From assembly GCF_012927455.1 (NCBI RefSeq), contig NZ_JABBPE010000008.1, forward strand, positions 124,001-188,000: a DNA stretch of 64,000 bases, read 5' to 3'. This stretch comes from Polaromonas sp. GTDB lineage: Bacteria > Pseudomonadota > Gammaproteobacteria > Burkholderiales > Burkholderiaceae_C. How positions within the stretch are numbered: the first letter of the stretch is position 1; each line of letters opens with the position of its first letter. Position numbers and translations under genes: made by a program. This document shows positions 1 to 64,000 of the stretch, piece after piece. The notes under the pieces are model-generated. The model was not told the DNA's origin, did no database searches, and saw only the letters and a list, made by a program, of their open reading frames with translations.

Positions 1-612
1 ATCTCTCGCTTTGTGCGCCAGTACCCGCAAGTCGAAGTGCAGTTGCAGCTGTCGGTCAATCCACCGGCGCTGTCCGACGACAGCTTTGACGTCTGCATCC
101 GCTTTGGCGAGCCACCCGACGCACGCGTGATGGCGCGCCGCATTGCCAGCAACCGGCGGCTGCTGGTGGCCGCCCCCGCCTACCTGAAGCGGCACGGCAG
201 CCCCGCGCTGCCGCGTGATCTGGTGCAGCACAACTGCATTGGCATTCGCCAGGGTGATGAGGCTTACGGGGTCTGGCGGTTAACGCCGACGCGCGGTGCC
301 GGGCAGCGCGTTGAAGTGGTTAAAACCCGCGGCAATCTGGCCACCAATGACGGTGAGATCGCAGTCAACTGGGCGCTCGACGGGCACGGTATTTTGATGC
401 GGGCCGAATGGGACGTGGCGCGTTATCTGCGCAGCGGGCGTTTGCTGCAGGTGCTGCCGGACTTTCAAACTCCACCCGCAGATATCTATGCTGTTTACAC
501 GCAACGCCACCACACGTCGGCGCGGGTGCGTGAGTTTGTGGACTTCGTTGCCAAGGCATTCGAGGTTTTGAATCTCGGCACACGCGATCGGCAGCGGACT
601 CACCGTGACTGA
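1..612 (+). CDS. LysR-family transcriptional regulator, C-terminal part
   Basis: The frame is open from base 1, so the start and the winged-helix DNA-binding domain lie upstream of the window. The roughly 203 visible residues are the end of a LysR effector-binding domain. They show the strand PQVEVQLQL, then DVCIRFGEPPD, then AAPAYLKRHGSP followed by PRDL and HNCI, and near the end GHGILMRAEWD. This is the pattern of the large LysR subgroup (DmlR/CrgA-like) whose ligands are usually small organic acids or are unknown. The ending is intact (a short basic tail, then TGA). Its target and ligand cannot be told from this fragment. An AT-rich spacer follows, so it is probably the last gene of its unit. 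Confidence 0.85.
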   Translation: MSRFVRQYPQVEVQLQLSVNPPALSDDSFDVCIRFGEPPDARVMARRIASNRRLLVAAPAYLKRHGSPALPRDLVQHNCIGIRQGDEAYGVWRLTPTRGAGQRVEVVKTRGNLATNDGEIAVNWALDGHGILMRAEWDVARYLRSGRLLQVLPDFQTPPADIYAVYTQRHHTSARVREFVDFVAKAFEVLNLGTRDRQRTHRD

Positions 613-991
613 AGTTTTGCTTATCACTGGCACACGGATCGCCAGTAAGAAAATGTTACCTAAACATTCTAAGCAGTAAAAATTCTGATCGCCCAAGGGA
701 CCAAGGAACCAAATATGTAACCGAATAAATTAAACAAAATTCGTGAAATATTTGGTATTCTCGAGCAATAAATGGGTTTTTATGTCTTTTTTCTTGGCAT
801 TTTATAGTTATAAATAGTTACAAAATAAAAAATGTGCTCAAAGTTGTTTTCACAAAACTTTACTTAAAAATAGGATAAGTAACCACTTAATATGAGTCAC
901 GACCATACGTAATTTGCTTTAATTGGAACGGGTTGTAACGCCAGCTATTCAGGTCCGTGTCCACCGCACAAAGGTGCCAAAAGGAAACCAA
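613..991. other. AT-rich spacer upstream of the two-component system
   Basis: No gene is supported here. From about 690 to 900 the DNA is far richer in A and T than any neighbouring stretch, with runs such as ATAGTTATAAATAGTTAC. An ATG at 892 opens only seven codons before TAA. The stretch presumably carries the promoter of the histidine kinase gene, but no confident -35/-10 pair was picked. Confidence 0.5.
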
Positions 992-2497
992 TTGGAAGTG
1001 ATACATCATCGTGAGCAACTTGCCCGTCCATTGAACGACAGCGGTCAGCTTTCGCAAGCGCTTGCTGCCAACGTCCGTGAAGGCGTCGCTGTCTTTGACC
1101 ATGATTTGCGCCTTGTCCTATGGAACCCTTGCCTGGAAAAGGTGACCGGCCTGGCAATGCACGAAGTCCTGGGCAAGCAGGTTCTTGACCTCTTTGCATC
1201 TTCGCAAGGTTTGGAAATTGACTGCAACTTGCAGCGTGCGATGAAAGGCGAAAGCTTCTCCCTACCTGCCATGCTCGCCCGTACCAGCGGGCAGGCGCGG
1301 GTCATCCGAAACCGTGATGCGCGCATGTTCGACGAAAGCGACCTTGTCTGGGCCATGCTGGCCTACTCACCCTGGCGAGATGACGAAGGCGCGATTGCCG
1401 GCGTGATTGTTGTAGTCTCCGACCGCACCGAGCGCGTACAGGCCAAAAGGAAGCTCAACGATACCTGGTCCCGCAGTCAAGCCGTGATCAACCACATGCT
1501 CGATGGCATGGCGATGGTCTCGAGCGAAGGGCACATTGAGTCTTTCAATCTTGCGGCGGAGCGCAGCTTCGGCTATCGGGCCAAAGAGGTCATTGGTCAA
1601 AACGTTCTGATGCTCTTTCTCTGTCCGTTTACATACTCGAATGACTGCACGTTAGAGCAATGCCTCGTCAGCGGCAAGAAAGGCATTAGCGGAGTCGGCC
1701 GGGAGGTGCTGGGCCTGCGCAAGGACCAGAGCACTTTCCCGCTCGAACTTGTCGTCAGCAAAATAGCGTTGCGAGGCGGGCACCTGTTCACCGTGCTGCT
1801 TCGCGACATCAGCACGCGCAAGGCGGCGCAAGAAGAACTTGGGGTGATCACCGAGCGGCTGCGGCAGCTGGCGGCGCATCAGGAATCCGTGCGCGAGGCA
1901 GAACGCTCCCGTATCGCACGAGAATTGCATGACGAACTCGGAGGGCAGCTGACGGCGCTCAGGTTCGACGTGAACCGGCTTTCCCAGTTGCCTGGCATCG
2001 GTCTGGAACGCGTCGGACAGCTGCGCGACTCGCTGGACGCCGCCATCAGATCGACACGCTCAATCATTTCTGACTTGCGTCCGCCGATGCTTGACCACCT
2101 AGGACTGTGGGGTGCAATCGAGTGGTACGCCGAGGGCCTGGCGAGGCGTTGCGCGCTCAACTGTCAAATACTCATCTGCCCCAATCTGGAGGATCTAAAG
2201 ATGTCCAACAATGTCGGAATTTCGCTGTTTCGCGTTGTCCAGGAAGCCCTGAGCAATATCGTTAAACACGCCGAAGCCCAGTCGATTATTCTTCGCGCCA
2301 AACGCCTGGACGATGCGGTGATCGAAGTGAAAATTATCGATGACGGCAAAGGGCTGAACCGGGAAGACCTTGATAAAACGGGGCACTGGGGCGTGCTGGG
2401 AATGCATGAACGGGTGCGCAGCCTGGGCGGAGAGTTAGCGCTCGAAGGCGCGCCGGGTCAGGGCACGACACTGCGCATCAGATTGCGGGTGAGCTGA
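992..2497 (+). CDS. PAS-domain sensor histidine kinase, NarL/HisKA_3 type
   Basis: This is a cytoplasmic sensor kinase of about 501 residues without clear membrane segments. It has two PAS-like modules, one starting near VAVFDHDLRLVLWNP and one near GHIESFNLAAERSFGY. These are followed by a HisKA_3 dimerisation domain with phospho-accepting His in RELHDELGGQL (codon at 1928-1930). The ATPase domain has an N box (VVQEALSNIVKHA), DDGKGL and GMHERV. The open frame reaches back to a TTG at 923. I prefer the TTG at 992 because AAGGAAA (981-987) lies just upstream and residues before it do not look like protein; GTG at 998 is an alternative. The response regulator gene begins one base after the stop, so the pair is one operon. 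The signal sensed is unknown. Confidence 0.85.
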   Translation: MEVIHHREQLARPLNDSGQLSQALAANVREGVAVFDHDLRLVLWNPCLEKVTGLAMHEVLGKQVLDLFASSQGLEIDCNLQRAMKGESFSLPAMLARTSGQARVIRNRDARMFDESDLVWAMLAYSPWRDDEGAIAGVIVVVSDRTERVQAKRKLNDTWSRSQAVINHMLDGMAMVSSEGHIESFNLAAERSFGYRAKEVIGQNVLMLFLCPFTYSNDCTLEQCLVSGKKGISGVGREVLGLRKDQSTFPLELVVSKIALRGGHLFTVLLRDISTRKAAQEELGVITERLRQLAAHQESVREAERSRIARELHDELGGQLTALRFDVNRLSQLPGIGLERVGQLRDSLDAAIRSTRSIISDLRPPMLDHLGLWGAIEWYAEGLARRCALNCQILICPNLEDLKMSNNVGISLFRVVQEALSNIVKHAEAQSIILRAKRLDDAVIEVKIIDDGKGLNREDLDKTGHWGVLGMHERVRSLGGELALEGAPGQGTTLRIRLRVS

Positions 2498-2498
2498 C

Positions 2499-3158
2499 AT
2501 GACGAAAAATCCAACTTCAAATTGCAAGCTGCGCGTGCTGCTGGTCGATGACCATCCCGTGGTGCGTCAGGGTCTGCGCACCATATTGCTTGAAGCCGGC
2601 GACATCGATGTGACGGCTGAAGCGGCCGATGCGACGGCAGCGATGGCTATCGTGCGCCGCGAGCGGCTGGACCTGGTGTTGTCGGACATGGGCCTGCCCG
2701 GCAAGACCGGGCTGGATCTGCTCAAAATGATCAAGGCCGAGCAACCGCAGCTGCCAGTGCTAATGCTCAGCATGTATGCGGAAGAAGTCTTCGCCGTGCG
2801 GGCGCTCAAGCTGGGCGCGGCGGGCTACCTTATGAAAGACGCGGAGGCCCATACGCTGGTGGAGGCCATTCGCAAAGCGGCCAAGGGTGGCAAATACATC
2901 TCGGCGGGCGTTGCCGAACGGCTCGCCGCACAGCTCGCATCCGACTGCAAAGGTGCTTTGCACGAACAGCTGTCAGAACGCGAGTTTGAAGTATTTCGCC
3001 TGATCGCCACGGGCAAGAGCCTGACCGAGATCGGTCTGGGGCTGCATGTCAGCGTCAAGACAATCAGCGGCTACCGCGCCCGCATACTGGACAAGACCGG
3101 TTTTCACAGCAACGCGGATTTCACCCGCTACGCCATCGAACAACGCCTGGTCGATTAG
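2499..3158 (+). CDS. NarL/FixJ-family response regulator
   Basis: This 219-residue protein has an N-terminal receiver domain (VLLVDDHPVVRQGL; phospho-acceptor Asp63 in LVLSDMGLPG; Lys in GYLMKDA) and a C-terminal LuxR-type helix-turn-helix (LSEREFEVFRLIATGKS, then VSVKTISGYRARI). It is the cognate partner of the kinase immediately upstream, with one base between the genes. Such pairs control transcription of target operons. The nearest candidate targets are the SDR and multicopper-oxidase genes downstream, but no binding site links them, so that is only a guess from position. Confidence 0.9.
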   Translation: MTKNPTSNCKLRVLLVDDHPVVRQGLRTILLEAGDIDVTAEAADATAAMAIVRRERLDLVLSDMGLPGKTGLDLLKMIKAEQPQLPVLMLSMYAEEVFAVRALKLGAAGYLMKDAEAHTLVEAIRKAAKGGKYISAGVAERLAAQLASDCKGALHEQLSEREFEVFRLIATGKSLTEIGLGLHVSVKTISGYRARILDKTGFHSNADFTRYAIEQRLVD

Positions 3159-3381
3159 TCACCCGTTCCCCAGTGCTGCTTTGGCGGCACTACCCTGGAC
3201 TCGCTTGAGCATGACGGCATCAAGTACGACCCCCAGTTGCGAGAGATCATGCCAGCGGGTTCGGTTGCGACAAGCGGCAACGGAACGCCACGTCTACCTT
3301 TTTTCAAAGTACTAAAGCAGTTGAGGGTTGCACGCGGCGTCTGCGTTGGGCATGTCGGGGGCCAGCGGGAGGCCGTTACTT

Positions 3382-4125
3382 TCAGACCTCTTGACGTGTG
3401 GGCCTGAACAGAATTTCGTTTATATCAATATCGTCGGGCTGACTCATCGCGTAAGCCACGGCTCTCGCGAAAGAATCGGCCGGGATGGCATCTTCGTAAA
3501 TCTTTTTGACGCTGGCGGCCACATCTGCTTCCGTGATGCTATTCGGCAGTTCAGTCGCCACAGCCCCCGGCGATATAACCGTCGTTCGGATGTTGTAAGG
3601 TTTTACTTCCTGTCGCAGACCTTCGGACAGCGCCCTGACGGCATGCTTGGTTGCTGCGTAGACAGCGCTACCAGGACGAACTTTGTGGCCAGCGACTGAA
3701 GAAACGTTAATGATGTGTCCCGCTTTTTGCTTTTGCATGTAGGGCAGAGCAGCTGCGATGCCATACAAGACTCCTTTGATGTTGACATCAATCATGCGGT
3801 CCCAGTCTGCGATCTTGAGCCGATCGAGCGGGGAATGGGGCATCAACCCGGCGTTATTAATCATCACGTCGATCCGGCCATAAGCCGCAACTGCGGCCTC
3901 CACCAAATGCTTGACCTGCTCGCTTTGAGTGACGTCGGTTTGCACGGCAATTGCTTTGCCTTCGCTGCCGCCCAACTCCTGGGCTAGGGCTTGAATCCGT
4001 TCCATCCGCCGGGCACCCAATACCAAGATGGCACCTTGCCCAGAAAGGTGGCGTGCTGTCGCCTCGCCAAGCCCGCTGCTCGCGCCGGTGATGACAACAA
4101 TTTTTCCTTCAATGTTATTACTCAT
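3382..4125 (-). CDS. SDR-family NAD(P)-dependent oxidoreductase
   Basis: This is a classical short-chain dehydrogenase of 247 residues. It has the Rossmann cofactor motif TGASSGLG close to the N-terminus, NNAGLMP, the catalytic Ser in NVSSVAG and the YAATK (YxxxK) motif. The ATG at 4125 is chosen because GGAGA stands at the right distance upstream; the longer frame from 4164 adds 13 residues without a ribosome site. It resembles the YdfG-like group of broad-specificity alcohol dehydrogenases. The substrate cannot be inferred. The gene is divergent from the first multicopper oxidase and shares its 5' region with it. Confidence 0.85.
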
Positions 4126-4613
4126 AGTGATCTCCAAATGGTCGGAATTGCTTGCAAAGCCCAAGTCTGCCTTATCTCGAATGACCTTTGAGCCAGCGAG
4201 AGACTACCTAATGAAAAACGGGGCACCGAGCCAAAAATATGTCCTTCTGCCGACAGTCCAAACCTTACCAGCGGACCGCCCTGTTGTCGTGCCCAACAAA
4301 GTATTTCGCCTCAAAACGCCAGGCCGTCCTAAGCCCAGGGGGCGGCACCCGAGGCCTGCGGGCGGGCGGTACGCCATGGCTTTCCAAGTTGCGAAATAGC
4401 GCGTGAGAAAAATCTGCCACGCATTCGAGAATTTCCTGCCACAAGGCTGAGATATTTCTGGTTTCACACTCGCCGATGCTGCCTTTAAATAGAGCTGTTG
4501 ATGGTTTCATTTATTGCATTCGTGATTCAGCAAATCCCGATGACATGGATGCAGGAAACCTCAATCCGGTTCAAAGCAAAGCAAAGCAAAGCATTTTTGA
4601 AAGGAAAGTAAGT
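4126..4613. other. Divergent regulatory region, SDR / multicopper oxidase 1
   Basis: This 488-bp spacer separates the SDR gene (leftward) from the first multicopper oxidase (rightward). It holds the 88-bp element at 4405-4492 that recurs upstream of the second oxidase. Just before the oxidase start is a short GCAAA triplication (AAAGCAAAGCAAAGCAAAGC, from about 4573) and the ribosome site AAAGGAAA. The open frames across it in both directions look like shadows. Confidence 0.6.
4405..4492 (+). promoter_or_regulatory. Shared upstream element, copy A (before multicopper oxidase 1)
   Basis: This 88-bp block begins GAGAAAAATCTGCCA and contains TGAGATATTTCTG and CGCCGA. It aligns without gaps to 11533-11620, with 66 of 88 bases identical by my hand count. 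It lies about 120 bp before the first oxidase start. Two copies, each ahead of a multicopper oxidase gene, suggest a promoter with a common regulator site. The regulator is not known. Confidence 0.65.
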
Positions 4614-6812
4614 ATGTACCTATCATCCAAAGCATCCGCGGCGCGTATTCGGGAAGCCGAAAAAGCCCGTAACAACCGCCTCGAAGTTATCAAGGCCCTG
4701 TCGCACGGCCAAGTGTCGCGGCGCGAATTGGTCAAGTGGGGAATTTTCACATCAGCTGGCGTGCTGGCTCTGAAAAACGGCTTGAGCCCATTTATCGGCA
4801 ATGCTTTTTCCGCCATTCCCACCGGCATTCCGACCAGCCCGCTGTTTGGCGTGCTGCCGTTCACTACACCCATGCCGCGATTCGACCTGATGGCGCGCCA
4901 GCCCATTTCCGCATTAACACCGGCGCCCACTGCACAGGCCAACACCACGCAGCAGCTCTTGAATCCCGCTTTACCCGGCGTAGTGGCTGGAGACACTGGC
5001 CCGATCGAAGGCCGGCCTCCGGGCGCGATCTGGGCCCACCAGAACTTTGCCGCCATGCCCCCCAGGGTTGCCATCATCGCAACCCAAGAGGGCGCCAAGG
5101 CCAACACCAACTACAACCCGGGCGTCGCCTCGCAGTTCAATTCCGGCATTACCGGCGGCACTGCTGCTTCGCCAATCGCGCCAAAATTTCACCCGGGCCT
5201 GCCGACCCAGTCACCCGACAAGGTGTGGACCTTTAACGGAACTATCCCGCCCAAGCTGGCCATCGGTGTTTATGGCGAACCGATCCTTTTTCGCCACTAC
5301 AACAAGCTGCCGGCTGACGTCACGCAAAATGGCGGCTTCGGACGCCACACCATCAGCACCCACGAGCACAACGGCCACCATGGCGCGGAGAATGACGGCT
5401 TCACCGGCGCCTTCTTCTACCCCGGCCAGTATTACGACTACCACTGGCCGATCGTGCATGCGGGCTTCAAAACCATCAACACCGCAGCTACCGACGCGCG
5501 CTGCGGCGCCCCCAACGGCAGCGGCGGCATCACCAAGCTGCCGGGCGACTGGCATGAGACGATGAGCACGCACTGGTTTCACGACCACATGTTCAGCTTC
5601 ACATCGCAAAACGTCTACAAAGGCAACGCCGCGATGTTCAACCTCTACAGCTCGCTGGACCGGGGCAACGAGGCGATCAACGACGGCATCAACTTGCGCC
5701 TGCCCAGCGGCCGGGCCAAGGATTACGGCAACCTGGAGTACGACGTCAACCTCATGGTGGCGGAAAAGGCCTGGGACGCCAACGGCCAACTCAACATGGA
5801 CATCTTCAACTTCGACGGTTTCATCGGCGACCGGATGACGGTCAACCTGACCTACAAGCCGTATTTTGAAGTCGAACGCCGCAAGTACCGTTTCCGTATT
5901 TTGAACGCCAGCGTATCGCGCTTTTTCAAATTTGCGCTGAGCGACGGCAAGCCCATGATCCAGATCGCCAACGATGGCAACCTGCTGCCGGGGCCAATCG
6001 TTCTTACCGAGCTGGACGAGCAAGGTATTGCCGAGCGCTTTGACATCGTGATCGACTTTTCGCGCTACACCAACGGACAGCGCGTTTCGATGGTTAACCT
6101 GTGCGAGCATGCCGATGGCAAAGGGCCCAAGCAGGACTTGACGCTGGGCGAAGCCCTGTCGGGCAAATCGCCCGACCCGTGCGTCGGCAAATTCCTTGAG
6201 TTCCGTATCGTTCGCGATCCCGCAGTGCCCGATGTCAGCCAGGTTCCTGCGGTGCTGATTCCCAACCCCGACCTGTCGCTGATTCCGGTGGCGCGCGAAC
6301 GCGTCTTCGAATGGGGCGGCGGCGCGGCCAAGACCACCAACGACCCGGATTCGTCGGCCTTTGGCCCATGGGGCGCCAAGACCGACGGCGGGGCCATGCT
6401 GGCAGCGGACTTCGGGCGGGTGTCGGCAAGGCCGAAAGCCGGTACCCGCGAGATCTGGACCTTGCGCAACGGCGGCGGCGGCTGGGATCATCCGATCCAC
6501 ATCCACTTTGAGGAAGGCCAGATCCTCGAACGCAACGGCAGCCTGGCCAATGTTCCGGCAGCCGAGCGAGGCCGCAAGGACGTTTACCGCTTGAGGCCGA
6601 GCGGCAGCGTCAAGATCACGATGCAGTTCCGCGACTGGGGCGGCATGTTCATGGAACATTGCCACAACACGGTGCATGAAGACAACGCGATGCTGCTGCG
6701 CTGGGAAATCGACGATAGCGGTTTGCCCTTCCTCAACCCGTTGCCCACACCGATCCCGACACCGCAGGGCGTGACGTTCCGCGCGCCGACGGAGATTCTT
6801 CCCAACGCGTAG
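4614..6812 (+). CDS. Tat-exported multicopper oxidase 1
   Basis: This 732-residue protein is a multicopper oxidase with all four copper motifs in order: HEHNGH (250-255), HWFHDH (320-325), HPIHIH (626-631) and HCHNTVHEDNAM (682-693), the last including the type 1 Cys, His and a candidate axial Met. Near the N-terminus SRRELVK precedes a hydrophobic stretch, a twin-arginine signal, so it should act in the periplasm or outside. It is longer than CotA-type laccases, with extra sequence before the first copper motif. ATG 4614 is preceded by AAAGGAAA; an in-frame extension to 4476 has none. Multicopper oxidases couple one-electron substrate oxidation to O2 reduction. Here the substrate (metal ion, phenol or other) cannot be read from sequence. 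It heads a run with a small secreted protein, an SCO-cytochrome c and a di-haem peroxidase. Confidence 0.92.
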   Translation: MYLSSKASAARIREAEKARNNRLEVIKALSHGQVSRRELVKWGIFTSAGVLALKNGLSPFIGNAFSAIPTGIPTSPLFGVLPFTTPMPRFDLMARQPISALTPAPTAQANTTQQLLNPALPGVVAGDTGPIEGRPPGAIWAHQNFAAMPPRVAIIATQEGAKANTNYNPGVASQFNSGITGGTAASPIAPKFHPGLPTQSPDKVWTFNGTIPPKLAIGVYGEPILFRHYNKLPADVTQNGGFGRHTISTHEHNGHHGAENDGFTGAFFYPGQYYDYHWPIVHAGFKTINTAATDARCGAPNGSGGITKLPGDWHETMSTHWFHDHMFSFTSQNVYKGNAAMFNLYSSLDRGNEAINDGINLRLPSGRAKDYGNLEYDVNLMVAEKAWDANGQLNMDIFNFDGFIGDRMTVNLTYKPYFEVERRKYRFRILNASVSRFFKFALSDGKPMIQIANDGNLLPGPIVLTELDEQGIAERFDIVIDFSRYTNGQRVSMVNLCEHADGKGPKQDLTLGEALSGKSPDPCVGKFLEFRIVRDPAVPDVSQVPAVLIPNPDLSLIPVARERVFEWGGGAAKTTNDPDSSAFGPWGAKTDGGAMLAADFGRVSARPKAGTREIWTLRNGGGGWDHPIHIHFEEGQILERNGSLANVPAAERGRKDVYRLRPSGSVKITMQFRDWGGMFMEHCHNTVHEDNAMLLRWEIDDSGLPFLNPLPTPIPTPQGVTFRAPTEILPNA

Positions 6813-6828
6813 CGAGATCGGCTCGCCG

Positions 6829-6860
6829 CCGCAGCGGTGCTGTGTTTTGCAGCGCTGCGG
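6829..6860 (+). other. Intercistronic hairpin after multicopper oxidase 1
   Basis: An 8-bp perfect inverted repeat (CCGCAGCG / CGCTGCGG) sits shortly after the oxidase stop. No T-run follows, so it may be an mRNA-stabilising or processing hairpin rather than a terminator. Confidence 0.35.
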
Positions 6861-6923
6861 CATGCGGTCTTTCCTTGCAAATTTCAAATCAGATATTGAA
6901 CTTGAACTGAACAGGAGTTAGCC

Positions 6924-7484
6924 ATGAATATGCAATTTTTACGCGGCACCCGCAGGGTGCTGGCCGTCATACCGATGGTCGTGGTTTTATTGACCGGGAC
7001 TTCTTCGGCAATGGCGCAAATCGCCTCGACCGCGACGGCGGTCGCACCGGCCCCTCCGGCCAGAAGCGTTACAACCATTGTGATCACGGGGACGGTGCCA
7101 GGTCTGCCGGAAGACGTCAGTTTTTCCAAGGCGTCCGTCGAAATTGGCAGCACGCTGACGCGCGCTTCCGACCCGGCCCTTCCGCCGGTGTTGATCATTG
7201 ACATCACCTTTCTGAAGGCGGCAGGGGTTGGCGCAACCACCAAGACGAAGTTCGTTGCCCAGGCCGAGGTCATCAAGACCAGGACGTTTGCGACCACCCA
7301 GGTCCTGGCGATCACATTCCCCTTCAACGAGGACAAGGGCGTCGTCGCAGTCACGCCCGACGTCAACTCGGCGGTGCTGGCAGCGGCGCGTTCCGGGCTT
7401 GCGACTTTCACCATCACGGTTGATGCCAATGGCACCATCACCGGCGCGTTTGGATCGATAGGCGCCAATACCTTCGCCCTGTAA
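6924..7484 (+). CDS. Small secreted protein of unknown function
   Basis: This 186-residue protein starts at an ATG preceded by AGGAG. It has a clear Sec signal peptide (basic MNMQFLRGTRR, then a hydrophobic core, cleavage likely after SAMA). The mature part is rich in Val, Thr and Ala with alternating hydrophobic residues, suggesting an all-beta fold. It has no Cys and no metal-binding or haem motif that I can see. I do not recognise the family. It lies between multicopper oxidase 1 and the SCO-cytochrome c gene on the same strand, so it is likely a periplasmic partner in that operon, but its role is unknown. Confidence 0.75.
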   Translation: MNMQFLRGTRRVLAVIPMVVVLLTGTSSAMAQIASTATAVAPAPPARSVTTIVITGTVPGLPEDVSFSKASVEIGSTLTRASDPALPPVLIIDITFLKAAGVGATTKTKFVAQAEVIKTRTFATTQVLAITFPFNEDKGVVAVTPDVNSAVLAAARSGLATFTITVDANGTITGAFGSIGANTFAL

Positions 7485-7500
7485 CGATTCAACTCGACAG

Positions 7501-7530
7501 GCCGTCTGCAAAAGACGGTCTGCCGGGTTG
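7501..7530 (+). terminator. Possible attenuator hairpin
   Basis: CCGTCT and AGACGG pair around a GCAAA loop (7502-7518), followed by a weakly T-rich stretch. It lies between the small secreted protein and the SCO-cytochrome c gene and could reduce read-through rather than stop transcription. Confidence 0.35.
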
Positions 7531-7572
7531 TTTCGTTTTCAATACATCTCGAAAAAAGAGGGATTCAATACC

Positions 7573-8568
7573 ATGTTCAATATCATGCAAGGGAAAAGCT
7601 GGTCAGGCGTGATGGCAAGAACACTATCGGCAACATTGTGCGCAGGCGCCTTGTCGCTGCTCACCATCGGTTCCGCAGCGGCCGAAAATGCCTATGGCGC
7701 CAACTATTTTCCCAATGTGCCGCTGACCACGCAGGACGGCAAAACCGTCAAGTTTTATGACGACCTGATTAAGGGCAAGTCGGTGGCGATCAACGTCATT
7801 TACACCAGCTGCAAGGACGAATGCCCGCTGGAGACCGCCAAGATGGCCCAGTTGGCGCGCATTTTTGGCGACAAGATGGGTAAAGAAATCTTTTTCTATT
7901 CGATCAGCATCGATCCCAAACACGATACGCCCGCGGTGCTCAAGGCGTATGCCAAGAACTTCAATGTCGGACCTGGCTGGCAGTTCCTGACCGGCAAGGA
8001 AGCGGACATCAAGGTGCTGGTAAAAAAACTCGGCTTGTCCCGGGGAAATGACCTCGCCAACAAAGACGGCCACACCGCCAGCCTGATGGTCGGCAACGAG
8101 CCGACCGGCCAATGGATGCGCAACTCGGCGGTTGACAACCCGGTATTTCTGTCGGCGTCGATCGGCAGCTTTCTGGGCTGGAGGGACGACCCCGCGGCGC
8201 GAAAAACCTATGCAGAAGCCGCTCCGCTGGTCATCGATCAGGCCGCCTATATGTTCCAGAGCCGCTGCAGCGCCTGCCACACCATCGGAGGCGGCGACAA
8301 GATTGGCCCGGACCTGGCGGGCCTGACGGCACGGCGTGAACGCAACTGGGTGGCGCGCTACCTGATGTCGGCCGACAAGATGCGAAGCGCCGGCGACCCG
8401 ACCGCCGTTGAGCTGTCAAAGAAATACAAGACCGCCCGCATGCCTGACCAAAACCTGGCCGGGGACGATTTGAAGCTGATGCTTTCCTACCTGGAAACGC
8501 AAAACAGCGCTACGGGTAAAACGGCGCAAAAAGAACCTGCAAAAAAAGAAACGACGCACGTCCACTGA
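7573..8568 (+). CDS. SCO1/SenC copper chaperone fused to cytochrome c
   Basis: This 331-residue exported protein has a signal peptide ending near GSAAA. A thioredoxin-fold SCO domain follows, with the copper-binding CxxxC (Cys80 and Cys84 in YTSCKDEC) and conserved His167 (DGHTASL). A class I cytochrome c domain at the C-terminus has haem-binding CSACH (232-236) and candidate ligand Met290 (ARMPDQN). The tail is Lys/Glu rich and ends HVH. ATG 7573 is used; the frame extends to a TTG at 7528 without a ribosome site. SCO proteins deliver copper or act as thiol reductants. The fused haem suggests electron transfer linked to copper loading of the neighbouring oxidases, which is an inference. Confidence 0.9.
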   Translation: MFNIMQGKSWSGVMARTLSATLCAGALSLLTIGSAAAENAYGANYFPNVPLTTQDGKTVKFYDDLIKGKSVAINVIYTSCKDECPLETAKMAQLARIFGDKMGKEIFFYSISIDPKHDTPAVLKAYAKNFNVGPGWQFLTGKEADIKVLVKKLGLSRGNDLANKDGHTASLMVGNEPTGQWMRNSAVDNPVFLSASIGSFLGWRDDPAARKTYAEAAPLVIDQAAYMFQSRCSACHTIGGGDKIGPDLAGLTARRERNWVARYLMSADKMRSAGDPTAVELSKKYKTARMPDQNLAGDDLKLMLSYLETQNSATGKTAQKEPAKKETTHVH

Positions 8569-8758
8569 ATGATTGGCAAGCGCTCAAACGCTGAGCCGCG
8601 TTGGTTCTGGTCTGGTGCGCCTGCTGCCCTGGACCAGTCAATGACTGCATTCGGGCGCCAACAACTTTCCTTCGCTCTCCTTTTTTCCAAATTGTTGTCT
8701 GAGTGAGGCGCCAGCGCCAGCGTCAATTGAATCGAATATTTACAGCTTGGGGAAAACC
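8569..8758. other. Spacer between SCO-cytochrome c and peroxidase genes
   Basis: This 190-bp spacer contains no supported gene. TTGGGGA at its right end serves as the ribosome site of the peroxidase gene. No terminator or strong promoter was recognised, so co-transcription is possible. Confidence 0.4.
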
Positions 8759-10798
8759 ATGAAAAGCCGACATGCCTTTTTCGTTTTAAACCGCCTGACA
8801 CAGTTCAAGGATCGACGCGGCCTTCGAGCGCTTGCGGCCTTGGCCACTATTTTGGCGGCGAGTCTGTCAACAGTCGCCACGCTGCAGGCCCAAACAACCG
8901 TTACCACGGCGGTCATGATCCCGTCCTTGAAAACGGTGCCAGTGCCCGGCCCGACGGACGCGCAGCTGGCGCTGTACGTGCGCGACAAGGCCGCCGCCAT
9001 CCAACTCGGCAAGGCGCTATTCTGGGACGTGAAAGTCGGAAGCGACAACAAGACCGCATGCGCCAGCTGCCATTTCCAGGCGGGCGCCGACAACCGGACC
9101 GTCAACCAGCTCAATCCCGGGCTGCTCGGCGGAGACCGGACCTTTCAGCTGGGCAGGCCGAATTACCCGCTTAAAACTGCCGATTTTCCGCTGACCAAAT
9201 ACGGCTCGATCGATCCGGCAAGCCTGAAAATCTCCGACTTCAATGAGCCTGTTTCATCGCAAGGCGTCTACACGGCGGACTTCACCGGACTCGGATCGAC
9301 CGGCAACCCGGACCTGTGCACATCGGTATCGGATGCAGTGAGCAGTGGCGGCGACGGCTTTCATCGCGACGGCCTGAACACCCGGCGCGTCGAACCGAGA
9401 AATTCGCCGACGGTGATCAATGCGGTCTTCAACTTTCGCAACTTCTGGGACGGCCGGGGCAACAACATGTTCAACGGCGGCGACCCGTTCGGCCTGCGCA
9501 ACCCCAACACGTTTATCTATCAAAACGTCAACGGCGTACTGCGTCAGGTAGCCGTTGCCCTTCCCTCCTCTTCCCTGGCCTCGCAAGGGTCGGGCCCGCC
9601 CTTGAGCGCGACCGAAATGAGCTGCAACAGCCGCCCGTTCGTGCTGCTAGGGCGCAAGCTGCTGTCGCTGGCGCCACTAAGCAGTCAGCAGATCGACGGC
9701 AATGACAGCGTTCTCGGGGCGCTCGCGGTACAGCAGGGGCTGAAAACCTCGCCGCTCTACCAAGACCTCATCAAGACCGCGTTCCAGCCCAGTTTCTGGG
9801 AAAGCTTGACGAAAATCGACTTGACGGCGGCCGACCAGAGCAAAACCGCGTCGATGGACTTGACCCCTAAAACTAAAAACAACACGCTTGTCAAAGCGGC
9901 CAGCCAGATGGAGTTGAACTTCCCGCTGTTCCTTGGCATCGCGCTGCAGTTGTACCAGTCAACGCTGGTCGCCAACGATACGCCGTTTGACCGCTTTGCC
10001 GAAGGCACCACCACCGCGCTGACGGCGCAGCAGCAAAACGGCCTGGCTATTTTCAAGGGACAGGGGCGTTGCGTCGCTTGTCATGGCGGCGCTGAATTTA
10101 CCAACGCGTCGTTCGCTCATGTCACCAACAAACGGCTGGAACTCATGCCGATGGCCGGTGGCATCAACGCCGTTTATGACAGCGGCTTTTACAACATCGG
10201 CGTTCGGCCGACGGCAGACGATGTCGGCGTGGGCCGCACCGACCCGTTCGGCAATCCGCTGTCCGAAACGCGGATGGTGCAAAACGGCAAGGCGTCGCTA
10301 TTGGGCAACAGCTTCGATCCAGCCGCCAACCCGGCAGTCAGCGCGACCCAGCGCGTTGCGGTTGACGGCGCCTTCAAGACGCCGGGCCTGCGCAATGTCG
10401 ATCTGACCGGGCCGTACATGCACAACGGCGGAAAATCGACCCTGAAGCAGGTCGTTGATATGTACAACCGGGGCGGCGATTTTGCGGCGGAAAATAAAGC
10501 CAACCTGGCGCCCGACATCGTGCCGCTTGGGTTGACGGAAGCGCAGAAAGACGACCTGGTCGCCTTCCTGCTGTCGCTGACCGATGACCGCGTCAGGTTT
10601 CAAAAAGCGCCGTTCGACCATCCATCGATCTGCGTACCCAACGGCCATGCGGAAGACGCTGCCGGCAAGCTGGTCGCTGATTCGAGAGACGCGTTAAAGG
10701 CGGCGGAAGTACCTTATCGGTGCATTGCAGCCAACGGCGCAAGCGGCGCGAGCTTGCCGTTGACACCCTTCATGGGACTCAGCCCTTATTCACGGTAA
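8759..10798 (+). CDS. Di-haem cytochrome c peroxidase / MauG-like protein
   Basis: This is a 679-residue exported protein. After a signal peptide (cleavage near LQAQ) come two CxxCH haem sites, CASCH (101-105) and CVACH (438-442), the layout of the bacterial di-haem peroxidase/MauG family. The motifs RRVEPRNSPTVINAVFNFRN and TPGLRNVDLTGPYMHNGG also fit. It is markedly longer than the classic 320-350 residue CcpA, with a long insertion between the haems. It could be a hydrogen-peroxide reductase or a MauG-type enzyme acting on a protein or organic substrate; sequence alone does not decide. ATG 8759 is preferred over the TTG at 8747. A strong hairpin follows the gene. Confidence 0.9.
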   Translation: MKSRHAFFVLNRLTQFKDRRGLRALAALATILAASLSTVATLQAQTTVTTAVMIPSLKTVPVPGPTDAQLALYVRDKAAAIQLGKALFWDVKVGSDNKTACASCHFQAGADNRTVNQLNPGLLGGDRTFQLGRPNYPLKTADFPLTKYGSIDPASLKISDFNEPVSSQGVYTADFTGLGSTGNPDLCTSVSDAVSSGGDGFHRDGLNTRRVEPRNSPTVINAVFNFRNFWDGRGNNMFNGGDPFGLRNPNTFIYQNVNGVLRQVAVALPSSSLASQGSGPPLSATEMSCNSRPFVLLGRKLLSLAPLSSQQIDGNDSVLGALAVQQGLKTSPLYQDLIKTAFQPSFWESLTKIDLTAADQSKTASMDLTPKTKNNTLVKAASQMELNFPLFLGIALQLYQSTLVANDTPFDRFAEGTTTALTAQQQNGLAIFKGQGRCVACHGGAEFTNASFAHVTNKRLELMPMAGGINAVYDSGFYNIGVRPTADDVGVGRTDPFGNPLSETRMVQNGKASLLGNSFDPAANPAVSATQRVAVDGAFKTPGLRNVDLTGPYMHNGGKSTLKQVVDMYNRGGDFAAENKANLAPDIVPLGLTEAQKDDLVAFLLSLTDDRVRFQKAPFDHPSICVPNGHAEDAAGKLVADSRDALKAAEVPYRCIAANGASGASLPLTPFMGLSPYSR

Positions 10799-10820
10799 CT
10801 CGCGGCAATCAGGTCGGACC

Positions 10821-10849
10821 GCAAGCGCCTGCCCATTGCAGGCGCTTGC
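10821..10849 (+). terminator. Strong hairpin after the peroxidase gene
   Basis: A perfect 12-bp stem (GCAAGCGCCTGC and its complement) closes a 5-base loop just after the peroxidase stop. The following bases are only mildly T-rich. It is the most likely end of the multicopper oxidase 1 transcript. Confidence 0.6.
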
Positions 10850-10891
10850 ATATTTGCCAGCGACTTTCCCCCTTGTTTAACAACTAAATAT

Positions 10892-10940
10892 GCCTCTAGC
10901 CCATACAACACGGGCGCTAGTAGCTATTTAATTAATAGCA
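10892..10940 (+). repeat. Dispersed 50-bp repeat, copy 1
   Basis: Nearly full copy: GCCTCTAGCCCATAC, CGGGCGC, then the palindromic core GCTATTTAATTAATAGC. Forward orientation, between the peroxidase and cupin genes. Confidence 0.85.
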
Positions 10941-11030
10941 GGCAGACTGGATGACGGGCACGCTTGCGCCAACGCTTTTTCCAAAAAATGGCTAGTATCA
11001 CGAGAGTTGTATTTCACTTGGAGAAACGCC

Positions 11031-11303
11031 ATGAACGTTCAGGATTTTGAAGCTACCCTGCGTCAAGACGGGTTTACTGAACTGCTGGCGCGCCAACAGC
11101 CGCCCGGCCATTTTTTGGGCGATCACCAGCACACTTTTGATGCGCGCGCCTTGATCATCCAGGGTGACATCACACTCACGGTTGCAGGCCTGGCGAGCGC
11201 CTATCCCCTGGGGACGGTGTTTGAGTTGGCGGCCGGTACGCTGCACCAGGAGCGAGCTGGGGCCGAGGGCGTCACCTACCTCGTCGGTCGGCGATCTACC
11301 TAG
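11031..11303 (+). CDS. Small cupin-domain protein
   Basis: This 90-residue single-domain cupin has a short N-terminal helix (NVQDFEATLRQDGF) and then beta-strands carrying candidate metal ligands in HFLGDHQHTFDA and GTLHQERAG. The ATG at 11031 follows TTGGAGAAA. It has no signal peptide, so it should be cytoplasmic. Small cupins of this kind often bind a metal or sense a small molecule. It lies between the two multicopper oxidase modules and is closed by a strong terminator, so it may form its own unit. Its specific role is unknown. Confidence 0.8.
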   Translation: MNVQDFEATLRQDGFTELLARQQPPGHFLGDHQHTFDARALIIQGDITLTVAGLASAYPLGTVFELAAGTLHQERAGAEGVTYLVGRRST

Positions 11304-11309
11304 CGCTCT

Positions 11310-11341
11310 GGCTGCCGCAAAAATGGTTTTTTGCGGCAGCC
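11310..11341. terminator. Bidirectional-type intrinsic terminator
   Basis: A perfect 14-bp inverted repeat, GGCTGCCGCAAAAA and its complement, encloses a short loop. It has an A-tract on one arm and a T-tract on the other. It ends the cupin transcript and would also stop leftward transcription. Confidence 0.85.
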
Positions 11342-11532
11342 AACCAACGGTCTACCGGCCGTACCATTTTCAGCACTACCGCTTCGTGCAGCAAAGCGAA
11401 GGGCGGCCAGCCGCCCCGCAGGCACATCCAGCACCTCCAAGCCGCACCTCCGACCTGATTTGTACGGGGCCAACCGCCCTCTTGTGCCATCTTTTCCACG
11501 TGACGCACGTGACGCATGGGCCCTGCGCGTGC

Positions 11533-11620
11533 GAGAAAAATCTGCCATGTATTACGGAATGTTCTTACGCAATACTGAGATATTTCTGCTTTCCCGCGCG
11601 CCGAAGCCCCATTCAAATAT
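11533..11620 (+). promoter_or_regulatory. Shared upstream element, copy B (before multicopper oxidase 2)
   Basis: This is the second copy of the block described at 4405-4492. The first 15 bases are identical and the segment with TGAGATATTTCTG is exactly conserved. It ends about 265 bp before the oxidase start, further away than copy A, so the two genes have different leader lengths. Confidence 0.65.
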
Positions 11621-11886
11621 CTGCAGTAAAAAAATCTCTTTTTACTGCGCTGAGGTTTGCGAACCTCTATCAAAAGGTCAGAAGAATGCACCGTACCAGT
11701 CATCCAGGCGTCAGTCGCTCTTATTCACCACCGCCCAGGTGAAATTCTGCAAATTTTGAGATTGTCCAGATTTCAAATCTGTCCCCAATTTATCAACTAT
11801 TCATGTCGCCTTCCGCGAAATCTGAGCGCGATTCAGCTTACGTTTTTCACAGCGTTGACGCACTACTCATTACTGTTAGAACTCAA

Positions 11887-13827
11887 ATGAACACCAAAGA
11901 TTTTCCTGTTACAGAGCCATTACCCGGCCCAAGTCGCCGCACCGCCCTGAAAGTCGGGCTGGCAGTCGGATCAGCCAGCGTTGCCGGTATCGCCAAGGCG
12001 GCACTGGCACCTGGGATGACCAGCACCACGACCACGCAGCTAGGCGGCACAGTCATATTGGCCCGTAGCCCAAACCCCAGCCCGCAGACCACGCCCTTCC
12101 TGGAGGCCATGCCGATCACCCCGCTGCTGCCCGAGCGGCTGTTGACCGATCAGGCCTTTGCCAAGACACCGCCCACCGAGGCGCCCAACCGCGCCATCAA
12201 CCCGGCCACTGGCATCCCCTTTGAAGGACGGGGCGAATCGCACCAGTTGCGCAGCCTGAATCCGCCGCAGAAATTTTTTGTCCAACGCTTCGGTGCAGTG
12301 CCAGCGACTTCCGTTCATCCGCAACTGGCAAAGCAGGTCAATCTCTGGGGGTCCAATTTGGGCGGGGCCAACCTTACGACCGACAAGCCGATGACGCCCA
12401 TGCCCACCATTGTGAGCCGCTACCAGACGGGTGCCAATACCGCGATTTTGGTGCGCCGTTTTAACAACCTGCCCACGGGCGCGCCCAGTGGCGGCTTTGG
12501 CAAAAACCAGATTTCGACGCACACACACAATTTTCACTCGGCGCCGGACAGTGATGGCGGGCCTTGCGATCCGGGTCTGGGGGCCTTGTCAGAGGATCCG
12601 AAGACACAGGGCCGGTTCTACTTTCCGGGCCAGTACTACGACTATTACTACAACATGAAGCGCGCCGGCTTTACCAACCCGGCATTCGCCCCCGACGGTG
12701 ATATTCGCGAAACACTGGGAACGCTTTGGTATCACGACCACCGCGAGGCCCATACCGCCGAGAACGTCTACAAAGGCCTGGCCGGCTTTCATATCGTGTT
12801 TAACGAGCATGACACGGGCAACGAAGCCACAGGGTTCAAATTGCCGAGCTTCCCGCAGTTCGACATTCCGATGATCTTTACTGACCTGCTGATCGACCCG
12901 GCCACGGGCCAGGCGGCGTTTGACCTGTTCGACACCGACGGCCACCTGGGCGACAAGTACCTGGTCAACGGCAAGGTTCAGCCCTTCTTCAATGTCTCCA
13001 AACGGCGCTATCGCCTGCGTTTGCTGGACATGGGGCCATCGCGCTTCTACCAGTTGTTCCTGACGAATCCGGACAACCTGGCACAGTCGATTCCGTACTG
13101 GCGCATCATGAATGACGGCAACTTGCTGCCCAAGCCTTTGCAGGTGACCAGCGTCAAGCTGGCCGTCGCGGAGCGGGCAGACATCATTGTCGATTTCAAC
13201 AAGCTCACCGCACCAGGTGGTGCAGCGGCCGGCGCCACCCGGTTGTGGCTTGAAAACCGCTTGATACAGACAGACGGCAAGGGTCCCACGGACCAACTTA
13301 ACCCTGCCGGAACTCCGGCCAACGTGCTGGTGGAGTTTCGTATTGGCGCGGTGGTCGCAGACGGCAGCGCTGACCCGGCCTTGATCACCAGCTTTGCGCC
13401 GATCACCCTGCCGCCCATGGAAGCGCCTATTGTTACCCGCACGTTTAAATGGGAACGGACCAACGGACAATGGGTTGTCAATGGCCTACCAATCAGCTGC
13501 GACGAGGTGCGCTTCACCATGAAGCGAGGCACCACGGAGAAATGGATCTACCAGACAGGTGGCGGCTGGTCGCACCCGATCCATCATCACTTTGTCGAGG
13601 GACGAATTCTCAGCCGCAACGGCGTGGCCATAGCCCCAGGCTCGCAGGAGTTTGGCCGCAAAGACGTGGTGTGGCTGGGTGAAGGCGAGACCGTTGAGTT
13701 TTTGCTCAAGGTCACTGACTACGTTGGCGTTTATCCCATCCATTGCCACAACGTCGTTCATGAAGATCACGCCATGATGCTGCTGTTTGCGGTTCGGGAT
13801 GTGGGTGATACCAATCCAACCCCCTGA
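11887..13827 (+). CDS. Tat-exported multicopper oxidase 2
   Basis: This 646-residue multicopper oxidase has all copper-site motifs: HTHNFH (212-217), WYHDH (281-285), HPIHHH (563-568) and HCHNVVHEDHAM (619-630). The N-terminus has a twin-arginine signal, SRRTALK, followed by a hydrophobic stretch ending AKAALA. It resembles multicopper oxidase 1 throughout (for example PGQYYDY and NDGNLLP) but is shorter and clearly a diverged paralogue. The start ATG at 11887 lacks a strong ribosome site, while a 28-residue upstream extension in frame looks non-coding. It is followed at 52 bp by its own SCO-family gene. Substrate unknown. Confidence 0.92.
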   Translation: MNTKDFPVTEPLPGPSRRTALKVGLAVGSASVAGIAKAALAPGMTSTTTTQLGGTVILARSPNPSPQTTPFLEAMPITPLLPERLLTDQAFAKTPPTEAPNRAINPATGIPFEGRGESHQLRSLNPPQKFFVQRFGAVPATSVHPQLAKQVNLWGSNLGGANLTTDKPMTPMPTIVSRYQTGANTAILVRRFNNLPTGAPSGGFGKNQISTHTHNFHSAPDSDGGPCDPGLGALSEDPKTQGRFYFPGQYYDYYYNMKRAGFTNPAFAPDGDIRETLGTLWYHDHREAHTAENVYKGLAGFHIVFNEHDTGNEATGFKLPSFPQFDIPMIFTDLLIDPATGQAAFDLFDTDGHLGDKYLVNGKVQPFFNVSKRRYRLRLLDMGPSRFYQLFLTNPDNLAQSIPYWRIMNDGNLLPKPLQVTSVKLAVAERADIIVDFNKLTAPGGAAAGATRLWLENRLIQTDGKGPTDQLNPAGTPANVLVEFRIGAVVADGSADPALITSFAPITLPPMEAPIVTRTFKWERTNGQWVVNGLPISCDEVRFTMKRGTTEKWIYQTGGGWSHPIHHHFVEGRILSRNGVAIAPGSQEFGRKDVVWLGEGETVEFLLKVTDYVGVYPIHCHNVVHEDHAMMLLFAVRDVGDTNPTP

Positions 13828-13879
13828 AGTTTGACACGCCTATACCTGATCAAAACTCAACATTTTTCGGAAAAACATC

Positions 13880-14491
13880 ATGATTAACATTCAAAAGAGA
13901 AGCCTGCTGCTCGGCGCCGGCGCTGCTGCGGCTGCCTTCGCCGGCACCAAGGTGATGGCCTCAGCGCCGGCCATTCGTGAGCAAGACCCGCGTGAACAGT
14001 TGCGCCAAAAGCGCTTCCCCAACGTGCCGCTGCTCACGCATACCGGCAAAGAGGTGAGGTTTTACGACGACCTGCTTAAAGACAAGAAGGTGGTGATTAA
14101 CTTCATGTACACCGTCTGCACCGACATCTGCACGCCGGTGACGCAAAACATCCTGCAGGCGCAGCGACTGCTTGGCGATTTTGCCAAGGACATCCATTTT
14201 TATTCGATTTCCCTGACGCCGCTGCAAGACGATCCGGCAGCCTTGCGCACTTACATGAATGCCTTTCAAATCGGCAAGGGGTGGACCTTTCTGACCGGCA
14301 AGCCCGAGAACATCGAGCGCGTGCGGCAGGGACTGGGTTTTGCCCAGAGAGACGCCAAAGAAGATGCCGACATCACCAACCACGCCGGCATGCTGCGCAT
14401 TGGCAACGAGCGCATGGCAAGCTGGGGTCATGCGTCAGCAATCACCACGGGCAAGTCCGTTGCCCGGATGATCCGCTTCGAACTAGGCTAG
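13880..14491 (+). CDS. SCO-family copper chaperone / thiol reductase
   Basis: This 203-residue exported SCO protein has CxxxC with Cys80 and Cys84 (YTVCTDIC) and conserved His168 (NHAGML). It starts with a KRSLLLG stretch and a hydrophobic, Ala-rich segment that is either a signal peptide or a membrane anchor. It matches the SCO half of the SCO-cytochrome c fusion (FPNVPL, VRFYDDLLKDK, GWTFLTGK) but lacks the haem domain. It lies just downstream of multicopper oxidase 2 and is closed by an intrinsic terminator. It probably matures the copper sites of that oxidase. Confidence 0.9.
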   Translation: MINIQKRSLLLGAGAAAAAFAGTKVMASAPAIREQDPREQLRQKRFPNVPLLTHTGKEVRFYDDLLKDKKVVINFMYTVCTDICTPVTQNILQAQRLLGDFAKDIHFYSISLTPLQDDPAALRTYMNAFQIGKGWTFLTGKPENIERVRQGLGFAQRDAKEDADITNHAGMLRIGNERMASWGHASAITTGKSVARMIRFELG

Positions 14492-14547
14492 TAGTGCGGG
14501 CCAGCCAGTCCCGGAGGGACCGGCGTATCCAGTGTGAGGCTTAAGAG

Positions 14548-14583
14548 ACTTCGTCGCCCCAACCGGTGACGAAGTTTTTTTTA
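14548..14583 (+). terminator. Intrinsic terminator after the SCO gene
   Basis: Stem ACTTCGTC / GACGAAGT with a 12-base loop is followed by nine T residues. It ends the multicopper oxidase 2 - SCO unit. Confidence 0.88.
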
Positions 14584-14623
14584 TTGATTAAAAGACGCTG
14601 TAGTGCCGGTGGAATATGCGCAG

Positions 14624-14643
14624 TCAGCTATTAAATTAGTAGC
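14624..14643 (+). repeat. Dispersed repeat, copy 2 (core only)
   Basis: Core AGCTATTAAATTAGTAGC without a recognisable CTAGCCC/CGGGCGC arm. Possibly a decayed copy. Confidence 0.55.
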
Positions 14644-14755
14644 AATCCAGATTACGCTGGCGAGTGCCCTGCTGCGAACTGGCGAAGGGTGGCTGGGAAA
14701 CCGGCGCATGTCCCGACCGGGATCGATGCATGCGGTGCGGCGCCGCTACTGCGCT

Positions 14756-15976
14756 TCACGGTAGCTTGGCGCCCTGCGTAAACCACAGACCGATCAGCGC
14801 CCGTTCGGCTTCGGTGATCTGCGTGGCGTTGTTCAGCGGCATGGCTTTAAGCAGCACCGCCTGCTGGTAGATGGCGGCGGCGTTGCGTTGCACTGCTTCG
14901 TCTGAATCGAGCCGCAGGTTTTTCATTTGCAGTTGCGCGCCGTGGCAGGCGTAGCAGCGCTGGGCGAGCACCTTCTTGACCTCAGAATAGTAGTCAACTT
15001 GGCCTGTAGCCATTACAGGACGGGCGCCACCAGCTATCGAATCTATAGCAGCTGGCCGCATCCACACGACCACGCCCGCGATCAAAGCCAGCCCCACCAG
15101 CGCGTAGGCCAGCGGATGGCGGTTACGCCCAAGCTTGTAACCGTGGCGCAGCACAAAAAACTGGCGGATGGCTGCGCCGGCCAGCATCATCAAAATCAGC
15201 ACCAGCCAGTTTTGCGGATGATTCCAGGTAAAGCTGTAGTGGGTGCTGAGCATGGAAAACAGCACCGGCAGCGTGAAATAGGTGTTGTGCACGCTGCGCT
15301 GCTTGCCGCGCTGGCCGTGCAGCGGGTCCACCGGCTCGCCGGCCTTGATCGCCGCGACCACTTTTCGCTGGCCGGGAATAATCCAGAACAGCACGTTGGC
15401 GCTCATGGCGGTGGCCATCATGGCGCCCACCAGCAAAAAGGCCGCGCGCCCGGCAAACCAGTGGCAAGCCAGCCAGGACGCGGCGCAAACCAGCAGCAGC
15501 ACCAGCGCGCCAACCATGGCATCTCCCTGCTTGCGCTGGCCGAATATCCGGCAAATGGCGTCGTAAAGCAGCCAGAACAGCACGAAAAAGGACAGCGCCA
15601 CGGCGATGGCGGCAGCGGGCGCCCAGTTCATCAGCGATTTGTCGATCAGGTAGGCGCTGGCGTTCCAGAGATAAGACACGCTGAAGAGCGCAAAACCAGA
15701 CAGCCAGGTGCTGTAGCTTTCCCAGTAAAACCAGTGCAGATGCGCCGGCAGGGTGGGCGGCCGCACGGCAAACTTGACCGGGTGGTAAAAACCGCCGCCG
15801 TGCACCGCCCAAAGCTCGCCGCTGACGCCCTGTTTGATCAAATCGTCATCGACGGGCGGCGTCAGGCTGGAGTCGAGAAAGACGAAGTAAAACGACGAGC
15901 CGACCCAGGCAATGGCGGTGATGACATGGACCCAGCGCAGCAGCAGGTTGGCCCAATCGAGGAAGTAGCTTTCCAT
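14756..15976 (-). CDS. puuD: Membrane-bound urate hydroxylase (urate oxidase) with C-terminal cytochrome c
   Basis: This 406-residue integral membrane protein oxidises urate to 5-hydroxyisourate. The N-terminal part has several membrane helices starting LLLRWVHVITAIAWVGSSFYF, with the PuuD signature WAVHGGGFYH. The last 67 residues form a cytochrome c domain with CYACH (341-345) and candidate ligand Met379, so electrons pass to haem and then to the respiratory chain. ATG 15976 is preferred over an in-frame TTG at 15985. A copy of the dispersed 50-bp repeat encodes about residues 309-325, in the linker between membrane and haem domains. xdhC lies upstream on the same strand, and uraH, uraD and puuE nearby complete the pathway. 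Confidence 0.93.
   Translation of the reverse strand: MESYFLDWANLLLRWVHVITAIAWVGSSFYFVFLDSSLTPPVDDDLIKQGVSGELWAVHGGGFYHPVKFAVRPPTLPAHLHWFYWESYSTWLSGFALFSVSYLWNASAYLIDKSLMNWAPAAAIAVALSFFVLFWLLYDAICRIFGQRKQGDAMVGALVLLLVCAASWLACHWFAGRAAFLLVGAMMATAMSANVLFWIIPGQRKVVAAIKAGEPVDPLHGQRGKQRSVHNTYFTLPVLFSMLSTHYSFTWNHPQNWLVLILMMLAGAAIRQFFVLRHGYKLGRNRHPLAYALVGLALIAGVVVWMRPAAIDSIAGGARPVMATGQVDYYSEVKKVLAQRCYACHGAQLQMKNLRLDSDEAVQRNAAAIYQQAVLLKAMPLNNATQITEAERALIGLWFTQGAKLP
15001..15050 (+). repeat. Dispersed 50-bp repeat, copy 3, inside puuD
   Basis: GGCCTGTAGCC, GGACGGGCGCCA, then core GCTATCGAATCTATAGC. It is translated in frame from the other strand as the puuD linker. Confidence 0.8.
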
Positions 15977-16124
15977 ACATCGCAATCATGCAAAGCTGCT
16001 CACCACTGCGGGCGCTGTAAGCAGAAAACCGGTCACGAACAACAGAAACTGCGCGATTGCGCCAGTTTCGAGGCTCCGCTGCGACCTGAGGCTGTGAGTT
16101 TATCGGCTTTACCGTTCAGCACGG

Positions 16125-16985
16125 CTACGGCAGCGTGGCGGGCCGGGCCGCAATGGTTTGCAGCAGTTGCGCCGCTACCGCCACGGCAATGACTTCAGGC
16201 TCTTTGCCGGCGATGCCGGGCACGCCAATCGGGCAGGTGACATGCGCCAGCTCGGCGGGCGTGAAGCCGCGCGCCTCCAGACGGCGCTTGAACGTCGACC
16301 ATTTGGTTTTGCTGCCAATCAACCCGATATAAGGCAAGTCGGCTTGTTCCCTGTGCCGCTTCAGGCAGGCGGCCAGTACATCGAGGTCTTCGGCATGGCT
16401 GAAGCTCATGATGAGCACGCGTGAGCGTGGCGCCAGGCTGGCAACAGCCGCCTGCACCGGCTCGGAGTGCTCACACACGACGCGCGGCGGCACGCTGTCT
16501 GGAAACACGCCATCGCGGCTGTCAATCCAGCTGAGCCGGAACGGCAGCGGTGCCAGCACTTGCACCAGCGCATGGCCGACATGGCCGCCACCGAACAGCG
16601 CGACCGGCACCAGCGCGTCCAGAGCCGCTGCGCCCAACCGGGCCGCCAGCGCGGGGATGTCGCTGGCGCTGACCGGCTGGAAGCTCAGGTAGACGACGCC
16701 GCCGCAGCACTGACCCAGGGCCGGCCCGAGTGCAAAGCGCAGCGCCACCTCCCCTGCTGTCGCTGCCGCCCCCGCCAGTTGCGCACGCGCCTTGGCAATG
16801 GCCTGGTATTCCAGATGGCCGCCGCCAATCGTGCCTATGAGCCGGTCAGAAAAAACAGCCATCCAGCTGCCCGCCTCGCGCGGCACCGAGCCCTGGGTGG
16901 ATGCCACCTGCACCAGCACCGCTGGCTGCCGCGCCAGCCGGCTCAGGAAGGTCTCGATAAGGGGGCTTGCACTGGTGTTAGCCAT
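16125..16985 (-). CDS. xdhC: Xanthine dehydrogenase accessory protein XdhC
   Basis: This 286-residue protein delivers and helps sulfurate the molybdenum cofactor of xanthine dehydrogenase. It has the N-terminal XdhC/CoxI domain (GSVPREAGSWMAVF, GTIGGGHLEYQA, GQCCGGVV) and a C-terminal Rossmann-like domain (ALFGGGHVG, then LIGSKTKWSTFKRRL, CPIGV). ATG 16985 starts MANTS; a longer frame to 17066 looks non-coding. xdhA and xdhB are not in the window, so the enzyme it serves must be encoded elsewhere. It reads toward puuD with about 150 bp between, consistent with co-expression of hypoxanthine-to-urate and urate-oxidising steps. Confidence 0.92.
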   Translation of the reverse strand: MANTSASPLIETFLSRLARQPAVLVQVASTQGSVPREAGSWMAVFSDRLIGTIGGGHLEYQAIAKARAQLAGAAATAGEVALRFALGPALGQCCGGVVYLSFQPVSASDIPALAARLGAAALDALVPVALFGGGHVGHALVQVLAPLPFRLSWIDSRDGVFPDSVPPRVVCEHSEPVQAAVASLAPRSRVLIMSFSHAEDLDVLAACLKRHREQADLPYIGLIGSKTKWSTFKRRLEARGFTPAELAHVTCPIGVPGIAGKEPEVIAVAVAAQLLQTIAARPATLP

Positions 16986-17195
16986 TGGTGAATCGTCGAA
17001 GAAATAAGTGATTAAATAATGTGCAAAATGCTTGAATTTGCTACTGAAAAACCAATAGACTGACAACTCTGAACCCCAGAACTACAACCAAAAGATTGAC
17101 GTCCGACCGAAGCTCCTCACATTAGCATCAAGTGCAAACCCGCTGAGCACTGAGTGAACACATTAGCCTTTGCCACTCAAGAAAAGGAGACCTCC

Positions 17196-17720
17196 ATGAC
17201 TGATTCCACAAAACGCCGCTTCTGGCTGCTGGCCCTGTTGTCCGCCGCTGCCGCTGCCATTGTCAGCGCCTGCAAAGCCGCGCCTGAGCCCCTGCCCCTG
17301 TCCCCGCCCCTCCCATCGGAGTCGCCGCAAGCCGCCGGCGTAACCGGGCCCATCGCCGCCAGCAAAGGCTCGGCCCGAAGCTCGGCGGCAACTTCGCCCA
17401 AAAGCTATCGCGAAGACGGCGCCACGCACCTCTATGGCCTCAACGCCGATCGCATTTACAAAGGCAAACTGCCCCCCCTGCTTTACGCCATTGGCGTGCT
17501 GAACGTCGAAATAGACCGGACCGGCCGCGTCACCCGGATCGACTGGATGCGTGCACCGCGTCATGCGCCCGAAGTGATGGCTGAAATTGAGCGTACCGTC
17601 AGGAAGGCATCGCCGTTTCCTGCGCCCGCACGGCTCGGCAAGGTGGTCTACACCGACACCTGGCTGTGGCACAAAAGCGGCAAGTTCCAGCTCGACACGC
17701 TGACTGAGGGGCAGCTGTAA
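17196..17720 (+). CDS. Lipoprotein with TonB C-terminal-like domain
   Basis: This 174-residue protein has a lipoprotein signal ending in VSAC with the lipid-bearing Cys at position 26. A Pro/Ser/Ala-rich linker follows, then a C-terminal domain resembling the TonB C-terminal fold (IGVLNVEIDRTGRVTRIDWMR, then VRKASPFPAP). The ATG at 17196 follows AAAAGGAGA at the right distance. TonB-like domains are usually anchored by an N-terminal helix, so a lipid-anchored version is less usual and may not transduce energy. It is divergent from xdhC. A link to purine use is possible only from position. Confidence 0.8.
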   Translation: MTDSTKRRFWLLALLSAAAAAIVSACKAAPEPLPLSPPLPSESPQAAGVTGPIAASKGSARSSAATSPKSYREDGATHLYGLNADRIYKGKLPPLLYAIGVLNVEIDRTGRVTRIDWMRAPRHAPEVMAEIERTVRKASPFPAPARLGKVVYTDTWLWHKSGKFQLDTLTEGQL

Positions 17721-17754
17721 GACCGCTTGGTCATGCCACAGGCAGACTCAAAAT

Positions 17755-18062
17755 AAAAACGTGGGGGCTGAGAGGCCGCCGGCGCCGGGCCGCCCCGTCG
17801 GGAGCAGCGAACCACGCACAGCGAGGAGCGTGGGGGCGTCTTCTCTGCTCAAACAGGGGCCGCGCGAAGCGATAAGCGTGGGGGCTTATTCATTCCAAGC
17901 AGGGGCCGCGGAACCGGCTTCGCCGGGCCGCAGGCGCCGGGCTGCGAGACGCAGCCCTTCTGCGTGCCGTCCAAGCCTGCACTGCAGGCTCGGAGCCGCG
18001 GCACACAGCCCCCTCGGGGGGCAGCGAACCACACGCAGTGGGGAGCGTGGGGGCTCAAGCTC
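17755..18062. repeat. GC-rich repeat cluster with hairpins
   Basis: This spacer between the lipoprotein gene and uraH contains at least four GCGTGGGGGC-type blocks (near 17759, 17827, 17876 and 18045). Two are preceded by the same GCAGCGAACCAC stretch (17804 and 18021). Perfect hairpins lie at 17939-17957 (GGGCTGC / GCAGCCC) and 18008-18022 (GCCCCC / GGGGGC). The block looks like several partial copies of one GC-rich palindromic repeat and probably also ends transcription of the flanking convergent genes. Confidence 0.65.
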
Positions 18063-18431
18063 TCAGCTGCCACGGTAGGTCGAGTAACTCCAGGGGCTGA
18101 CCAACAGGGGCACATGGTAATGCTGGCGCGTGTCGGCCACGCCAAAATCCAGCGTGACCTGGTCCAGAAAGGGCGGCTCGGGCAGCGCCACGCTGCGGCT
18201 CCTGAAGTAGTCCGCCACATCAAACACCAGCCGGTACGTGCCGGCCTGCAAAGTGGCGCTGTCATAGAGCAGCCCGTCAGGGTTGCGGCCATCGTCATCT
18301 AGAACAAAACTTTTCACCAGCAGCGCCTGAACTGAAGCAGAGTTGTCTCGCGTGGTGGTGTATAGCGCGACCTTCATGCCGCCTGCCGGCGTGCCGTGCA
18401 TGGTGTCCAGTACATGTGTGCTCAAGCCCAT
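18063..18431 (-). CDS. uraH: 5-Hydroxyisourate hydrolase
   Basis: This 122-residue transthyretin-related protein hydrolyses 5-hydroxyisourate, the PuuD product, to OHCU. It begins with the N-terminal motif STHVLDT and ends with the diagnostic YRGS tetrapeptide. HYHVPLLVSPWSY near the C-terminus carries a further active-site His. The true start is the ATG at 18431; the open frame continues upstream to 19016 but only as the antisense of puuE. No signal peptide, so it is cytoplasmic. The gene is divergent from puuE with 96 bp between, which probably holds both promoters. Confidence 0.93.
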   Translation of the reverse strand: MGLSTHVLDTMHGTPAGGMKVALYTTTRDNSASVQALLVKSFVLDDDGRNPDGLLYDSATLQAGTYRLVFDVADYFRSRSVALPEPPFLDQVTLDFGVADTRQHYHVPLLVSPWSYSTYRGS

Positions 18432-18527
18432 GAAATTTCCTGAAGTTTGAAGAGTGACACCGGCGTAAAAGAACTCCGGAGCCAGCAAAAGTGTATAGAG
18501 TTTTATCCTTCGGGCTATGATGATTTG

Positions 18528-19541
18528 ATGCAATCGCCCACCCCTACTGCCTTGGTCAATGCGCCCAATCACGCTTGCGACACGGGCGCGCCCTACCCGC
18601 GCGATCTGCACGGCTACGGCCGCAAGCCGCCGCACCCGCAGTGGCCAGGCCAGGCCCGCATCGCCGTGCAGTTTGTGCTGAATTACGAGGAAGGCAGCGA
18701 AAACTCCGTGCTCCACGGCGATGCCGGTTCCGAGCAGTTTCTCTCGGAAATGTTCAACCCGCCGAGCTTTGCCGAGCGCCACTTGACGATGGAAAGCATT
18801 TACGAATATGGCGCGCGCGCGGGCGTCTGGCGCATCCTGCGTGAATTTGAAAAGCGCCAGTTGCCGCTCACGGTGTTTGGCGTCGGCATGGCCTTGCAGC
18901 GCCAGCCCGAAGTGACCGCTGCCTTTGTCGAGCTGGGCCATGAAATTGCCTGCCACGGCTGGCGCTGGATCAACTACCAAAACATCGACGAAGCCACCGA
19001 GCGCGCGCACATGCAACTGGCCTTAAACGCCATCGAGCAGCTCACCGGCACGCGGCCATTGGGCTGGTACACCGGCCGCGACAGCCCGCGCACGCGGCGT
19101 CTGGTGGCCGACGACGGCCGGCTTGAATACGACAGCGACTACTACGGCGACGACCTGCCCTTCTGGATGAAGGTGGCGCGCAGCGATGGCACCGTGGTGC
19201 CGCGCCTGGTGGTGCCGTATGCGCTGGACACCAACGACATGCGCTTTTCGCTGCCGCAGGGCTTTGCCCAGGCCGATGACTTCTTCACTTACCTGCGCGA
19301 CAGCTTTGACGCGCTCTACGCCGAAGGCGCGCCCAGAGGACTGAACGCGCCCAAGATGCTGAGCGTCGGCATGCACTGCCGCCTGCTGGGCCGGCCCGGC
19401 CGCATCGTCGCGCTGCAGCGCTTTCTGGACCATGTGCAAAAGCATGAGCAGGTCTGGATCTGCCGCCGCATCGACATTGCGCGGCACTGGCAGAAGATCT
19501 ATCCATATCAGGAACAACAACAGAAAAAGGAGGAAGGTTAA
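18528..19541 (+). CDS. puuE: Allantoinase PuuE (polysaccharide-deacetylase type)
   Basis: This 337-residue protein converts allantoin to allantoate. It belongs to the metal-independent PuuE branch of the polysaccharide-deacetylase fold. Landmarks are RDLHGYG, ARIAVQFVLNYEEGSE, EYGARAGVWRIL, EIACHGWRWI, TGRDSPRTRRL and SVGMHCRLLGRPGR. The start at 18528 is tentative: no good ribosome site precedes it, and the frame extends to 18447 with residues that look non-coding. The next gene begins 3 bp after the stop, so puuE, the uraD fusion and the M20 gene form one operon. Confidence 0.92.
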   Translation: MQSPTPTALVNAPNHACDTGAPYPRDLHGYGRKPPHPQWPGQARIAVQFVLNYEEGSENSVLHGDAGSEQFLSEMFNPPSFAERHLTMESIYEYGARAGVWRILREFEKRQLPLTVFGVGMALQRQPEVTAAFVELGHEIACHGWRWINYQNIDEATERAHMQLALNAIEQLTGTRPLGWYTGRDSPRTRRLVADDGRLEYDSDYYGDDLPFWMKVARSDGTVVPRLVVPYALDTNDMRFSLPQGFAQADDFFTYLRDSFDALYAEGAPRGLNAPKMLSVGMHCRLLGRPGRIVALQRFLDHVQKHEQVWICRRIDIARHWQKIYPYQEQQQKKEEG

Positions 19542-19544
19542 GGC

Positions 19545-21320
19545 ATGGCCATCACGCTTGAACAAGTCAATGCGGCGCCGCGCGCCGAAGCGCTTCAGTT
19601 GCTCGATGGTCTGTATGAACACTCGCCCTGGGTTGCCGGCAAGGCGCTGGATGCGCGCCCTTTCCGCTCGCTGGCGCATTTGAAATACGAGATGACGCGC
19701 GTGCTGCAGCAAGCCGGCCAGGCGGCGCAACTGCGGCTGATTCAGGCGCACCCGGAGCTGGCCGGCAAGGCCATGGTGGGCCAGCAGCTCACGACGGAAT
19801 CGACGCATGAGCAAAATCAAGCGGGCTTGAGCAACTGCACGCTAGAGGAGTTCAACACGCTGCAGCAACTCAACCGTGACTACAGCGCCAAATTCGGCTT
19901 TCCTTTCATCCTGGCGGTGCGTGGCCCGCGCGGTACGGGCTTGACGCGGCCGCAGATCATCGCCACCTTTGCGCGGCGCCTGCAGAACCAGCCGGATTTT
20001 GAGATTCAGGAATGCCTGCGCAACATTCACCGCGTGGTCGAACTGCGGCTCAATGACAAGTTTGCAATAGAGCCCACTTTGGGCCACGAAGTCTGGGATT
20101 GGCACGAGCAGCTGGCCCAGTACAGCGACCCGGGCTATGCCGAACAGGGCCTGCTCACGGTGACCTACCTGACCGACGCGCACCGCGCCTGCGCGCAATT
20201 CATTTCTGCGGCGATGCGCGATGGCGGCTTTGACGAGGTGCGCATCGATGCCGTGGGCAATGTGGTTGGTGTCTACAAAGCGGACATGCCCAATGCCAAA
20301 ACCTTGCTTACCGGCAGCCACTACGACACCGTGCGCAACGCCGGCAAATACGATGGCCGGCTTGGCATCTTCGTGCCGATGGCCTGCGTGCGCGAATTGC
20401 AGCGCCAGCGCAAGCGCCTGCCTTTCAATGTGGAAGTCGTCGGCTTTGCGGAAGAAGAAGGCCAGCGCTACAAAGCCACTTTTCTTGGCTCGGGTGCGCT
20501 GACTGGCGACTTCAAGCCCGCGTGGCTGGAGCAGCAAGACACCGACGGCATCACGATGCGCGAGGCCATGCAGCACGCAGGCCTGTGCATTGACGACATC
20601 GCCGGGCTCAAGCGCAATCCGGCGGACTACCTCGGCTTTGTCGAGGTTCACATCGAACAGGGGCCGGTGCTCAACGAGCTGGCTATTCCCCTGGGCATCG
20701 TCACCTCGATCAACGGCAGCGAGCGCTACCTGTGCGAGATCAGCGGTGTTGCCAGCCACGCCGGCACCACGCCGATGGCGCGCCGCCGCGACGCCGCCAC
20801 TGCAGCCGCCGAGCTTGCGCTGTATGTTGAACAACGCGCCGCGCAAGACATCGGTTCGGTCGGTACGGTCGGCCTGCTGCAAGTGCCAAACGGCTCAATC
20901 AACGTGGTGCCGGGGCGCTGCCTTTTTTCGCTAGACCTGCGCGCGCCGCTGGATGCGCAGCGCGACGCCCTGGCCCGCGATGTGCTGGCGCAACTCCAGG
21001 CAATTTGCCAGCGCCGGGGCGTGCACTACACGCTGGAGCTGACCGAGCGCGCCGCCGCCGCGCCCAGCGCGCCGCAATGGCAACAGCGCTGGGAGCGCGC
21101 CGTCGAGTCGCTGGGGCTTCCCGCCCACCTGATGCCCAGCGGTGCCGGCCACGACGCCATGAAGCTGCACAAGGTGATGCCGCAGGCCATGCTGTTTGTG
21201 CGCGGGCAGAATTCCGGCATCAGCCACAACCCGCTGGAGTCAACCACCAGCGACGACATCCAGCTCGCCATTGACGCTTTCGCGCGCTTGCTGGGCAACC
21301 TGGCTTTGGAAACCCCATGA
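19545..21320 (+). CDS. Fusion of OHCU decarboxylase (UraD) and allantoate amidohydrolase
   Basis: This is one 591-residue chain with two enzymes. Residues 1 to about 170 are UraD, with catalytic His69 in AHPELAG and FPFILAVRG. It decarboxylates OHCU to S-allantoin. Residues from about 185 on are an M20 allantoate amidohydrolase / carbamoylase: His259 in GSHYDT and the following Asp in KYDGRLG, Glu303 region (AEEEG), His369 (EVHIEQG) and His561 (GISHNP) supply the two-metal site. The linker HEVWDWHEQL joins them. The ribosome site AGGAAGG lies inside the end of puuE. Fusing steps 3 and 5 of the pathway, while the step between (PuuE) is encoded separately just upstream, is notable. The stop overlaps the next start by 4 bp. 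Confidence 0.92.
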   Translation: MAITLEQVNAAPRAEALQLLDGLYEHSPWVAGKALDARPFRSLAHLKYEMTRVLQQAGQAAQLRLIQAHPELAGKAMVGQQLTTESTHEQNQAGLSNCTLEEFNTLQQLNRDYSAKFGFPFILAVRGPRGTGLTRPQIIATFARRLQNQPDFEIQECLRNIHRVVELRLNDKFAIEPTLGHEVWDWHEQLAQYSDPGYAEQGLLTVTYLTDAHRACAQFISAAMRDGGFDEVRIDAVGNVVGVYKADMPNAKTLLTGSHYDTVRNAGKYDGRLGIFVPMACVRELQRQRKRLPFNVEVVGFAEEEGQRYKATFLGSGALTGDFKPAWLEQQDTDGITMREAMQHAGLCIDDIAGLKRNPADYLGFVEVHIEQGPVLNELAIPLGIVTSINGSERYLCEISGVASHAGTTPMARRRDAATAAAELALYVEQRAAQDIGSVGTVGLLQVPNGSINVVPGRCLFSLDLRAPLDAQRDALARDVLAQLQAICQRRGVHYTLELTERAAAAPSAPQWQQRWERAVESLGLPAHLMPSGAGHDAMKLHKVMPQAMLFVRGQNSGISHNPLESTTSDDIQLAIDAFARLLGNLALETP

Positions 21321-22549
21321 GCGCCGCAACCAACTACAAACAACTTGACAACTGGATCAACGCGCACTTCGACGAGGAAGTGTGCTTCCTGCAAGAACTC
21401 CTGCGCGTGCCGACCGACACACCGCCGGGCAACAACGCCCCGCACGCCGAGCGCACCGCCGAGCTGCTTAAGGCTTTTGGCTTTGAGGCCGAAAAGTACC
21501 CGGTGCCGGCAGCCGAGGTGCAGGCCTATGGCTTGCAGTCAATCACCAACCTGATCGTGCGCCGTCAGTATGGTCAGGGTAAAACCATTGCGTTGAATGC
21601 CCACGGCGATGTGGTGCCGCCCGGCGAGGGCTGGACCCATGATCCTTATGGCGGCGAGATCGAGGACGGTAAGATCTATGGCCGCGCCAGCGCTGTCAGC
21701 AAAGGCGACTTCGCCAGCTTCACCTTTGCCGTGCGCGCCCTCGAATCACTGGGCGTCCAACTCCGGGGAAGCGTCGAGCTGCACTTCACCTACGACGAAG
21801 AATTTGGCGGCGAACTGGGGCCCGGCTGGCTGCTAAAAAACGGCCTGACAAAACCTGACCTGATGATTGCCGCGGGCTTCTCCTACGAAGTCGTGACCGC
21901 GCATAACGGCTGCCTGCAGCTGGAGGTGACGGTGCACGGCAAAATGGCGCACGCGGCGATTCCCGAGAGCGGCATCGATGCGCTGCAGGGCGCGCTGCAC
22001 ATCCTTAATGCGCTGTATGCGCAGAACGCGCTGTACCGGCAAGTGAGGTCCAGCGTCGCGGGCATTCAACATCCGTACCTCAACGTCGGCCGCATTGAAG
22101 GCGGCACCAACACCAACGTGGTGCCGGGCAAGGTCATGTTCAAACTCGATCGCCGCATGATTCCGGAAGAACAGCCGGCGCAAGTCGAAGCCGCCCTGCG
22201 CCAGTTGATCGCCGACTCGGCTGCAGAGTATGCGGGCATCTCGGTGAACACCAAGCGCTTGCTGCTGGCCAGGCCCATGAAACCACTGGCCGGCAACCAG
22301 CCCCTGGTGGACGCAATTCAAAAGCACGGCGAAGCGCTGTTCGGCCAAAAGATTCCTGCCATGGGCACACCGCTATACGCCGATGTGCGCCTGTACGCCG
22401 AGGCCGGGATTCCCGGCGTGCTCTACGGTGCCGGGCCGCGCAGCGTGTTGGAGTCACACGCCAAGCAGGCGGACGAACGGCTGGAACTCGAAGACTTGCG
22501 CCGCGCCACCCAGGTGATTGCCCGAACGCTGCTTGATCTGCTGCAATAG
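21317..22549 (+). CDS. M20-family metallohydrolase (ArgE/DapE type), substrate unknown
   Basis: This 410-residue M20 peptidase-family enzyme has the metal-site blocks LNAHGDVVPPG, GRASAVSKGD and YDEEFGGE, plus AHAAIPESGIDA of the lid domain and the C-terminal ESHAKQADE. It is translationally coupled to the UraD-AllC fusion through an ATGA overlap. The family removes acyl or carbamoyl groups from amino acid-like compounds. Its place after puuE and uraD-allC suggests it acts on ureidoglycine or ureidoglycolate or on a related purine breakdown product, because no ureidoglycolate lyase or hydrolase is otherwise seen. That assignment is an inference. The stop directly abuts a dispersed repeat. Confidence 0.85.
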   Translation: MSAATNYKQLDNWINAHFDEEVCFLQELLRVPTDTPPGNNAPHAERTAELLKAFGFEAEKYPVPAAEVQAYGLQSITNLIVRRQYGQGKTIALNAHGDVVPPGEGWTHDPYGGEIEDGKIYGRASAVSKGDFASFTFAVRALESLGVQLRGSVELHFTYDEEFGGELGPGWLLKNGLTKPDLMIAAGFSYEVVTAHNGCLQLEVTVHGKMAHAAIPESGIDALQGALHILNALYAQNALYRQVRSSVAGIQHPYLNVGRIEGGTNTNVVPGKVMFKLDRRMIPEEQPAQVEAALRQLIADSAAEYAGISVNTKRLLLARPMKPLAGNQPLVDAIQKHGEALFGQKIPAMGTPLYADVRLYAEAGIPGVLYGAGPRSVLESHAKQADERLELEDLRRATQVIARTLLDLLQ

Positions 22550-22600
22550 TGCTATTATTTTAATAGCTGCTTGCGCCCGTATTCATTGGGCTAGAGGCCT
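22550..22600 (-). repeat. Dispersed 50-bp repeat, copy 4
   Basis: Full copy in reverse orientation: GCTATTATTTTAATAGC core, TGCGCCCGT, then GGGCTAGAGGCC. It begins on the base after the M20 gene stop and lies between convergent genes. Confidence 0.9.
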
Positions 22601-22637
22601 TTTTATTTATATTCTCGGCTGCCAGGGCCTTTTTCGT

Positions 22638-23561
22638 TCAAGCCTTGGGCAAGGTCTCCCACCACTGCGGGCCAAACTGTCCCTGCATGAAAGCCACAAA
22701 GGCCTGCACCTTGGCGGCGACCAGCTTGGGCGAAGGAAACACCGCGTGAATTTCCTGCTCGGGCAGCGCATGGTCTTGCAGCACTTCGACGACATGACCC
22801 GAGACCAGCGACGCCTGCGCCACGTAGCGCGGTAGCGCGGCAATGCCCAGCCCGCCGCGCGCCGCCGCCAGCACCGCCGACAGGTTGTTGGAACGCAGCC
22901 GGCCCGACACCGGCACGCTGAGGCTGTTCCCCTTGGGCTGGACAAAGCGCCAGACCTCATCGCCCTGCACGATGCTGTAAATCAGCGCAGTGTGGCCGCT
23001 CAGATCGGCCGGGCGCCTGGGCGTTCCCTGCTTCTTCAGGTACTTGGGCGACGCCACCAGCGTCCAGGGGTTCATTCCCAGAAAACGCGCGCCCAGCGAC
23101 GAGTCAGCCAGCTTGCCCATGCGCAAGGCAACATCAATGCCTTGCGCCACCAGATCGGTGTAGCGGTCGTCAAAGCTCAGGTCCAGTTGCACTTGCGGAT
23201 GCCTGGCCATGAAATCCAGGGCCAGCGGCACGACGACGCGACGGCCGAAGGCCACTGAGGTACCGATACGCAGCAGCCCGTGGGCCTGGCTTTGGCGCAG
23301 TTGCACCACGTTGTCGGCCTCCTCCACCTCGCGGGCGATGGATTTGCACTTCTCGTAGTAGAACGCGCCCGATTCGGTCAGGCTCACGCCGCGTGTGTTG
23401 CGGTTGAGCAGGCGCACCTGCAGGCGCGCCTCAATCGCCGCCACCTGTTTGGTCACGGTCGGCTGGGTGGTGGCAAATTCCCGTGCCGCCTTGGAGAAGC
23501 TTCCGGTCTCCACCACCCGCACAAACATCTGCATTGCAAGCAATCGGTCCATGCCTTGCAT
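22638..23561 (-). CDS. LysR-family regulator, divergent from gcl
   Basis: This is a complete LysR regulator of 307 residues. The N-terminal winged helix is RLLAMQMFVRVVETGSFSKAA with TQPTVTKQVAAIEARL as recognition region, followed by the effector domain (LLRIGTSVAFGRR, DVALRMG, ARGGLGIAALPRY). The start is 23561 or the internal ATG at 23552. It is transcribed away from gcl, with 102 bp between, the classic arrangement for a LysR protein controlling the neighbouring operon. It therefore probably controls the glyoxylate-to-glycerate genes, perhaps in response to a pathway intermediate. Confidence 0.9.
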   Translation of the reverse strand: MQGMDRLLAMQMFVRVVETGSFSKAAREFATTQPTVTKQVAAIEARLQVRLLNRNTRGVSLTESGAFYYEKCKSIAREVEEADNVVQLRQSQAHGLLRIGTSVAFGRRVVVPLALDFMARHPQVQLDLSFDDRYTDLVAQGIDVALRMGKLADSSLGARFLGMNPWTLVASPKYLKKQGTPRRPADLSGHTALIYSIVQGDEVWRFVQPKGNSLSVPVSGRLRSNNLSAVLAAARGGLGIAALPRYVAQASLVSGHVVEVLQDHALPEQEIHAVFPSPKLVAAKVQAFVAFMQGQFGPQWWETLPKA

Positions 23562-23572
23562 GGTAGCGATTT

Positions 23573-23587
23573 ATTCGTTTTTGGAAT
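23573..23587. promoter_or_regulatory. Candidate LysR operator upstream of gcl
   Basis: The interrupted palindrome ATTC-N7-GAAT lies in the spacer between the LysR gene and gcl and has the size and symmetry of a LysR box. Only its position and symmetry support the call. Confidence 0.4.
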
Positions 23588-23663
23588 AGCTTTTATGGCC
23601 GGCCGCCGTCTTCCGCCAAGGCCCGCAAATCCCTAAAGTTCAGCCAACCAAAGGAGAAAAGCA

Positions 23664-25460
23664 ATGGCAAAAATGAAGGCCGCCATGGCCGCCGTACTGG
23701 TGATGGAAAAAGAAGGTGTGACGCAGGCTTTTGGCGTGCCAGGTGCTGCCATCAACCCGCTGTATGCAGCGCTGCGCGAGCGCCAGTCGATTGCGCACAT
23801 TCTGGCGCGGCATGTGGAAGGCGCCTCGCACATGGCCGAGGGCTACACCCGCGCCAAGGCCGGCAACATCGGTGTCTGCATCGGCACCTCGGGCCCGGCC
23901 GGAACCGACATGATCACCGGGCTTTATTCAGCCATTGCCGACTCGATTCCCATTTTGTGCATTACTGGCCAGGCGCCGCGCGCCAGGATGTACAAGGAAG
24001 ACTTCCAGGCTGTTGACATTGAAAGCATCTCCAAACCTGTCACCAAATGGTCGGTCACGGTGCGCGAACCCGGCCTGGTGCCGCGCGCCTTCCAGCAGGC
24101 CTTTCATTTGATGCGCTCGGGCCGTCCCGGCCCGGTGCTGATTGACCTGCCGTTTGACGTGCAGATGGCCGAGATCGAGTTTGACATCGACACTTACGAG
24201 CCGCTGCCGGTGTACAAGCCCGCCGCGTCGCGCAAGCAGATCGAAAAGGCGCTCGACATGCTGATGGCTTCAAGCAAGCCGCTGATCGTCGCCGGCGGCG
24301 GCATCATCAACGCCGATGCCTCAGAACTGCTGGTCGAGTTTGCCGAGCTGATCGGCGTTCCGGTAATTCCCACACTGATGGGCTGGGGCGCGATTCCCGA
24401 CGACCACGCCTTGATGGCCGGCATGGTCGGTCTGCAAACCAGCCACCGCTACGGCAACGCGACCATGCTAGCCAGCGACTTTGTGCTGGGCATCGGCAAC
24501 CGCTGGGCGAATCGCCACACCGGCTCGCCCGAGGTCTACTGCAAGGGCCGCACTTTTGTACATGTCGATATCGAGCCGACGCAGATCGGCCGCGTGTTCA
24601 TGCCCGACTTGGGCATCGTCAGCGACGCCAGGGCCGCGCTTGAGTTGTTTGTTCAGGCAGCGCGCGAACGCAAGGCGGCGGGGACGCTCAGGGATTTCAG
24701 CGGCTGGGTCAGCCGCTGCACAGAGCGCAAGAAGCTGATGCACCGCAAGACGCATTTCACCGAAAAACCGATCAAGCCCCTGCGTGTCTATGAAGAGATG
24801 AACCAGGTGTTTCCGCGCGACACCATCTACGTATCGGCCATCGGCCTGAGCCAGATCGCCGGCGCGCAGTTTCTGCATGTTTACGGGCCGCGCCAGTGGA
24901 TCAACTGCGGCCAGGCCGGACCGCTGGGCTGGACTATTCCGGCCGCGCTCGGCGTCGTTGTTTCGGACCCAACGCGCACCGTCGTTGGCCTGTCAGGCGA
25001 CTATGACTTTCAGTTTCTTATTGAAGAGCTGGCGGTCGGCGCGCAGTTCCGCCTGCCCTATGTGCATGTACTGGTGAACAACAGCTACCTGGGACTGATC
25101 CGGCAAAGCCAGCGCGGCTTCGAGATGGATTTTTGCGTCCAGCTGGCTTTTGAAAACCAGAATATTCCCGAGAGCGAAGGCGACCTGCGCAGCTACGGCG
25201 TCGATCACCAGGCGGTGGTGCAGGGCCTGGGCTGCAAGTCGCTGCGCGTGACCGATCCTGAAAAAATCCGGTCGGCGCTGGTCGAAGCGCGGGCCATGGC
25301 GCTCAAGTACCGCGTTCCGGTGGTCGTCGAAGTAATTCTGGAGAAGGTCACCAACATCGCCATGGGCACCGAGATTGACAACATCAACGAGTTCGAAGAC
25401 ATCGACTGCCGCCATCCCAAGGGCTTGAAAGGGCTGGAACTGGCCGGCTTGCTGGAGTAA
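23664..25460 (+). CDS. gcl: Glyoxylate carboligase (tartronate-semialdehyde synthase)
   Basis: This 598-residue thiamine-diphosphate enzyme condenses two glyoxylate molecules to tartronate semialdehyde and CO2. It starts [20 protein letters not shown] after AAAGGAGAAA. The usual catalytic Glu position of TPP enzymes is occupied by Val, typical of Gcl ([12 protein letters not shown]). [17 protein letters not shown] and the C-terminal TPP motif (GLSGDYDF then [10 protein letters not shown]) are clear. Length and order match Gcl throughout. It leads the gcl-hyi-glxR operon that takes up glyoxylate from ureide breakdown. Confidence 0.96.
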
Positions 25461-25491
25461 ATCTGCACCCCTCACAACAAAGGAGATCACT

Positions 25492-26271
25492 ATGCCGCGA
25501 TTCGCCGCGAATCTCTCGATGCTCTTTACCGAGCATCCTTTTCTCGACCGCTTCGAGCGTGCCGCGCAGGCCGGCTTTGAGGCCGTGGAGTTTTTATTTC
25601 CCTACGCTTATCCCGCCGAAGACATCAGGCAGCGGCTCGACGCCAATGGCTTGACGCTAGTACTGCACAACCTGCCCGCCGGCGACTGGGACGTCGGCGA
25701 ACGCGGCATTGCCTGCCATCCGGACCGCGTGTCTGAGTTCCGCGAAGGCGTGGCGCAGGCGATCGTTTATGCCAAGGCGCTGGGCGTCGGGCAACTCAAC
25801 TGCCTGGCGGGCAAGGCGCCGCCGGACGTGGCCGACGAGGTGCTGCGCCAGACCTTTGTCGAAAACCTGCGCTTTGCCGCTGCCGCGCTAAAGAAATCCA
25901 GTCTGCGCTTGCTGATCGAGCCGATCAATACCTTCGACATTCCGGGCTTTTACCTCAATCGCACCGCCCAGGCGGTGTCGATTCTGGACGAGGTCGGCGC
26001 CGACAACGCCTTCGTGCAGTACGACATTTACCACGCGCAGCGCATGGAAGGCGAGCTGGCCGCAACCGTGCAGAAGTACCTGCCGCGCATCGCCCATGTC
26101 CAGTTGGCCGACAACCCGGGGCGCAACGAGCCGGGCAGCGGCGAAATCAACTATGCCTTTTTGTTCGCCCACCTCGACCGCATCGGCTACGACGGCTGGA
26201 TCGGCTGCGAATACAAGCCTGCCACGACCACCGAGGCCGGCCTCGACTGGCGCCAGCGCCTGGCCAGGTAA
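25492..26271 (+). CDS. hyi: Hydroxypyruvate isomerase
   Basis: This 259-residue TIM-barrel protein of the xylose-isomerase-like fold interconverts hydroxypyruvate and tartronate semialdehyde. It begins PRFAANLSMLFTEHPFLDRF, typical of Hyi. LLIEPINTFDIPGFYL, QYDIYHAQRMEGEL, HVQLADNPGRNEPGSGEINY and GCEYKP carry the metal-site residues. AAAGGAG precedes the ATG. It lies 31 bp after gcl and 25 bp before glxR. Confidence 0.95.
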   Translation: MPRFAANLSMLFTEHPFLDRFERAAQAGFEAVEFLFPYAYPAEDIRQRLDANGLTLVLHNLPAGDWDVGERGIACHPDRVSEFREGVAQAIVYAKALGVGQLNCLAGKAPPDVADEVLRQTFVENLRFAAAALKKSSLRLLIEPINTFDIPGFYLNRTAQAVSILDEVGADNAFVQYDIYHAQRMEGELAATVQKYLPRIAHVQLADNPGRNEPGSGEINYAFLFAHLDRIGYDGWIGCEYKPATTTEAGLDWRQRLAR

Positions 26272-26296
26272 TCGACTCAAACAAGGAAACCACCAC

Positions 26297-27202
26297 ATGA
26301 CTTCCCAAGCCCTGAACATCGGCTTCATCGGCCTCGGCATCATGGGCGCGCCCATGGCCGGCCAACTGATCAAGGCCGGCCACCAGCTTTTTGTCTACAC
26401 ACGCGGCAAAACGCCCGAGACCATTGCGACCAGCAACGCGACACCCTGCGCCAGCGGCCAGCAGGTGGCAGAACGCGCTGACCTCATCATCCTGATGGTG
26501 CCCGACACGCCCGATGTCGAGGCCGCGCTATTCGCCGAGCATGGCATTGCCGCCGGTCTGAGCAAGGGCAAGACGGTGGTCGACATGAGCTCGATCTCGC
26601 CGATTGCCACCAAAACCTTTGTGCAAAAAATCAATGCGCTGGGCTGCGACTACCTCGACGCGCCGGTCTCGGGCGGCGAAGTCGGCGCAAAAAACGCCAC
26701 GCTGTCGATCATGGTCGGCGGCCCGGAAGCGGTGTTCGAGCGCGTCAAGCCGGTGTTCGAACTGATGGGCAAGAACATCACGCTGGTTGGTGGCAATGGC
26801 GACGGCCAGACCGCCAAGGTCGCCAACCAGATCATCGTCGCGCTGAACATCGAAGCGGTGGCCGAGGCGCTGCTGTTTGCCGCGCGCGCCGGCGCAGACC
26901 CGGCGCGCGTGCGCCAGGCGCTGATGGGCGGATTTGCCGCGTCAAAAATTCTTGAGGTGCATGGCGAGCGCATGGTCAAGCGCACTTTTGACCCGGGCTT
27001 TCGCATCGAGCTGCATCAGAAAGATTTGAACCTGGCGCTGTCCAGTGCCCGCGCGCTCGGCGTTTCGCTGCCCAACACCGCGATGGCGCAAGAATTGTTC
27101 AACTCCTGCGCGGCGCATGGCGGCAAGGCCTGGGACCACTCTGCGATGGTGCGGGCGCTCGAAAATATGGCGAACTTCGAGATTGGCCAGCGGACGGCTT
27201 GA
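26297..27202 (+). CDS. glxR: 2-Hydroxy-3-oxopropionate (tartronate semialdehyde) reductase
   Basis: This 301-residue beta-hydroxyacid dehydrogenase reduces tartronate semialdehyde to glycerate. It has the NAD-binding motif GFIGLGIMGAPMAG, the substrate motif DAPVSGGEVGA, and catalytic Lys in GDGQTAKVANQI. The ATG at 26297 follows AAGGAAA; the open frame runs back to 26096 only inside hyi. With gcl and hyi it forms the glycerate pathway. A glycerate kinase, needed next, is not in the window. Confidence 0.94.
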   Translation: MTSQALNIGFIGLGIMGAPMAGQLIKAGHQLFVYTRGKTPETIATSNATPCASGQQVAERADLIILMVPDTPDVEAALFAEHGIAAGLSKGKTVVDMSSISPIATKTFVQKINALGCDYLDAPVSGGEVGAKNATLSIMVGGPEAVFERVKPVFELMGKNITLVGGNGDGQTAKVANQIIVALNIEAVAEALLFAARAGADPARVRQALMGGFAASKILEVHGERMVKRTFDPGFRIELHQKDLNLALSSARALGVSLPNTAMAQELFNSCAAHGGKAWDHSAMVRALENMANFEIGQRTA

Positions 27203-27224
27203 GCCGAGTCGCTGACCGCATCGC

Positions 27225-27737
27225 TCAAAGAAAGCGCTCAAGCAGGCGGCGTGAAGCGCGGTCCAGCGCACTGATGTCGGGCACGCTGTACTGCACGCCT
27301 TGCCCGCCGGCAATCAGCAGGGCGTTACGCCCGAGCCGACGTATGTCTTCTTCACCCTTGAGCACGAAAGTCGTGTCGCCCCGGTCGGTTTCCACCGCCC
27401 AGATGCTGGGGGTGGCAAAGGTTGAAACGCTTTTCAGCCGCGTGATCTCGGGCACAAAGTCGCGCAGTGCCAGTTCTTCCTGCAGCAGCGCGCGCAGTGC
27501 GTCTGGCAAAGCCTGCAGCTGCTCTATCCAGGCCAGCTCGTGGCCTTCGGTGCTGACCAGTGAAATGCCTTCGTCCGGCGCGGCCAGGGGAAAGGCCCGC
27601 ACCGGCACCACACCGGCGTGCGCTTCGCCATCAGCGCCTGTGAACAGCAGCCGGCCAGAGGCCTGGCGCTGCAGCTGAAAGACCGGGGGAAGCGAGGGTA
27701 GTGCGGGAAGGGTCGCAGCAGAATGGATCATGTTCAT
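27225..27737 (-). CDS. DUF1854 protein associated with cyanophycin metabolism
   Basis: This 170-residue cytoplasmic protein of the DUF1854 family has hallmark stretches VPVRAFPLAAPDEGISLV, GHELAWIEQL, LQEELALRDFVPEI and TDRGDTTFVLKGEEDIRRL. The family is found next to cyanophycin synthetase and an unusual ABC transporter. Its start overlaps the stop of that transporter gene by 4 bp (ATGA), so the two are translationally coupled. Biochemical function is unknown. Confidence 0.9.
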   Translation of the reverse strand: MNMIHSAATLPALPSLPPVFQLQRQASGRLLFTGADGEAHAGVVPVRAFPLAAPDEGISLVSTEGHELAWIEQLQALPDALRALLQEELALRDFVPEITRLKSVSTFATPSIWAVETDRGDTTFVLKGEEDIRRLGRNALLIAGGQGVQYSVPDISALDRASRRLLERFL

Positions 27738-30118
27738 GGGTTGCCTGCCTGTTGGGCCGCATGCTGGGCGATATGGGCCAGCCGCGACGTGGCCTGCGCG
27801 ATGCGGCTGGCCTCGGTTTCAAGGTTATCGCCTTCGCTGTCGACCTGCCGCGCCTGCGCTTCGTAGAGCCGCCAGTAATGCCCCTGGCGCGCCATCAGTT
27901 CATCGTGCGGCCCGACCTCCACCACCTGGCCACGGTCCATCACCACCAGCCGGTCGGCCTTGTGCAGAGTGGACAGGCGGTGGGCGATGGCAATCGTGGT
28001 GCGGCCCTGAACCAGGTTGTCGAGCGCGCGCTGGATTTCCTTTTCGGTCTCGGTGTCCACCGACGAGGTGGCTTCGTCCAGGATCAGGATGCGCGGGTCA
28101 ATCAGCAAGGCGCGCGCAATCGAAATGCGCTGGCGTTCACCACCCGACAGACCCTGGCCGCGCTCGCCCACCAGTGAGTCGTAACCCTGGGCCAGGCGCA
28201 GGATGAATTCATGCGCATGGGCGGCGCGCGCCGCCGCCACAATGTCGGCGCGCGTGGCGCCGGGCTTGCCGTAGGCGATGTTTTCCGCGATGGTGCCAAA
28301 AAACAGAAAAGGCTCTTGCAGCACCAGCCCGATGTTGCGGCGGTAGTCGGCCACTGCAAAACGCCGGATGTCGGTGCCGTCCACGCTGATGGTGCCGTCG
28401 GTCACGTCATAAAAACGGCACAGCAGGTTGACCAGTGTGCTTTTGCCCGAGCCGCTGTGGCCGACCAGGCCAATCATCTCGCCGGGCCGTATCTGCAGAT
28501 CAAGGCCGCGAATGACGGAGCGGTTGCCATAGCGAAAGCCCAAACCTTTCATCTCGATGCGCCCCTGCAGCGCGCCTATCTTCACCGGCTGGACCGCCTC
28601 GGGCACGTTGGAGACATGGTCAAGAATGTCAAAGATGCGCTTGGCGCCGGCCGCCGCCTTTTGCGTCACCGAGACAATCCGGCTCATGGAATCGAGCCGG
28701 CCATAAAAGCGGCCGATATAGGCGATAAAGGCGGTCAGCACGCCGACGGTGATCTGCTGGCGCGACACCAGCCAGATGCCAAAGGCCCACACCACCAGCA
28801 GGCCGATTTCCGTTAGCAGTGATACCGTGGGCGTGAACAGCGACCAGGTCTTGTTGAGCTTGTCGTTGGCCGCCAGATTGAGCTGGTTGACCTCGCGAAA
28901 GCGCTGGGCTTCGCGCTTTTCCTGGGCAAAGGCCTTGACCACGCGGATGCCGGGAATCGTGTCGGCCAGCACATTGGTCACATCGGACCAGACACGGTCA
29001 ATTTTCTCAAAACCGGTGCGCAGCTTGTCGCGCACCACATGAATCATCCAGGCAATAAACGGCAAGGGCAAAAACGTCACCACGGCCAGCCACGGGTTGA
29101 CAGAAAACAAGATGACGGCGGTCATGCCAATCATCAGCACGTCGGTGGCAAAGTCCAGCGCGTGCAGCGACAGGAAGACGCAGATGCGGTCAGTCTCAGA
29201 GCCGATGCGCGACATCAAATCGCCAGTCCGCTTGCCACCAAAGTAATCGAGCGACAGCTCCAGCAGATGGTCAAACGTGGCCGTGCGCAGGTCGGCGCCT
29301 ATGCGCTCGGACACCAGCGCCAGCATATAAGTGCGCGCCCAATTGAGGGCCCAGCCGAGCACCGCCGCACCGAGCAGGCCGCCCAGAATCAAGCCCACCT
29401 TGCCGGGCTCGATTTGCTGGCCGTTCTGGAACGGAATCAGGATGTCGTCCATCAGCGGGATGGTCAGGTAAGGCGGCACCAGCGTGGCCGCAGTCGATGC
29501 CAGCGTCAGCAAAAACCCGGCCAGCAGCTGGTAGCGGTAAGGCTGGGCAAAACGCCACAGCCGCAGCAGCACCCAGGTGGAGGGCGGCGTGTGCTGCTCA
29601 CGGGCGCAGGCCGGGCATTCCTCAGTGTCGGGGGGCAGCGGCAAATCGCATTCCGGGCACAAGGCGACTTCTTCGGCCGGCGACTGCTGCGGATCTGCCG
29701 GGCTTGCAGCGGCCGGGGCGTCGGCGCGGGCCAGTGCTTGCTGCTGAACAAACAGCCGCACCAGGCGCCGCGCTTGCACGTTGACCGCAAGGGTGAAGCG
29801 CCAGCTGGCAAGCCGCTGGTGCGCGTCACACAGTTCCAGCGTGCCCACGCCGGCATGGTCAAAATGGCGCAGCGCCAGCCCGGCTGCCGGGCCGTCGGCC
29901 GCGCCCAGCAAGGGCCAGCTGCTCCATTCGCCTTGCGGCCCGCGCGCCAGCAGGCGGCGATCTGTCAGGGCCAGCAGACCTTCGGCAAAGCGAAGTTGCT
30001 GGTCCAGGTCAACCACCAGGGTGCACAGAACGTTTTCCTGAGTTGCAAGTTGTGAACGTAGCCCTGCCAGCGCAGGGTCATTAGGAACGGCGTCGTCCAC
30101 TGGGTGGTTATGTTGCAT
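27734..30118 (-). CDS. ABC transporter (permease-ATPase) of the cyanophycin locus
   Basis: This 794-residue half-transporter has three parts. Residues 1 to about 150 are a non-classical soluble domain, followed by a zinc-ribbon-like CPEC...CPAC (Cys154, 157, 168, 171). A six-helix exporter membrane domain follows, then an ATPase domain with Walker A GHSGSGKST, signature LSGGERQR, Walker B ILILDEATS and the H-loop IAHRLS. ATG 30118 follows AGGAA; the longer frame to 30367 lacks support. It is divergent from cphA' and coupled to DUF1854. Exporter-type fold, but what it moves (precursors, dipeptides or a regulator) is not known. Confidence 0.92.
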   Translation of the reverse strand: MQHNHPVDDAVPNDPALAGLRSQLATQENVLCTLVVDLDQQLRFAEGLLALTDRRLLARGPQGEWSSWPLLGAADGPAAGLALRHFDHAGVGTLELCDAHQRLASWRFTLAVNVQARRLVRLFVQQQALARADAPAAASPADPQQSPAEEVALCPECDLPLPPDTEECPACAREQHTPPSTWVLLRLWRFAQPYRYQLLAGFLLTLASTAATLVPPYLTIPLMDDILIPFQNGQQIEPGKVGLILGGLLGAAVLGWALNWARTYMLALVSERIGADLRTATFDHLLELSLDYFGGKRTGDLMSRIGSETDRICVFLSLHALDFATDVLMIGMTAVILFSVNPWLAVVTFLPLPFIAWMIHVVRDKLRTGFEKIDRVWSDVTNVLADTIPGIRVVKAFAQEKREAQRFREVNQLNLAANDKLNKTWSLFTPTVSLLTEIGLLVVWAFGIWLVSRQQITVGVLTAFIAYIGRFYGRLDSMSRIVSVTQKAAAGAKRIFDILDHVSNVPEAVQPVKIGALQGRIEMKGLGFRYGNRSVIRGLDLQIRPGEMIGLVGHSGSGKSTLVNLLCRFYDVTDGTISVDGTDIRRFAVADYRRNIGLVLQEPFLFFGTIAENIAYGKPGATRADIVAAARAAHAHEFILRLAQGYDSLVGERGQGLSGGERQRISIARALLIDPRILILDEATSSVDTETEKEIQRALDNLVQGRTTIAIAHRLSTLHKADRLVVMDRGQVVEVGPHDELMARQGHYWRLYEAQARQVDSEGDNLETEASRIAQATSRLAHIAQHAAQQAGNP

Positions 30119-30453
30119 TGTGTTTATAAATTCCTGGCGTCCAGTACCTGGCATGGCCTTTTCGGGCGGCTGCAGGTCCAGCGCCGGCAGAAGTTGAAAC
30201 GGCGCACAATTCGGGCCGGATCGTGCATTTTCGCCGAAGCTGGCAGCTGGCGGCTTTTGTGCACTCCGCCGCGCCTGGCGAAGCGGTTTAAGCTGCAACA
30301 ATTGCGCTTGACCCGCTGCCCCCTCCCAACTGCGGTAATCCCGCACAGCGAGACAGTCAGAGCCCACCCCTCATACCCCTACCGGCGCATCAACAGTCCG
30401 GACTTAAAAGCTAGCACCGGCACCGCCGGTTGACCTCGAAAACTCTGCAGAAC
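30119..30453. other. Divergent promoter region, ABC transporter / cyanophycin synthetases
   Basis: This 335-bp spacer between oppositely transcribed units must contain both promoters. An imperfect palindrome GCGCCGG...CGGCGC lies near 30180-30204. No confident promoter or operator was defined. Confidence 0.4.
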
Positions 30454-32697
30454 ATGAGCAAACAGGACGACATCACGCTGCTGCGTATCAATTACTTGCG
30501 CGGCCCCAACATCTGGACGTACCGACCGGTCCTTGAGGTATGGCTGGACCTGGGGGCGCTGGAGGACTTTCCCACCGACCAGTTGCCGGGCTTCAATGAC
30601 CGGCTGGTCGCCTTGCTACCGGCCTTGCGCGAGCACCACTGCGGCATCGGCGAGCGCGGCGGCTTTTTGCAGCGGCTGCAGGAAGGCACCTGGCTGGGTC
30701 ACGTACTCGAGCATGTGGTGATCGAGCTGCTCAATCTGTCTGGCATGCCGACCGGCTTTGGCCAGACCCGCAGCACCTCGCAACGCGGCATTTACCGCAT
30801 GGTGTTTCGCGCCAGAGACGAGCAGGTGGCGCGCACGGCGCTGGCCGAGGGCCACCAGCTGCTGATGGCGGTCCTCCACGACCTGCCCGACAAGCCCTAC
30901 AGCCCAGCGGACGTGCAGGCTGCCGCCGACAGAATTCGCAACCAGGTCGATGACTGCTACCTCGGACCCAGCACCGCCGCCATCGTGGTGGCTGCCACCG
31001 CCAGGGGCATTCCACACATCCGCCTGAATGACGGCAACCTGGTGCAGCTGGGCTATGGCGCCAGCCAGCGCCGCATCTGGACCGCCGAGACCGAATTCAC
31101 CAGCGCGATTGCAGAGGGCATTGCCCACGACAAGGATCTGACCAAAAACCTGCTGGCCACCTGCGGCGTGCCGGTACCCGAAGGCGAAATAGTCAGCAGC
31201 GCGGCGCAGGCCTGGGTCGCCGCACAAGACATCGGCTTGCCGGTGGTCGTCAAGCCATCTGACGGCAACCATGGCCGCGGCGTGTCGCTGGACCTGAAAA
31301 CGCAAGCTGAAGTGGAGGCCGCCTTTGAGGTGGCGCAGCGCCATGGCAGCGAAGTCATGGTCGAACGCTTTGTGCGTGGCAATGAACACCGACTGCTGGT
31401 GGTGGGTGGCCGCGTGGTGGCTGCGGCGCGCGGCGAAGCCGCCTGGATCACCGGCGACGGCAGCTCGAGCGTGCTGCAGCTGGTTGACGCGCAGCTCAAC
31501 ACCAACCCCAGGCGCGGCGTCGGCGAAGACTTTCCGCTGAGCCGGATCAATACCGAGACGGACGGCGCCATCGTGCTGGATCTGCAGCGCCAGGGCCTGA
31601 GTCCCGAGGCGATACCGGCCGCTGGCCGCGACGTGCTGATCCAGCGCAACGGCAATGTCGCCATCGACTGCACCGACGAAGTTCATCCCGAGGTGGCGCA
31701 TATCGTGGCGCTGGCAGCGCGCGTGGTCGGCCTGGACGTGGCCGGCATTGATGTGGTGGCGCAAGACATCGCGCAACCGCTGCATGGGCAGGGCGGCGCG
31801 ATTGTCGAGGTCAACGCCGGCCCCGGACTGCTGATGCACCTCAAGCCGGCCGAAGGCGCACCGCGCCCGGTCGGCCGCGCGATCTGCGAACACCTGTTCC
31901 CCGTCAGCGCCGACAGTGCCGATAGCCCGGACGACGGCCGTACCGGCCGCATTCCCGTCGTCGGCATCGCCGGGTCCGAGGGCACCCAGTGCGTGGCGCG
32001 GCTGGTAGCCTGGCTGCTGCACCTGTCGGGCCGTTACACCGGCCTGGCCTGTCGCGACGGCCTGTTTCTGGACCAGCGCTGCGTCGACCACGCCGACTGC
32101 ACGAATTGGGAAGCCGGCCAGCGCCTGCTCATGAACCGGGCGGTGCAGGCCGCCGTGTTTGAAAACGGCGCTGACACTATTTTGCGCAGCGGTCTGCCTT
32201 ACGACCGTTGCCAGGTCGCCGTCGTGACCGATCTGTACGGCGCCGAAGCCCTGGCCGAATTCGACATCCTTGAGGACGAGCAGATGTACAAGGTGATGCG
32301 CTCGCCGGTGGACGTGGTGCTGCCCGGCGGCGCCGCCGTGCTCAATGCCGACCATGCGCTGCTGGTGGAGATGAAAGCGCTGTGCGATGGCGAAGTGATT
32401 TTCTACAGCAGCGATCCCGATGCGCCGGCGATTGCAGCGCACCGCGCCGACAACGGCCGCGCCCTCTTCGTGCGCCGGGACCAAGTGGTATTGGCCAACG
32501 GCGCCACACAAACCGTGTTGTCCGGGCTGGGCAAGCTGAGCAGCTGGCGCGAACGACACGCGCACCACAAGATTTCCGAAAATACGCTGTTGGCAGCCAT
32601 AGGCACCGCCTGGGCCCTCGGCATTCCGCTCAAGCTGATCAGTGCCGGCATGGAAGCCTTCGAACTCAATGAAAAACCTGCCGGGAGGGCAGCCTGA
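30454..32697 (+). CDS. cphA': Cyanophycin synthetase-like protein with degenerate Mur-ligase part (CphA')
   Basis: This 747-residue paralogue of the gene that follows has an intact N-domain (RGPNIWTYRPVLEV) and ATP-grasp domain (LPVVVKPSDGNHGRGV, VEVNAGPGLLMH). The Mur-ligase part is altered. Where CphA has GTNGKTTTT, this protein has GIAGSEGTQ (504-512), so the P-loop Lys and Thr are missing. The C-terminal lobe, with its HNPDAMRAL-type segment, is absent, which makes the protein about 125 residues shorter. It should still form peptide bonds through ATP-grasp but not add Arg by the Mur-ligase route. The layout recalls CphA2, which joins beta-Asp-Arg dipeptides. Whether it does so here is open. 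It overlaps cphA by one base. Confidence 0.9.
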   Translation: MSKQDDITLLRINYLRGPNIWTYRPVLEVWLDLGALEDFPTDQLPGFNDRLVALLPALREHHCGIGERGGFLQRLQEGTWLGHVLEHVVIELLNLSGMPTGFGQTRSTSQRGIYRMVFRARDEQVARTALAEGHQLLMAVLHDLPDKPYSPADVQAAADRIRNQVDDCYLGPSTAAIVVAATARGIPHIRLNDGNLVQLGYGASQRRIWTAETEFTSAIAEGIAHDKDLTKNLLATCGVPVPEGEIVSSAAQAWVAAQDIGLPVVVKPSDGNHGRGVSLDLKTQAEVEAAFEVAQRHGSEVMVERFVRGNEHRLLVVGGRVVAAARGEAAWITGDGSSSVLQLVDAQLNTNPRRGVGEDFPLSRINTETDGAIVLDLQRQGLSPEAIPAAGRDVLIQRNGNVAIDCTDEVHPEVAHIVALAARVVGLDVAGIDVVAQDIAQPLHGQGGAIVEVNAGPGLLMHLKPAEGAPRPVGRAICEHLFPVSADSADSPDDGRTGRIPVVGIAGSEGTQCVARLVAWLLHLSGRYTGLACRDGLFLDQRCVDHADCTNWEAGQRLLMNRAVQAAVFENGADTILRSGLPYDRCQVAVVTDLYGAEALAEFDILEDEQMYKVMRSPVDVVLPGGAAVLNADHALLVEMKALCDGEVIFYSSDPDAPAIAAHRADNGRALFVRRDQVVLANGATQTVLSGLGKLSSWRERHAHHKISENTLLAAIGTAWALGIPLKLISAGMEAFELNEKPAGRAA

Positions 32698-35312
32698 TGG
32701 ACGTGTCGCGTATCAGGGCCTTGCGTGGCCCCAACCTGTGGAGCCGCCACACCGCGCTCGAAGCCGTCGTGGCCTGCAGCGCCGCCGAGCGTTCTGTCGA
32801 CGCCCTGCCCGGTTTCGAGCCACGTGTGCGCGCGCTCTTCCCCGCCATGGGCGCGCTGCGCCAGACCGGCCACGCCGGCCCGGTGTCGCTGGCCCATGTG
32901 CTGGAAGCGGCGGCGCTTGAATTGCAGGCCGCTGCAGGCTGCCCCGTCACCTTCAGTCACACCGAGGTCACGTTCGAGGCGGGCATTTATCAGGTCGTGG
33001 TCGAGTACAGCGAAGAGGCGGTGGGCCGCCTGGCGCTCGAGCTGGCGCAGGCGCTGGTGCAGGCCGCCCTCAATGACATTAGCGACGGCGCGTTTGATCT
33101 GGAGCAAGCGATTGCCCAACTGCGCGCGCTCGATGAAGACGAACGGCTCGGGCCCAGCACCGGGGCGATTGTTGATGCGGCAGTGGCGCGCGGCATTCCG
33201 TACCGCCGTCTGACCAAGGGCAGCATGGTGCAGTTTGGCTGGGGCGCGCACCAGCGACGCATTCAGGCCGCAGAACTTGACGCCACCAGCGCCGTCGCCG
33301 AAGCCATCGCGCAGGACAAGGACCTCACCAAAAAACTGCTGCGCGCTGCAGGCGTACCGGTGCCTTTGGGCCGGCCGGTCACAGACATCGACGACGCCTG
33401 GGCCGCTGCCCAGCAGATCGGCATGCCGGTCGCGGTCAAGCCGCAAGATGGCAATCAGGGCAAGGGCGTGACCGTCAATGTCGCCAGCCACGAGCACATG
33501 ACCATCGCCTACCAGGCGGCAGCCGAGCATGGCGCGGTGATGGTCGAAAAGTTTTTGCCGGGCAGCGACTTCCGCCTGCTGGTGGTGGGCGACAAGCTGG
33601 TGGCGGCGTCGCGACGCGAGCCGCCGCAGGTGGTGGGTGACGGCAAGCACAGCGTGCGCGAACTGGTGGACATCGTCAACCTGGACCCACGGCGCGGCGA
33701 AGGCCATGCCACCTCCCTGACCAAAATCCGCTTTGACGACATCGCCGTGGCGCAGCTGGCCGCGCAGTCGCTCATGCCCGACGCGATTCCGGCCAAGGGG
33801 CGCCGCGTTGTTCTGCGCAACAACGCCAACCTGAGCACCGGCGGCACCGCCACCGACGTCACCGACGACGTGCACCCCGCTGTAGCCGCGCGTGCCGTGG
33901 CGGCGGCGCAGATGGTCGGCCTGCACATCTGCGGCGTCGATATGGTGTGCGAAAGCATTCACCGGCCGCTGGAAACGCAAAGCGGTGGCGTGGTCGAGGT
34001 CAATGCCGCGCCCGGCTTGCGCATGCACCTGTCGCCGTCCTATGGCAAGGGCCGCGCCGTCGGCGTCGCCATGATCAATGAGCTGTTCCCGCCCGGCCAT
34101 GACGGCCGCGTGCCGGTGATTGCCGTGACCGGCACCAACGGCAAGACCACCACGACGCGGCTGATTGCCCACCTGCTGGCGGCGCACGGGCTGCGCACCG
34201 GCATGACCAACACCGACGGCGTCTACATCAATGGCCGGCAGACCGACAGCGGCGATTGCAGCGGGCCCAAAAGCGCGCGCAATGTGCTGATGCACCCCGA
34301 TGTGGATGCCGCGGTGTTTGAAATTGCGCGCGGCGGCGTGCTGCGCGAAGGCTTGGGCTTTGACCGTTGCCAGGTGGCAGTGGTCACCAACATCGGCAGC
34401 GGCGACCATCTGGGGCTGAACTTCATTACCAGCGTGGAAGACCTTGCGGTGCTCAAGCGCGTGGTCGTGCAAAACGTCGCGCCCAACGGTTATGCGGTAC
34501 TCAACGCGGCCGACCCCATGGTCACGGACATGGCCCCGAGTTGCCCCGGCAAGGTGATTTTTTTCGCCGCCGACCGGCATCACCCGCTGATGGCGACGCA
34601 CCGGGCGCAGGGCAAGCGCGTTGTCTATGTGGCCGGGCCCCTGCTGGTTGCCGCTGAAGGCGCCTGGGTTGAGCGCATTGCGCTACACACCATTCCGGTC
34701 ACGCGCGACGGCAGCATCGGCTTTCAGGTTGAAAACGTCATGGCTGCCGTGGCAGCGGCGTGGGCCGTGGATATCGGCTGGGACGCCATCAAAAGCGGGC
34801 TGGCGAGCTTTGTCAACGACGCACACAACGCCCCGGGCCGCTTCAATGTGATGGACTACCGTGGCGCCACGGTGATTGCCGACTACGGCCACAACCCCGA
34901 CGCCATGCGCGCCCTGGTAGCGGCCGTGGACGCCATGCCGGCGACGACCGGACAGCGCCGCAGCGTGGTGATCAGCGGTGCCGGCGACCGGCGCGACAGC
35001 GACATCCGCGACCAGACAGTGATTCTCGGCGCCGCCTTTGACGATGTCATTCTTTACCAGGATGCGGCCCAGCGCGGCCGCGCCGACGGCGAAGTGTTGG
35101 CGCTACTGCGCGCCGGTCTGGAAGGCCCCGACCAGCCCAGCCGCACCCGACGCATCGATGAAATTCGCGGCGAGTTCCTGGCCATTGACACGGCGCTGGC
35201 CCGCCTGCAGCCCGGTGACTTGTGCCTGATCCTGGTCGACCAGGTGCAGGAAGCACTGGCCCACCTGGCCACGCGTGTGAAGGAAGCCAAGGAGCCAGCG
35301 AGCGTGCCCTGA
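32697..35312 (+). CDS. cphA: Cyanophycin synthetase
   Basis: This 871-residue enzyme makes the Asp-Arg polymer cyanophycin from Asp and Arg with ATP. It has an N-domain (LRGPNLWSRHTALEA), an ATP-grasp domain (MPVAVKPQDGNQGKGV, then VEVNAAPGLRMH) for Asp addition, and a complete Mur-ligase-like domain with P-loop GTNGKTTTT (479-487) and C-terminal lobe (VIADYGHNPDAM) for Arg addition. Its start shares a base with the cphA' stop (TGATG) and GGGAGGG serves as ribosome site. Cyanophycinase and isoaspartyl dipeptidase genes are not in the window. Confidence 0.96.
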   Translation: MDVSRIRALRGPNLWSRHTALEAVVACSAAERSVDALPGFEPRVRALFPAMGALRQTGHAGPVSLAHVLEAAALELQAAAGCPVTFSHTEVTFEAGIYQVVVEYSEEAVGRLALELAQALVQAALNDISDGAFDLEQAIAQLRALDEDERLGPSTGAIVDAAVARGIPYRRLTKGSMVQFGWGAHQRRIQAAELDATSAVAEAIAQDKDLTKKLLRAAGVPVPLGRPVTDIDDAWAAAQQIGMPVAVKPQDGNQGKGVTVNVASHEHMTIAYQAAAEHGAVMVEKFLPGSDFRLLVVGDKLVAASRREPPQVVGDGKHSVRELVDIVNLDPRRGEGHATSLTKIRFDDIAVAQLAAQSLMPDAIPAKGRRVVLRNNANLSTGGTATDVTDDVHPAVAARAVAAAQMVGLHICGVDMVCESIHRPLETQSGGVVEVNAAPGLRMHLSPSYGKGRAVGVAMINELFPPGHDGRVPVIAVTGTNGKTTTTRLIAHLLAAHGLRTGMTNTDGVYINGRQTDSGDCSGPKSARNVLMHPDVDAAVFEIARGGVLREGLGFDRCQVAVVTNIGSGDHLGLNFITSVEDLAVLKRVVVQNVAPNGYAVLNAADPMVTDMAPSCPGKVIFFAADRHHPLMATHRAQGKRVVYVAGPLLVAAEGAWVERIALHTIPVTRDGSIGFQVENVMAAVAAAWAVDIGWDAIKSGLASFVNDAHNAPGRFNVMDYRGATVIADYGHNPDAMRALVAAVDAMPATTGQRRSVVISGAGDRRDSDIRDQTVILGAAFDDVILYQDAAQRGRADGEVLALLRAGLEGPDQPSRTRRIDEIRGEFLAIDTALARLQPGDLCLILVDQVQEALAHLATRVKEAKEPASVP

Positions 35313-35651
35313 GCTGATCGACTTCGGTCAGATTTGCGGGACAGCCTTTCGGCCCGCACCGAAAAGCCTGCCAGGACCAAAATTCCAGGAAAACGTGGCT
35401 GTAGCCCATATAAATCGGGCGCTGACAGCTATTTTTTTCATAGCAAATAAAACGCACATCAGCGTTCGTACCGACCCATGAACTGCCGTAACACAGGCTG
35501 TGCAGCAACCCAAGCAGGCGGTCGCGAGATCTGCCTGAAAGATTTGTCCTACAACCAAACAGGCGAGTAGCACAGGGTAACTGCCCCATTGTCTTGCACT
35601 CCAAACGGGTTTGCTGCCGCACACTTATTGCTCATAAACAGAAGAGTAAGG
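35313..35651. other. Spacer after cphA
   Basis: This 339-bp spacer holds repeat copy 5 (35398-35446) and no supported gene. The right end presumably carries the promoter of the small secreted protein. Confidence 0.4.
35398..35446 (+). repeat. Dispersed 50-bp repeat, copy 5
   Basis: CTGTAGCCCATATA, CGGGCGCTGA, core GCTATTTTTTTCATAGC. Forward orientation, 86 bp after cphA. Confidence 0.85.
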
Positions 35652-36158
35652 ATGAACCCCATGATTTCATTAAGGTGTTTCGACTCGGTTCGCTTCAATC
35701 AAATCGGCAAAATCGCCGCTTATGCCGGACTGGCTGCCCTGCTGTCCATGACGGCTGCCACTGCGCAGATCGCTTCCGGCACCACCGGCATTGATGCCAC
35801 GGGCAATGCCCAGAGCGAGTTGGCCGCCTGCAACAGCGGCAAAACCCAGCAAGATAAAACGACCTGCCTGACTGAGGTGAAAAACGCCAATGCTGCCAAG
35901 CGCGCCGGTCAGGTAGACAACAGCGGCGGCCAGTTTGCCGCCAATGCCTTGAAGCGCTGCGACGTGCTTAAGGGTGAAGACCGCATTGCCTGCCAGGCGC
36001 GTATTCAGGGACTGGGCAGCAACGACGGCAGTGTTGCCAGCGGCGGCGTGGTGCGCCAAATCGAATCGGTGGTGGTGCCTGCCGACGCCGGCAGTACGCT
36101 GACGATTCAGCCAAAAAGTCCAACCAACAGCATTGTGGTGATTCCAGCACCGCAATAA
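35652..36158 (+). CDS. Secreted protein with two Cys-pair segments, unknown function
   Basis: This 168-residue protein has a Sec signal peptide (hydrophobic core IAAYAGLAALLSM, cleavage near ATAQ). The mature part has two similar segments with Cys spaced 10-11 residues apart and a charged middle (ACNSGKTQQDKTTCL and RCDVLKGEDRIACQA). These could form two disulfides in a small helical repeat. GTAAGG precedes the ATG at 35652. I do not recognise a named family. It forms a single-gene unit closed by a strong terminator. Confidence 0.8.
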   Translation: MNPMISLRCFDSVRFNQIGKIAAYAGLAALLSMTAATAQIASGTTGIDATGNAQSELAACNSGKTQQDKTTCLTEVKNANAAKRAGQVDNSGGQFAANALKRCDVLKGEDRIACQARIQGLGSNDGSVASGGVVRQIESVVVPADAGSTLTIQPKSPTNSIVVIPAPQ

Positions 36159-36214
36159 CAGTGCAACTGGCTTCTTCCGGAGTTTGATGAATTTAACGGA
36201 GGAAGCAGAAGCAG

Positions 36215-36242
36215 AGTGGGCCGCTTGCGGCCCACTTTTTTT
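36215..36242 (+). terminator. Intrinsic terminator after the secreted Cys protein
   Basis: Perfect 10-bp stem AGTGGGCCGC / GCGGCCCACT with a 2-base loop, followed by a run of T. Ends the preceding single-gene transcript. Confidence 0.92.
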
Positions 36243-36414
36243 GGGGCTCAGCCATTGAGCACCGCCGCGCGGGCCGCAACAACCAGGTCTGGTTTTTGGT
36301 CTGATTGGCTTGGCGCGGTACATGCAGCGTATGCCTTACCATCGACGGCTCCCCGGAGTGAAAGCCGAACGCGCGCTTTTCACCAAAGCCCGAACCGCGC
36401 AGCCCCTCCGCCCA

Positions 36415-37614
36415 ATGACCACGACCGAAATTTTTCTGATCGCCATGGCGATCATTTTTACCGTCCCCTACCTGATCTGGCGCGTCGGCAACACTGACTA
36501 CTACGCGCCTCTGGTGGTGGTGCAGATCATGACGGGCATCCTGCTCGGCCCCGGCATTTTGGGCAATATCTTTCCCGACTACTACGCGTTTGTCTTCAAT
36601 GCACCGGTGGTGCAATCACTCAACGGCATCGCCTGGTGGGCGGTGATGGTTTTTGTCTGGATCGCCGGCATCGAGCTCGATCTGAAAAAGGCCTGGGCGC
36701 ACCGCCGCGAGAGCAGTATCACCGCTGGCCTGGCGCTGGGCACGCCGCTGCTTTTCGGCTGTGTGGCCGCCGCCGGCATGCTGATGTACGCAGGCTGGCT
36801 CGGGCCGCACGGCACCCGCTGGCAGTTTGTGTTGGGCGTTGGCATGGCCTGCGCCGTCACCGCGCTGCCGATTTTGATCCTGCTGATGGAAAAGCTCGCC
36901 ATCTTGCGTCAGCCGATCGGCCAGCGCATCTTGCGTTACGCCAGTCTGGACGACATCGCGATCTGGGGCGTGCTGGCGCTGATCCTGATGGACTGGCAGC
37001 GCGTCGGCAAGCAGGCGGCGTTTCTGGCGGTCTTCGCGACGCTGGGCTATGCCTTCAGAAAGCTGATGCGCTGGCTGCCCGAGCGCGACCGCTGGTACGC
37101 TGGCCTGGTCTGGCTGATCGTCTGCAGCCTGGGCGCCGATTGGGCCGGTCTGCACTTCATGGTCGGCGCCTTTCTGGCTGGCGCCATCATGGACGGCGAA
37201 TGGTTCAACCAGGCGCACATGGACCTGCTGCGCCACCATGTGCTGCTGGTCATGATGCCGGTGTTTTTTCTCAGCACCGGCTTGCGTACCAACTGGACGC
37301 TGGGTGGCGCGGCGGTTTTTGTCGCCGCGGCTGTGTTGCTGGTGGCATCGGTGTCCGGCAAGCTGATCGGCACACACCTTGCCGGCAAGGTCTTGAACTG
37401 GGCGCCCGGCGAAAGCTCGATCATTGGCTGGCTGCTACAGACCAAGGCGCTGATCATGATCATCTTCGCCAACATCCTGCTCGACAAGGGCATCATCTCC
37501 CCCGAAACTTTCACCGCCCTGCTGTTGATGGCGATTGCCAGCACCATGCTGACGGTGCCAGTGGTGGCGCCCCGGCTGCAGCGCATGAAAGAGATGGTTT
37601 TCCGCGCGACCTGA
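36415..37614 (+). CDS. Cation:proton antiporter, CPA2 family
   Basis: This 399-residue integral membrane protein has about a dozen hydrophobic segments and belongs to the Na+/H+ exchanger (CPA2) fold. It has the polar motif YASLDDIAIWG, where paired Asp residues typically bind the ion, and GADWAGLHFMVGAFLAGAIM. It would exchange Na+ or K+ for protons across the inner membrane. ATG 36415 gives an N-terminus starting directly before the first membrane helix; no good ribosome site is visible and the frame extends to 36310, so the start is uncertain. No regulatory TrkA-N domain follows. Confidence 0.88.
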   Translation: MTTTEIFLIAMAIIFTVPYLIWRVGNTDYYAPLVVVQIMTGILLGPGILGNIFPDYYAFVFNAPVVQSLNGIAWWAVMVFVWIAGIELDLKKAWAHRRESSITAGLALGTPLLFGCVAAAGMLMYAGWLGPHGTRWQFVLGVGMACAVTALPILILLMEKLAILRQPIGQRILRYASLDDIAIWGVLALILMDWQRVGKQAAFLAVFATLGYAFRKLMRWLPERDRWYAGLVWLIVCSLGADWAGLHFMVGAFLAGAIMDGEWFNQAHMDLLRHHVLLVMMPVFFLSTGLRTNWTLGGAAVFVAAAVLLVASVSGKLIGTHLAGKVLNWAPGESSIIGWLLQTKALIMIIFANILLDKGIISPETFTALLLMAIASTMLTVPVVAPRLQRMKEMVFRAT

Positions 37615-37668
37615 CCGCGGCCAGCAGCATGGCCAGCGCGCCCTCAGGCGTGCAAGCTGCCGGACATT

Positions 37669-37719
37669 TGCTATGTAAATGATAGCTGCTAGCGCCCGTC
37701 CTAATTGGGCTAGAGGCCT
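37669..37719 (-). repeat. Dispersed 50-bp repeat, copy 6
   Basis: Reverse orientation: core GCTATGTAAATGATAGC, TAGCGCCCGT, GGGCTAGAGGCC. It is the last copy before a gap of almost 12 kb without any. Confidence 0.88.
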
Positions 37720-37974
37720 ATTTGATGTCTAAATTTGCCCGCCATGGTTGGTCGCCAACCCAGGCAACCCCAGAAGTTCCCTTGTGCCCTGACTTGGTCA
37801 ATCGCGATCACCGCTGTCGTTGGCGTCATGGATGATCCTGACCAGATTTCTGGAGGTACCCATTGCACCCCACGGCGAACTACCGGCAAGGATCAGTCAC
37901 CCCTGACTTGTGGTGATTTAATTTAGAAAGACACAACGATAGGTTTTTTCAAACCTAAATGGCGGTAGAAGTGA

Positions 37975-38460
<486 letters not shown>

Positions 38461-38784
38461 TTCTGTCGCCCTGCTTGCGAACGGGAATGTTCCGAATGGG
38501 CGCGTCGCGTTGGCGAAACAACGGCTGCGAACCGCACGATGCGGATAGCCATGACGCTCAAGCCAATCAGGCGGCCCAGTGCTACGCGTCGTGAACGGGA
38601 ATTACCAAACACCTCGGCGCGAAAAATCCATAGTTCTTTTGGACTAAGGCGCGTTCATTCAAGGTGGTTGCTTATATCTTGTAAATACTTGAAACTTTAA
38701 TGATCAAAACTTGGGATGCCTCCTGATTGCAGAACTGGTTGTCGCTCCTGAATCCTCGTGCCGCCCAATTGGATTTAAAACTTT

Positions 38785-40242
38785 ATGAACATTCAACCCG
38801 TAATTCTTTGCGGCGGCTCCGGTACCCGGCTGTGGCCGCTCTCTCGGGAAAAACATCCCAAACAGCTGTTAGCACTGATCAGCGACGACTCACTCTTGCA
38901 GGCGACGGTTCGCCGCTTGGATGGCCTGCAGGCTGGCCAGAACATGGCGTTGAATGACCCCATCGTGGTGTCTAACGAGGAATACCGGTTTGTAATTGCC
39001 GAGCAGATGCGAGTGATGGGCCGCCCCGCTACGATCTTGCTGGAACCAACAGGGCGAAATACGGCACCGGCCTTGACGCTGGCCGCGCTAGCAGCTAACC
39101 AAGACGAAGCAGATGCAGTACTCCTGGTGATGCCGGCGGACCATATCATGCTGGACACAGCAGCCTTTCTCATTGCCGTTCGCCAAGGAGCGGAACTGGC
39201 AGAAAAAGGTCTGATAGTCACCTTTGGTATCACCCCAGATGCGCCAGAGACCAGTTATGGCTACATTCAGGCAGGCAAGCCTCATCATGGAGCTCAGCGC
39301 ATCGCCCGTTTTGTGGAGAAGCCCGATTTGGCTACCGCCCAGTTTTACCTGGATGCTGGCTCCTATATGTGGAACAGCGGCATTTTCATGATGCGGGCAT
39401 CGACCTGGCTGTCAGCCATTGACGCATGCCGAGCCGACATACTGCTGGCCTGCCATACCGCTTGGGAGCAACGCAAAGTTGATGGCGAATTTGTGCGCGT
39501 GAACAAGGATGCGTTTGCTCTGTGCCCCAGTGACTCCATCGACTATGCCGTTATGGAAAACCTGGCCGCAGGCAAAGAGAACCCTGACGTAAAAGCTTCG
39601 CTGCCTGTCGGCGTGGTGATCCCGCTCAGCGCAGGCTGGTCAGATGTCGGCTCGTGGGATGCGCTGTGGCAGGTGCTGCCCAAGGACGCCGACGGAAATG
39701 CCGCGCAGGGAGATGTGCTGTTGCAAGATTGCGCCAACACGCTCGCTGTGTCCGAAAGCCGCCTGATTGCCTGCGTCGGCGTGAGCGATCTGATCGTGGT
39801 GGAAACGGCTGACGCCATTTTGGTGACGCACAAAGATAAAACGCAAGACGTCAAGAAAGTTGTGGATATCCTCAAGGCGCAGGGCAGGTCAGAGTGCAGG
39901 ATTCACCGCAAGGTGTTTCGTCCCTGGGGCTGGTACGACGAGGTGGACGCGGGAATGCGCTTTCAGGTCAAGCGAATTGTGGTCAAACCGCAAGGGATTT
40001 TGTCGCTGCAAATGCACCACCACCGCGCTGAACACTGGATTGTGGTGAGGGGTACGGCCCGCGTCACCCGCGGTGACGACAGCTTCTTGGTGACAGAAAA
40101 CCAGTCCACTTTTATTCCACTGGGTACCAAGCATCGTCTGGAAAACCCTGGCCGCATGCCTCTGGAAATGATCGAAGTGCAGTCTGGCTCCTATCTGGAT
40201 GAAGATGATATTGTGCGTTTTGAAGATGTGTATGGACGCTAG
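38785..40242 (+). CDS. manC: Mannose-1-phosphate guanylyltransferase / mannose-6-phosphate isomerase
   Basis: This 485-residue bifunctional enzyme makes GDP-mannose. The N-terminal nucleotidyltransferase has the motif GGSGTRLWPLSREKHPKQ and the GDP-mannose motif FVEKPD. The C-terminal cupin isomerase domain has RPWGWY and QMHHHRAEHWIVV. Length and order match the AlgA/ManC/CpsB family. GDP-mannose feeds exopolysaccharide synthesis, consistent with the eps genes nearby. It is followed by the GT26 gene on the same strand. Confidence 0.95.
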   Translation: MNIQPVILCGGSGTRLWPLSREKHPKQLLALISDDSLLQATVRRLDGLQAGQNMALNDPIVVSNEEYRFVIAEQMRVMGRPATILLEPTGRNTAPALTLAALAANQDEADAVLLVMPADHIMLDTAAFLIAVRQGAELAEKGLIVTFGITPDAPETSYGYIQAGKPHHGAQRIARFVEKPDLATAQFYLDAGSYMWNSGIFMMRASTWLSAIDACRADILLACHTAWEQRKVDGEFVRVNKDAFALCPSDSIDYAVMENLAAGKENPDVKASLPVGVVIPLSAGWSDVGSWDALWQVLPKDADGNAAQGDVLLQDCANTLAVSESRLIACVGVSDLIVVETADAILVTHKDKTQDVKKVVDILKAQGRSECRIHRKVFRPWGWYDEVDAGMRFQVKRIVVKPQGILSLQMHHHRAEHWIVVRGTARVTRGDDSFLVTENQSTFIPLGTKHRLENPGRMPLEMIEVQSGSYLDEDDIVRFEDVYGR

Positions 40243-40418
40243 ACAACGGTGGCGTCGTCAGCGCTTTTGCGCATGTCTGATACCCACAAAGGGCGCGTCC
40301 GGGTTGTTTGCTTGTTCCACCACTTGTTTATTTTCAACTTATTCAAAGATGGTTGATCCGCTCCCGTGTCAAATCCGCAGGGGACAGCGCCCATTGGGTT
40401 TTACTCAAAAAAATTGCC

Positions 40419-41624
40419 ATGAACTTGAATCAACGCGCGTGCGCTGATACGCCAATTGACTTGGGCGCTTCATCGCCTTGGCTACGCGAAAAGCTGCACA
40501 CTTTTCTCGGGCTGCCGTTTGACTTGGTGACGGTCGACGAGACGTGTCGCAAGGTAACCGATGCTGTTGCGAACCAGCAGCGACTTTTTCTAACCACGCC
40601 AAATGTAAATTTCGTGGTGACTTGCCTGCGCAGTGCGGCCTTTCGCAATTCGGTGATCGACAGCGACTGGGTGGTGGTGGACGGCATGCCCTTGGTTTGG
40701 CTAGGTCGCTGGCTGGGTCTGCCGGTGCCCGAGCGCGTGGCGGGCTCCAGCGTGTTTGAAACGCTGCAATGCACACCTCCGTCGGTTGGGCAACAGAAGT
40801 TGAGGGTGTATTTTTTTGGGGGTCCGCCCGGGGCCGCCGGAGATGCGGCGGACAAGATGAACGCCGATACGGTGGGCATGGTGTGCGTTGGATACGCATC
40901 GCCCGGGTTTGGTACGGTGGAGAGCATGAGCACACCCGAATTGATCGACGTGATCAACGCTGCGCAAGCCGACTTCCTGGTGGTTGCGCTGGGAGCAGAA
41001 AAGGGCCAAGCCTGGATTCAGCGCAATCGCGAGCGCCTGAATGTACCTGTCATCAGCCACCTGGGTGCGGTTGTCAACTTTGCTGCAGGCGGGTTGCGCC
41101 GTGCGCCATTTGGCTGGCAGCGTGCGGGGCTTGAATGGCTCTGGCGCATCAAGGAAGAACCCAATTTGTGGCGCCGCTATGCCAAAGATGGCCTGGGGCT
41201 TTGCCGATTGATCATGACGCAAGCTGTGCCATGCAAGTGGCACATAGTTGTGGGTCAATTCAATAAACGAAGCCAGGATAAAGCAGGAATCCTCGTTACT
41301 CGTGAGAAGCAAAGGGTTTCGATCCATCTTCACGGTGCATGGCTCTGTCAAAAATCAGCTTTTCTGAAAGCTCGATTGGCATTGGTTGTTGATGAGACGC
41401 TGCCCATCCATCTGGATTTCTCAAAGCTACAAGATATCGACGCCAAGGTTTTAGGCGACATTTTCATGCTCTTACAACAGCGTCGCAGCCAAGGCAAAGA
41501 GCTATGGATTGACCCGGTTCCTCTGAAGGTACGGCGGCTATTTAGCTACTATGGGGTGGATTATTTGCTGGAAGACAAGGCCCCTGCTGTTGCAGTAGGC
41601 CAAGATGGCAATAGGATTTTCTGA
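40419..41624 (+). CDS. GT26 (WecG/TagA/CpsF) glycosyltransferase fused to a STAS domain
   Basis: This protein of 401 residues has two parts. Residues from about 25 to 275 are a WecG/TagA-type glycosyltransferase: FLTTPNVNFVV, DGMPLVWLGRWLG, VYFFGGPPG, VALGAEKGQAWI and SHLGAVVNFAAGGLRRAP. Such enzymes add a sugar to a lipid-linked primer. Residues from about 300 on look like a STAS domain (VSIHLHGAWLCQKSAFLKARL, IHLDFSKLQDID, LRQRRSQGKELWI-like end). ATG 40419 is preferred; the frame goes back to 40308 without support. The STAS part might bind a nucleotide or a regulatory partner. It is convergent with epsG. Confidence 0.85.
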   Translation: MNLNQRACADTPIDLGASSPWLREKLHTFLGLPFDLVTVDETCRKVTDAVANQQRLFLTTPNVNFVVTCLRSAAFRNSVIDSDWVVVDGMPLVWLGRWLGLPVPERVAGSSVFETLQCTPPSVGQQKLRVYFFGGPPGAAGDAADKMNADTVGMVCVGYASPGFGTVESMSTPELIDVINAAQADFLVVALGAEKGQAWIQRNRERLNVPVISHLGAVVNFAAGGLRRAPFGWQRAGLEWLWRIKEEPNLWRRYAKDGLGLCRLIMTQAVPCKWHIVVGQFNKRSQDKAGILVTREKQRVSIHLHGAWLCQKSAFLKARLALVVDETLPIHLDFSKLQDIDAKVLGDIFMLLQQRRSQGKELWIDPVPLKVRRLFSYYGVDYLLEDKAPAVAVGQDGNRIF

Positions 41625-41785
41625 TGCGAAACCATTGCCTCCAGACTCTATTTCACTTCCAATGAGTGCTCACCCTGCGGGAAAATTCAGAAACAGGATC
41701 CTCGCGCGCAGGGACTTCTAATCATGAACGCCAAAAACATTCAGATATCGTGTTACTACATTCGCGTGGTGACCAAGATAGCGAA

Positions 41786-42685
41786 CTAGCCATCATTGAG
41801 AACGGATCCGACCAGGGTCACCCCAAACTCACGCAGACCTTGGGTCAAGTGGGCCATTTGCGGTACGGAGCTCCTGTTTTGCCGAGCCACCATCAATGCA
41901 GCGCCTGCTCGCACAGCCACCGTGTGGGCATCAGAGCATTCACTGGCTGGCGGCGTATCGATGATGATGACATCGAAGTCCTCGCCAAGCGATTGCAGCA
42001 ACTTTGAGAATTCCTGTCTACCGAGCAACTCCTGCGGATTGGGCGGAATGGCCCCTGCGGGCAGCACTGACAGATCCTGCAATGCCGAAATGCCCACGAC
42101 AGCTTCTGGTCCGGCGCGGCCGGCCAGCATGTCTGACAGGCCTGCCCTTTTGCCTAAATTAAAAAGCTGATGCTGTCGCGGCAAGCGCATGTCCGCGTCG
42201 ACCAGTAAAGTACGCCTGCCAAGTTGTGAGAAAACGATAGCCAGATTAGCGGCAATATAGCTGCGGCCCTCCTTTTGACCCGCACTGACAATGGCCAGCC
42301 CCTTTCGCTCTGCCTCTGTGTCAAACCAGCGCAACATCAACTGGCTGCGCAAGCCGCGCAACTGCTCTACAGGTCGGCTAGCCGGCTGGTAAGCCGCTAC
42401 CAATTCGCGACTCAAGTTGCTCTCGCGCCCAAGATAAGGGTAGTCGAACTGGACAGACAGCGCAAAGCGCACATCATCGTCGGTCAGCAATCCAAGAGCC
42501 ACTCCGGAATCGCCAAAACGTGCACCACGGGTCCGCTGAAACTGCAAAATACGATCAGCATCGGGCAAGGACAGGCGTCCCGCATCTACCAGTATCGTCC
42601 CCATGGCGCGGCCGGTTCCGGTCGCCGGCTTGCTGGGAACTGTCAGTGGAACCGACCTGATGATTGATGAGTTATTGGTAGTCAT
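41786..42685 (-). CDS. epsG: Chain-length determinant ATPase / tyrosine-kinase-like EpsG
   Basis: This 299-residue protein is of the CpsD/CapB bacterial tyrosine-kinase type that pairs with a Wzz-like partner. The Walker A region reads GQKEGRSY (136-143), with Arg in place of the usual Lys, then LLVDADMRLP (Walker A') and VIIDTPPAS (Walker B). The N-terminal segment (LLTDDDVRFALSVQFDYPYL) resembles a GspE/PilB N-domain-like stretch found in EpsG. There is no Tyr-rich tail. It overlaps epsF by 4 bp (ATGA) and should help control polymer length and export. Confidence 0.9.
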   Translation of the reverse strand: MTTNNSSIIRSVPLTVPSKPATGTGRAMGTILVDAGRLSLPDADRILQFQRTRGARFGDSGVALGLLTDDDVRFALSVQFDYPYLGRESNLSRELVAAYQPASRPVEQLRGLRSQLMLRWFDTEAERKGLAIVSAGQKEGRSYIAANLAIVFSQLGRRTLLVDADMRLPRQHQLFNLGKRAGLSDMLAGRAGPEAVVGISALQDLSVLPAGAIPPNPQELLGRQEFSKLLQSLGEDFDVIIIDTPPASECSDAHTVAVRAGAALMVARQNRSSVPQMAHLTQGLREFGVTLVGSVLNDG

Positions 42686-44082
42686 GATGCTAGCCTCCCG
42701 TTGCCCAGCGCCAGTTGGCGCGAACCGGAGAGCCTGGTATGCCCCCCACCACTTGATGTGATGCTGGCCAGTACGGGCAAGTCCAGCATGTGCACCAAAT
42801 CTTCAGTAGACCTCACGCGCCGGTTTGCGAACTCCAGCAATACAGCCAAGGCGACCCCAAGCAGCGTCCCTGCGAACGCAGCAATCAGCAGATTCAAGAG
42901 CAACTTCGGACTCGAAGGATCAAGTGGCGCTGTGGCCGTATTGAGGCTTACCGCATTCGTTTGATTGCTAAGACTCTGCAAACGAGTTTGTGATGCGCTC
43001 AGGCTCACCGCTTCGTAAGCCCGCTGCGCGGCTTCCACATCCCGCCGGTAAACATTGAGTTCATCGCGCTGCTTGTTAAGCATCAGCACGCGCGTTCTCT
43101 GTGCGGCAACCGCGCCTTGCAATTCGCGTTCGCGGTCTTTGCCGACGCGGTAGGTCGTGTCTATAGAGGCCGAAATACGCCCGGTCTCACTAGCCAACCG
43201 GCTTCTTATAGACGCCAATTCAGACTCTGCGCGTTGCCGCACGGGATGGTTCACGCCAAGATTTACACTAAGTTCCTGTACCTTGGATTCCAGCCGCGCG
43301 ACATCGGTTTTCAGGCTGTTGATTAGAGGGCTTTGCATTACTTCAGCAACGGTGTCGCCGCGGGCATTGCGCTTGCTGAAGCTATCCGTTGTTTCGCCTT
43401 GCACTGTGGTGAGCTGCGTCGATATTTGCGAGAGTTTCGCGACCTCATAGTCCACCCCGGCATCGTTGCTGACAATGCCGGCTTTTTGCAGGTAATCCGA
43501 CAGCCGGGACTGGGCCGTTTCAAGCTTGACGCGTAAGGCCTTGGTCTGCTCGTCGAACCATTCCGCGTAGAGCCGGGCTGGCTCGGTTTTCAACGCCAGA
43601 TTAATATCCAGATAAGCCTGTGCGAAAGCATTGGCTATCGCCGCTGAAGAGTCCGGATCGCTACCCTTGTACGTAATGTTGATAACATTGCTTTCTCTTG
43701 CCGGGCGGACGTCCAGTTGTTTTTGAAGCGACGCGGCGAGCCAACTCTCAATGGTTCCGCGGCCATTCGTGCTTTCAAGCCAATCGGCCTTGGTGCGCGG
43801 ATCTTCGTCAAGCCTGAGAGTCTTTACGACGCGTTCAGCAACCCGGTTACCACTGATGATGTCCATTTGCGTTGCCATGTAACTGGGTGCGACAAGCCCT
43901 GGCATCAGAGCTCCAGCGACCGGGTCAGGCGAGCGAACGTCAACCAAAACCGCAGTGTTCGCCGTGTATACCTTGGGCAGCAGCAAACTTACCGCAAGGG
44001 CCGCCAATAGCGCGGCAAGCAGAACCGTCACAGCCACACGATAGCGCGCCTGCAAGATCAAAAGGAATTGATGGAGTGTCAT
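42682..44082 (-). CDS. epsF: Chain-length determinant protein EpsF (Wzz-like)
   Basis: This 466-residue inner-membrane protein has a hydrophobic segment near the N-terminus (VTVLLAALLAALAVSLLL) and another near the C-terminus (LLLNLLIAAFAGTLLGVALAVLL). A long periplasmic part between them is predicted to be coiled-coil rich (residues about 160-370). This is the PCP/Wzz layout. It co-operates with the ATPase EpsG (4-bp overlap) and the outer-membrane exporter EpsE directly upstream. Confidence 0.92.
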   Translation of the reverse strand: MTLHQFLLILQARYRVAVTVLLAALLAALAVSLLLPKVYTANTAVLVDVRSPDPVAGALMPGLVAPSYMATQMDIISGNRVAERVVKTLRLDEDPRTKADWLESTNGRGTIESWLAASLQKQLDVRPARESNVINITYKGSDPDSSAAIANAFAQAYLDINLALKTEPARLYAEWFDEQTKALRVKLETAQSRLSDYLQKAGIVSNDAGVDYEVAKLSQISTQLTTVQGETTDSFSKRNARGDTVAEVMQSPLINSLKTDVARLESKVQELSVNLGVNHPVRQRAESELASIRSRLASETGRISASIDTTYRVGKDRERELQGAVAAQRTRVLMLNKQRDELNVYRRDVEAAQRAYEAVSLSASQTRLQSLSNQTNAVSLNTATAPLDPSSPKLLLNLLIAAFAGTLLGVALAVLLEFANRRVRSTEDLVHMLDLPVLASITSSGGGHTRLSGSRQLALGNGRLAS

Positions 44083-44091
44083 GATGGCAGT

Positions 44092-44961
44092 TTAAAAAAG
44101 ACTTTCACGAACATAAAGAACGTCTTCAGAGCGAATAAGGTCGGAAAGCTTGGGCACATATTCCACGACCTTGCCGGCCGCATCGCGGCGGTGCAGTCGC
44201 AGGCGGTTCTCGCTTCCGCGCACGGTCGGGCCGCCGCCCTGAGCCAGCGCCTGCATCACCGTCATGCCGCGCTCAATACGGTAGGGACCGGGGCGCTGTG
44301 CTTCGCCGTAGATATAAAACATCGGCGCCTTGTTGACGTAAAGAGTGTCTCCGCCGGCCAAGATGATGTCGTCCGCTGACTTTTCGTTCAAGAACAGCCC
44401 TGGAATGTCTATCACTTGACGAAACGGCTTGCCATCCCTCTGCCCCGTGACGATCAGCACGTCATCGCCGGTAGCGGTAGTACCCCCTGCGGCCGCAAGC
44501 ATGTCGCTGACCCGCGTGTTGAACGTTTCCAGGGGAAATCGACCCGGTCGGCTCACTTGGCCCAGTACCGCCACCTGACTACCTCGCACCTGTCGCAGCA
44601 CAATGTTCACTTGCGGAACTTTGACGAATCGCCCGGCGCGCAACGCATCGGCAATTTTTTTCTCTGCCTCAGAGATCGTCAAACCGCCAATCTGAACACT
44701 GCCCACCAAGGGGTAACTGATCACTCCACTTTCGGACACTCGTGCATCCACCGAAAGATCAGGGCTCTGATAAACCTGCACCCCGATCGCATCGCCGGCG
44801 CCGAGTCGGTAATCCGCCGCGGCTATCGGCGCCGAAGGCGCTACCGATACTACGGGTGCGGGCGCTACCAACGCTTGGGAAGAGGCGCCTGCCTGCGCGA
44901 AGGCTGCGCCGCTCAACAGAAAAAATGATGTCATGAAGGAGTAGCGACTAAGGATGTTCAT
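44092..44961 (-). CDS. epsE: Polysaccharide export outer-membrane protein EpsE (Wza-like)
   Basis: This 289-residue secreted protein has a signal peptide (YSFMTSFFLLSGAAFAQA). It has the polysaccharide-export domain (YRLGAGDAIGVQVYQSPDLS, VSESGVISYPLVGSVQIGGLT, ADALRAGRFVKVPQVNI) and SLBB repeats (AVLGQVSRPGRFPLE, FYIYGEAQRPGPYRIE). It lacks the lipobox Cys seen in E. coli Wza. It lies 10 bp upstream of epsF in the same operon. Confidence 0.93.
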   Translation of the reverse strand: MNILSRYSFMTSFFLLSGAAFAQAGASSQALVAPAPVVSVAPSAPIAAADYRLGAGDAIGVQVYQSPDLSVDARVSESGVISYPLVGSVQIGGLTISEAEKKIADALRAGRFVKVPQVNIVLRQVRGSQVAVLGQVSRPGRFPLETFNTRVSDMLAAAGGTTATGDDVLIVTGQRDGKPFRQVIDIPGLFLNEKSADDIILAGGDTLYVNKAPMFYIYGEAQRPGPYRIERGMTVMQALAQGGGPTVRGSENRLRLHRRDAAGKVVEYVPKLSDLIRSEDVLYVRESLF

Positions 44962-45030
44962 ATTTGAACCTTTTAAGCGTGGTCAATCGTCGTCAAATCC
45001 CCTGAGAGGGAGCCAGTAAAATTCCTTGCA

Positions 45031-45084
45031 GCAAGTCTCAATTAACAAGTCACGGCAAGTCTCAATTAACAAGTCACGGCAAGT
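45031..45084. repeat. 24-bp tandem repeat
   Basis: GCAAGTCTCAATTAACAAGT plus CACG is repeated exactly twice (45031-45054, 45055-45078), followed by the first eight bases again and the epsL stop. The array lies in the spacer between epsL and epsE. Function unknown. Confidence 0.9.
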
Positions 45085-46317
45085 CTAAAAACTCAATTGC
45101 GCCAAAACACCCACCGAATTGCTCACGTAATCGAACCGTGGGTCGTTGGAAGTCCGTTTGTCCCGCTGCACTGAGGCAGCCAACTTCAGCGCGCGAGCGG
45201 CTTGCCATTCGAGCGCGAGGGAAGCCAGACGAGTTTTGTCTTTGCGGTCAATGGCCGCAAATCCCGGCAAAGCGCCCCGATAGTCCCGCACACCATGGTC
45301 ATAACGAAGCCGTACGGCAATTTTCTCTGTTGCCCTCCAGGTCGGAGCGACAAAGAAACGGTAACCTTGGTAATAACTGCTTGTGGTGGTCTGATAACTA
45401 CCAAGTTCGCGTGCCGCTCCCCAGGTCACGCTGGTCTTCCCGGTAACTGCCCAGATGACATCAGCCTGACCGACAGCGCCAGAAAAATCACGCGCCGAAA
45501 GACCATCGTGCGCTCTGTCAAAGTAAGCCAGCCTGGCCTGCACCGTCGTCTTGCCGCTAGGTGCCCAGTCAAGGCGTACCTCATGCTCCCTATCCTTGAA
45601 TTCGCCGACGGGCGCAACTGATAGAAGGTCGGAGTAATTGCCGCGACCATTTCTAAAGCGGTAGGCAAGTGAGGTTCCTGATGAAAAGACCCGGCGCGCA
45701 CCGACTTCAAGCCCGCGCACTTTGGAGTCGCCCTCAAACGTAGGCTGGCTACTGGTACTTACACGTTCAAAAACACCGCCCAGAGCTCGCCAGGCACCGT
45801 CAATTTCATACTCCGCATCGAGAAGTGTCGAACTCGCGGTACGACGGTTCAGGTTCGACTGCCCCACTCCCTGCCCATTTATCTGCACATCTGCTGTATT
45901 GTCAACATATTCGCGCCTATCGCTTGTTAAATTGCCGTGTAAGGCTGGCGTAAAGCTCCAGCGCCAAGCAGCGGCGTAATTAATGCCTGTGAAATCAAGG
46001 TTAGTAAAACGTTTGTAACGGTGATCCTCGATGTTGGCATCAAACTCGAAGCGTTGCAGGCCGATAGGCTTGTTGAGCTTGAATCCCAAGGTGGTCACTG
46101 CAATGGTGTCCGAGCGGCTTTGCGTTCCGATCAGCGTCTGGGCATTCGAAGAATCCGACAACCGAAACGGGTTGCTATCGTGTTGCACATTTTCACTGGC
46201 GTAAAACTGCAGCGTGTCGAGCTCATCGGCTTGCGCACTCAAGCAAAGCAAGCCCAGCAAGGCAATTGGGTAGGGTTTGATGTCGCGAGAAAACTTCACT
46301 GAAGAACCCCCGCGCAT
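45085..46317 (-). CDS. epsL: Outer-membrane beta-barrel protein EpsL
   Basis: This 410-residue protein has a signal peptide (PIALLGLLCLSAQA) and then alternating amphipathic strands with many aromatic residues, ending in Phe, as in outer-membrane barrels. The start of the mature part (LDTLQFYASENVQHDSNPFRL) and RLASLALEWQAARALKL match the EpsL family of exopolysaccharide operons. The start could be this ATG or a GTG at 46299, which gives a shorter signal. It probably helps export or anchor the polymer. Confidence 0.88.
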   Translation of the reverse strand: MRGGSSVKFSRDIKPYPIALLGLLCLSAQADELDTLQFYASENVQHDSNPFRLSDSSNAQTLIGTQSRSDTIAVTTLGFKLNKPIGLQRFEFDANIEDHRYKRFTNLDFTGINYAAAWRWSFTPALHGNLTSDRREYVDNTADVQINGQGVGQSNLNRRTASSTLLDAEYEIDGAWRALGGVFERVSTSSQPTFEGDSKVRGLEVGARRVFSSGTSLAYRFRNGRGNYSDLLSVAPVGEFKDREHEVRLDWAPSGKTTVQARLAYFDRAHDGLSARDFSGAVGQADVIWAVTGKTSVTWGAARELGSYQTTTSSYYQGYRFFVAPTWRATEKIAVRLRYDHGVRDYRGALPGFAAIDRKDKTRLASLALEWQAARALKLAASVQRDKRTSNDPRFDYVSNSVGVLAQLSF

Positions 46318-46451
46318 GACAAGACTATGGATGAATTCACGTTAAACACTCCCTCATTTTTAGACTACCGATAAAAAGCAAAAATTCTATCTTAAGGTCT
46401 TGCGTATTACTAAAGCAATAGCTCCTTTACCCTATTGAGCGATAAAGCGGG

Positions 46452-47879
46452 TCAATAGGCAGAGGCGTCCTTAAAGATTAGCTTTACCGTCTTCAAAATA
46501 ATGATGAGATCAAGTTGCAACGACCAATTTCGCAAATAGTTCAGATCGAAGTCGATGCGCGATTGCATTTTTTCCAGAGTGTCCGTTTCGCCGCGCTGGC
46601 CATTGACCTGAGCCCAGCCGGTGATGCCAGGCCTGACTTTGTGGCGAACCATGTAGCCCTTTATGAGCGTGCGGTAAGTCTCGTTGTGCGCAACCGCGTG
46701 TGGACGCGGGCCGACAATACTCATGCGGCCCTGCAACACGTTGATGAACTGCGGCAACTCATCCAGCGAAGTTTTTCGCAAAAAGGCACCCAACCGGGTA
46801 ACTCGCAAATCATTTTTTCGGGCCTGTTGAATGGCACGGCCATCCTCAATGACGCCCATGGACCGAAATTTGTAAACCAGAATCTGCTCGCCATCCAGAC
46901 CATAACGTCGCTGCTTGAAAATAGCCGGTCCGGGGGAGCTCCACTTCACCAACAACGCAATCACCAGCATTATGGGAAGAATCAGCAGCAGGATGAGAAC
47001 GGACAAGACAATGTCGCTCGAACGCTTCAAAAAACCGTTAAGACCACGAAAAGGTGTATCGCAAACCGAGATCACGGTAACGCCGCAGACCGACCCGCTG
47101 CGGGCTTGAATCAGGTCAGTGATGAACATATCCGGGACAAAATAGATAGAAGCTGTGGTGTCTTTCAGACCGTCTAGAACCTGCAAAATGCGCGGCCGTG
47201 AAGCCATTGGCAAGGAAAGATAGATGGACTGAACCCGGTGTTTCTTGACATAAGCTGGAAGCTCCTCGATCTTGCCCACTAGCTTGTAGTCGTCCTTCAC
47301 GCCTCTGCGCTCTTCACTACGGTCATCAAAAAAACCCAGCAGATCGATACCCGAATAGGCTGATTTGGAAATCTGCCTGGCAAGGGAAACACCCTGATGG
47401 TTAATTCCGACAATAACCGCCCCGCGGGGCGCACCCTGCAGCTTCGCCAACTGGGGCGCGGCTACTCTCAGCGCTAAATGCGCGCCCAATTGGGTGGCCG
47501 GCGCAACCCACAACCAGTTGCCAACCACTGCCATCGAAAACCGGTAGAAATATTCCGTGACGTAGCCGGTCAACAGCAGCAGGCTGGCGATCCAGACCCA
47601 ATGAAAAATGATGCTGAACAGCACTTTCCACAACGGAAGGCGAAGCCTCGAGGTGCCGGGAAAAGTCAGCGAGAACACGATGATCGAAAGAATGAGATAG
47701 GGCGGCCCGACAGAATCCTCAAAGTGAAACGCTAGCGCCCAGAGTGAAAAAACCAGTACTAAAGGATCAAGCGCCGCTTCGATTGCAGTAAACACATGGC
47801 TGCTTTTCAACCCCAAGGAGCCAGGTGCGCGACGGTCCAGCCAGGCGGACGCAGCATTGACGGGGTTGCTCTCAGCCAT
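46452..47879 (-). CDS. epsB: Undecaprenyl-phosphate sugar phosphotransferase EpsB (WcaJ-like)
   Basis: This 475-residue polyisoprenyl-phosphate hexose-1-phosphate transferase has four hydrophobic N-terminal helices, a CoA-binding-like middle domain (VGINHQGVSLARQI, LLGFFDDRSEER) and a C-terminal catalytic domain. The latter has KRSSDIVLSVLILLLILP, FKQRRYGLDGEQILVYKFRSM, RLGAFLRKTSLDELPQFINV and RPHAVAHNETY. It adds the first sugar phosphate to the lipid carrier. Its start overlaps the end of epsA by 8 bp. Confidence 0.93.
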   Translation of the reverse strand: MAESNPVNAASAWLDRRAPGSLGLKSSHVFTAIEAALDPLVLVFSLWALAFHFEDSVGPPYLILSIIVFSLTFPGTSRLRLPLWKVLFSIIFHWVWIASLLLLTGYVTEYFYRFSMAVVGNWLWVAPATQLGAHLALRVAAPQLAKLQGAPRGAVIVGINHQGVSLARQISKSAYSGIDLLGFFDDRSEERRGVKDDYKLVGKIEELPAYVKKHRVQSIYLSLPMASRPRILQVLDGLKDTTASIYFVPDMFITDLIQARSGSVCGVTVISVCDTPFRGLNGFLKRSSDIVLSVLILLLILPIMLVIALLVKWSSPGPAIFKQRRYGLDGEQILVYKFRSMGVIEDGRAIQQARKNDLRVTRLGAFLRKTSLDELPQFINVLQGRMSIVGPRPHAVAHNETYRTLIKGYMVRHKVRPGITGWAQVNGQRGETDTLEKMQSRIDFDLNYLRNWSLQLDLIIILKTVKLIFKDASAY

Positions 47880-48660
47880 CGAGCGTCACCCTGGTTACTT
47901 TGGAAACCGCCTGTGCGCGATTGAAAACATTGAGCTTCTGAAAAATACGCTGCATGTGATTTTTCACGGTGAAGCCGCTGATGTTCAAAATAGAACCGAT
48001 CTCCGAATTGGTCTTTCCCATAGCCACCCAAGCCATGATCTGGGTCTCACGCTCACTCAATCCACTTACATCCTCCGGCGGGATTCGCGCAGACGGCACG
48101 GCTGCGCTGCGCTGTTGCGGCAGAAGAACCAGTTGACGTAAAGAGGTGTCAATGAATGGCAGGAGAACCTTGATGGCCGCTCCCGCAGGCCCGGAAGGAA
48201 TGTCATCGACGCTCAACATGACGTAAAGGCACTCCTGGCGGCTCCTTTCGTCACGCAGGCCATGGATCAAGACCGAGCGCATGCTGCGCAGGGCACTGCA
48301 AAACGAACCGGGCAGGCTCGTTTTGCCCAGAAAATACTCAAATTCGCAAAAATTCAGGCGGCATGGTTGACGCTGCGCTGCGACCCAGCAATCATGAAAT
48401 TTACCCATCAAAAACGGGAGGCTGTCGGTTCCTACGGCGTAGGAGCGAACGCCAGGCAATTCGGACAGGATGTCATGCTGAATGCACCCATCTCGAAAGT
48501 TGCCCCAGCCCGCGATCAAAATATCGTGAGGAAGATGGCTCTGCAGATCACCCTGCAACCATCCAAGCAGATCGACGTGTCGCCGGATCACAGCACCCAT
48601 GCCGATCAGCTCTAAATAGCGCACAGAGTCCTCGCCCGAAGGCAGCGCGTGAGAATTCAT
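47872..48660 (-). CDS. epsA: LuxR-family transcriptional regulator EpsA
   Basis: This 262-residue protein ends in a LuxR helix-turn-helix (LSERETQIMAWVAMGKTNSEIG, then FTVKNHMQRIFQKLNVFNRAQA) and has a long N-terminal sensing domain without a receiver Asp. The match is to the EpsA regulator that heads eps operons in Betaproteobacteria. ATG 48660 has GAGGAG upstream; the longer frame to 48747 is not supported. It is the first gene of the epsA-B-L-E-F-G unit and probably controls it. Confidence 0.9.
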   Translation of the reverse strand: MNSHALPSGEDSVRYLELIGMGAVIRRHVDLLGWLQGDLQSHLPHDILIAGWGNFRDGCIQHDILSELPGVRSYAVGTDSLPFLMGKFHDCWVAAQRQPCRLNFCEFEYFLGKTSLPGSFCSALRSMRSVLIHGLRDERSRQECLYVMLSVDDIPSGPAGAAIKVLLPFIDTSLRQLVLLPQQRSAAVPSARIPPEDVSGLSERETQIMAWVAMGKTNSEIGSILNISGFTVKNHMQRIFQKLNVFNRAQAVSKVTRVTLDG

Positions 48661-49236
48661 GATGACGTACCACTCCTCAATTATTTTTACGTTTCCCGGC
48701 CTGAAATCGCACTCCCAGTCCGTGCGGCGACGTACAAAGAATCTCATAATTCTCTGCGGTACGCAACCGCGTGGTAAAAAACCACGCGTAGAAAATCAGG
48801 CTAAAGTTCTGCAGGACATCGCCGCCTTGCTTGTAAGACTAAAGCTTGCCGATTTCTTCGCTTCGAGTGATAAAAGTTATTTCAAACTGTTCTCATTCGT
48901 TAATCAATGCTCTAAAAAAGATACATTTCGCAACAATTTGTTTCTGTGAATCATCCGTCAGCGGCGTCAGGCCGCCACACAAGCACGAGAGGTTTTGTCT
49001 AAATTTCGCGAAAGTGCGAGGCAACGGGAAGCACCAAAGTGCAAAGCGAATTGAAGTGCATTCACACAAAACTGTGGCCGAATTTTCGGGTGCTTCTCTG
49101 CGACACCATCTCTGCAAGAGGCGACACCGCCAAAGCACACCCGGCGCCCGCTAAACTGTGGCTCGGTGCCGCATGCCAGTGAGCCCCTAACGACCAATCC
49201 GACAAACCTTCAATCAACCAAGAAGACTGCCCGACC
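48661..49236. other. Divergent spacer, epsA / denD-like gene
   Basis: This 576-bp AT-rich region has no supported gene and presumably holds the eps operon promoter on the minus strand. It carries the inverted repeat at 48768-48788. Confidence 0.5.
48768..48788. promoter_or_regulatory. Inverted repeat upstream of epsA
   Basis: CGCGTGGT and ACCACGCG, an 8-bp perfect inverted repeat with a 5-base A-rich spacer, lies 108 bp upstream of epsA. It could be an operator for EpsA or another regulator; a hairpin in the leader is an alternative. Confidence 0.4.
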
Positions 49237-50262
49237 ATGAATATCGTCATCACCGGCGGAGCCGGATTTCTGGGCGCCAGGCTCGCCCGCCAGCTGCTCG
49301 AATGCGGCCAGCTGTCATTGGCCGGCAGCCCACTGCAAACCATCCAGACCATCACGCTGGTCGACCGGGCGGCGCCAACCGCCGCGCTGGCTGGCGACAG
49401 CCGCATCCGCGTGGTAATCGGCGACCTCAACCAGCTTCTGGAAGAAAATCAGGCTGCAGCCCAAATAGTACGGGCGCAAGACGCTATCATTTTTCATCTT
49501 GCCGCCGCGGTCAGCGGTGAATGCGAAGCGGATTTTGACCTGGGCATGCGCAGCAATCTAGACGCAACCCGGGCCTTGCTGCAGGCCTGCCGCGCCCTAA
49601 AAACAGCACCCACTGTGGTGTTTGCCAGCTCACTGGCCGTGTTCGGCAATTCGCCCGAACAGCCACTGCCGGCGGTAATTGACGACCGGACGCTGCCGAC
49701 CCCGCAAAACAGCTACGGCATCCAGAAGTTCATCAGCGAGCAATTAATAGCCGATTACGCGCGCAAGGGCTTCATCCGCGGCCGCAACGTTCGCCTGATG
49801 ACTGTCAGCGTGCGGCCCGGCAAGCCCAACGCCGCCGCGTCCAGCTTCCTGAGCGGCATGATCCGCGAGCCGCTGGCGGGCCTCAAGGGCTCTTGCCCGG
49901 TGCCGCCGGACACCGCCGTTGCCTTGTCCTCGCCCGGACGCACGGTCGATGGGCTGCTACGCGCCGCCGAGGCCAGCGATGCCGAATGGGGCGCCCGCAC
50001 GGCCATCAACCTGCCGGCGCTGAAGACAACTGCGGGTGAAATGGCTGCGGCGTTAGAGCGCGTTGCCAGCAAAGCCGCCACCGCGCTGATCGATTGGACA
50101 CCTGATCCTCAAATCCAGAAAATCGTGACGAGTTGGCCGGCCCATATTGATGCGGCCCGGGCGCGCGGGCTGGGCCTGCTGCCCGACGACAGTTTTGAAT
50201 CCATCGTCAGGGATTACGTCCGCGAAAATCCGGATGCGATCTCGGTCGCGCTGCGCCCTTGA
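49237..50262 (+). CDS. denD: NAD-dependent dehydrogenase/epimerase, DenD-like (D-erythronate dehydrogenase)
   Basis: This 341-residue extended SDR has NAD motif TGGAGFLG at the N-terminus, HLAAAVSG, and catalytic SYGIQK (Tyr-x3-Lys). The segments VSGECEADFDLGMRSNLDATRALL and RLMTVSVRPGKPNAAASSFLSG match the DenD group, which oxidises four-carbon sugar acids. Residues about 73-88 are encoded by a copy of the dispersed 50-bp repeat. It is convergent with an MFS transporter 22 bp downstream that may carry its substrate. DenD partners such as DenK or OtnC are not in the window. Confidence 0.82.
   Translation: MNIVITGGAGFLGARLARQLLECGQLSLAGSPLQTIQTITLVDRAAPTAALAGDSRIRVVIGDLNQLLEENQAAAQIVRAQDAIIFHLAAAVSGECEADFDLGMRSNLDATRALLQACRALKTAPTVVFASSLAVFGNSPEQPLPAVIDDRTLPTPQNSYGIQKFISEQLIADYARKGFIRGRNVRLMTVSVRPGKPNAAASSFLSGMIREPLAGLKGSCPVPPDTAVALSSPGRTVDGLLRAAEASDAEWGARTAINLPALKTTAGEMAAALERVASKAATALIDWTPDPQIQKIVTSWPAHIDAARARGLGLLPDDSFESIVRDYVRENPDAISVALRP
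49453..49500 (+). repeat. Dispersed 50-bp repeat, copy 7, inside denD
   Basis: GCAGCCCAAATAGTACGGGC, GCAAGACGCTATCATTTTTCAT. It closely matches copy 10 and is translated in frame before the HLAA motif. The 3' part of the core is diverged. Confidence 0.75.
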
Positions 50263-50283
50263 TTTAACGACACCAAGCCGACA

Positions 50284-51600
50284 TTACTTATTGACTAGCC
50301 GCGCTGGCACGCTCAACGTCAGCATGGCGCCAAGTACCAGCGAGACAGCCAGCAGATACATGCCTGCATTTGTGCTTTGCGTCATGTCCTTCAACCAGCC
50401 AACTGCAAAGGGACTGACAAAGCCTGCGAGATTTCCCAGGGAGTTGATCAGTGCAATCCCGGCGGCAGCGCCGACGCCGGCGAGAAACGACGTCGGCAGA
50501 CTCCAGAACAATGGCAGCGTCGTCAGAATGCCCATGGTTGCCAGCGTCAAGGCGGCCATGGCCAATACCGTGCTTTGCCCCCAGAGCACGCTGAGCACCA
50601 GGCCGACCGCGCCCAGCAATGCCGGAACTGCAATGTGCCAGCGCCGTTCCCGGGTGCGATCAGCACTGCGGGATACCAGAATCATTGCCACCACTGCACA
50701 GCCGTAGGGAATTGCCGTCAGCAGGCCGATTTGCAACGCATCTTTCACACCGGTGGCCTTGATGATGGTTGGCAACCAGAAGCTGACACCGTAAAGACCC
50801 ATCACAAAGCTGAAATAAATCAGGCTCATCAGCCACACGCGAGGGTCGGCGAACACCGCCTTGATGGAGAGGTCCGGCTTGCTCGCGTTCTCCACCACGA
50901 TATTGCGCTCAAGCAGCGCTTTTTCTTCTGCCGTGAGCCATTTCGCGTGGTCGATGCGATCATCCAGATAGAAAAATGTGGCGATACCTATTAGCACCGA
51001 CGGCAGACCTTCAAGAACAAAGAGCCACTGCCAGTCTTTCAGCCCTGCCACGCCCCCAAAGCTGTGCATGATCCAGCCCGACAGCGGCCCACCGATAACC
51101 CCTGACAGTGCGATCGCGCTCATGAACAACGCGGTCATTCGGGCGCGACGTTCGGCCGGATACCAATAAGTCAAATACAAAATAATGCCGGGAAAGAACC
51201 CCGCCTCTGCAACACCCAGCAGGAAACGCAGCACGTAAAAACTTGTTGCCGACGTGACAAACATCATCCCCGCAGAAATCAGGCCCCAAGTCACCATGAT
51301 GCGGGCAATCCAGATGCGCGCGCCAACCCGGTGCAAGATCACATTGCTGGGGACTTCGAACAGAAAATAGCCCAGGAAAAAAATGCCTGCTCCCAACCCA
51401 TAGACCGTCTCGCTGAATTGCAGGTCCTGCAGCATCTGCAGCTTGGCGAATCCGACATTGACGCGATCAAGGTACGAGACGACATAGCAAAGCAACAAAA
51501 ACGGGATAAGGCGCCAACCGACCTTGTTGTAGGTGGCAGTTTCAAAGCTGTCTGCAGGTCGGCGCGACCCTTCAACAGCATCAGGCGATTTTGTTTCCAT
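50284..51600 (-). CDS. MFS transporter, anion:cation symporter (ACS) family
   Basis: This 438-residue membrane protein has 12 predicted helices and ACS-family signatures: LLCYVVSYLDRVNVGFAKLQM near helix 1, RFLLGVAEAGFFPGIILYLTYWYP, and RARMTALFMSAIALSG. This family imports organic anions such as sugar acids, tartrate or phthalate. Being convergent with the DenD-like gene, it may import a sugar acid. That link is only positional. TTGTCTCCTC on the plus strand just after the start gives GAGGAG as ribosome site. Confidence 0.9.
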   Translation of the reverse strand: METKSPDAVEGSRRPADSFETATYNKVGWRLIPFLLLCYVVSYLDRVNVGFAKLQMLQDLQFSETVYGLGAGIFFLGYFLFEVPSNVILHRVGARIWIARIMVTWGLISAGMMFVTSATSFYVLRFLLGVAEAGFFPGIILYLTYWYPAERRARMTALFMSAIALSGVIGGPLSGWIMHSFGGVAGLKDWQWLFVLEGLPSVLIGIATFFYLDDRIDHAKWLTAEEKALLERNIVVENASKPDLSIKAVFADPRVWLMSLIYFSFVMGLYGVSFWLPTIIKATGVKDALQIGLLTAIPYGCAVVAMILVSRSADRTRERRWHIAVPALLGAVGLVLSVLWGQSTVLAMAALTLATMGILTTLPLFWSLPTSFLAGVGAAAGIALINSLGNLAGFVSPFAVGWLKDMTQSTNAGMYLLAVSLVLGAMLTLSVPARLVNK

Positions 51601-51806
51601 GTTGTCTCCTCTTTAAAGAGCTGCCCGCTTGCTGTCCAGGATTGAGCCAGCATCAACGCCCATAGCCGGAGTCTACTTCGACTTTTCTGCCTGAACGAGC
51701 ACTGCATTGATGGCGCTTTTAACTATGCGGGCGTCGAGCGCTTTGCCATGCGCCGGCCTATCAATCGGGCCGTCGGTTCGGCGATCCGAAGCCTGCTTCC
51801 GTTACA
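51601..51806. other. Divergent promoter region, MFS gene / glycine operon
   Basis: About 200 bp between the MFS start and the riboswitch should hold both promoters. No confident promoter was defined. Confidence 0.4.
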
Positions 51807-52034
51807 CTTCGGCGGTCAGGAGAGAGTTTTCACCTCGAAAACCGCCGAAGGCGCATGTCGCACCCCCAATGGTGTACTGAACGCTCAGGCAAAAGGACTG
51901 ACAACCGTCTTTGCGGCGCCTGGCGCCTCAAGACGTTCCCTACTGGAGAGAGGCCGTTTTCAAAACGGTCCACCGAAGGAGCAAGCCCGCATCGCCGGGT
52001 GAATCTCTCAGGTAAAGTGGACAGCAGGGGCAGC
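51807..52034 (+). promoter_or_regulatory. Tandem glycine riboswitch
   Basis: Two glycine aptamers precede gcvT. The first runs about 51818-51903: GGAGAGAGTTT, GCCGAAGG, CGCTCAGGCAAAAGGACTGA. The second runs about 51942-52031: TGGAGAGAGGCC, CACCGAAGGAGCAA, GAATCTCTCAGGTAAAGTGG. The GGAGAG, CCGAAGGAGC and CTCTCAGG-AAA blocks are the conserved glycine-binding core. In this class glycine binding switches on downstream glycine-cleavage genes. Confidence 0.95.
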
Positions 52035-52083
52035 TCATGACCAATTCGTCATGCATTCATGTTTGCCCCTCGCGGAGAACGCC

Positions 52084-53259
52084 ATGTCCGATTCCAATTC
52101 CAATTCTGCTTTTTCTGCCCCCCCGCAAGCTCTGCTCAAAACGCCGCTGCACGCGCTGCACACGGAGCTTGGCGCGCGCATGGTGCCCTTTGCCGGCTAC
52201 AGCATGCCGGTCCAGTATCCGGCCGGTCTGATGGCCGAGCACCTGCACACGCGCACCGCCGCCGGCCTGTTTGACGTCTCGCACATGGGGCAGTTGCGGC
52301 TGGTCGGCGCTGATGCGGCCGCGGCGCTGGAAAGCCTGATTCCGGTGGATGTCATCGACTTGTCCGTGGGCAAGCAGCGCTACGGCCTGCTGCTCAATGA
52401 CGAGGGCGGCATCATCGATGACCTGATGTTTTTCAACCGGGGCAAGGGCGAGATTTTCGTGATCGTCAATGGCGCCTGCAAGGTTGGCGACATCGCGCAC
52501 ATCCAGGACAAGATTGGCAAGCGCTGTCAGGTGATCGCCATGCCGGAGATGGCTTTGTTGGCGCTGCAAGGCCCGCAAGCCGTCAACGCGCTCGCCCGCC
52601 TGGCGCCCGGCGTGGAAAAGCTGGTTTTCATGACCGGCGGCAACTTCAGCGTGAACACCGGCACGCAAAAGATAGCTGTGTTCCTCACCCGCAGCGGCTA
52701 CACCGGCGAAGACGGGTTTGAGATTTCAGTCCATGGCGAACAGGCCGAGGCCTTGGCCAGAGCCCTGCTGGCGCAGCCCGAGGTCAAACCCGTTGGGCTG
52801 GGCGCGCGCAACTCGCTTAGGCTTGAAGCGGGCTTGTGCCTGTACGGCAATGACATCGACTCGGGCACCACGCCGGTGGAAGCGGCGCTGAACTGGGCGA
52901 TTCAAAAAGTCAGGCGCTCGGGAGGCGCGCGCGCCGGCGGATTTCCGGGCGCCGACAAAATTCTGGCGCAACTGGCCGACCCCGCCAGCACCCTCCATAA
53001 AAAGCGCGTGGGCCTCATGGCGCTCGAACGCATTCCAGTGCGCGAGCACACCACGCTGCACAGCACGGACGGCGCGTCCATCGGCGAAGTAAGCAGCGGC
53101 CTGCTGGGGCCCACCATCAACCAGCCAGTTGCCATGGGCTATGTCAAAGCAGAGTTTGCCGTCATAGGCACGCGAATCAATGCCATGGTGCGCGGCAAAG
53201 CGGTGCCGATGCAAGTATCGGCCATGCCTTTTGTCCCCACCCGCTACCACCGCGCCTAA
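52084..53259 (+). CDS. gcvT: Aminomethyltransferase (glycine cleavage T protein)
   Basis: This 391-residue tetrahydrofolate-dependent enzyme moves the methylene group from the H protein to THF and releases ammonia. It has LHTELGARMVPFAGYSMPVQY, FDVSHMGQ, YGLLLNDEGGIIDDL, TRSGYTGEDGFEI and LRLEAGLCLYGNDID. The ATG at 52084 follows GCGGAGA; an in-frame ATG at 52051 lies inside the leader. It is the first gene of gcvT-gcvH-gcvP under the glycine riboswitch. Confidence 0.95.
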   Translation: MSDSNSNSAFSAPPQALLKTPLHALHTELGARMVPFAGYSMPVQYPAGLMAEHLHTRTAAGLFDVSHMGQLRLVGADAAAALESLIPVDVIDLSVGKQRYGLLLNDEGGIIDDLMFFNRGKGEIFVIVNGACKVGDIAHIQDKIGKRCQVIAMPEMALLALQGPQAVNALARLAPGVEKLVFMTGGNFSVNTGTQKIAVFLTRSGYTGEDGFEISVHGEQAEALARALLAQPEVKPVGLGARNSLRLEAGLCLYGNDIDSGTTPVEAALNWAIQKVRRSGGARAGGFPGADKILAQLADPASTLHKKRVGLMALERIPVREHTTLHSTDGASIGEVSSGLLGPTINQPVAMGYVKAEFAVIGTRINAMVRGKAVPMQVSAMPFVPTRYHRA

Positions 53260-53324
53260 AGCGTTCGGTATCTCGGCTTTCAATAGCTTTCTTTCCCACG
53301 CATTAAAACTTTTGGAGAATTCCC

Positions 53325-53690
53325 ATGACCGTCAAGTACACCGAAGACCATGAATGGCTCAAAATCGAAGGTGATTCCGCTACCGTCGGCATCACCGTTC
53401 ACGCGCAAGACGCGCTCGGCGATGTGGTGTTTGTGGACCTGCCCGCCGTGGGCAGCGTGCTGGCCCAAAAAGAAACGGCAGGTGTCGTGGAGTCGGTCAA
53501 GGCCGCTGCCGACGTGTACATGCCAGTCAGCGGCGAAGTCACCGAAGTCAACGATGCGCTGCGCGATGCCCCCTCGCTGGCCAACAGCGACCCGTTGGGC
53601 GCCGGCTGGTTCTTCAAGATCAAGTTGTCTGATCCCGCCCAGCTCGATGCGCTGATGGACGAGACCAGCTACACCAAGTTTTCTGCGTAG
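53325..53690 (+). CDS. gcvH: Glycine cleavage system H protein
   Basis: This 121-residue lipoyl carrier protein shuttles the aminomethyl group between P and T proteins. It starts [11 protein letters not shown]; the lipoylated residue is Lys59 in [11 protein letters not shown]. The sequence spans the full family length ([17 protein letters not shown]). TTGGAGAA precedes the ATG. Confidence 0.97.
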
Positions 53691-53791
53691 GTAAGTAATG
53701 GCAATGGCTCCCGCGCCTGTCCCACCGCGTCCGGGGCTGCGCAACTTAAGTGCCGGCTTTTTCTCCTCCCCTCCCCGTTTCTAGGACTTTT

Positions 53792-56686
53792 ATGTTGATG
53801 CAATCCGCCAAGCCGCTGGGTGAGCTTGAGAACCCTGCCGAATTCATCGCACGCCACATCGGCATTGATGAGGCCGATGAAGTTCACATGCTCAGCGTAG
53901 TGGGTTCAGCCTCGCGCCGGGCACTGATCGACGGCATTGTTCCGCGCGCCATCGCGCGCAGCCGCGCCATGCTTATCCCCCCCCCCGTGACCGAGGCCGC
54001 AGCACTCAGGCAGCTCAAGGCGATTGCTGCCAAAAACCAGGTTTTCAAAAGTTTTATCGGCCAGGGCTACTACGGCACCTACACGCCCGGCGTCATCTTG
54101 CGCAACGTCCTTGAAAACCCCGCCTGGTACACCGCTTACACGCCCTACCAGGCCGAGATTTCACAAGGGCGCCTGGAAGCGTTGATCAACTTCCAGACCA
54201 TGGTGTGCGACCTGACCGGCATGACTATCGCCAACGCCTCCATGCTCGACGAAGCCACGGCCGCCGCCGAAGCCATGACGCTGGCCAAGCGCAGCGTCAA
54301 ATCCAAAAGCAACGTCTTCATCGTCGCCGGCGACTGCCATCCGCAAACCATCGAAGTAATCCAGACCCGCGCCAAGCCGCTGGGCATTGAAGTCAAGGTC
54401 AGCACCGCCTCTGCCACCGTGCCCCAGCTCATGGCCTCAGGCGATTACTTCGGCGTGCTGGCGCAATACCCGGCCACCACCGGCATGATTCATGACCTGC
54501 GGCCACTGGCCGGCAAGGCGCACACCGACAACGCAGCCCTCTGCGTCGCCGCCGACCTGCTGGCGCTGACGCTGCTTGCGCCACCAGGCGAATGGGACGC
54601 CGACATTGTGCTGGGCAGCACCCAGCGCTTTGGCATGCCCATGGGCAATGGCGGCCCGCATGCCGCCTACCTCGCTTGCCGCGACGAGTTCAAGCGCTCA
54701 CTGCCCGGCCGCCTCGTCGGCGTCAGCGTCGACAGCCACGGCAACCCGACTTACCGGCTGGCGCTGCAAACGCGCGAACAGCACATTCGCCGTGAAAAAG
54801 CCACGTCCAACATCTGCACCGCGCAGGTGCTGCCCGCCGTAGTTGCCAGCATGTACGCGGTCTACCACGGCCCACGGGGCCTGCAGCGCATTGCCGAGCG
54901 CGTAGCCGCTTACACCGCGCTGTTTGTGCGCGGCCTGCAAGCGCTGGGCTACCAAATCACCAACGCAGGCGCCTTTGACTCGGTCACGATCAGGACCGGC
55001 GATGCTACTAATTTAATAGCTACTCGCGCTTGTCAGGCGGGGGCTAACCTTAGATTTCGCCTGAAAAACCACCTGGGTGTGTCGCTCGACGAAACCACCA
55101 CTCGCAGCGATATAGAACTGCTCTGGTCCTTCTTTGCGCAGCCCGGTCAAACCGTGCCGGTCGTCAGTGCGTTTGAAAAAGGCGTCGAGTCGCTGATCCC
55201 CGCGGCCCTGCGCCGCAGCAGCGCATTCCTGACGCACCCAGTGTTCAATACCCACCATTCCGAAACCGGCATGCTGCGCTACATCCGCCAGCTTGGCGAC
55301 AAAGACCTGGCGCTGGACCGCAGCATGATTCCGCTGGGCAGCTGCACCATGAAGCTCAACGCGACCAGCGAAATGATGCCGATCACCTGGCCCGAGTTTG
55401 CCAACATTCATCCTTTCGCACCGCAGGACCAGTTGGGCGGCTACGCCGAGCTTGACCAGCAGCTGCGCGACTGGCTGTGCCAGGCCACCGGTTACGCGGG
55501 CATCAGCCTGCAACCCAACGCCGGCTCGCAGGGCGAGTACGCCGGTCTGCTGGTCATCAAAGCCTTTCATGAAGCGAATGGCCAGGGCCATCGCAACATC
55601 TGCCTGATTCCCTCATCAGCGCATGGCACCAACCCGGCCAGCGCGCAGATGGCCGGCATGACGGTGGTCGTCACCGCCTGTGACGTACACGGCAACGTGG
55701 ACATGGCCGACCTGACAGCCAAATGCGAAAAGCACAGCGCCAACCTGGCCTGCATGATGATCACCTACCCCAGCACGCACGGCGTGTTTGAAACCCATGT
55801 GCAGGATCTTTGCCAGTTAGTGCATTTGCACGGCGGCCGCGTCTATGTCGACGGCGCCAACATGAACGCGCTGGTCGGCGTGGCGGCTCCCGGCGAGTTT
55901 GGCGGCGACGTCAGCCACCTGAATCTGCACAAGACCTTCTGCATTCCGCACGGCGGCGGCGGGCCAGGCGTGGGCCCGGTGTGCGTGGTGGCCGACCTGG
56001 TGCCCTACCTGCCCGGCCATGCCACGGCAGGTATTCCGGTCAATGGCGTCGGTGCTATTTCAGCTGCACCTTTGGGCAATGCGGCCGTGTTGCCGATCAG
56101 CTGGATGTACTGCCGCATGATGGGCGCCGAAGGCCTGACCCAGGCCACCGAGATCGCCATCTTGAGCGCCAACTACATCAGTTCTCGGCTTAAAGATCAC
56201 TACCCCACGCTGTACGGCAGTGAAAACGGGCATGTGGCCCACGAATGCATCCTTGACCTGCGCCCGCTGAAGGAAACCAGCGGCATTGTGGCCGAAGACG
56301 TCGCCAAACGCCTGATGGACTACGGTTTTCATGCACCGACATTGAGCTTCCCCGTGCCCGGCACGCTGATGGTCGAACCCACCGAAAGCGAAACTCTGGC
56401 CGAACTGGACCGCTTCATCAACGCCATGATTGCCATTCGCGAAGAGATTCGCCTCGTCGAAAAAGGCACTTGGCCGCAAGACAACAACCCGCTGAAACAC
56501 GCGCCGCACACCGCAGCCAGCCTGCTGGGGCCTGAATGGGACAGGCCGTATTCACGTGAACTCGCCGCCTTCCCGCTGGCGACTCTCAAGCAGGTCAAGT
56601 ACTGGCCGCCTGTAGGCCGGGTTGACAACGTCTACGGCGACCGCAACCTGTCTTGCAGTTGCGTGCCGGTTGGCGACTACGCCTGA
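53792..56686 (+). CDS. gcvP: Glycine dehydrogenase (decarboxylating), P protein
   Basis: This 964-residue homodimer-type PLP enzyme decarboxylates glycine and loads the aminomethyl group on GcvH. The PLP lysine is Lys714 in [29 protein letters not shown] and [10 protein letters not shown] are also typical. The start at 53792 has CTAGGA upstream. Residues about 404-420 ([17 protein letters not shown]) are encoded by a copy of the dispersed 50-bp repeat, at a spot where the family normally has a helix of ordinary sequence. The frame stays open, so the enzyme is probably active. Confidence 0.95.
55003..55052 (-). repeat. Dispersed 50-bp repeat, copy 8, inside gcvP
   Basis: Reverse orientation, diverged: TGCTACTAATTTAATAGC, TACTCGCGCTTGT, GGGGGCTAACCT. 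It follows copy 4 base by base with scattered changes, and is read in frame. Confidence 0.75.
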
Positions 56687-57183
56687 GGAAGGTGCTGCGT
56701 CGGGGTGCAACGGGCTCGCTCTAGAGCGGACTTTGACATCTGCAGCTTGGGTATCGGCAATGCGGCGCCGATTTCGACCAGTGCTGCAACCGTACCCGGT
56801 GCTGAATCGAGCTGCGTTCGGCCTGCTGTTCTGCGGCCGAACGCCATTCATGAATTTTTGGTCAACTAATTTTCCATTTTTGTATTGGCTAAGGCTGTAG
56901 CCGAATAACTAAGCGCGCGAGTAGCTACTAAATTGATAGCGTTATGGTTTTGCTGGCTTGGACTGGCCGCAGTTAGCCCAAGCCAGCAAAGTCATTGCAC
57001 AAATCCGCCAGAAATCAGCCTCCAGCCACCGATCTCAATATGGGTTCGTCGCGCGCTCACCCATAAATCGCGCGCAATGGTATTTGTCGGGGGCTCGCTT
57101 GGCTACGCAGTTTGAAGACTGATCTAGATCAATACTTAGCAAGACAAACGCGTTATCGTGATCTCTTTACGAAGGAGACAACT
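56687..57183. other. Spacer after gcvP
   Basis: This 497-bp spacer holds repeat copy 9 and no supported gene. An AAGGAGAC ribosome site at its right end belongs to the next small gene. Confidence 0.4.
56894..56940 (+). repeat. Dispersed 50-bp repeat, copy 9 (diverged)
   Basis: GCTGTAGCCGAATAACTAAG, CGCGCGAGTA, core GCTACTAAATTGATAGC. Less similar than most copies. Confidence 0.65.
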
Positions 57184-57381
57184 ATGACGAAGCACACCGA
57201 ACTAGTCTATTGCAGAGAACGCATGATCAATGTGGATCTTCGGCAAGGATTTCATAAGTGCGTTCAAGAAAATCAATGCTTTAGCGATGATCCCTGCCCA
57301 TTAAATGGAGAGTTTCACCAACCTCCTGCGAACATAGATGGCGCTGCTCGTGTGGTGGTATCCAGCAAAAGACCGGCTTGA
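57184..57381 (+). CDS. Small four-Cys protein, unknown function
   Basis: This 65-residue protein has Cys10, Cys26, Cys32 and Cys38 with spacing C-x15-C-x5-C-x5-C (YCRERMINV, KCVQENQCFSDDPCPL). AAGGAGAC stands at an ideal distance from the ATG at 57184, which is strong support for translation. It has no signal peptide. The Cys pattern suggests a small metal-binding fold. An alternative, because a radical SAM/SPASM enzyme is encoded 209 bp away on the opposite strand, is a peptide that this enzyme modifies. Neither is proven and I do not recognise a named family. Confidence 0.65.
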   Translation: MTKHTELVYCRERMINVDLRQGFHKCVQENQCFSDDPCPLNGEFHQPPANIDGAARVVVSSKRPA

Positions 57382-57436
57382 GCACCTCAATCTGCCATAG
57401 CACCACGCATCACCGTAAAAACAGACAAAATCCGCC

Positions 57437-57482
57437 ACTAGCCCAAGCAGTACGGGCGCAAGCCGCTATGAAATAAATAGCA
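57437..57482 (+). repeat. Dispersed 50-bp repeat, copy 10
   Basis: CTAGCCCAAGCAGTACGGGC, GCAAGCC, core GCTATGAAATAAATAGC. Lies between the small Cys gene and the radical SAM gene, which converge. Confidence 0.85.
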
Positions 57483-57589
57483 AAATGAATCCGCACCGGG
57501 CCTGTGGAAGTCCAGCGCGAAGCCTTTCTCAGGCGTAATTGCTGACCGGGCGCGTCCTGCGGTCCAGGCATTGCATGATTGGCCGTGGC

Positions 57590-58777
57590 TCAGGGCATGA
57601 TCTCCACATATTCATAAACTTCACACTCCATGATCTGCTTGCGCACGGGCAGTGTGGCACGGTCAAACCAGGCTTGCGGGTTGTGCTTTTCGATCTCGCG
57701 GCCCATAAAACGGATCAACTCGCAGATCGGTTCGACCACATTGGTGCGGTAGCGTTCGTCCTGCTTGACATAGCCGAGGTACAGGTTTTTCATGCAATTG
57801 CCACGGCACCATGAAAACGCCTCGCAACCGTCGCAAGGCATGGCAGGGGTGGGCTGCAGCGGGCTTTTTTTCAGCCAGTTGCCTCTAACATCGCCCATCT
57901 TCATTTCGGGCGCGTACATCATGTCGGGGCAGGGATAAATCTCGCCGCTGGGCATGACGTTGAGCAAGTGGGTGGACACGCGGCACTGGGTGCGCCCGGC
58001 ATACAGTTCTTGTGCGCGGGTCGGGAAAAGCTTGTTGCGCACCATGCCCATCAGCGGAATCAGCGGGTACAGCACATCGGTGCGCGAGAAAAACTTGTCG
58101 ATCAGTTGCACCAGCACCGCCTGGCGTTTGGCCACCGAGTCGCCGCCATACTGCTCATCGGCCACAAACTGCCAGTACAGGTAGTCAAACGGCGTGTCCT
58201 CCTTGACCAGCTGGTCCAGTTCGTCAAAACAGGTGTCAGGATTGCCCCAGGTGACCCGGGCGGTGATGGAGCCGCCCACTTTTGCGCGAACTTCCCGAAG
58301 GTTTTTCATCACCTGGCGGTAGATGCCGCGTCCCCGGTAGCCGTCGGTAGTGGCTTCGCCCCCGTCAATCGAGGCCAGCACATTGGACAGCCGGCTCAAG
58401 GTCTCGTCTGGCAGTTTCGAGATCAATGTGGCGTTGGTCTGCAGCTGAAAGCGAAAGTGCGGGAAGCGCTTCATCACCTCCAGCATCAGTGGCTTGTTCA
58501 GCGTGGGCTCACCCCCATAGAACGTCACGTAGACCTCCTTGCCCAACAAATGCTTGTCAACGAAGGCACAGAGTTGCTCAATGTCGTATTCCACATGAAC
58601 CTGGGAGCCCAAGACCTCGCCCACGCCCAATGAGCAATAGCTGCATTTGAGGTTGCATTTAAGGGTGGTCAGCAATTGCAGCTCGACCCGGCCGCCTACG
58701 ATGGGGTTGACGTCTGATTGCGGGATGTTCGCTTTGACGGTGTCTGAATAGAAGTGAATCGGTGTCGAGTTATGCAT
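57590..58777 (-). CDS. Radical SAM/SPASM domain enzyme
   Basis: This 395-residue radical SAM protein has the cluster motif CNLKCSYC (Cys41, 45, 48), FYGGEPTL, and a C-terminal SPASM-type Cys region (CRVSTHLL, EIYPCPDMMY, CDGCEAFSWCRGNC) that would hold auxiliary Fe-S clusters. SPASM enzymes mostly modify peptides or proteins, for example in RiPP or sulfatase maturation. ATG 58777 is used; the open frame continues to 59014 but that part looks non-coding. The substrate is unknown; the small Cys protein next door is one candidate. Confidence 0.88.
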   Translation of the reverse strand: MHNSTPIHFYSDTVKANIPQSDVNPIVGGRVELQLLTTLKCNLKCSYCSLGVGEVLGSQVHVEYDIEQLCAFVDKHLLGKEVYVTFYGGEPTLNKPLMLEVMKRFPHFRFQLQTNATLISKLPDETLSRLSNVLASIDGGEATTDGYRGRGIYRQVMKNLREVRAKVGGSITARVTWGNPDTCFDELDQLVKEDTPFDYLYWQFVADEQYGGDSVAKRQAVLVQLIDKFFSRTDVLYPLIPLMGMVRNKLFPTRAQELYAGRTQCRVSTHLLNVMPSGEIYPCPDMMYAPEMKMGDVRGNWLKKSPLQPTPAMPCDGCEAFSWCRGNCMKNLYLGYVKQDERYRTNVVEPICELIRFMGREIEKHNPQAWFDRATLPVRKQIMECEVYEYVEIMP

Positions 58778-59098
58778 TAGTTGGCGTGAAGGTCTGGGAG
58801 ATCGGAAGGCAGATATGCGCATCGAAAATGCGGGTGCGCGGCGAAGAGGCCGCCTCTTGCGGGCGCAAATGATAAGCGCCCCCGCGGTGAAAAAAAGCTG
58901 TTGTGGCACCGTAGCGACGACTGCGGCGGCTGTGAATGCTGTTTGCTTGACCCAATCGACATTGAGGCCGATTTGATGCTCAACGAAGTAACGGCTGTGG
59001 GGCCACCAGTTCAACTTTGTACGCCCGCACTTGACCGGGCTTCAAGCCGGTCGGCGCACCACAGCATCGTGCAATCACCTCAGAAGAAAGCTAAATGG

Positions 59099-59146
59099 GC
59101 CTCTAGCCCATACGGGGCGGGCGCAAACAGCTATTAATTCTATAGC
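59099..59146 (+). repeat. Dispersed 50-bp repeat, copy 11
   Basis: GCCTCTAGCCCATAC, CGGGCGCAAACA, core GCTATTAATTCTATAGC. One of the best-conserved copies. Confidence 0.9.
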
Positions 59147-59472
59147 GCATTCTTCACGCTCGCCACAAAGATCGTGGGTAGCCCAGCATTCCCTCGGGCG
59201 CGCTCAAGCAGGTCAGGTATTGGCTCCCAGCGTGCAGTGGCGCGAGGTCCACGGCGCATCGTGCCCGTTGTCGCCGACCAAGACGTTGACAGCGTTATCC
59301 AGCAAATGGCGCTTCCACTCTCAGATCTGGTTGGAATGCAGCTCGAACTTTTTTATGGACCATAAATCTGAGCGTCGAAGCGGATCTAAAGTGTGATATT
59401 TCGACTTATACGGCTGAATTTCCTGTTCAATTTATGGCGCTCACCAACTGCAGGCCAATTCGCACGTGATTT

Positions 59473-59496
59473 AGTAGCTATAGTTTTCATAGCAAT
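59473..59496 (+). repeat. Dispersed repeat, copy 12 (core only)
   Basis: AGTAGCTATAGTTTTCATAGCA core without the CTAGCCC arm. Confidence 0.55.
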
Positions 59497-59546
59497 CGCA
59501 TTTTGCATACTAACAAGTCCATATAAAGCCCGTTAAGTATTTATGG

Positions 59547-59560
59547 ATACCATTTGGTAT
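59547..59560. promoter_or_regulatory. Palindrome upstream of the fasciclin gene
   Basis: ATACCATTTGGTAT, two perfect 6-base arms around TT, lies 61 bp before the start codon in AT-rich DNA. It is suited to be an operator. A second small hairpin (TCGCCA / TGGCGA, 59572-59589) follows in the likely leader. Confidence 0.45.
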
Positions 59561-59621
59561 ATATTCTCTTTTCGCCACATCTTTGGCGATTTTGAATCCT
59601 CTTTATTTGATGGAGATTTCG

Positions 59622-60077
59622 ATGAAAAAAGCTCTCGTTGCTTCGATCTTGGCCTTCGGCGTTGTGCTGTCTGCCCAAGCCAAAGACATTGTGGATACTG
59701 CGGTGGCGGCAGGCAACTTCAAGACGCTGGCAACAGCCCTGGGCGCTGCTGGCTTGGTGGACACCTTGAAGGGCAAAGGTCCATTTACGGTGTTCGCACC
59801 CACCGATGAAGCATTTGCAAAAATTCCCAAAGCGGATCTGGACGCTTTGCTGAAAGACAAGGCCAAGCTGACTTCAGTGTTGACTTACCACGTGGTGGCA
59901 GACAAGGTCATGGCAGCCGACGTGAAAGCCGGCAAGATTAAGACTGTGCAAGGGTCTGAGCTGACGGTGTCGACGAAAGGCGGAGTCATGGTCGATAGCG
60001 CCAAAGTCATCAAGACCGACATCGTCGCCGACAACGGCGTCATCCACGTCATCGACAGCGTGATCATGCCGAAATAA
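59622..60077 (+). CDS. Secreted fasciclin (FAS1) domain protein
   Basis: This 151-residue single FAS1-domain protein has a signal peptide ([19 protein letters not shown]). It has [40 protein letters not shown] and [13 protein letters not shown], which are the two conserved H-boxes and the YH motif of the family. FAS1 proteins mediate adhesion or matrix interactions. ATG 59622 follows TGGAGA. It is a single-gene unit followed by a hairpin. Confidence 0.94.
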
Positions 60078-60099
60078 AGGCGATTTTGGTTCTTCGGAC

Positions 60100-60140
60100 A
60101 GCCCGGGAGCGGTGACCCATAACCCATTCCGGGCTTTCTT
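60100..60140 (+). terminator. Terminator-like hairpin after the fasciclin gene
   Basis: AGCCCGGGA and TCCGGGCT pair with a long loop, followed by TTCTT. Probable end of the fasciclin transcript. Confidence 0.55.
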
Positions 60141-61046
60141 AAAGGGGTGTTACAACCTCAATCAATCAGCCCCACGCCTCATGACAGGTCATTAATCAAC
60201 ACTGGCCCAAAAAGCCTGATGTCTGGACGAATGCCCTGAGCCTTATCGCCAAGGACCAATATGAATTCATTCCCTGAGGGCTTTCGTTGCCTAGTGATTG
60301 GATCAGCGGCTTCGCTGCATCCAGGCACTGTCAACTCGCAACTTTCACGGCCATTTCGTGGGGCAGAGATTGGGCGCAGCGCGATGCTCAGCCCAGCAGA
60401 CACAGGCCGCTTCTTTTCATAAAACGGCGCGGCTTTGCCGTGGTAGCTTGAGATGTTCTGAGCGGACTGTCTGCATGGCATACGCTGCGGCACTACCGTT
60501 AGATAACGATTCATCACGAACAGCCGCTTTGGGCACGATGGCGAGATCAGCAACAGCTTCTGACTGCAAGCGAGTTGGATTGCAAGAAAGCAGCCACGTG
60601 CCAGTACCTGCTCCAACTGCATACCAGGCGGTCATTTCACATTTTCAGGATTCATTCAGCTCTGGATTTTCGCTCGCCGCGACGGCAGTATTGCAGGCGC
60701 TCGACCGAGACGGTTGACCAGCCGCTTTGGATACGCTTGCCTCGGTCTGCCATAGAGTGCTGCGCATCACCCCCAAAGTAAATAAAACTAGCCCCTGGCC
60801 TATACAGTACGGGCGCAAGCAGCTACTGATTCGATAGCAATCCAGGACTTCGGCAGGCGGTACACACCGGAGTAGTAAGCGCACCATGCGTACCCGTTAC
60901 ATGAACGCTAGCAAGCGTGCAAGCCAATGTTGCTACCGTAGCCTCCCGTTACAGCCACATGCAACGACGCATGGATAATTCATCGGCACCTATGGCACGA
61001 CCCGCTGGGCGCCTCTGCCCTTTCCGGAAAACCAAAAAGAACCCCT
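60141..61046. other. Long spacer without a recognisable gene
   Basis: In this 906-bp stretch no open frame shows protein-like features, although frames of about 140 codons exist on both strands (60298-60717 and 60179-60622). It contains repeat copy 13. It could be a decayed gene or mobile remnant, but I could not identify one. Confidence 0.4.
60786..60842 (+). repeat. Dispersed 50-bp repeat, copy 13
   Basis: AACTAGCCCCTGGCCTATAC, ACGGGCGCAAGCA, core GCTACTGATTCGATAGC. A few bases longer than other copies in the CTAGCCC arm. Confidence 0.85.
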
Positions 61047-61460
61047 ATGCAAATGAAACCTTCGAAAATTCTTCTTGCCCTGCTGACTTGCGTCAGCTTG
61101 TCGGCCGGTGCAGTAGCCGCCACCCCCACCGAAACCTTGCCCTCGGGCGTGACGGTGGCGCACACCGTTGAAGGTACCGGCCCGCAGCCCAAGGCTTCAG
61201 ACGCCGTCAAGGTGCATTACCGCGGTACCCTGGCCGACGGCAAAGAGTTTGACAGTTCCTACAAGCGGGGCATGCCCGCCACCTTCCCGCTTAACCGGGT
61301 GGTGCCGTGCTGGACCGAAGGCATGCAGAAAATCAAGGTCGGCGGCAAGGCAACGCTGACCTGCCCGCCTGCCACGGCGTATGGCGAGCGCGGCGCCGGC
61401 GGTGTGGTGCCACCCAACGCTACGCTGAAGTTTGAAGTGGAACTGATCAGCATCGAATAA
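61047..61460 (+). CDS. FKBP-type peptidyl-prolyl isomerase, exported
   Basis: This 137-residue periplasmic isomerase has a signal peptide (ILLALLTCVSLSAGAVAA) and one FKBP domain: VKVHYRGTLADGKEFDSSYKR, PLNRVVPCWTEGMQ, PPATAYGERGAGG, PPNATLKFEVEL. The Tyr, Asp and Phe of the active site are present. It lacks the N-terminal dimerisation domain of FkpA/Mip, so it is a minimal form. The start could also be the second ATG at 61053. It should help fold exported proteins. Confidence 0.93.
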   Translation: MQMKPSKILLALLTCVSLSAGAVAATPTETLPSGVTVAHTVEGTGPQPKASDAVKVHYRGTLADGKEFDSSYKRGMPATFPLNRVVPCWTEGMQKIKVGGKATLTCPPATAYGERGAGGVVPPNATLKFEVELISIE

Positions 61461-61516
61461 GCAGCCAGCCAGGCGCTGGCTGCGCCTGACCCATTGTTTT
61501 TCTTGTAACTGCCTGC

Positions 61517-62413
61517 CTACAGGCCGGCATTGAGCGTGGCAAGCAGCGCGTCGTTGAAGGCCGCTGCCCGCTCAAACTGAACCCAGTGCCCCGCCGCTTC
61601 GATGCGCCTCAAAGCCCGGAAATTTCCGGCTTGCTGCAGCACTGCTTCAAGCGCATCCATTTTCCCCTGATAGAGGGCATCTTCACTGCCATAAATCGCA
61701 TGCACCGGGCAGCTCAGCCCAGGCAATGCGCGCGCCAGCGCATCGGTGCGCGACAGGCTGCGGCCCTTCATGCGGTCACGCAGCACGTTGGCCACATGCA
61801 GGCGCAGGGCCGTCTCGGTGATGGCGTCCTGGCGGTACAGCATCAAAGCCGCCAGATTGTTGCGGTGTGCGGCATCACGCTGAGCCGGGTCCGCCAGGTG
61901 CCGCCACGCCTTCAGGCGTATTGCCTGTTCAAGCGCCAGCCCCAGGCCGGGCGCCCCCACCAGCACCACACGCGCGGCCCGCGCAGGAAAGCGCTGCGCC
62001 AGAAAACCGGCGACCATGCCGCCAAAAGAAAAGCCCACCAGATCGCAAATGGCGTCGCCCAGCAAAACCTGCAGCCCCTGCTCTATCGGTTCAGGCACCA
62101 CATCGGCATCAGTGCCGTGCGCCGGCACTGCCGAGTCGCCAAAGCCGGGCAAGTCTGGCACCAGCACCTGGCGCCCGGATTCGACCAACGCGGAAATATT
62201 GCGCAGCCAGTGCGTCCAGCTGCCACTGCCGCCATGCAGCAGCAACACCGGCGCCAGCTGGCGGCTGGACGATTCCTGGCCCCAGACACGCCAAACCACT
62301 GACCCCGCGCCACAGGGCGTTTCCAGCCGGGTTGCGGTTTTTAACAGCGGCAGCACTTCATCGGGCAACTGCGTTTCGGAGTTGGCGGCGGAAAGAATCG
62401 TTGAGCGGGGCAT
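61517..62413 (-). CDS. Alpha/beta-fold hydrolase
   Basis: This 298-residue alpha/beta hydrolase has oxyanion motif LLHGGSGSW, the nucleophile elbow GFSFGG, candidate acid Asp in YGSEDALY, and catalytic His in AGHW. No signal peptide. It resembles the MhpC-like group that hydrolyses esters or C-C bonds. Substrate unknown. It runs in the same direction as the NUDIX gene 30 bp upstream, so the two may be co-transcribed. Confidence 0.9.
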   Translation of the reverse strand: MPRSTILSAANSETQLPDEVLPLLKTATRLETPCGAGSVVWRVWGQESSSRQLAPVLLLHGGSGSWTHWLRNISALVESGRQVLVPDLPGFGDSAVPAHGTDADVVPEPIEQGLQVLLGDAICDLVGFSFGGMVAGFLAQRFPARAARVVLVGAPGLGLALEQAIRLKAWRHLADPAQRDAAHRNNLAALMLYRQDAITETALRLHVANVLRDRMKGRSLSRTDALARALPGLSCPVHAIYGSEDALYQGKMDALEAVLQQAGNFRALRRIEAAGHWVQFERAAAFNDALLATLNAGL

Positions 62414-62443
62414 GGCGTGTTTATACCGAAATGGTCTGTCGCG

Positions 62444-63337
62444 TCAGTCAAACAGCGACTCAAAACCATTGACAGGCTCAAACCGCTTATTGCGAAAGCA
62501 CAGACGCGTTGGGCCCGGCAGCGCCTGCTCGCGCACCGAATGGCGCGCGTCGCCGGGGTAGCAGATCACACGCTCGCCGTGCTGATCAAAGGGCTCGGGC
62601 TGGATCAACGGCGGCAGGCGAACCCGCGCGGCGGCCAATACGCTGTGCACATTGGCGTGGCGCGACAGATGTGCCAGGCTCATGATCTGCGGCGGCGCAA
62701 GCTCGATCTGGCCAGCCCAATACTGCTGCAACGCGCTGCGCGGGCTGAGCCAGATGCTCTCGGTGGTTTCAAAGTTGTCGTGGCTTGCCACCTGGCCGGC
62801 CGGCACCGCCGCCACAAAAAAACGGGTGTCAAATCGCTTGTTCATAACCGAGGGCTGGGTCGGCGTGACCCAGCGCGACCAGGGCACAAGGCTGTGAGTC
62901 TGCAGGCGCAAGGCCATGCGCGCCAGCACCACGTTAAAACCCCGGCCTTCGCGCAAAAACGCGGCAGCCCGCGCGCACTGGTCCACAGACGCATCAGACG
63001 GCGTGCCAGAGTCTTGCGCAAACAGCACACCCGATTCTTCAAAAGCTTCGCGCAACGCCGCCACATACAGAGCGCCGGCTGTGCGTTCGTCAATGTCGGC
63101 CTCGTTCAGGCCGGCATGCAGCGCGTGCAGGGGCTGGTCCAGATGCGCGCGCATGTCCAGTTCGGCGTCGGCTGCATCGACCTTGCCGCCCGGAAAGACA
63201 TAGGCGCCGCCCAGCACATCGGACAAGCCGTGGCGCTTCATCAGGAACACCTCCAGACCGCTGGGCGCATCGCGCAGCAAGACCACCGTGGCGGCCGGGC
63301 GTGGCGCACTGGTGATGGTTTCCCTATTCAATTCCAT
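62444..63337 (-). CDS. NUDIX hydrolase
   Basis: This 297-residue protein has a NUDIX domain (YVFPGGKVD then ALREAFEESGVLF, the REx2EExG core, separated by an insertion). The insertion and length resemble the NUDT19/CoA-pyrophosphatase-like branch rather than MutT. It hydrolyses a nucleoside diphosphate linked to another group, but which one cannot be told. Its C-terminal part (ICYPGDARHS, PTRLCFRNKRFEPV) is outside the core domain. Confidence 0.9.
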   Translation of the reverse strand: MELNRETITSAPRPAATVVLLRDAPSGLEVFLMKRHGLSDVLGGAYVFPGGKVDAADAELDMRAHLDQPLHALHAGLNEADIDERTAGALYVAALREAFEESGVLFAQDSGTPSDASVDQCARAAAFLREGRGFNVVLARMALRLQTHSLVPWSRWVTPTQPSVMNKRFDTRFFVAAVPAGQVASHDNFETTESIWLSPRSALQQYWAGQIELAPPQIMSLAHLSRHANVHSVLAAARVRLPPLIQPEPFDQHGERVICYPGDARHSVREQALPGPTRLCFRNKRFEPVNGFESLFD

Positions 63338-63402
63338 GATTTACTTTCATTGCTTGCTAGCTGCCTGCAGACTTGGGCTAAAACCAAACTTTCACACGAA
63401 TC

Positions 63403-63453
63403 AGGCTATAGCCCGCTTACTCATTGCGCAAACAGCTATTGAATCCATAGCAG
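63403..63453 (+). repeat. Dispersed 50-bp repeat, copy 14 (diverged)
   Basis: AGGCTATAGCCCGCTTACTC, TGCGCAAACA, core GCTATTGAATCCATAGC. Between the NUDIX and MazG-like genes. Confidence 0.75.
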
Positions 63454-63469
63454 ACACACAACACAAAAC

Positions 63470-63820
63470 TCAACTTCTGCTGTGTTTCTGGCTCGACCCG
63501 CGCGCGCTGGCAACGGGATATTTGTCACCATTGACGATCATCTTCAGCCGCGCCGCCTCGACCAGGTCAATGTTCAGCTGGTCGCACAGCTGCAGCAGAT
63601 ACAGCAAGACATCTGCCGCCTCGGCGGCCACTTCGGCCTTCTGCGGCGCGGCAAGCTGGCGGCTTTGCGCTTCGGTCAGCCACTGAAAATGCTCAAGCAA
63701 TTCAGCCGCTTCCACGTTGAGGGCGCACGCCAGGTTCTTGGGCGAGTGAAACTGCGGCCAGTCGCGCGCCTGGGCAAAGTCGCGCAGGGCCTGGGTAAGG
63801 GTTTGCAGGTCTGTAGGCAT
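63470..63820 (-). CDS. MazG-like nucleotide pyrophosphohydrolase
   Basis: This 116-residue all-alpha NTP pyrophosphohydrolase has the motifs EAAELLEHFQW and EAADVLLYLLQLCDQL, which carry the acidic metal-binding residues (ExxE and ExxD). The tail MIVNGDKYPV is typical of the short MazG-like (RS21-C6/dCTPase-type) branch. ATG 63820 is used; the longer frame to 63919 would begin inside repeat copy 15 and is not credible. No strong ribosome site is visible. It should hydrolyse non-canonical nucleotides. Confidence 0.92.
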   Translation of the reverse strand: MPTDLQTLTQALRDFAQARDWPQFHSPKNLACALNVEAAELLEHFQWLTEAQSRQLAAPQKAEVAAEAADVLLYLLQLCDQLNIDLVEAARLKMIVNGDKYPVASARGSSQKHSRS

Positions 63821-63880
63821 GTTGGGTTTTGGCTGTAGGTCAACGGTGCACGGAGGTAGCTCAATTTTCGGAATAAATAG

Positions 63881-63930
63881 AGCTCTAGCCCATATAGAAC
63901 GGACGCAAGCAGCTATCAAAACAATAGCTA
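63881..63930 (+). repeat. Dispersed 50-bp repeat, copy 15
   Basis: AGCTCTAGCCCATATAGAAC, GGACGCAAGCA, core GCTATCAAAACAATAGC. Its right edge includes the stop codon of the arfB-like gene. Confidence 0.88.
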
Positions 63931-64000
63931 TTCCTTGCTCACCTTGCCACGCATCTCCTTGGTGGCGGAGCGCTGGCTTTTGCTTTCAAGGCGACGCTGT
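63928..64000 (-). CDS. arfB: Alternative ribosome-rescue factor ArfB-like protein, C-terminal tail
   Basis: Only the last 23 codons are inside the window. On the minus strand they read QRRLESKSQRSATKEMRGKV-SKE and stop. This basic tail with KSxRSxxKxxRGKV resembles the ribosome-tunnel-binding end of ArfB/YaeJ peptidyl-tRNA hydrolases. The catalytic GGQ domain would lie beyond base 64000, so the call is provisional. The stop is at the edge of repeat copy 15. Confidence 0.5.
   Translation of the reverse strand, partial: QRRLESKSQRSATKEMRGKVSKE

Follow-up and report, generated by a model that had tools for sequence, protein, structure and literature searches.

Two multicopper oxidase-SCO modules with a common upstream element in a Polaromonas-like bacterium: a putative copper-oxidase regulon

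In the window analyzed in this study, a stretch of 64,000 nucleotides from a Polaromonas-like bacterium, two gene modules which each combine a multicopper oxidase (MCO) with a SCO protein were found between positions 4406 and 14580, with seven open frames on the + strand. Module 1 encodes the oxidase MCO1, the small protein SEC, a fusion of SCO with cytochrome c and a di-haem enzyme of the MauG type; module 2 encodes the oxidase MCO2 and a further SCO protein. Our tentative reading of both is a small copper-oxidase regulon, whose oxidases, acting outside of the cytoplasm, might use O2 to oxidize an electron donor of low molecular weight. The donor is probably a metal, for instance manganese, or a phenol.

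Gene content of the two modules

All features described in the following lie on the + strand. MCO1 (4614..6812; 732 amino acids, with a Tat-like motif) and MCO2 (11887..13827; 646 amino acids) are both bilirubin-oxidase-like multicopper oxidases, with bilirubin oxidase as their best match in the PDB (2.7e-40 and 1.6e-50, respectively). A Pfam scan, which took in ten proteins of the region at an E-value threshold of 0.001, yielded the Cu-oxidase_2 domain for both of them (2.9e-15 and 3.5e-16). SCO1-SenC was assigned to the SCO-cytochrome c fusion (7573..8568; 1.9e-19) as well as to the SCO protein of MCO2 (13880..14491; 1.1e-17), with a Cytochrom_C domain (1.2e-7) being present in the former only. 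The two exported oxidase-SCO modules proposed in a preliminary description of this DNA are supported. The same is not true for a cupin that had been counted as part of the system: the small protein in question (11031..11303, an open frame) matched no Pfam family at the given threshold and no protein above 45 bits across the best 80 of 125 related loci, and its membership was rejected.

Both oxidases contain the T1, T2 and T3 ligands and the HCHxxxHxxxxM motif, corresponding to four copper sites. Each copper ligand was found in 88 to 90 of the 90 aligned MCO1 sequences (the remainder being gaps plus one Leu) and in all 15 aligned MCO2 sequences. In the former alignment the window MCO1 is entered three times; the latter has three entries of the window MCO2 and two of its paralogue. 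A Trp at the second position N-terminal to the T1 His, as in bilirubin oxidases, is present in 89 MCO1 rows (one gap) and in all 15 MCO2 rows, yet in only one of seven outside oxidases, with the other six lacking it. Trp624 of MCO1 is conserved across the aligned MCO1 rows, and the additional conserved residues Met317, His320 and Met326 of MCO1 lie next to the HxH motif of its trinuclear copper site. In a tree (58 of 66 rows used, near-identical or partial rows having been dropped) MCO1 and MCO2 form a common group at 100/99, separate from CueO and from six plasmid oxidases. Three plasmid rows were excluded from row set A3. Against the NCBIfam models for CueO, PhsA and FtsP, with cut-offs of 525, 950 and 581 bits, MCO1 reached 108.9, 107.4 and 72.7 bits and MCO2 124.6, 105.8 and 98.2 bits. 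Neither protein reached the cut-off of an NCBIfam oxidase model, in favor of the preliminary description. The twin-arginine motifs SRRELVKWG and SRRTALKVG, read from the translations, suggest that both oxidases may be exported by Tat.

A paralogue of MCO2 with 80% identity is encoded on another contig (C22) of the same genome, and the pair of MCO2 and its SCO protein (SCO2) recurs there and in other genomes. In GC3 the cluster genes overlap with their neighbors, which leaves a recent acquisition unsupported by composition.

SEC as a probable partner of MCO1

The 186-amino acid protein SEC (6924..7484), which is predicted to be secreted and all-beta, had no match in Pfam or NCBIfam, and no PDB neighbor was found. 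It represents an undescribed all-beta family. Its assignment as partner of MCO1 is drawn from strict co-occurrence in the genus: among 87 genomes, SEC was present in all eight with MCO1 and in none of the 79 others. It was also found at 37 of the best 80 of 125 related loci, with seven loci repeating others being excluded from the set of SEC sequences. Of 22 MCO1 genomes with named loci, three of which also belong to the genus, SEC was present in 16 and absent from the remaining six. The mature window protein, with the cleavage set by eye after residue 31, contains no Trp, Tyr, Cys, His or Met, and it is therefore unlikely to be a target of the MauG-type enzyme. We infer that SEC may be a subunit bound to MCO1, without redox activity and serving in structure or secretion.

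SCO-cytochrome c and the di-haem enzyme

In the SCO-cytochrome c protein the CxxxC, the His, the CxxCH and the Met are conserved across related loci. The di-haem enzyme encoded downstream of it (8759..10798; CCP_MauG in Pfam, 3e-20) has two CxxCH motifs and, in an alignment to solved di-haem enzymes, a Tyr (Tyr569) aligned with the Tyr of the MbnH-type enzyme 6e1c, at a position which we take to be that of the ligand of the second haem in MauG/MbnH-type enzymes. Bacterial peroxidases generally carry a Met at this position. Tyr569 and both CxxCH motifs were invariant in 15 aligned rows. Peroxide handling, as had been suggested in the preliminary description, is thus not favored, and the role of a classical cytochrome c peroxidase was downgraded; the MauG/MbnH-type Tyr makes a role in maturation likelier than peroxide removal. 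The enzyme scored below the NCBIfam cut-offs for both MauG (115.5 vs. 443.85 bits) and MbnH (130.4 vs. 362.85 bits), and its predicted structure, with a mean pLDDT of 37.6, was unusable. The rubber oxygenases RoxA/LatA, a further candidate, were dropped, being absent among the 30 PDB sequence matches listed. A Trp in MCO1 as specific target of the MauG-type enzyme was likewise not supported: in a comparison of 13 MauG-bearing with 27 MauG-free loci the one Trp position to stand out was W145 (0.85 vs. 0.37), and the window protein has a Phe there.

Upstream element and candidate regulators

The upstream regions of MCO1 and MCO2 are identical at 72 of 95 bases. The pattern AGAAAAAWCTGCC-N24..40-ATTTCTG matched three times in the 4.47-Mb genome, while the backwards pattern, serving as control, yielded no match. 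Each match lies 5′ of a different one of the three such oxidases that the genome encodes. Two of these exact matches lie in the window, 5′ of MCO1 (4406..4460) and 5′ of MCO2 (11534..11588), which corroborates the common upstream element noted previously. A search 5′ of the oxidases of relatives, with up to two mismatches in the first half of the pattern, returned none. The counts of sigma-70 promoters and terminators in the region did not exceed those in shuffled sequences; this applies also to the terminator-like matches that include the hairpin at the end of module 2 (14543..14580; 16 pairs and a T run). For a sigma-54 site the inspection was by eye only.

A PAS histidine kinase and a LuxR-type response regulator (923..3158; Pfam PAS, HisKA_3, HATPase_c, Response_reg and GerE) are candidate regulators. 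Their genes fall outside of the region that the preliminary description had covered (4614-14491). Kinase and regulator genes also occur, possibly by chance, near some oxidase modules in other genomes, and a link of the local pair to both modules is inferred. The local response regulator has a GerE domain and lacks a sigma-54 activation domain, and a sigma-54 control of the MnxR type is for this reason not matched. One related locus (L005) has a sigma-54-type regulator near MCO1, with homologues of it in two further loci (L009 and L011).

Proposed mechanism

SCO proteins are a family of copper-loading proteins, and in multicopper oxidases electrons enter at the T1 copper and O2 is reduced to water. 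On this background, the adjacent histidine kinase and response regulator would, most likely, switch on the three promoters that share the upstream element, a shared feature for which a function in this control is proposed. These promoters would drive the genes of module 1, the MCO2-SCO2 pair and the copy of this pair on C22. The oxidases would leave the cytoplasm in a folded state via Tat, as their motifs suggest, and, from family knowledge and gene order, the SCO proteins would load their copper. SEC would be bound to MCO1 in the role suggested above and the MauG-type enzyme might covalently mature or re-oxidize a partner. Electrons of the substrate would enter at the T1 copper, close to the invariant Trp, and be passed on to O2, giving water.

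Distribution and possible substrates

For the scan of related loci the best 80 of 125 were kept, with the loci of the window genome being excluded from neighbor counts. Of the 68 loci that extend 2 kb downstream of MCO1, 61 have a SCO gene after it. MCO1 is present in 8 of 87 genomes of the genus and in 2 of 299 in a family draw that includes the window genome; one genome (G004) whose match is MCO2-like was placed among those without MCO1. The oxidase-SCO module occurs in Burkholderiales, Nitrosospira, Pseudomonas, MAGs of Acidobacteria and others.

Mn(II) is the leading candidate for the substrate, albeit itself a doubtful one. This choice follows from similar MCO-SCO operons, mcoA and mnxG of Pseudomonas putida GB-1, which in excerpts of the literature have similar promoters and are linked to Mn(II) oxidation (PMC11409713, PMC11930936), and from genes near some relatives which resemble MopA, an An_peroxidase with Mn(II) oxidase activity according to an excerpted report (PMC6247904). 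In two loci (L084, L085) MCO1 relatives have An_peroxidase genes at distances of about 1 and 6 kb, and in three genomes such genes are 4.3-9.6 kb away from MCO2-like ones. They were present in three of the eight MCO1 genomes vs. 5 of the 79 others of the genus, a weak association (one-sided p = 0.023, uncorrected for ancestry). The window genome had no match, neither had 10 of the 22 MCO1 genomes, and near MCO1 itself none was seen in these 22. Eleven of the 22 encode an An_peroxidase as well as an MCO2-like protein, the two genes being within 10 kb of each other in three and, by the places listed, not on one contig in eight. Because of this separation in 8 of 11 genomes, Mn(II) was not rated any higher. 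A new type of extracellular Mn(II) or halide oxidase complex, spread across several phyla, is a further-reaching and unlikely version. It would combine a Trp-His-modified bilirubin-oxidase-type MCO with SEC as an obligate, redox-inert and all-beta partner of new fold, the SCO-cytochrome c as loader and, in one branch, a Tyr-ligated di-haem maturase, alongside MopA-like peroxidases where present.

A phenol or lignin-fragment laccase system, with phenolics rather than Mn as substrate, appears somewhat less probable than a Mn(II) oxidase. The closest solved relatives of both oxidases are bilirubin oxidases, whose Trp-His adduct is described in an excerpted report as crucial for substituted phenols (PMC6757100), and four Pseudomonas relatives have four to six related oxidase matches each, as multi-laccase organisms might. 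However, the upstream element is confined to oxidase-SCO units, none of the ten proteins scanned could be recognized as belonging to aromatic catabolism, and the linkage to An_peroxidase in some relatives points to a metal or small oxidant.

With iodide as substrate the system would resemble the oxidase of the IoxA/IoxC kind, which is quite improbable. The iox cluster consists, as far as excerpts describe it, of an MCO and three SCO genes beside gsp genes (PMC9415286); gsp-like genes are also found near MCO1 relatives in three loci (L085, L057 and L059), and for Nitrosospira, in which the module is present, it fits that ioxA/ioxC homologues are reported, again in excerpt, for some Nitrosomonas (PMC12335899). 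Yet the ten proteins scanned include two SCO proteins, not three, and an MCO2 relative at 1e-60 was found in only 1 of 387 alphaproteobacterial genomes (the class of a Xanthobacteraceae genome), with no SCO match in 18 kb around it.

Detoxification of copper or iron by a CueO-like oxidase, with Cu(I) or Fe(II) as substrate, is similarly improbable. It would fit the copper handling of SCO proteins and the conserved Met317, His320 and Met326 of MCO1, but not the scores far below the CueO cut-off, the lack of copper pumps and of CueR-type proteins in the set of ten that was scanned, the restriction of the upstream element to the three oxidases or the rarity of MCO1. That independent genes merely lie together is hardly probable either: the MauG-type gene has its own upstream gap of 190 bp and is seen at 10 of the 80 best loci kept out of 125, of which many are short, and MCO2 modules also occur without MCO1 within the stretch examined, but the upstream element is common to both modules, the genes of module 1 are contiguous in two loci (L031, L054) and, with the last genes overlapping, on a Comamonadaceae plasmid, and both modules adjoin in L009 and L011.

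In nature, the enzymes behind manganese oxides, free iodine or polymerized phenols have been identified in few clades. The conserved oxidase-chaperone module with its exclusive partner protein provides a defined gene set for culturable strains, and it bears on whether a Trp-His copper site like that of fungal bilirubin oxidase is also made by bacteria, and on a possible maturation of multicopper oxidases by enzymes of the MauG type.

Comparison with known systems

Like the two modules, the mcoA and mnxG operons of P. putida GB-1 have a MCO gene followed by a SCO1/SenC gene, and the mnxG operon also includes a gene with a cytochrome c domain, as module 1 does (PMC11409713, PMC11930936, PMC8218464, in excerpt). 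The two oxidase promoters are of similar structure there too, with a two-component system being proposed as regulator. Unlike in the window, with its GerE-type regulator, sigma-54/IHF promoters are predicted for GB-1, and the gene lists in these excerpts name neither a SEC-like nor a MauG gene, both of which the window has. The oxidases are likened to McoA and MnxG by gene order and description, not by protein sequence. With the iox cluster of Iodidimonas/Roseovarius the modules share, by description of gene content rather than sequence, a MCO with several SCO genes and an exported oxidase, as well as gsp genes near the cluster and near some relatives; the excerpts name no MauG gene beside the three SCO genes and give 62 kDa for IoxA (PMC9415286). 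The combination of a cuproenzyme, a SCO chaperone and a MauG-type di-haem protein is known from the mtoX-SCO1/senC-mauG methanethiol oxidase operon, for which a role in maturation has been proposed (PMC5739008, in excerpt). Its oxidase, however, belongs to SBP56, a family absent among the ten proteins scanned, and is not a MCO, and that excerpt names no SEC-like protein.

The fungal bilirubin oxidase MvBOx (PDB 2xll and others) is the best PDB match and has the axial Met and the Trp before the T1 His in common with the window oxidases, although in MCO1 the match hardly extends into the N-terminal 315 or so of the 732 residues. The window oxidases, which have the Trp in their sequences, might form the covalent Trp-His adduct of MvBOx. 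A MCO which depends on small accessory proteins without known relatives is also found in the Bacillus Mnx complex MnxEFG, whose MnxE and MnxF bind copper according to the excerpted report, in contrast to a mature SEC without Cys, His or Met (PMC5622069).

The preliminary description had regarded the system as undescribed. This stands for the full gene set, for which no described pathway was among the literature matches listed, a weak negative, but not in a wide sense, because MCO-SCO operons for Mn and for iodide and cuproenzyme-SCO-mauG operons are published, as excerpts of these reports show.

Gene set and shared upstream element

The segment 4614-14491 holds seven genes, all on the plus strand. 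A Pfam scan found Cu-oxidase_2 in both multicopper oxidases (MCO1 and MCO2), SCO1-SenC in both SCO proteins, the first of which also carries a C-terminal cytochrome c (SCOcytc), and CCP_MauG in the di-haem protein of 679 aa. For these five proteins the gene set of the preliminary description holds, whereas its cupin (11031-11303) was assigned to no Pfam family, nor was SEC, the small secreted protein encoded after MCO1. The second module, MCO2 with its own SCO protein (SCO2), is ended by a hairpin of 16 pairs and a T run (14543-14580). Upstream of the set, Pfam shows a histidine kinase with a PAS domain and a regulator of the LuxR type.

The common upstream element that had been claimed was borne out: 72 of 95 bases are common to the regions upstream of MCO1 and MCO2, and the pattern AGAAAAAWCTGCC-N24..40-ATTTCTG has three matches in the 4.47-Mb genome, as against none for the backwards-read control. 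The third copy lies upstream of an MCO2-SCO2 copy on another contig, the oxidase of which is 80% identical to MCO2. As a search of the window genome with MCO1 yielded only these three oxidases at E 1e-5, the element marks all of them. Since its first half, at up to two mismatches, was not found upstream of the oxidases of relatives, the element is probably the site of a local regulator. We infer that the neighbouring two-component system binds it. This three-promoter element is, to our knowledge, new.

Farther along, the window contains genes resembling urate and purine breakdown (14756-21320; named from translations only), the first of which has a homologue downstream of MCO2-SCO2 in locus L137, two cyanophycin-synthetase-like genes in tandem (30430-35312) and exopolysaccharide-type genes of lower GC (38785-47879; ManC-like, WecG-type glycosyltransferase, porin, sugar transferase).

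Spread of the module

A scan of named genomes gave 125 relatives of MCO1. The best 80 of the 125 loci were retained, with best-segment identities to MCO1 of 53-75%; they come from Betaproteobacteria, Acidobacteria, Deltaproteobacteria, Xanthobacteraceae, Pseudomonas, Nitrosospira and others, many as MAGs. As many loci are short, neighbour counts are lower bounds. Where the sequence extends 2 kb or more past MCO1, an SCO gene comes next in 61 of 68 loci (67 of all 80). The copper CxxxC with its His, the haem CxxCH and a Met are each kept in 71-75 of 75 SCO rows, which include the window proteins and one SCO without haem. SEC relatives occur in at least 37 of the 80 loci and the di-haem enzyme in at least 10, all ten with a SEC match (hypergeometric 2e-4, ancestry ignored). 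Both are incomplete in L063, where SEC does not adjoin MCO1. The order MCO1-SEC-SCOcytc-MauG is contiguous in L031, in L054 and on a Comamonadaceae plasmid, there with the final two genes overlapping. An MCO2-SCO module comes immediately after that of MCO1 in L009 and L011, and MCO2-SCO pairs are also carried by L088 and L135-L139. Large PKD-domain proteins stand on either side of the di-haem gene in L016 (2748-5282 and 7452-9941), with relatives in L036, L038, L063 and L086.

MCO1 is rare: of 87 genomes in the genus, 8 carry it (a ninth match, in G004, is MCO2-like), as do 2 of 299 genomes of the family draw, the window genome counted. The window genome is Polaromonas-like, since in G002, a genome of the same genus, MCO1 has the coordinates of locus L032, which bears the name Polaromonas glacialis. 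The MCO-SCO module is of a known kind; no paper on this gene set was found among the literature matches listed.

Oxidases and SEC

Fungal bilirubin oxidases are the best solved relatives of both MCO1 and MCO2. Copper ligands, the axial Met and a Trp two before the T1 His are conserved in both alignments, this Trp occurring in one of seven outside oxidases, that of Arthrobacter. In bilirubin oxidase it is covalently linked to the T1 His, and because the same source already notes its conservation across fungal and bacterial homologues, it is not a discovery (PMC6757100, extract). Met317, His320 and Met326 are near-invariant in MCO1 and absent from MCO2. Both oxidases fall far short of the NCBIfam cut-offs for CueO, PhsA and FtsP. 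In a tree with long outgroup branches, flagged as unsure, and with McoA, MnxG, IoxA and bilirubin oxidase left out, MCO1- and MCO2-like proteins form one group separate from CueO and six plasmid oxidases (100/99), and MCO1 forms a clade with its two alphaproteobacterial relatives (100/100).

The SEC profile matches all eight MCO1 genomes of the genus and none of the 79 others (38 of these 87 lie outside the high-quality set), as well as 16 of the 22 named-locus MCO1 genomes, three of them genus members already counted. Apart from chance-level matches of one or two members, the family has no counterpart in Pfam or NCBIfam. Structure prediction gives an all-beta protein (pLDDT at least 90 at 113 of 186 residues), and none of its 296 PDB matches reached E 0.001 (best 0.3). 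Mature window SEC, with the cleavage site placed by eye, lacks Cys, Met, His, Trp and Tyr; over the last 130 residues these make up a mean of 3.7% in the family versus 7-11% in the partner proteins. We read SEC as a redox-inert partner of MCO1, with putative physical binding. As an exclusive MCO1 partner it is new to us.

The di-haem enzyme

Both CxxCH motifs and Tyr569 are invariant across 15 relatives. In the alignment with the MbnH-type enzyme 6e1c, Tyr569 is matched to that enzyme's Tyr; it falls just beyond the end of the alignment to a bacterial peroxidase, in the stretch where we take that peroxidase's Met ligand to lie. The enzyme scores below the NCBIfam cut-offs for MauG and MbnH. 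We know of no earlier case of an SCO-cytochrome fusion together with such a Tyr-type gene. For methanethiol oxidase, operons of a cuproenzyme, SCO and mauG are known and a maturation role has been proposed (PMC5739008, extract); on this model the di-haem enzyme may act in maturation. Specific maturation of MCO1, however, is argued against by the enzyme missing from most loci and by the MCO1 alignment, in which no MauG-linked Trp was found. Another di-haem protein kind, DHOR, is encoded directly upstream of MCO1 in L011 (2746-4128); L006 and L055 have relatives of it close to MCO1.

Possible substrate and known systems

Mn(II) is the leading candidate substrate, unproven and less likely than not, on account of analogies to Pseudomonas putida GB-1 and Bacillus and of the peroxidase genes near some relatives. 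Animal haem peroxidases of the MopA type oxidise Mn(II) (PMC6247904, extract). A gene for one, RTX-bearing, lies about 1 kb from an MCO1 relative in Limimaricola, another about 6 kb away in Fuscovulum, and three genomes have one at 4.3, 7.9 and 9.6 kb from MCO2-like genes. Other counts speak against such a link: the domain (An_peroxidase) occurs in 12 of the 22 named-locus genomes, 11 of which also have an MCO2-like match (not on one contig in 8 of the 11); none was found near MCO1 in these 22 genomes, nor any in the window genome. Within the genus it occurs in 3 of 8 MCO1 genomes versus 5 of the other 79 (p 0.023 in a one-sided Fisher test, ancestry ignored). Separately, both enzyme types are unusually multiplied in G772, G775, G779 and G781, the genomes that hold the Pseudomonas loci L033, L040, L070 and L077: MCO2-like oxidases and An_peroxidase domains each give four to six matches per genome.

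T2SS-like genes accompany MCO1 relatives in three loci (L057, L059 and L085) and a relative of the di-haem enzyme in L111, which fits extracellular action; in this, some MCO1 relatives resemble the iodide oxidase (iox) cluster, which also has such genes nearby (PMC9415286, extract). Bacillus MnxG depends on two small accessory proteins (PMC5622069, extract). In P. putida GB-1, the Mn oxidases McoA and MnxG have promoters of similar structure that are activated with Mn only (PMC11930936, extract), and they are encoded in MCO-SCO operons, the same layout as that of the window modules (PMC11409713, extract).
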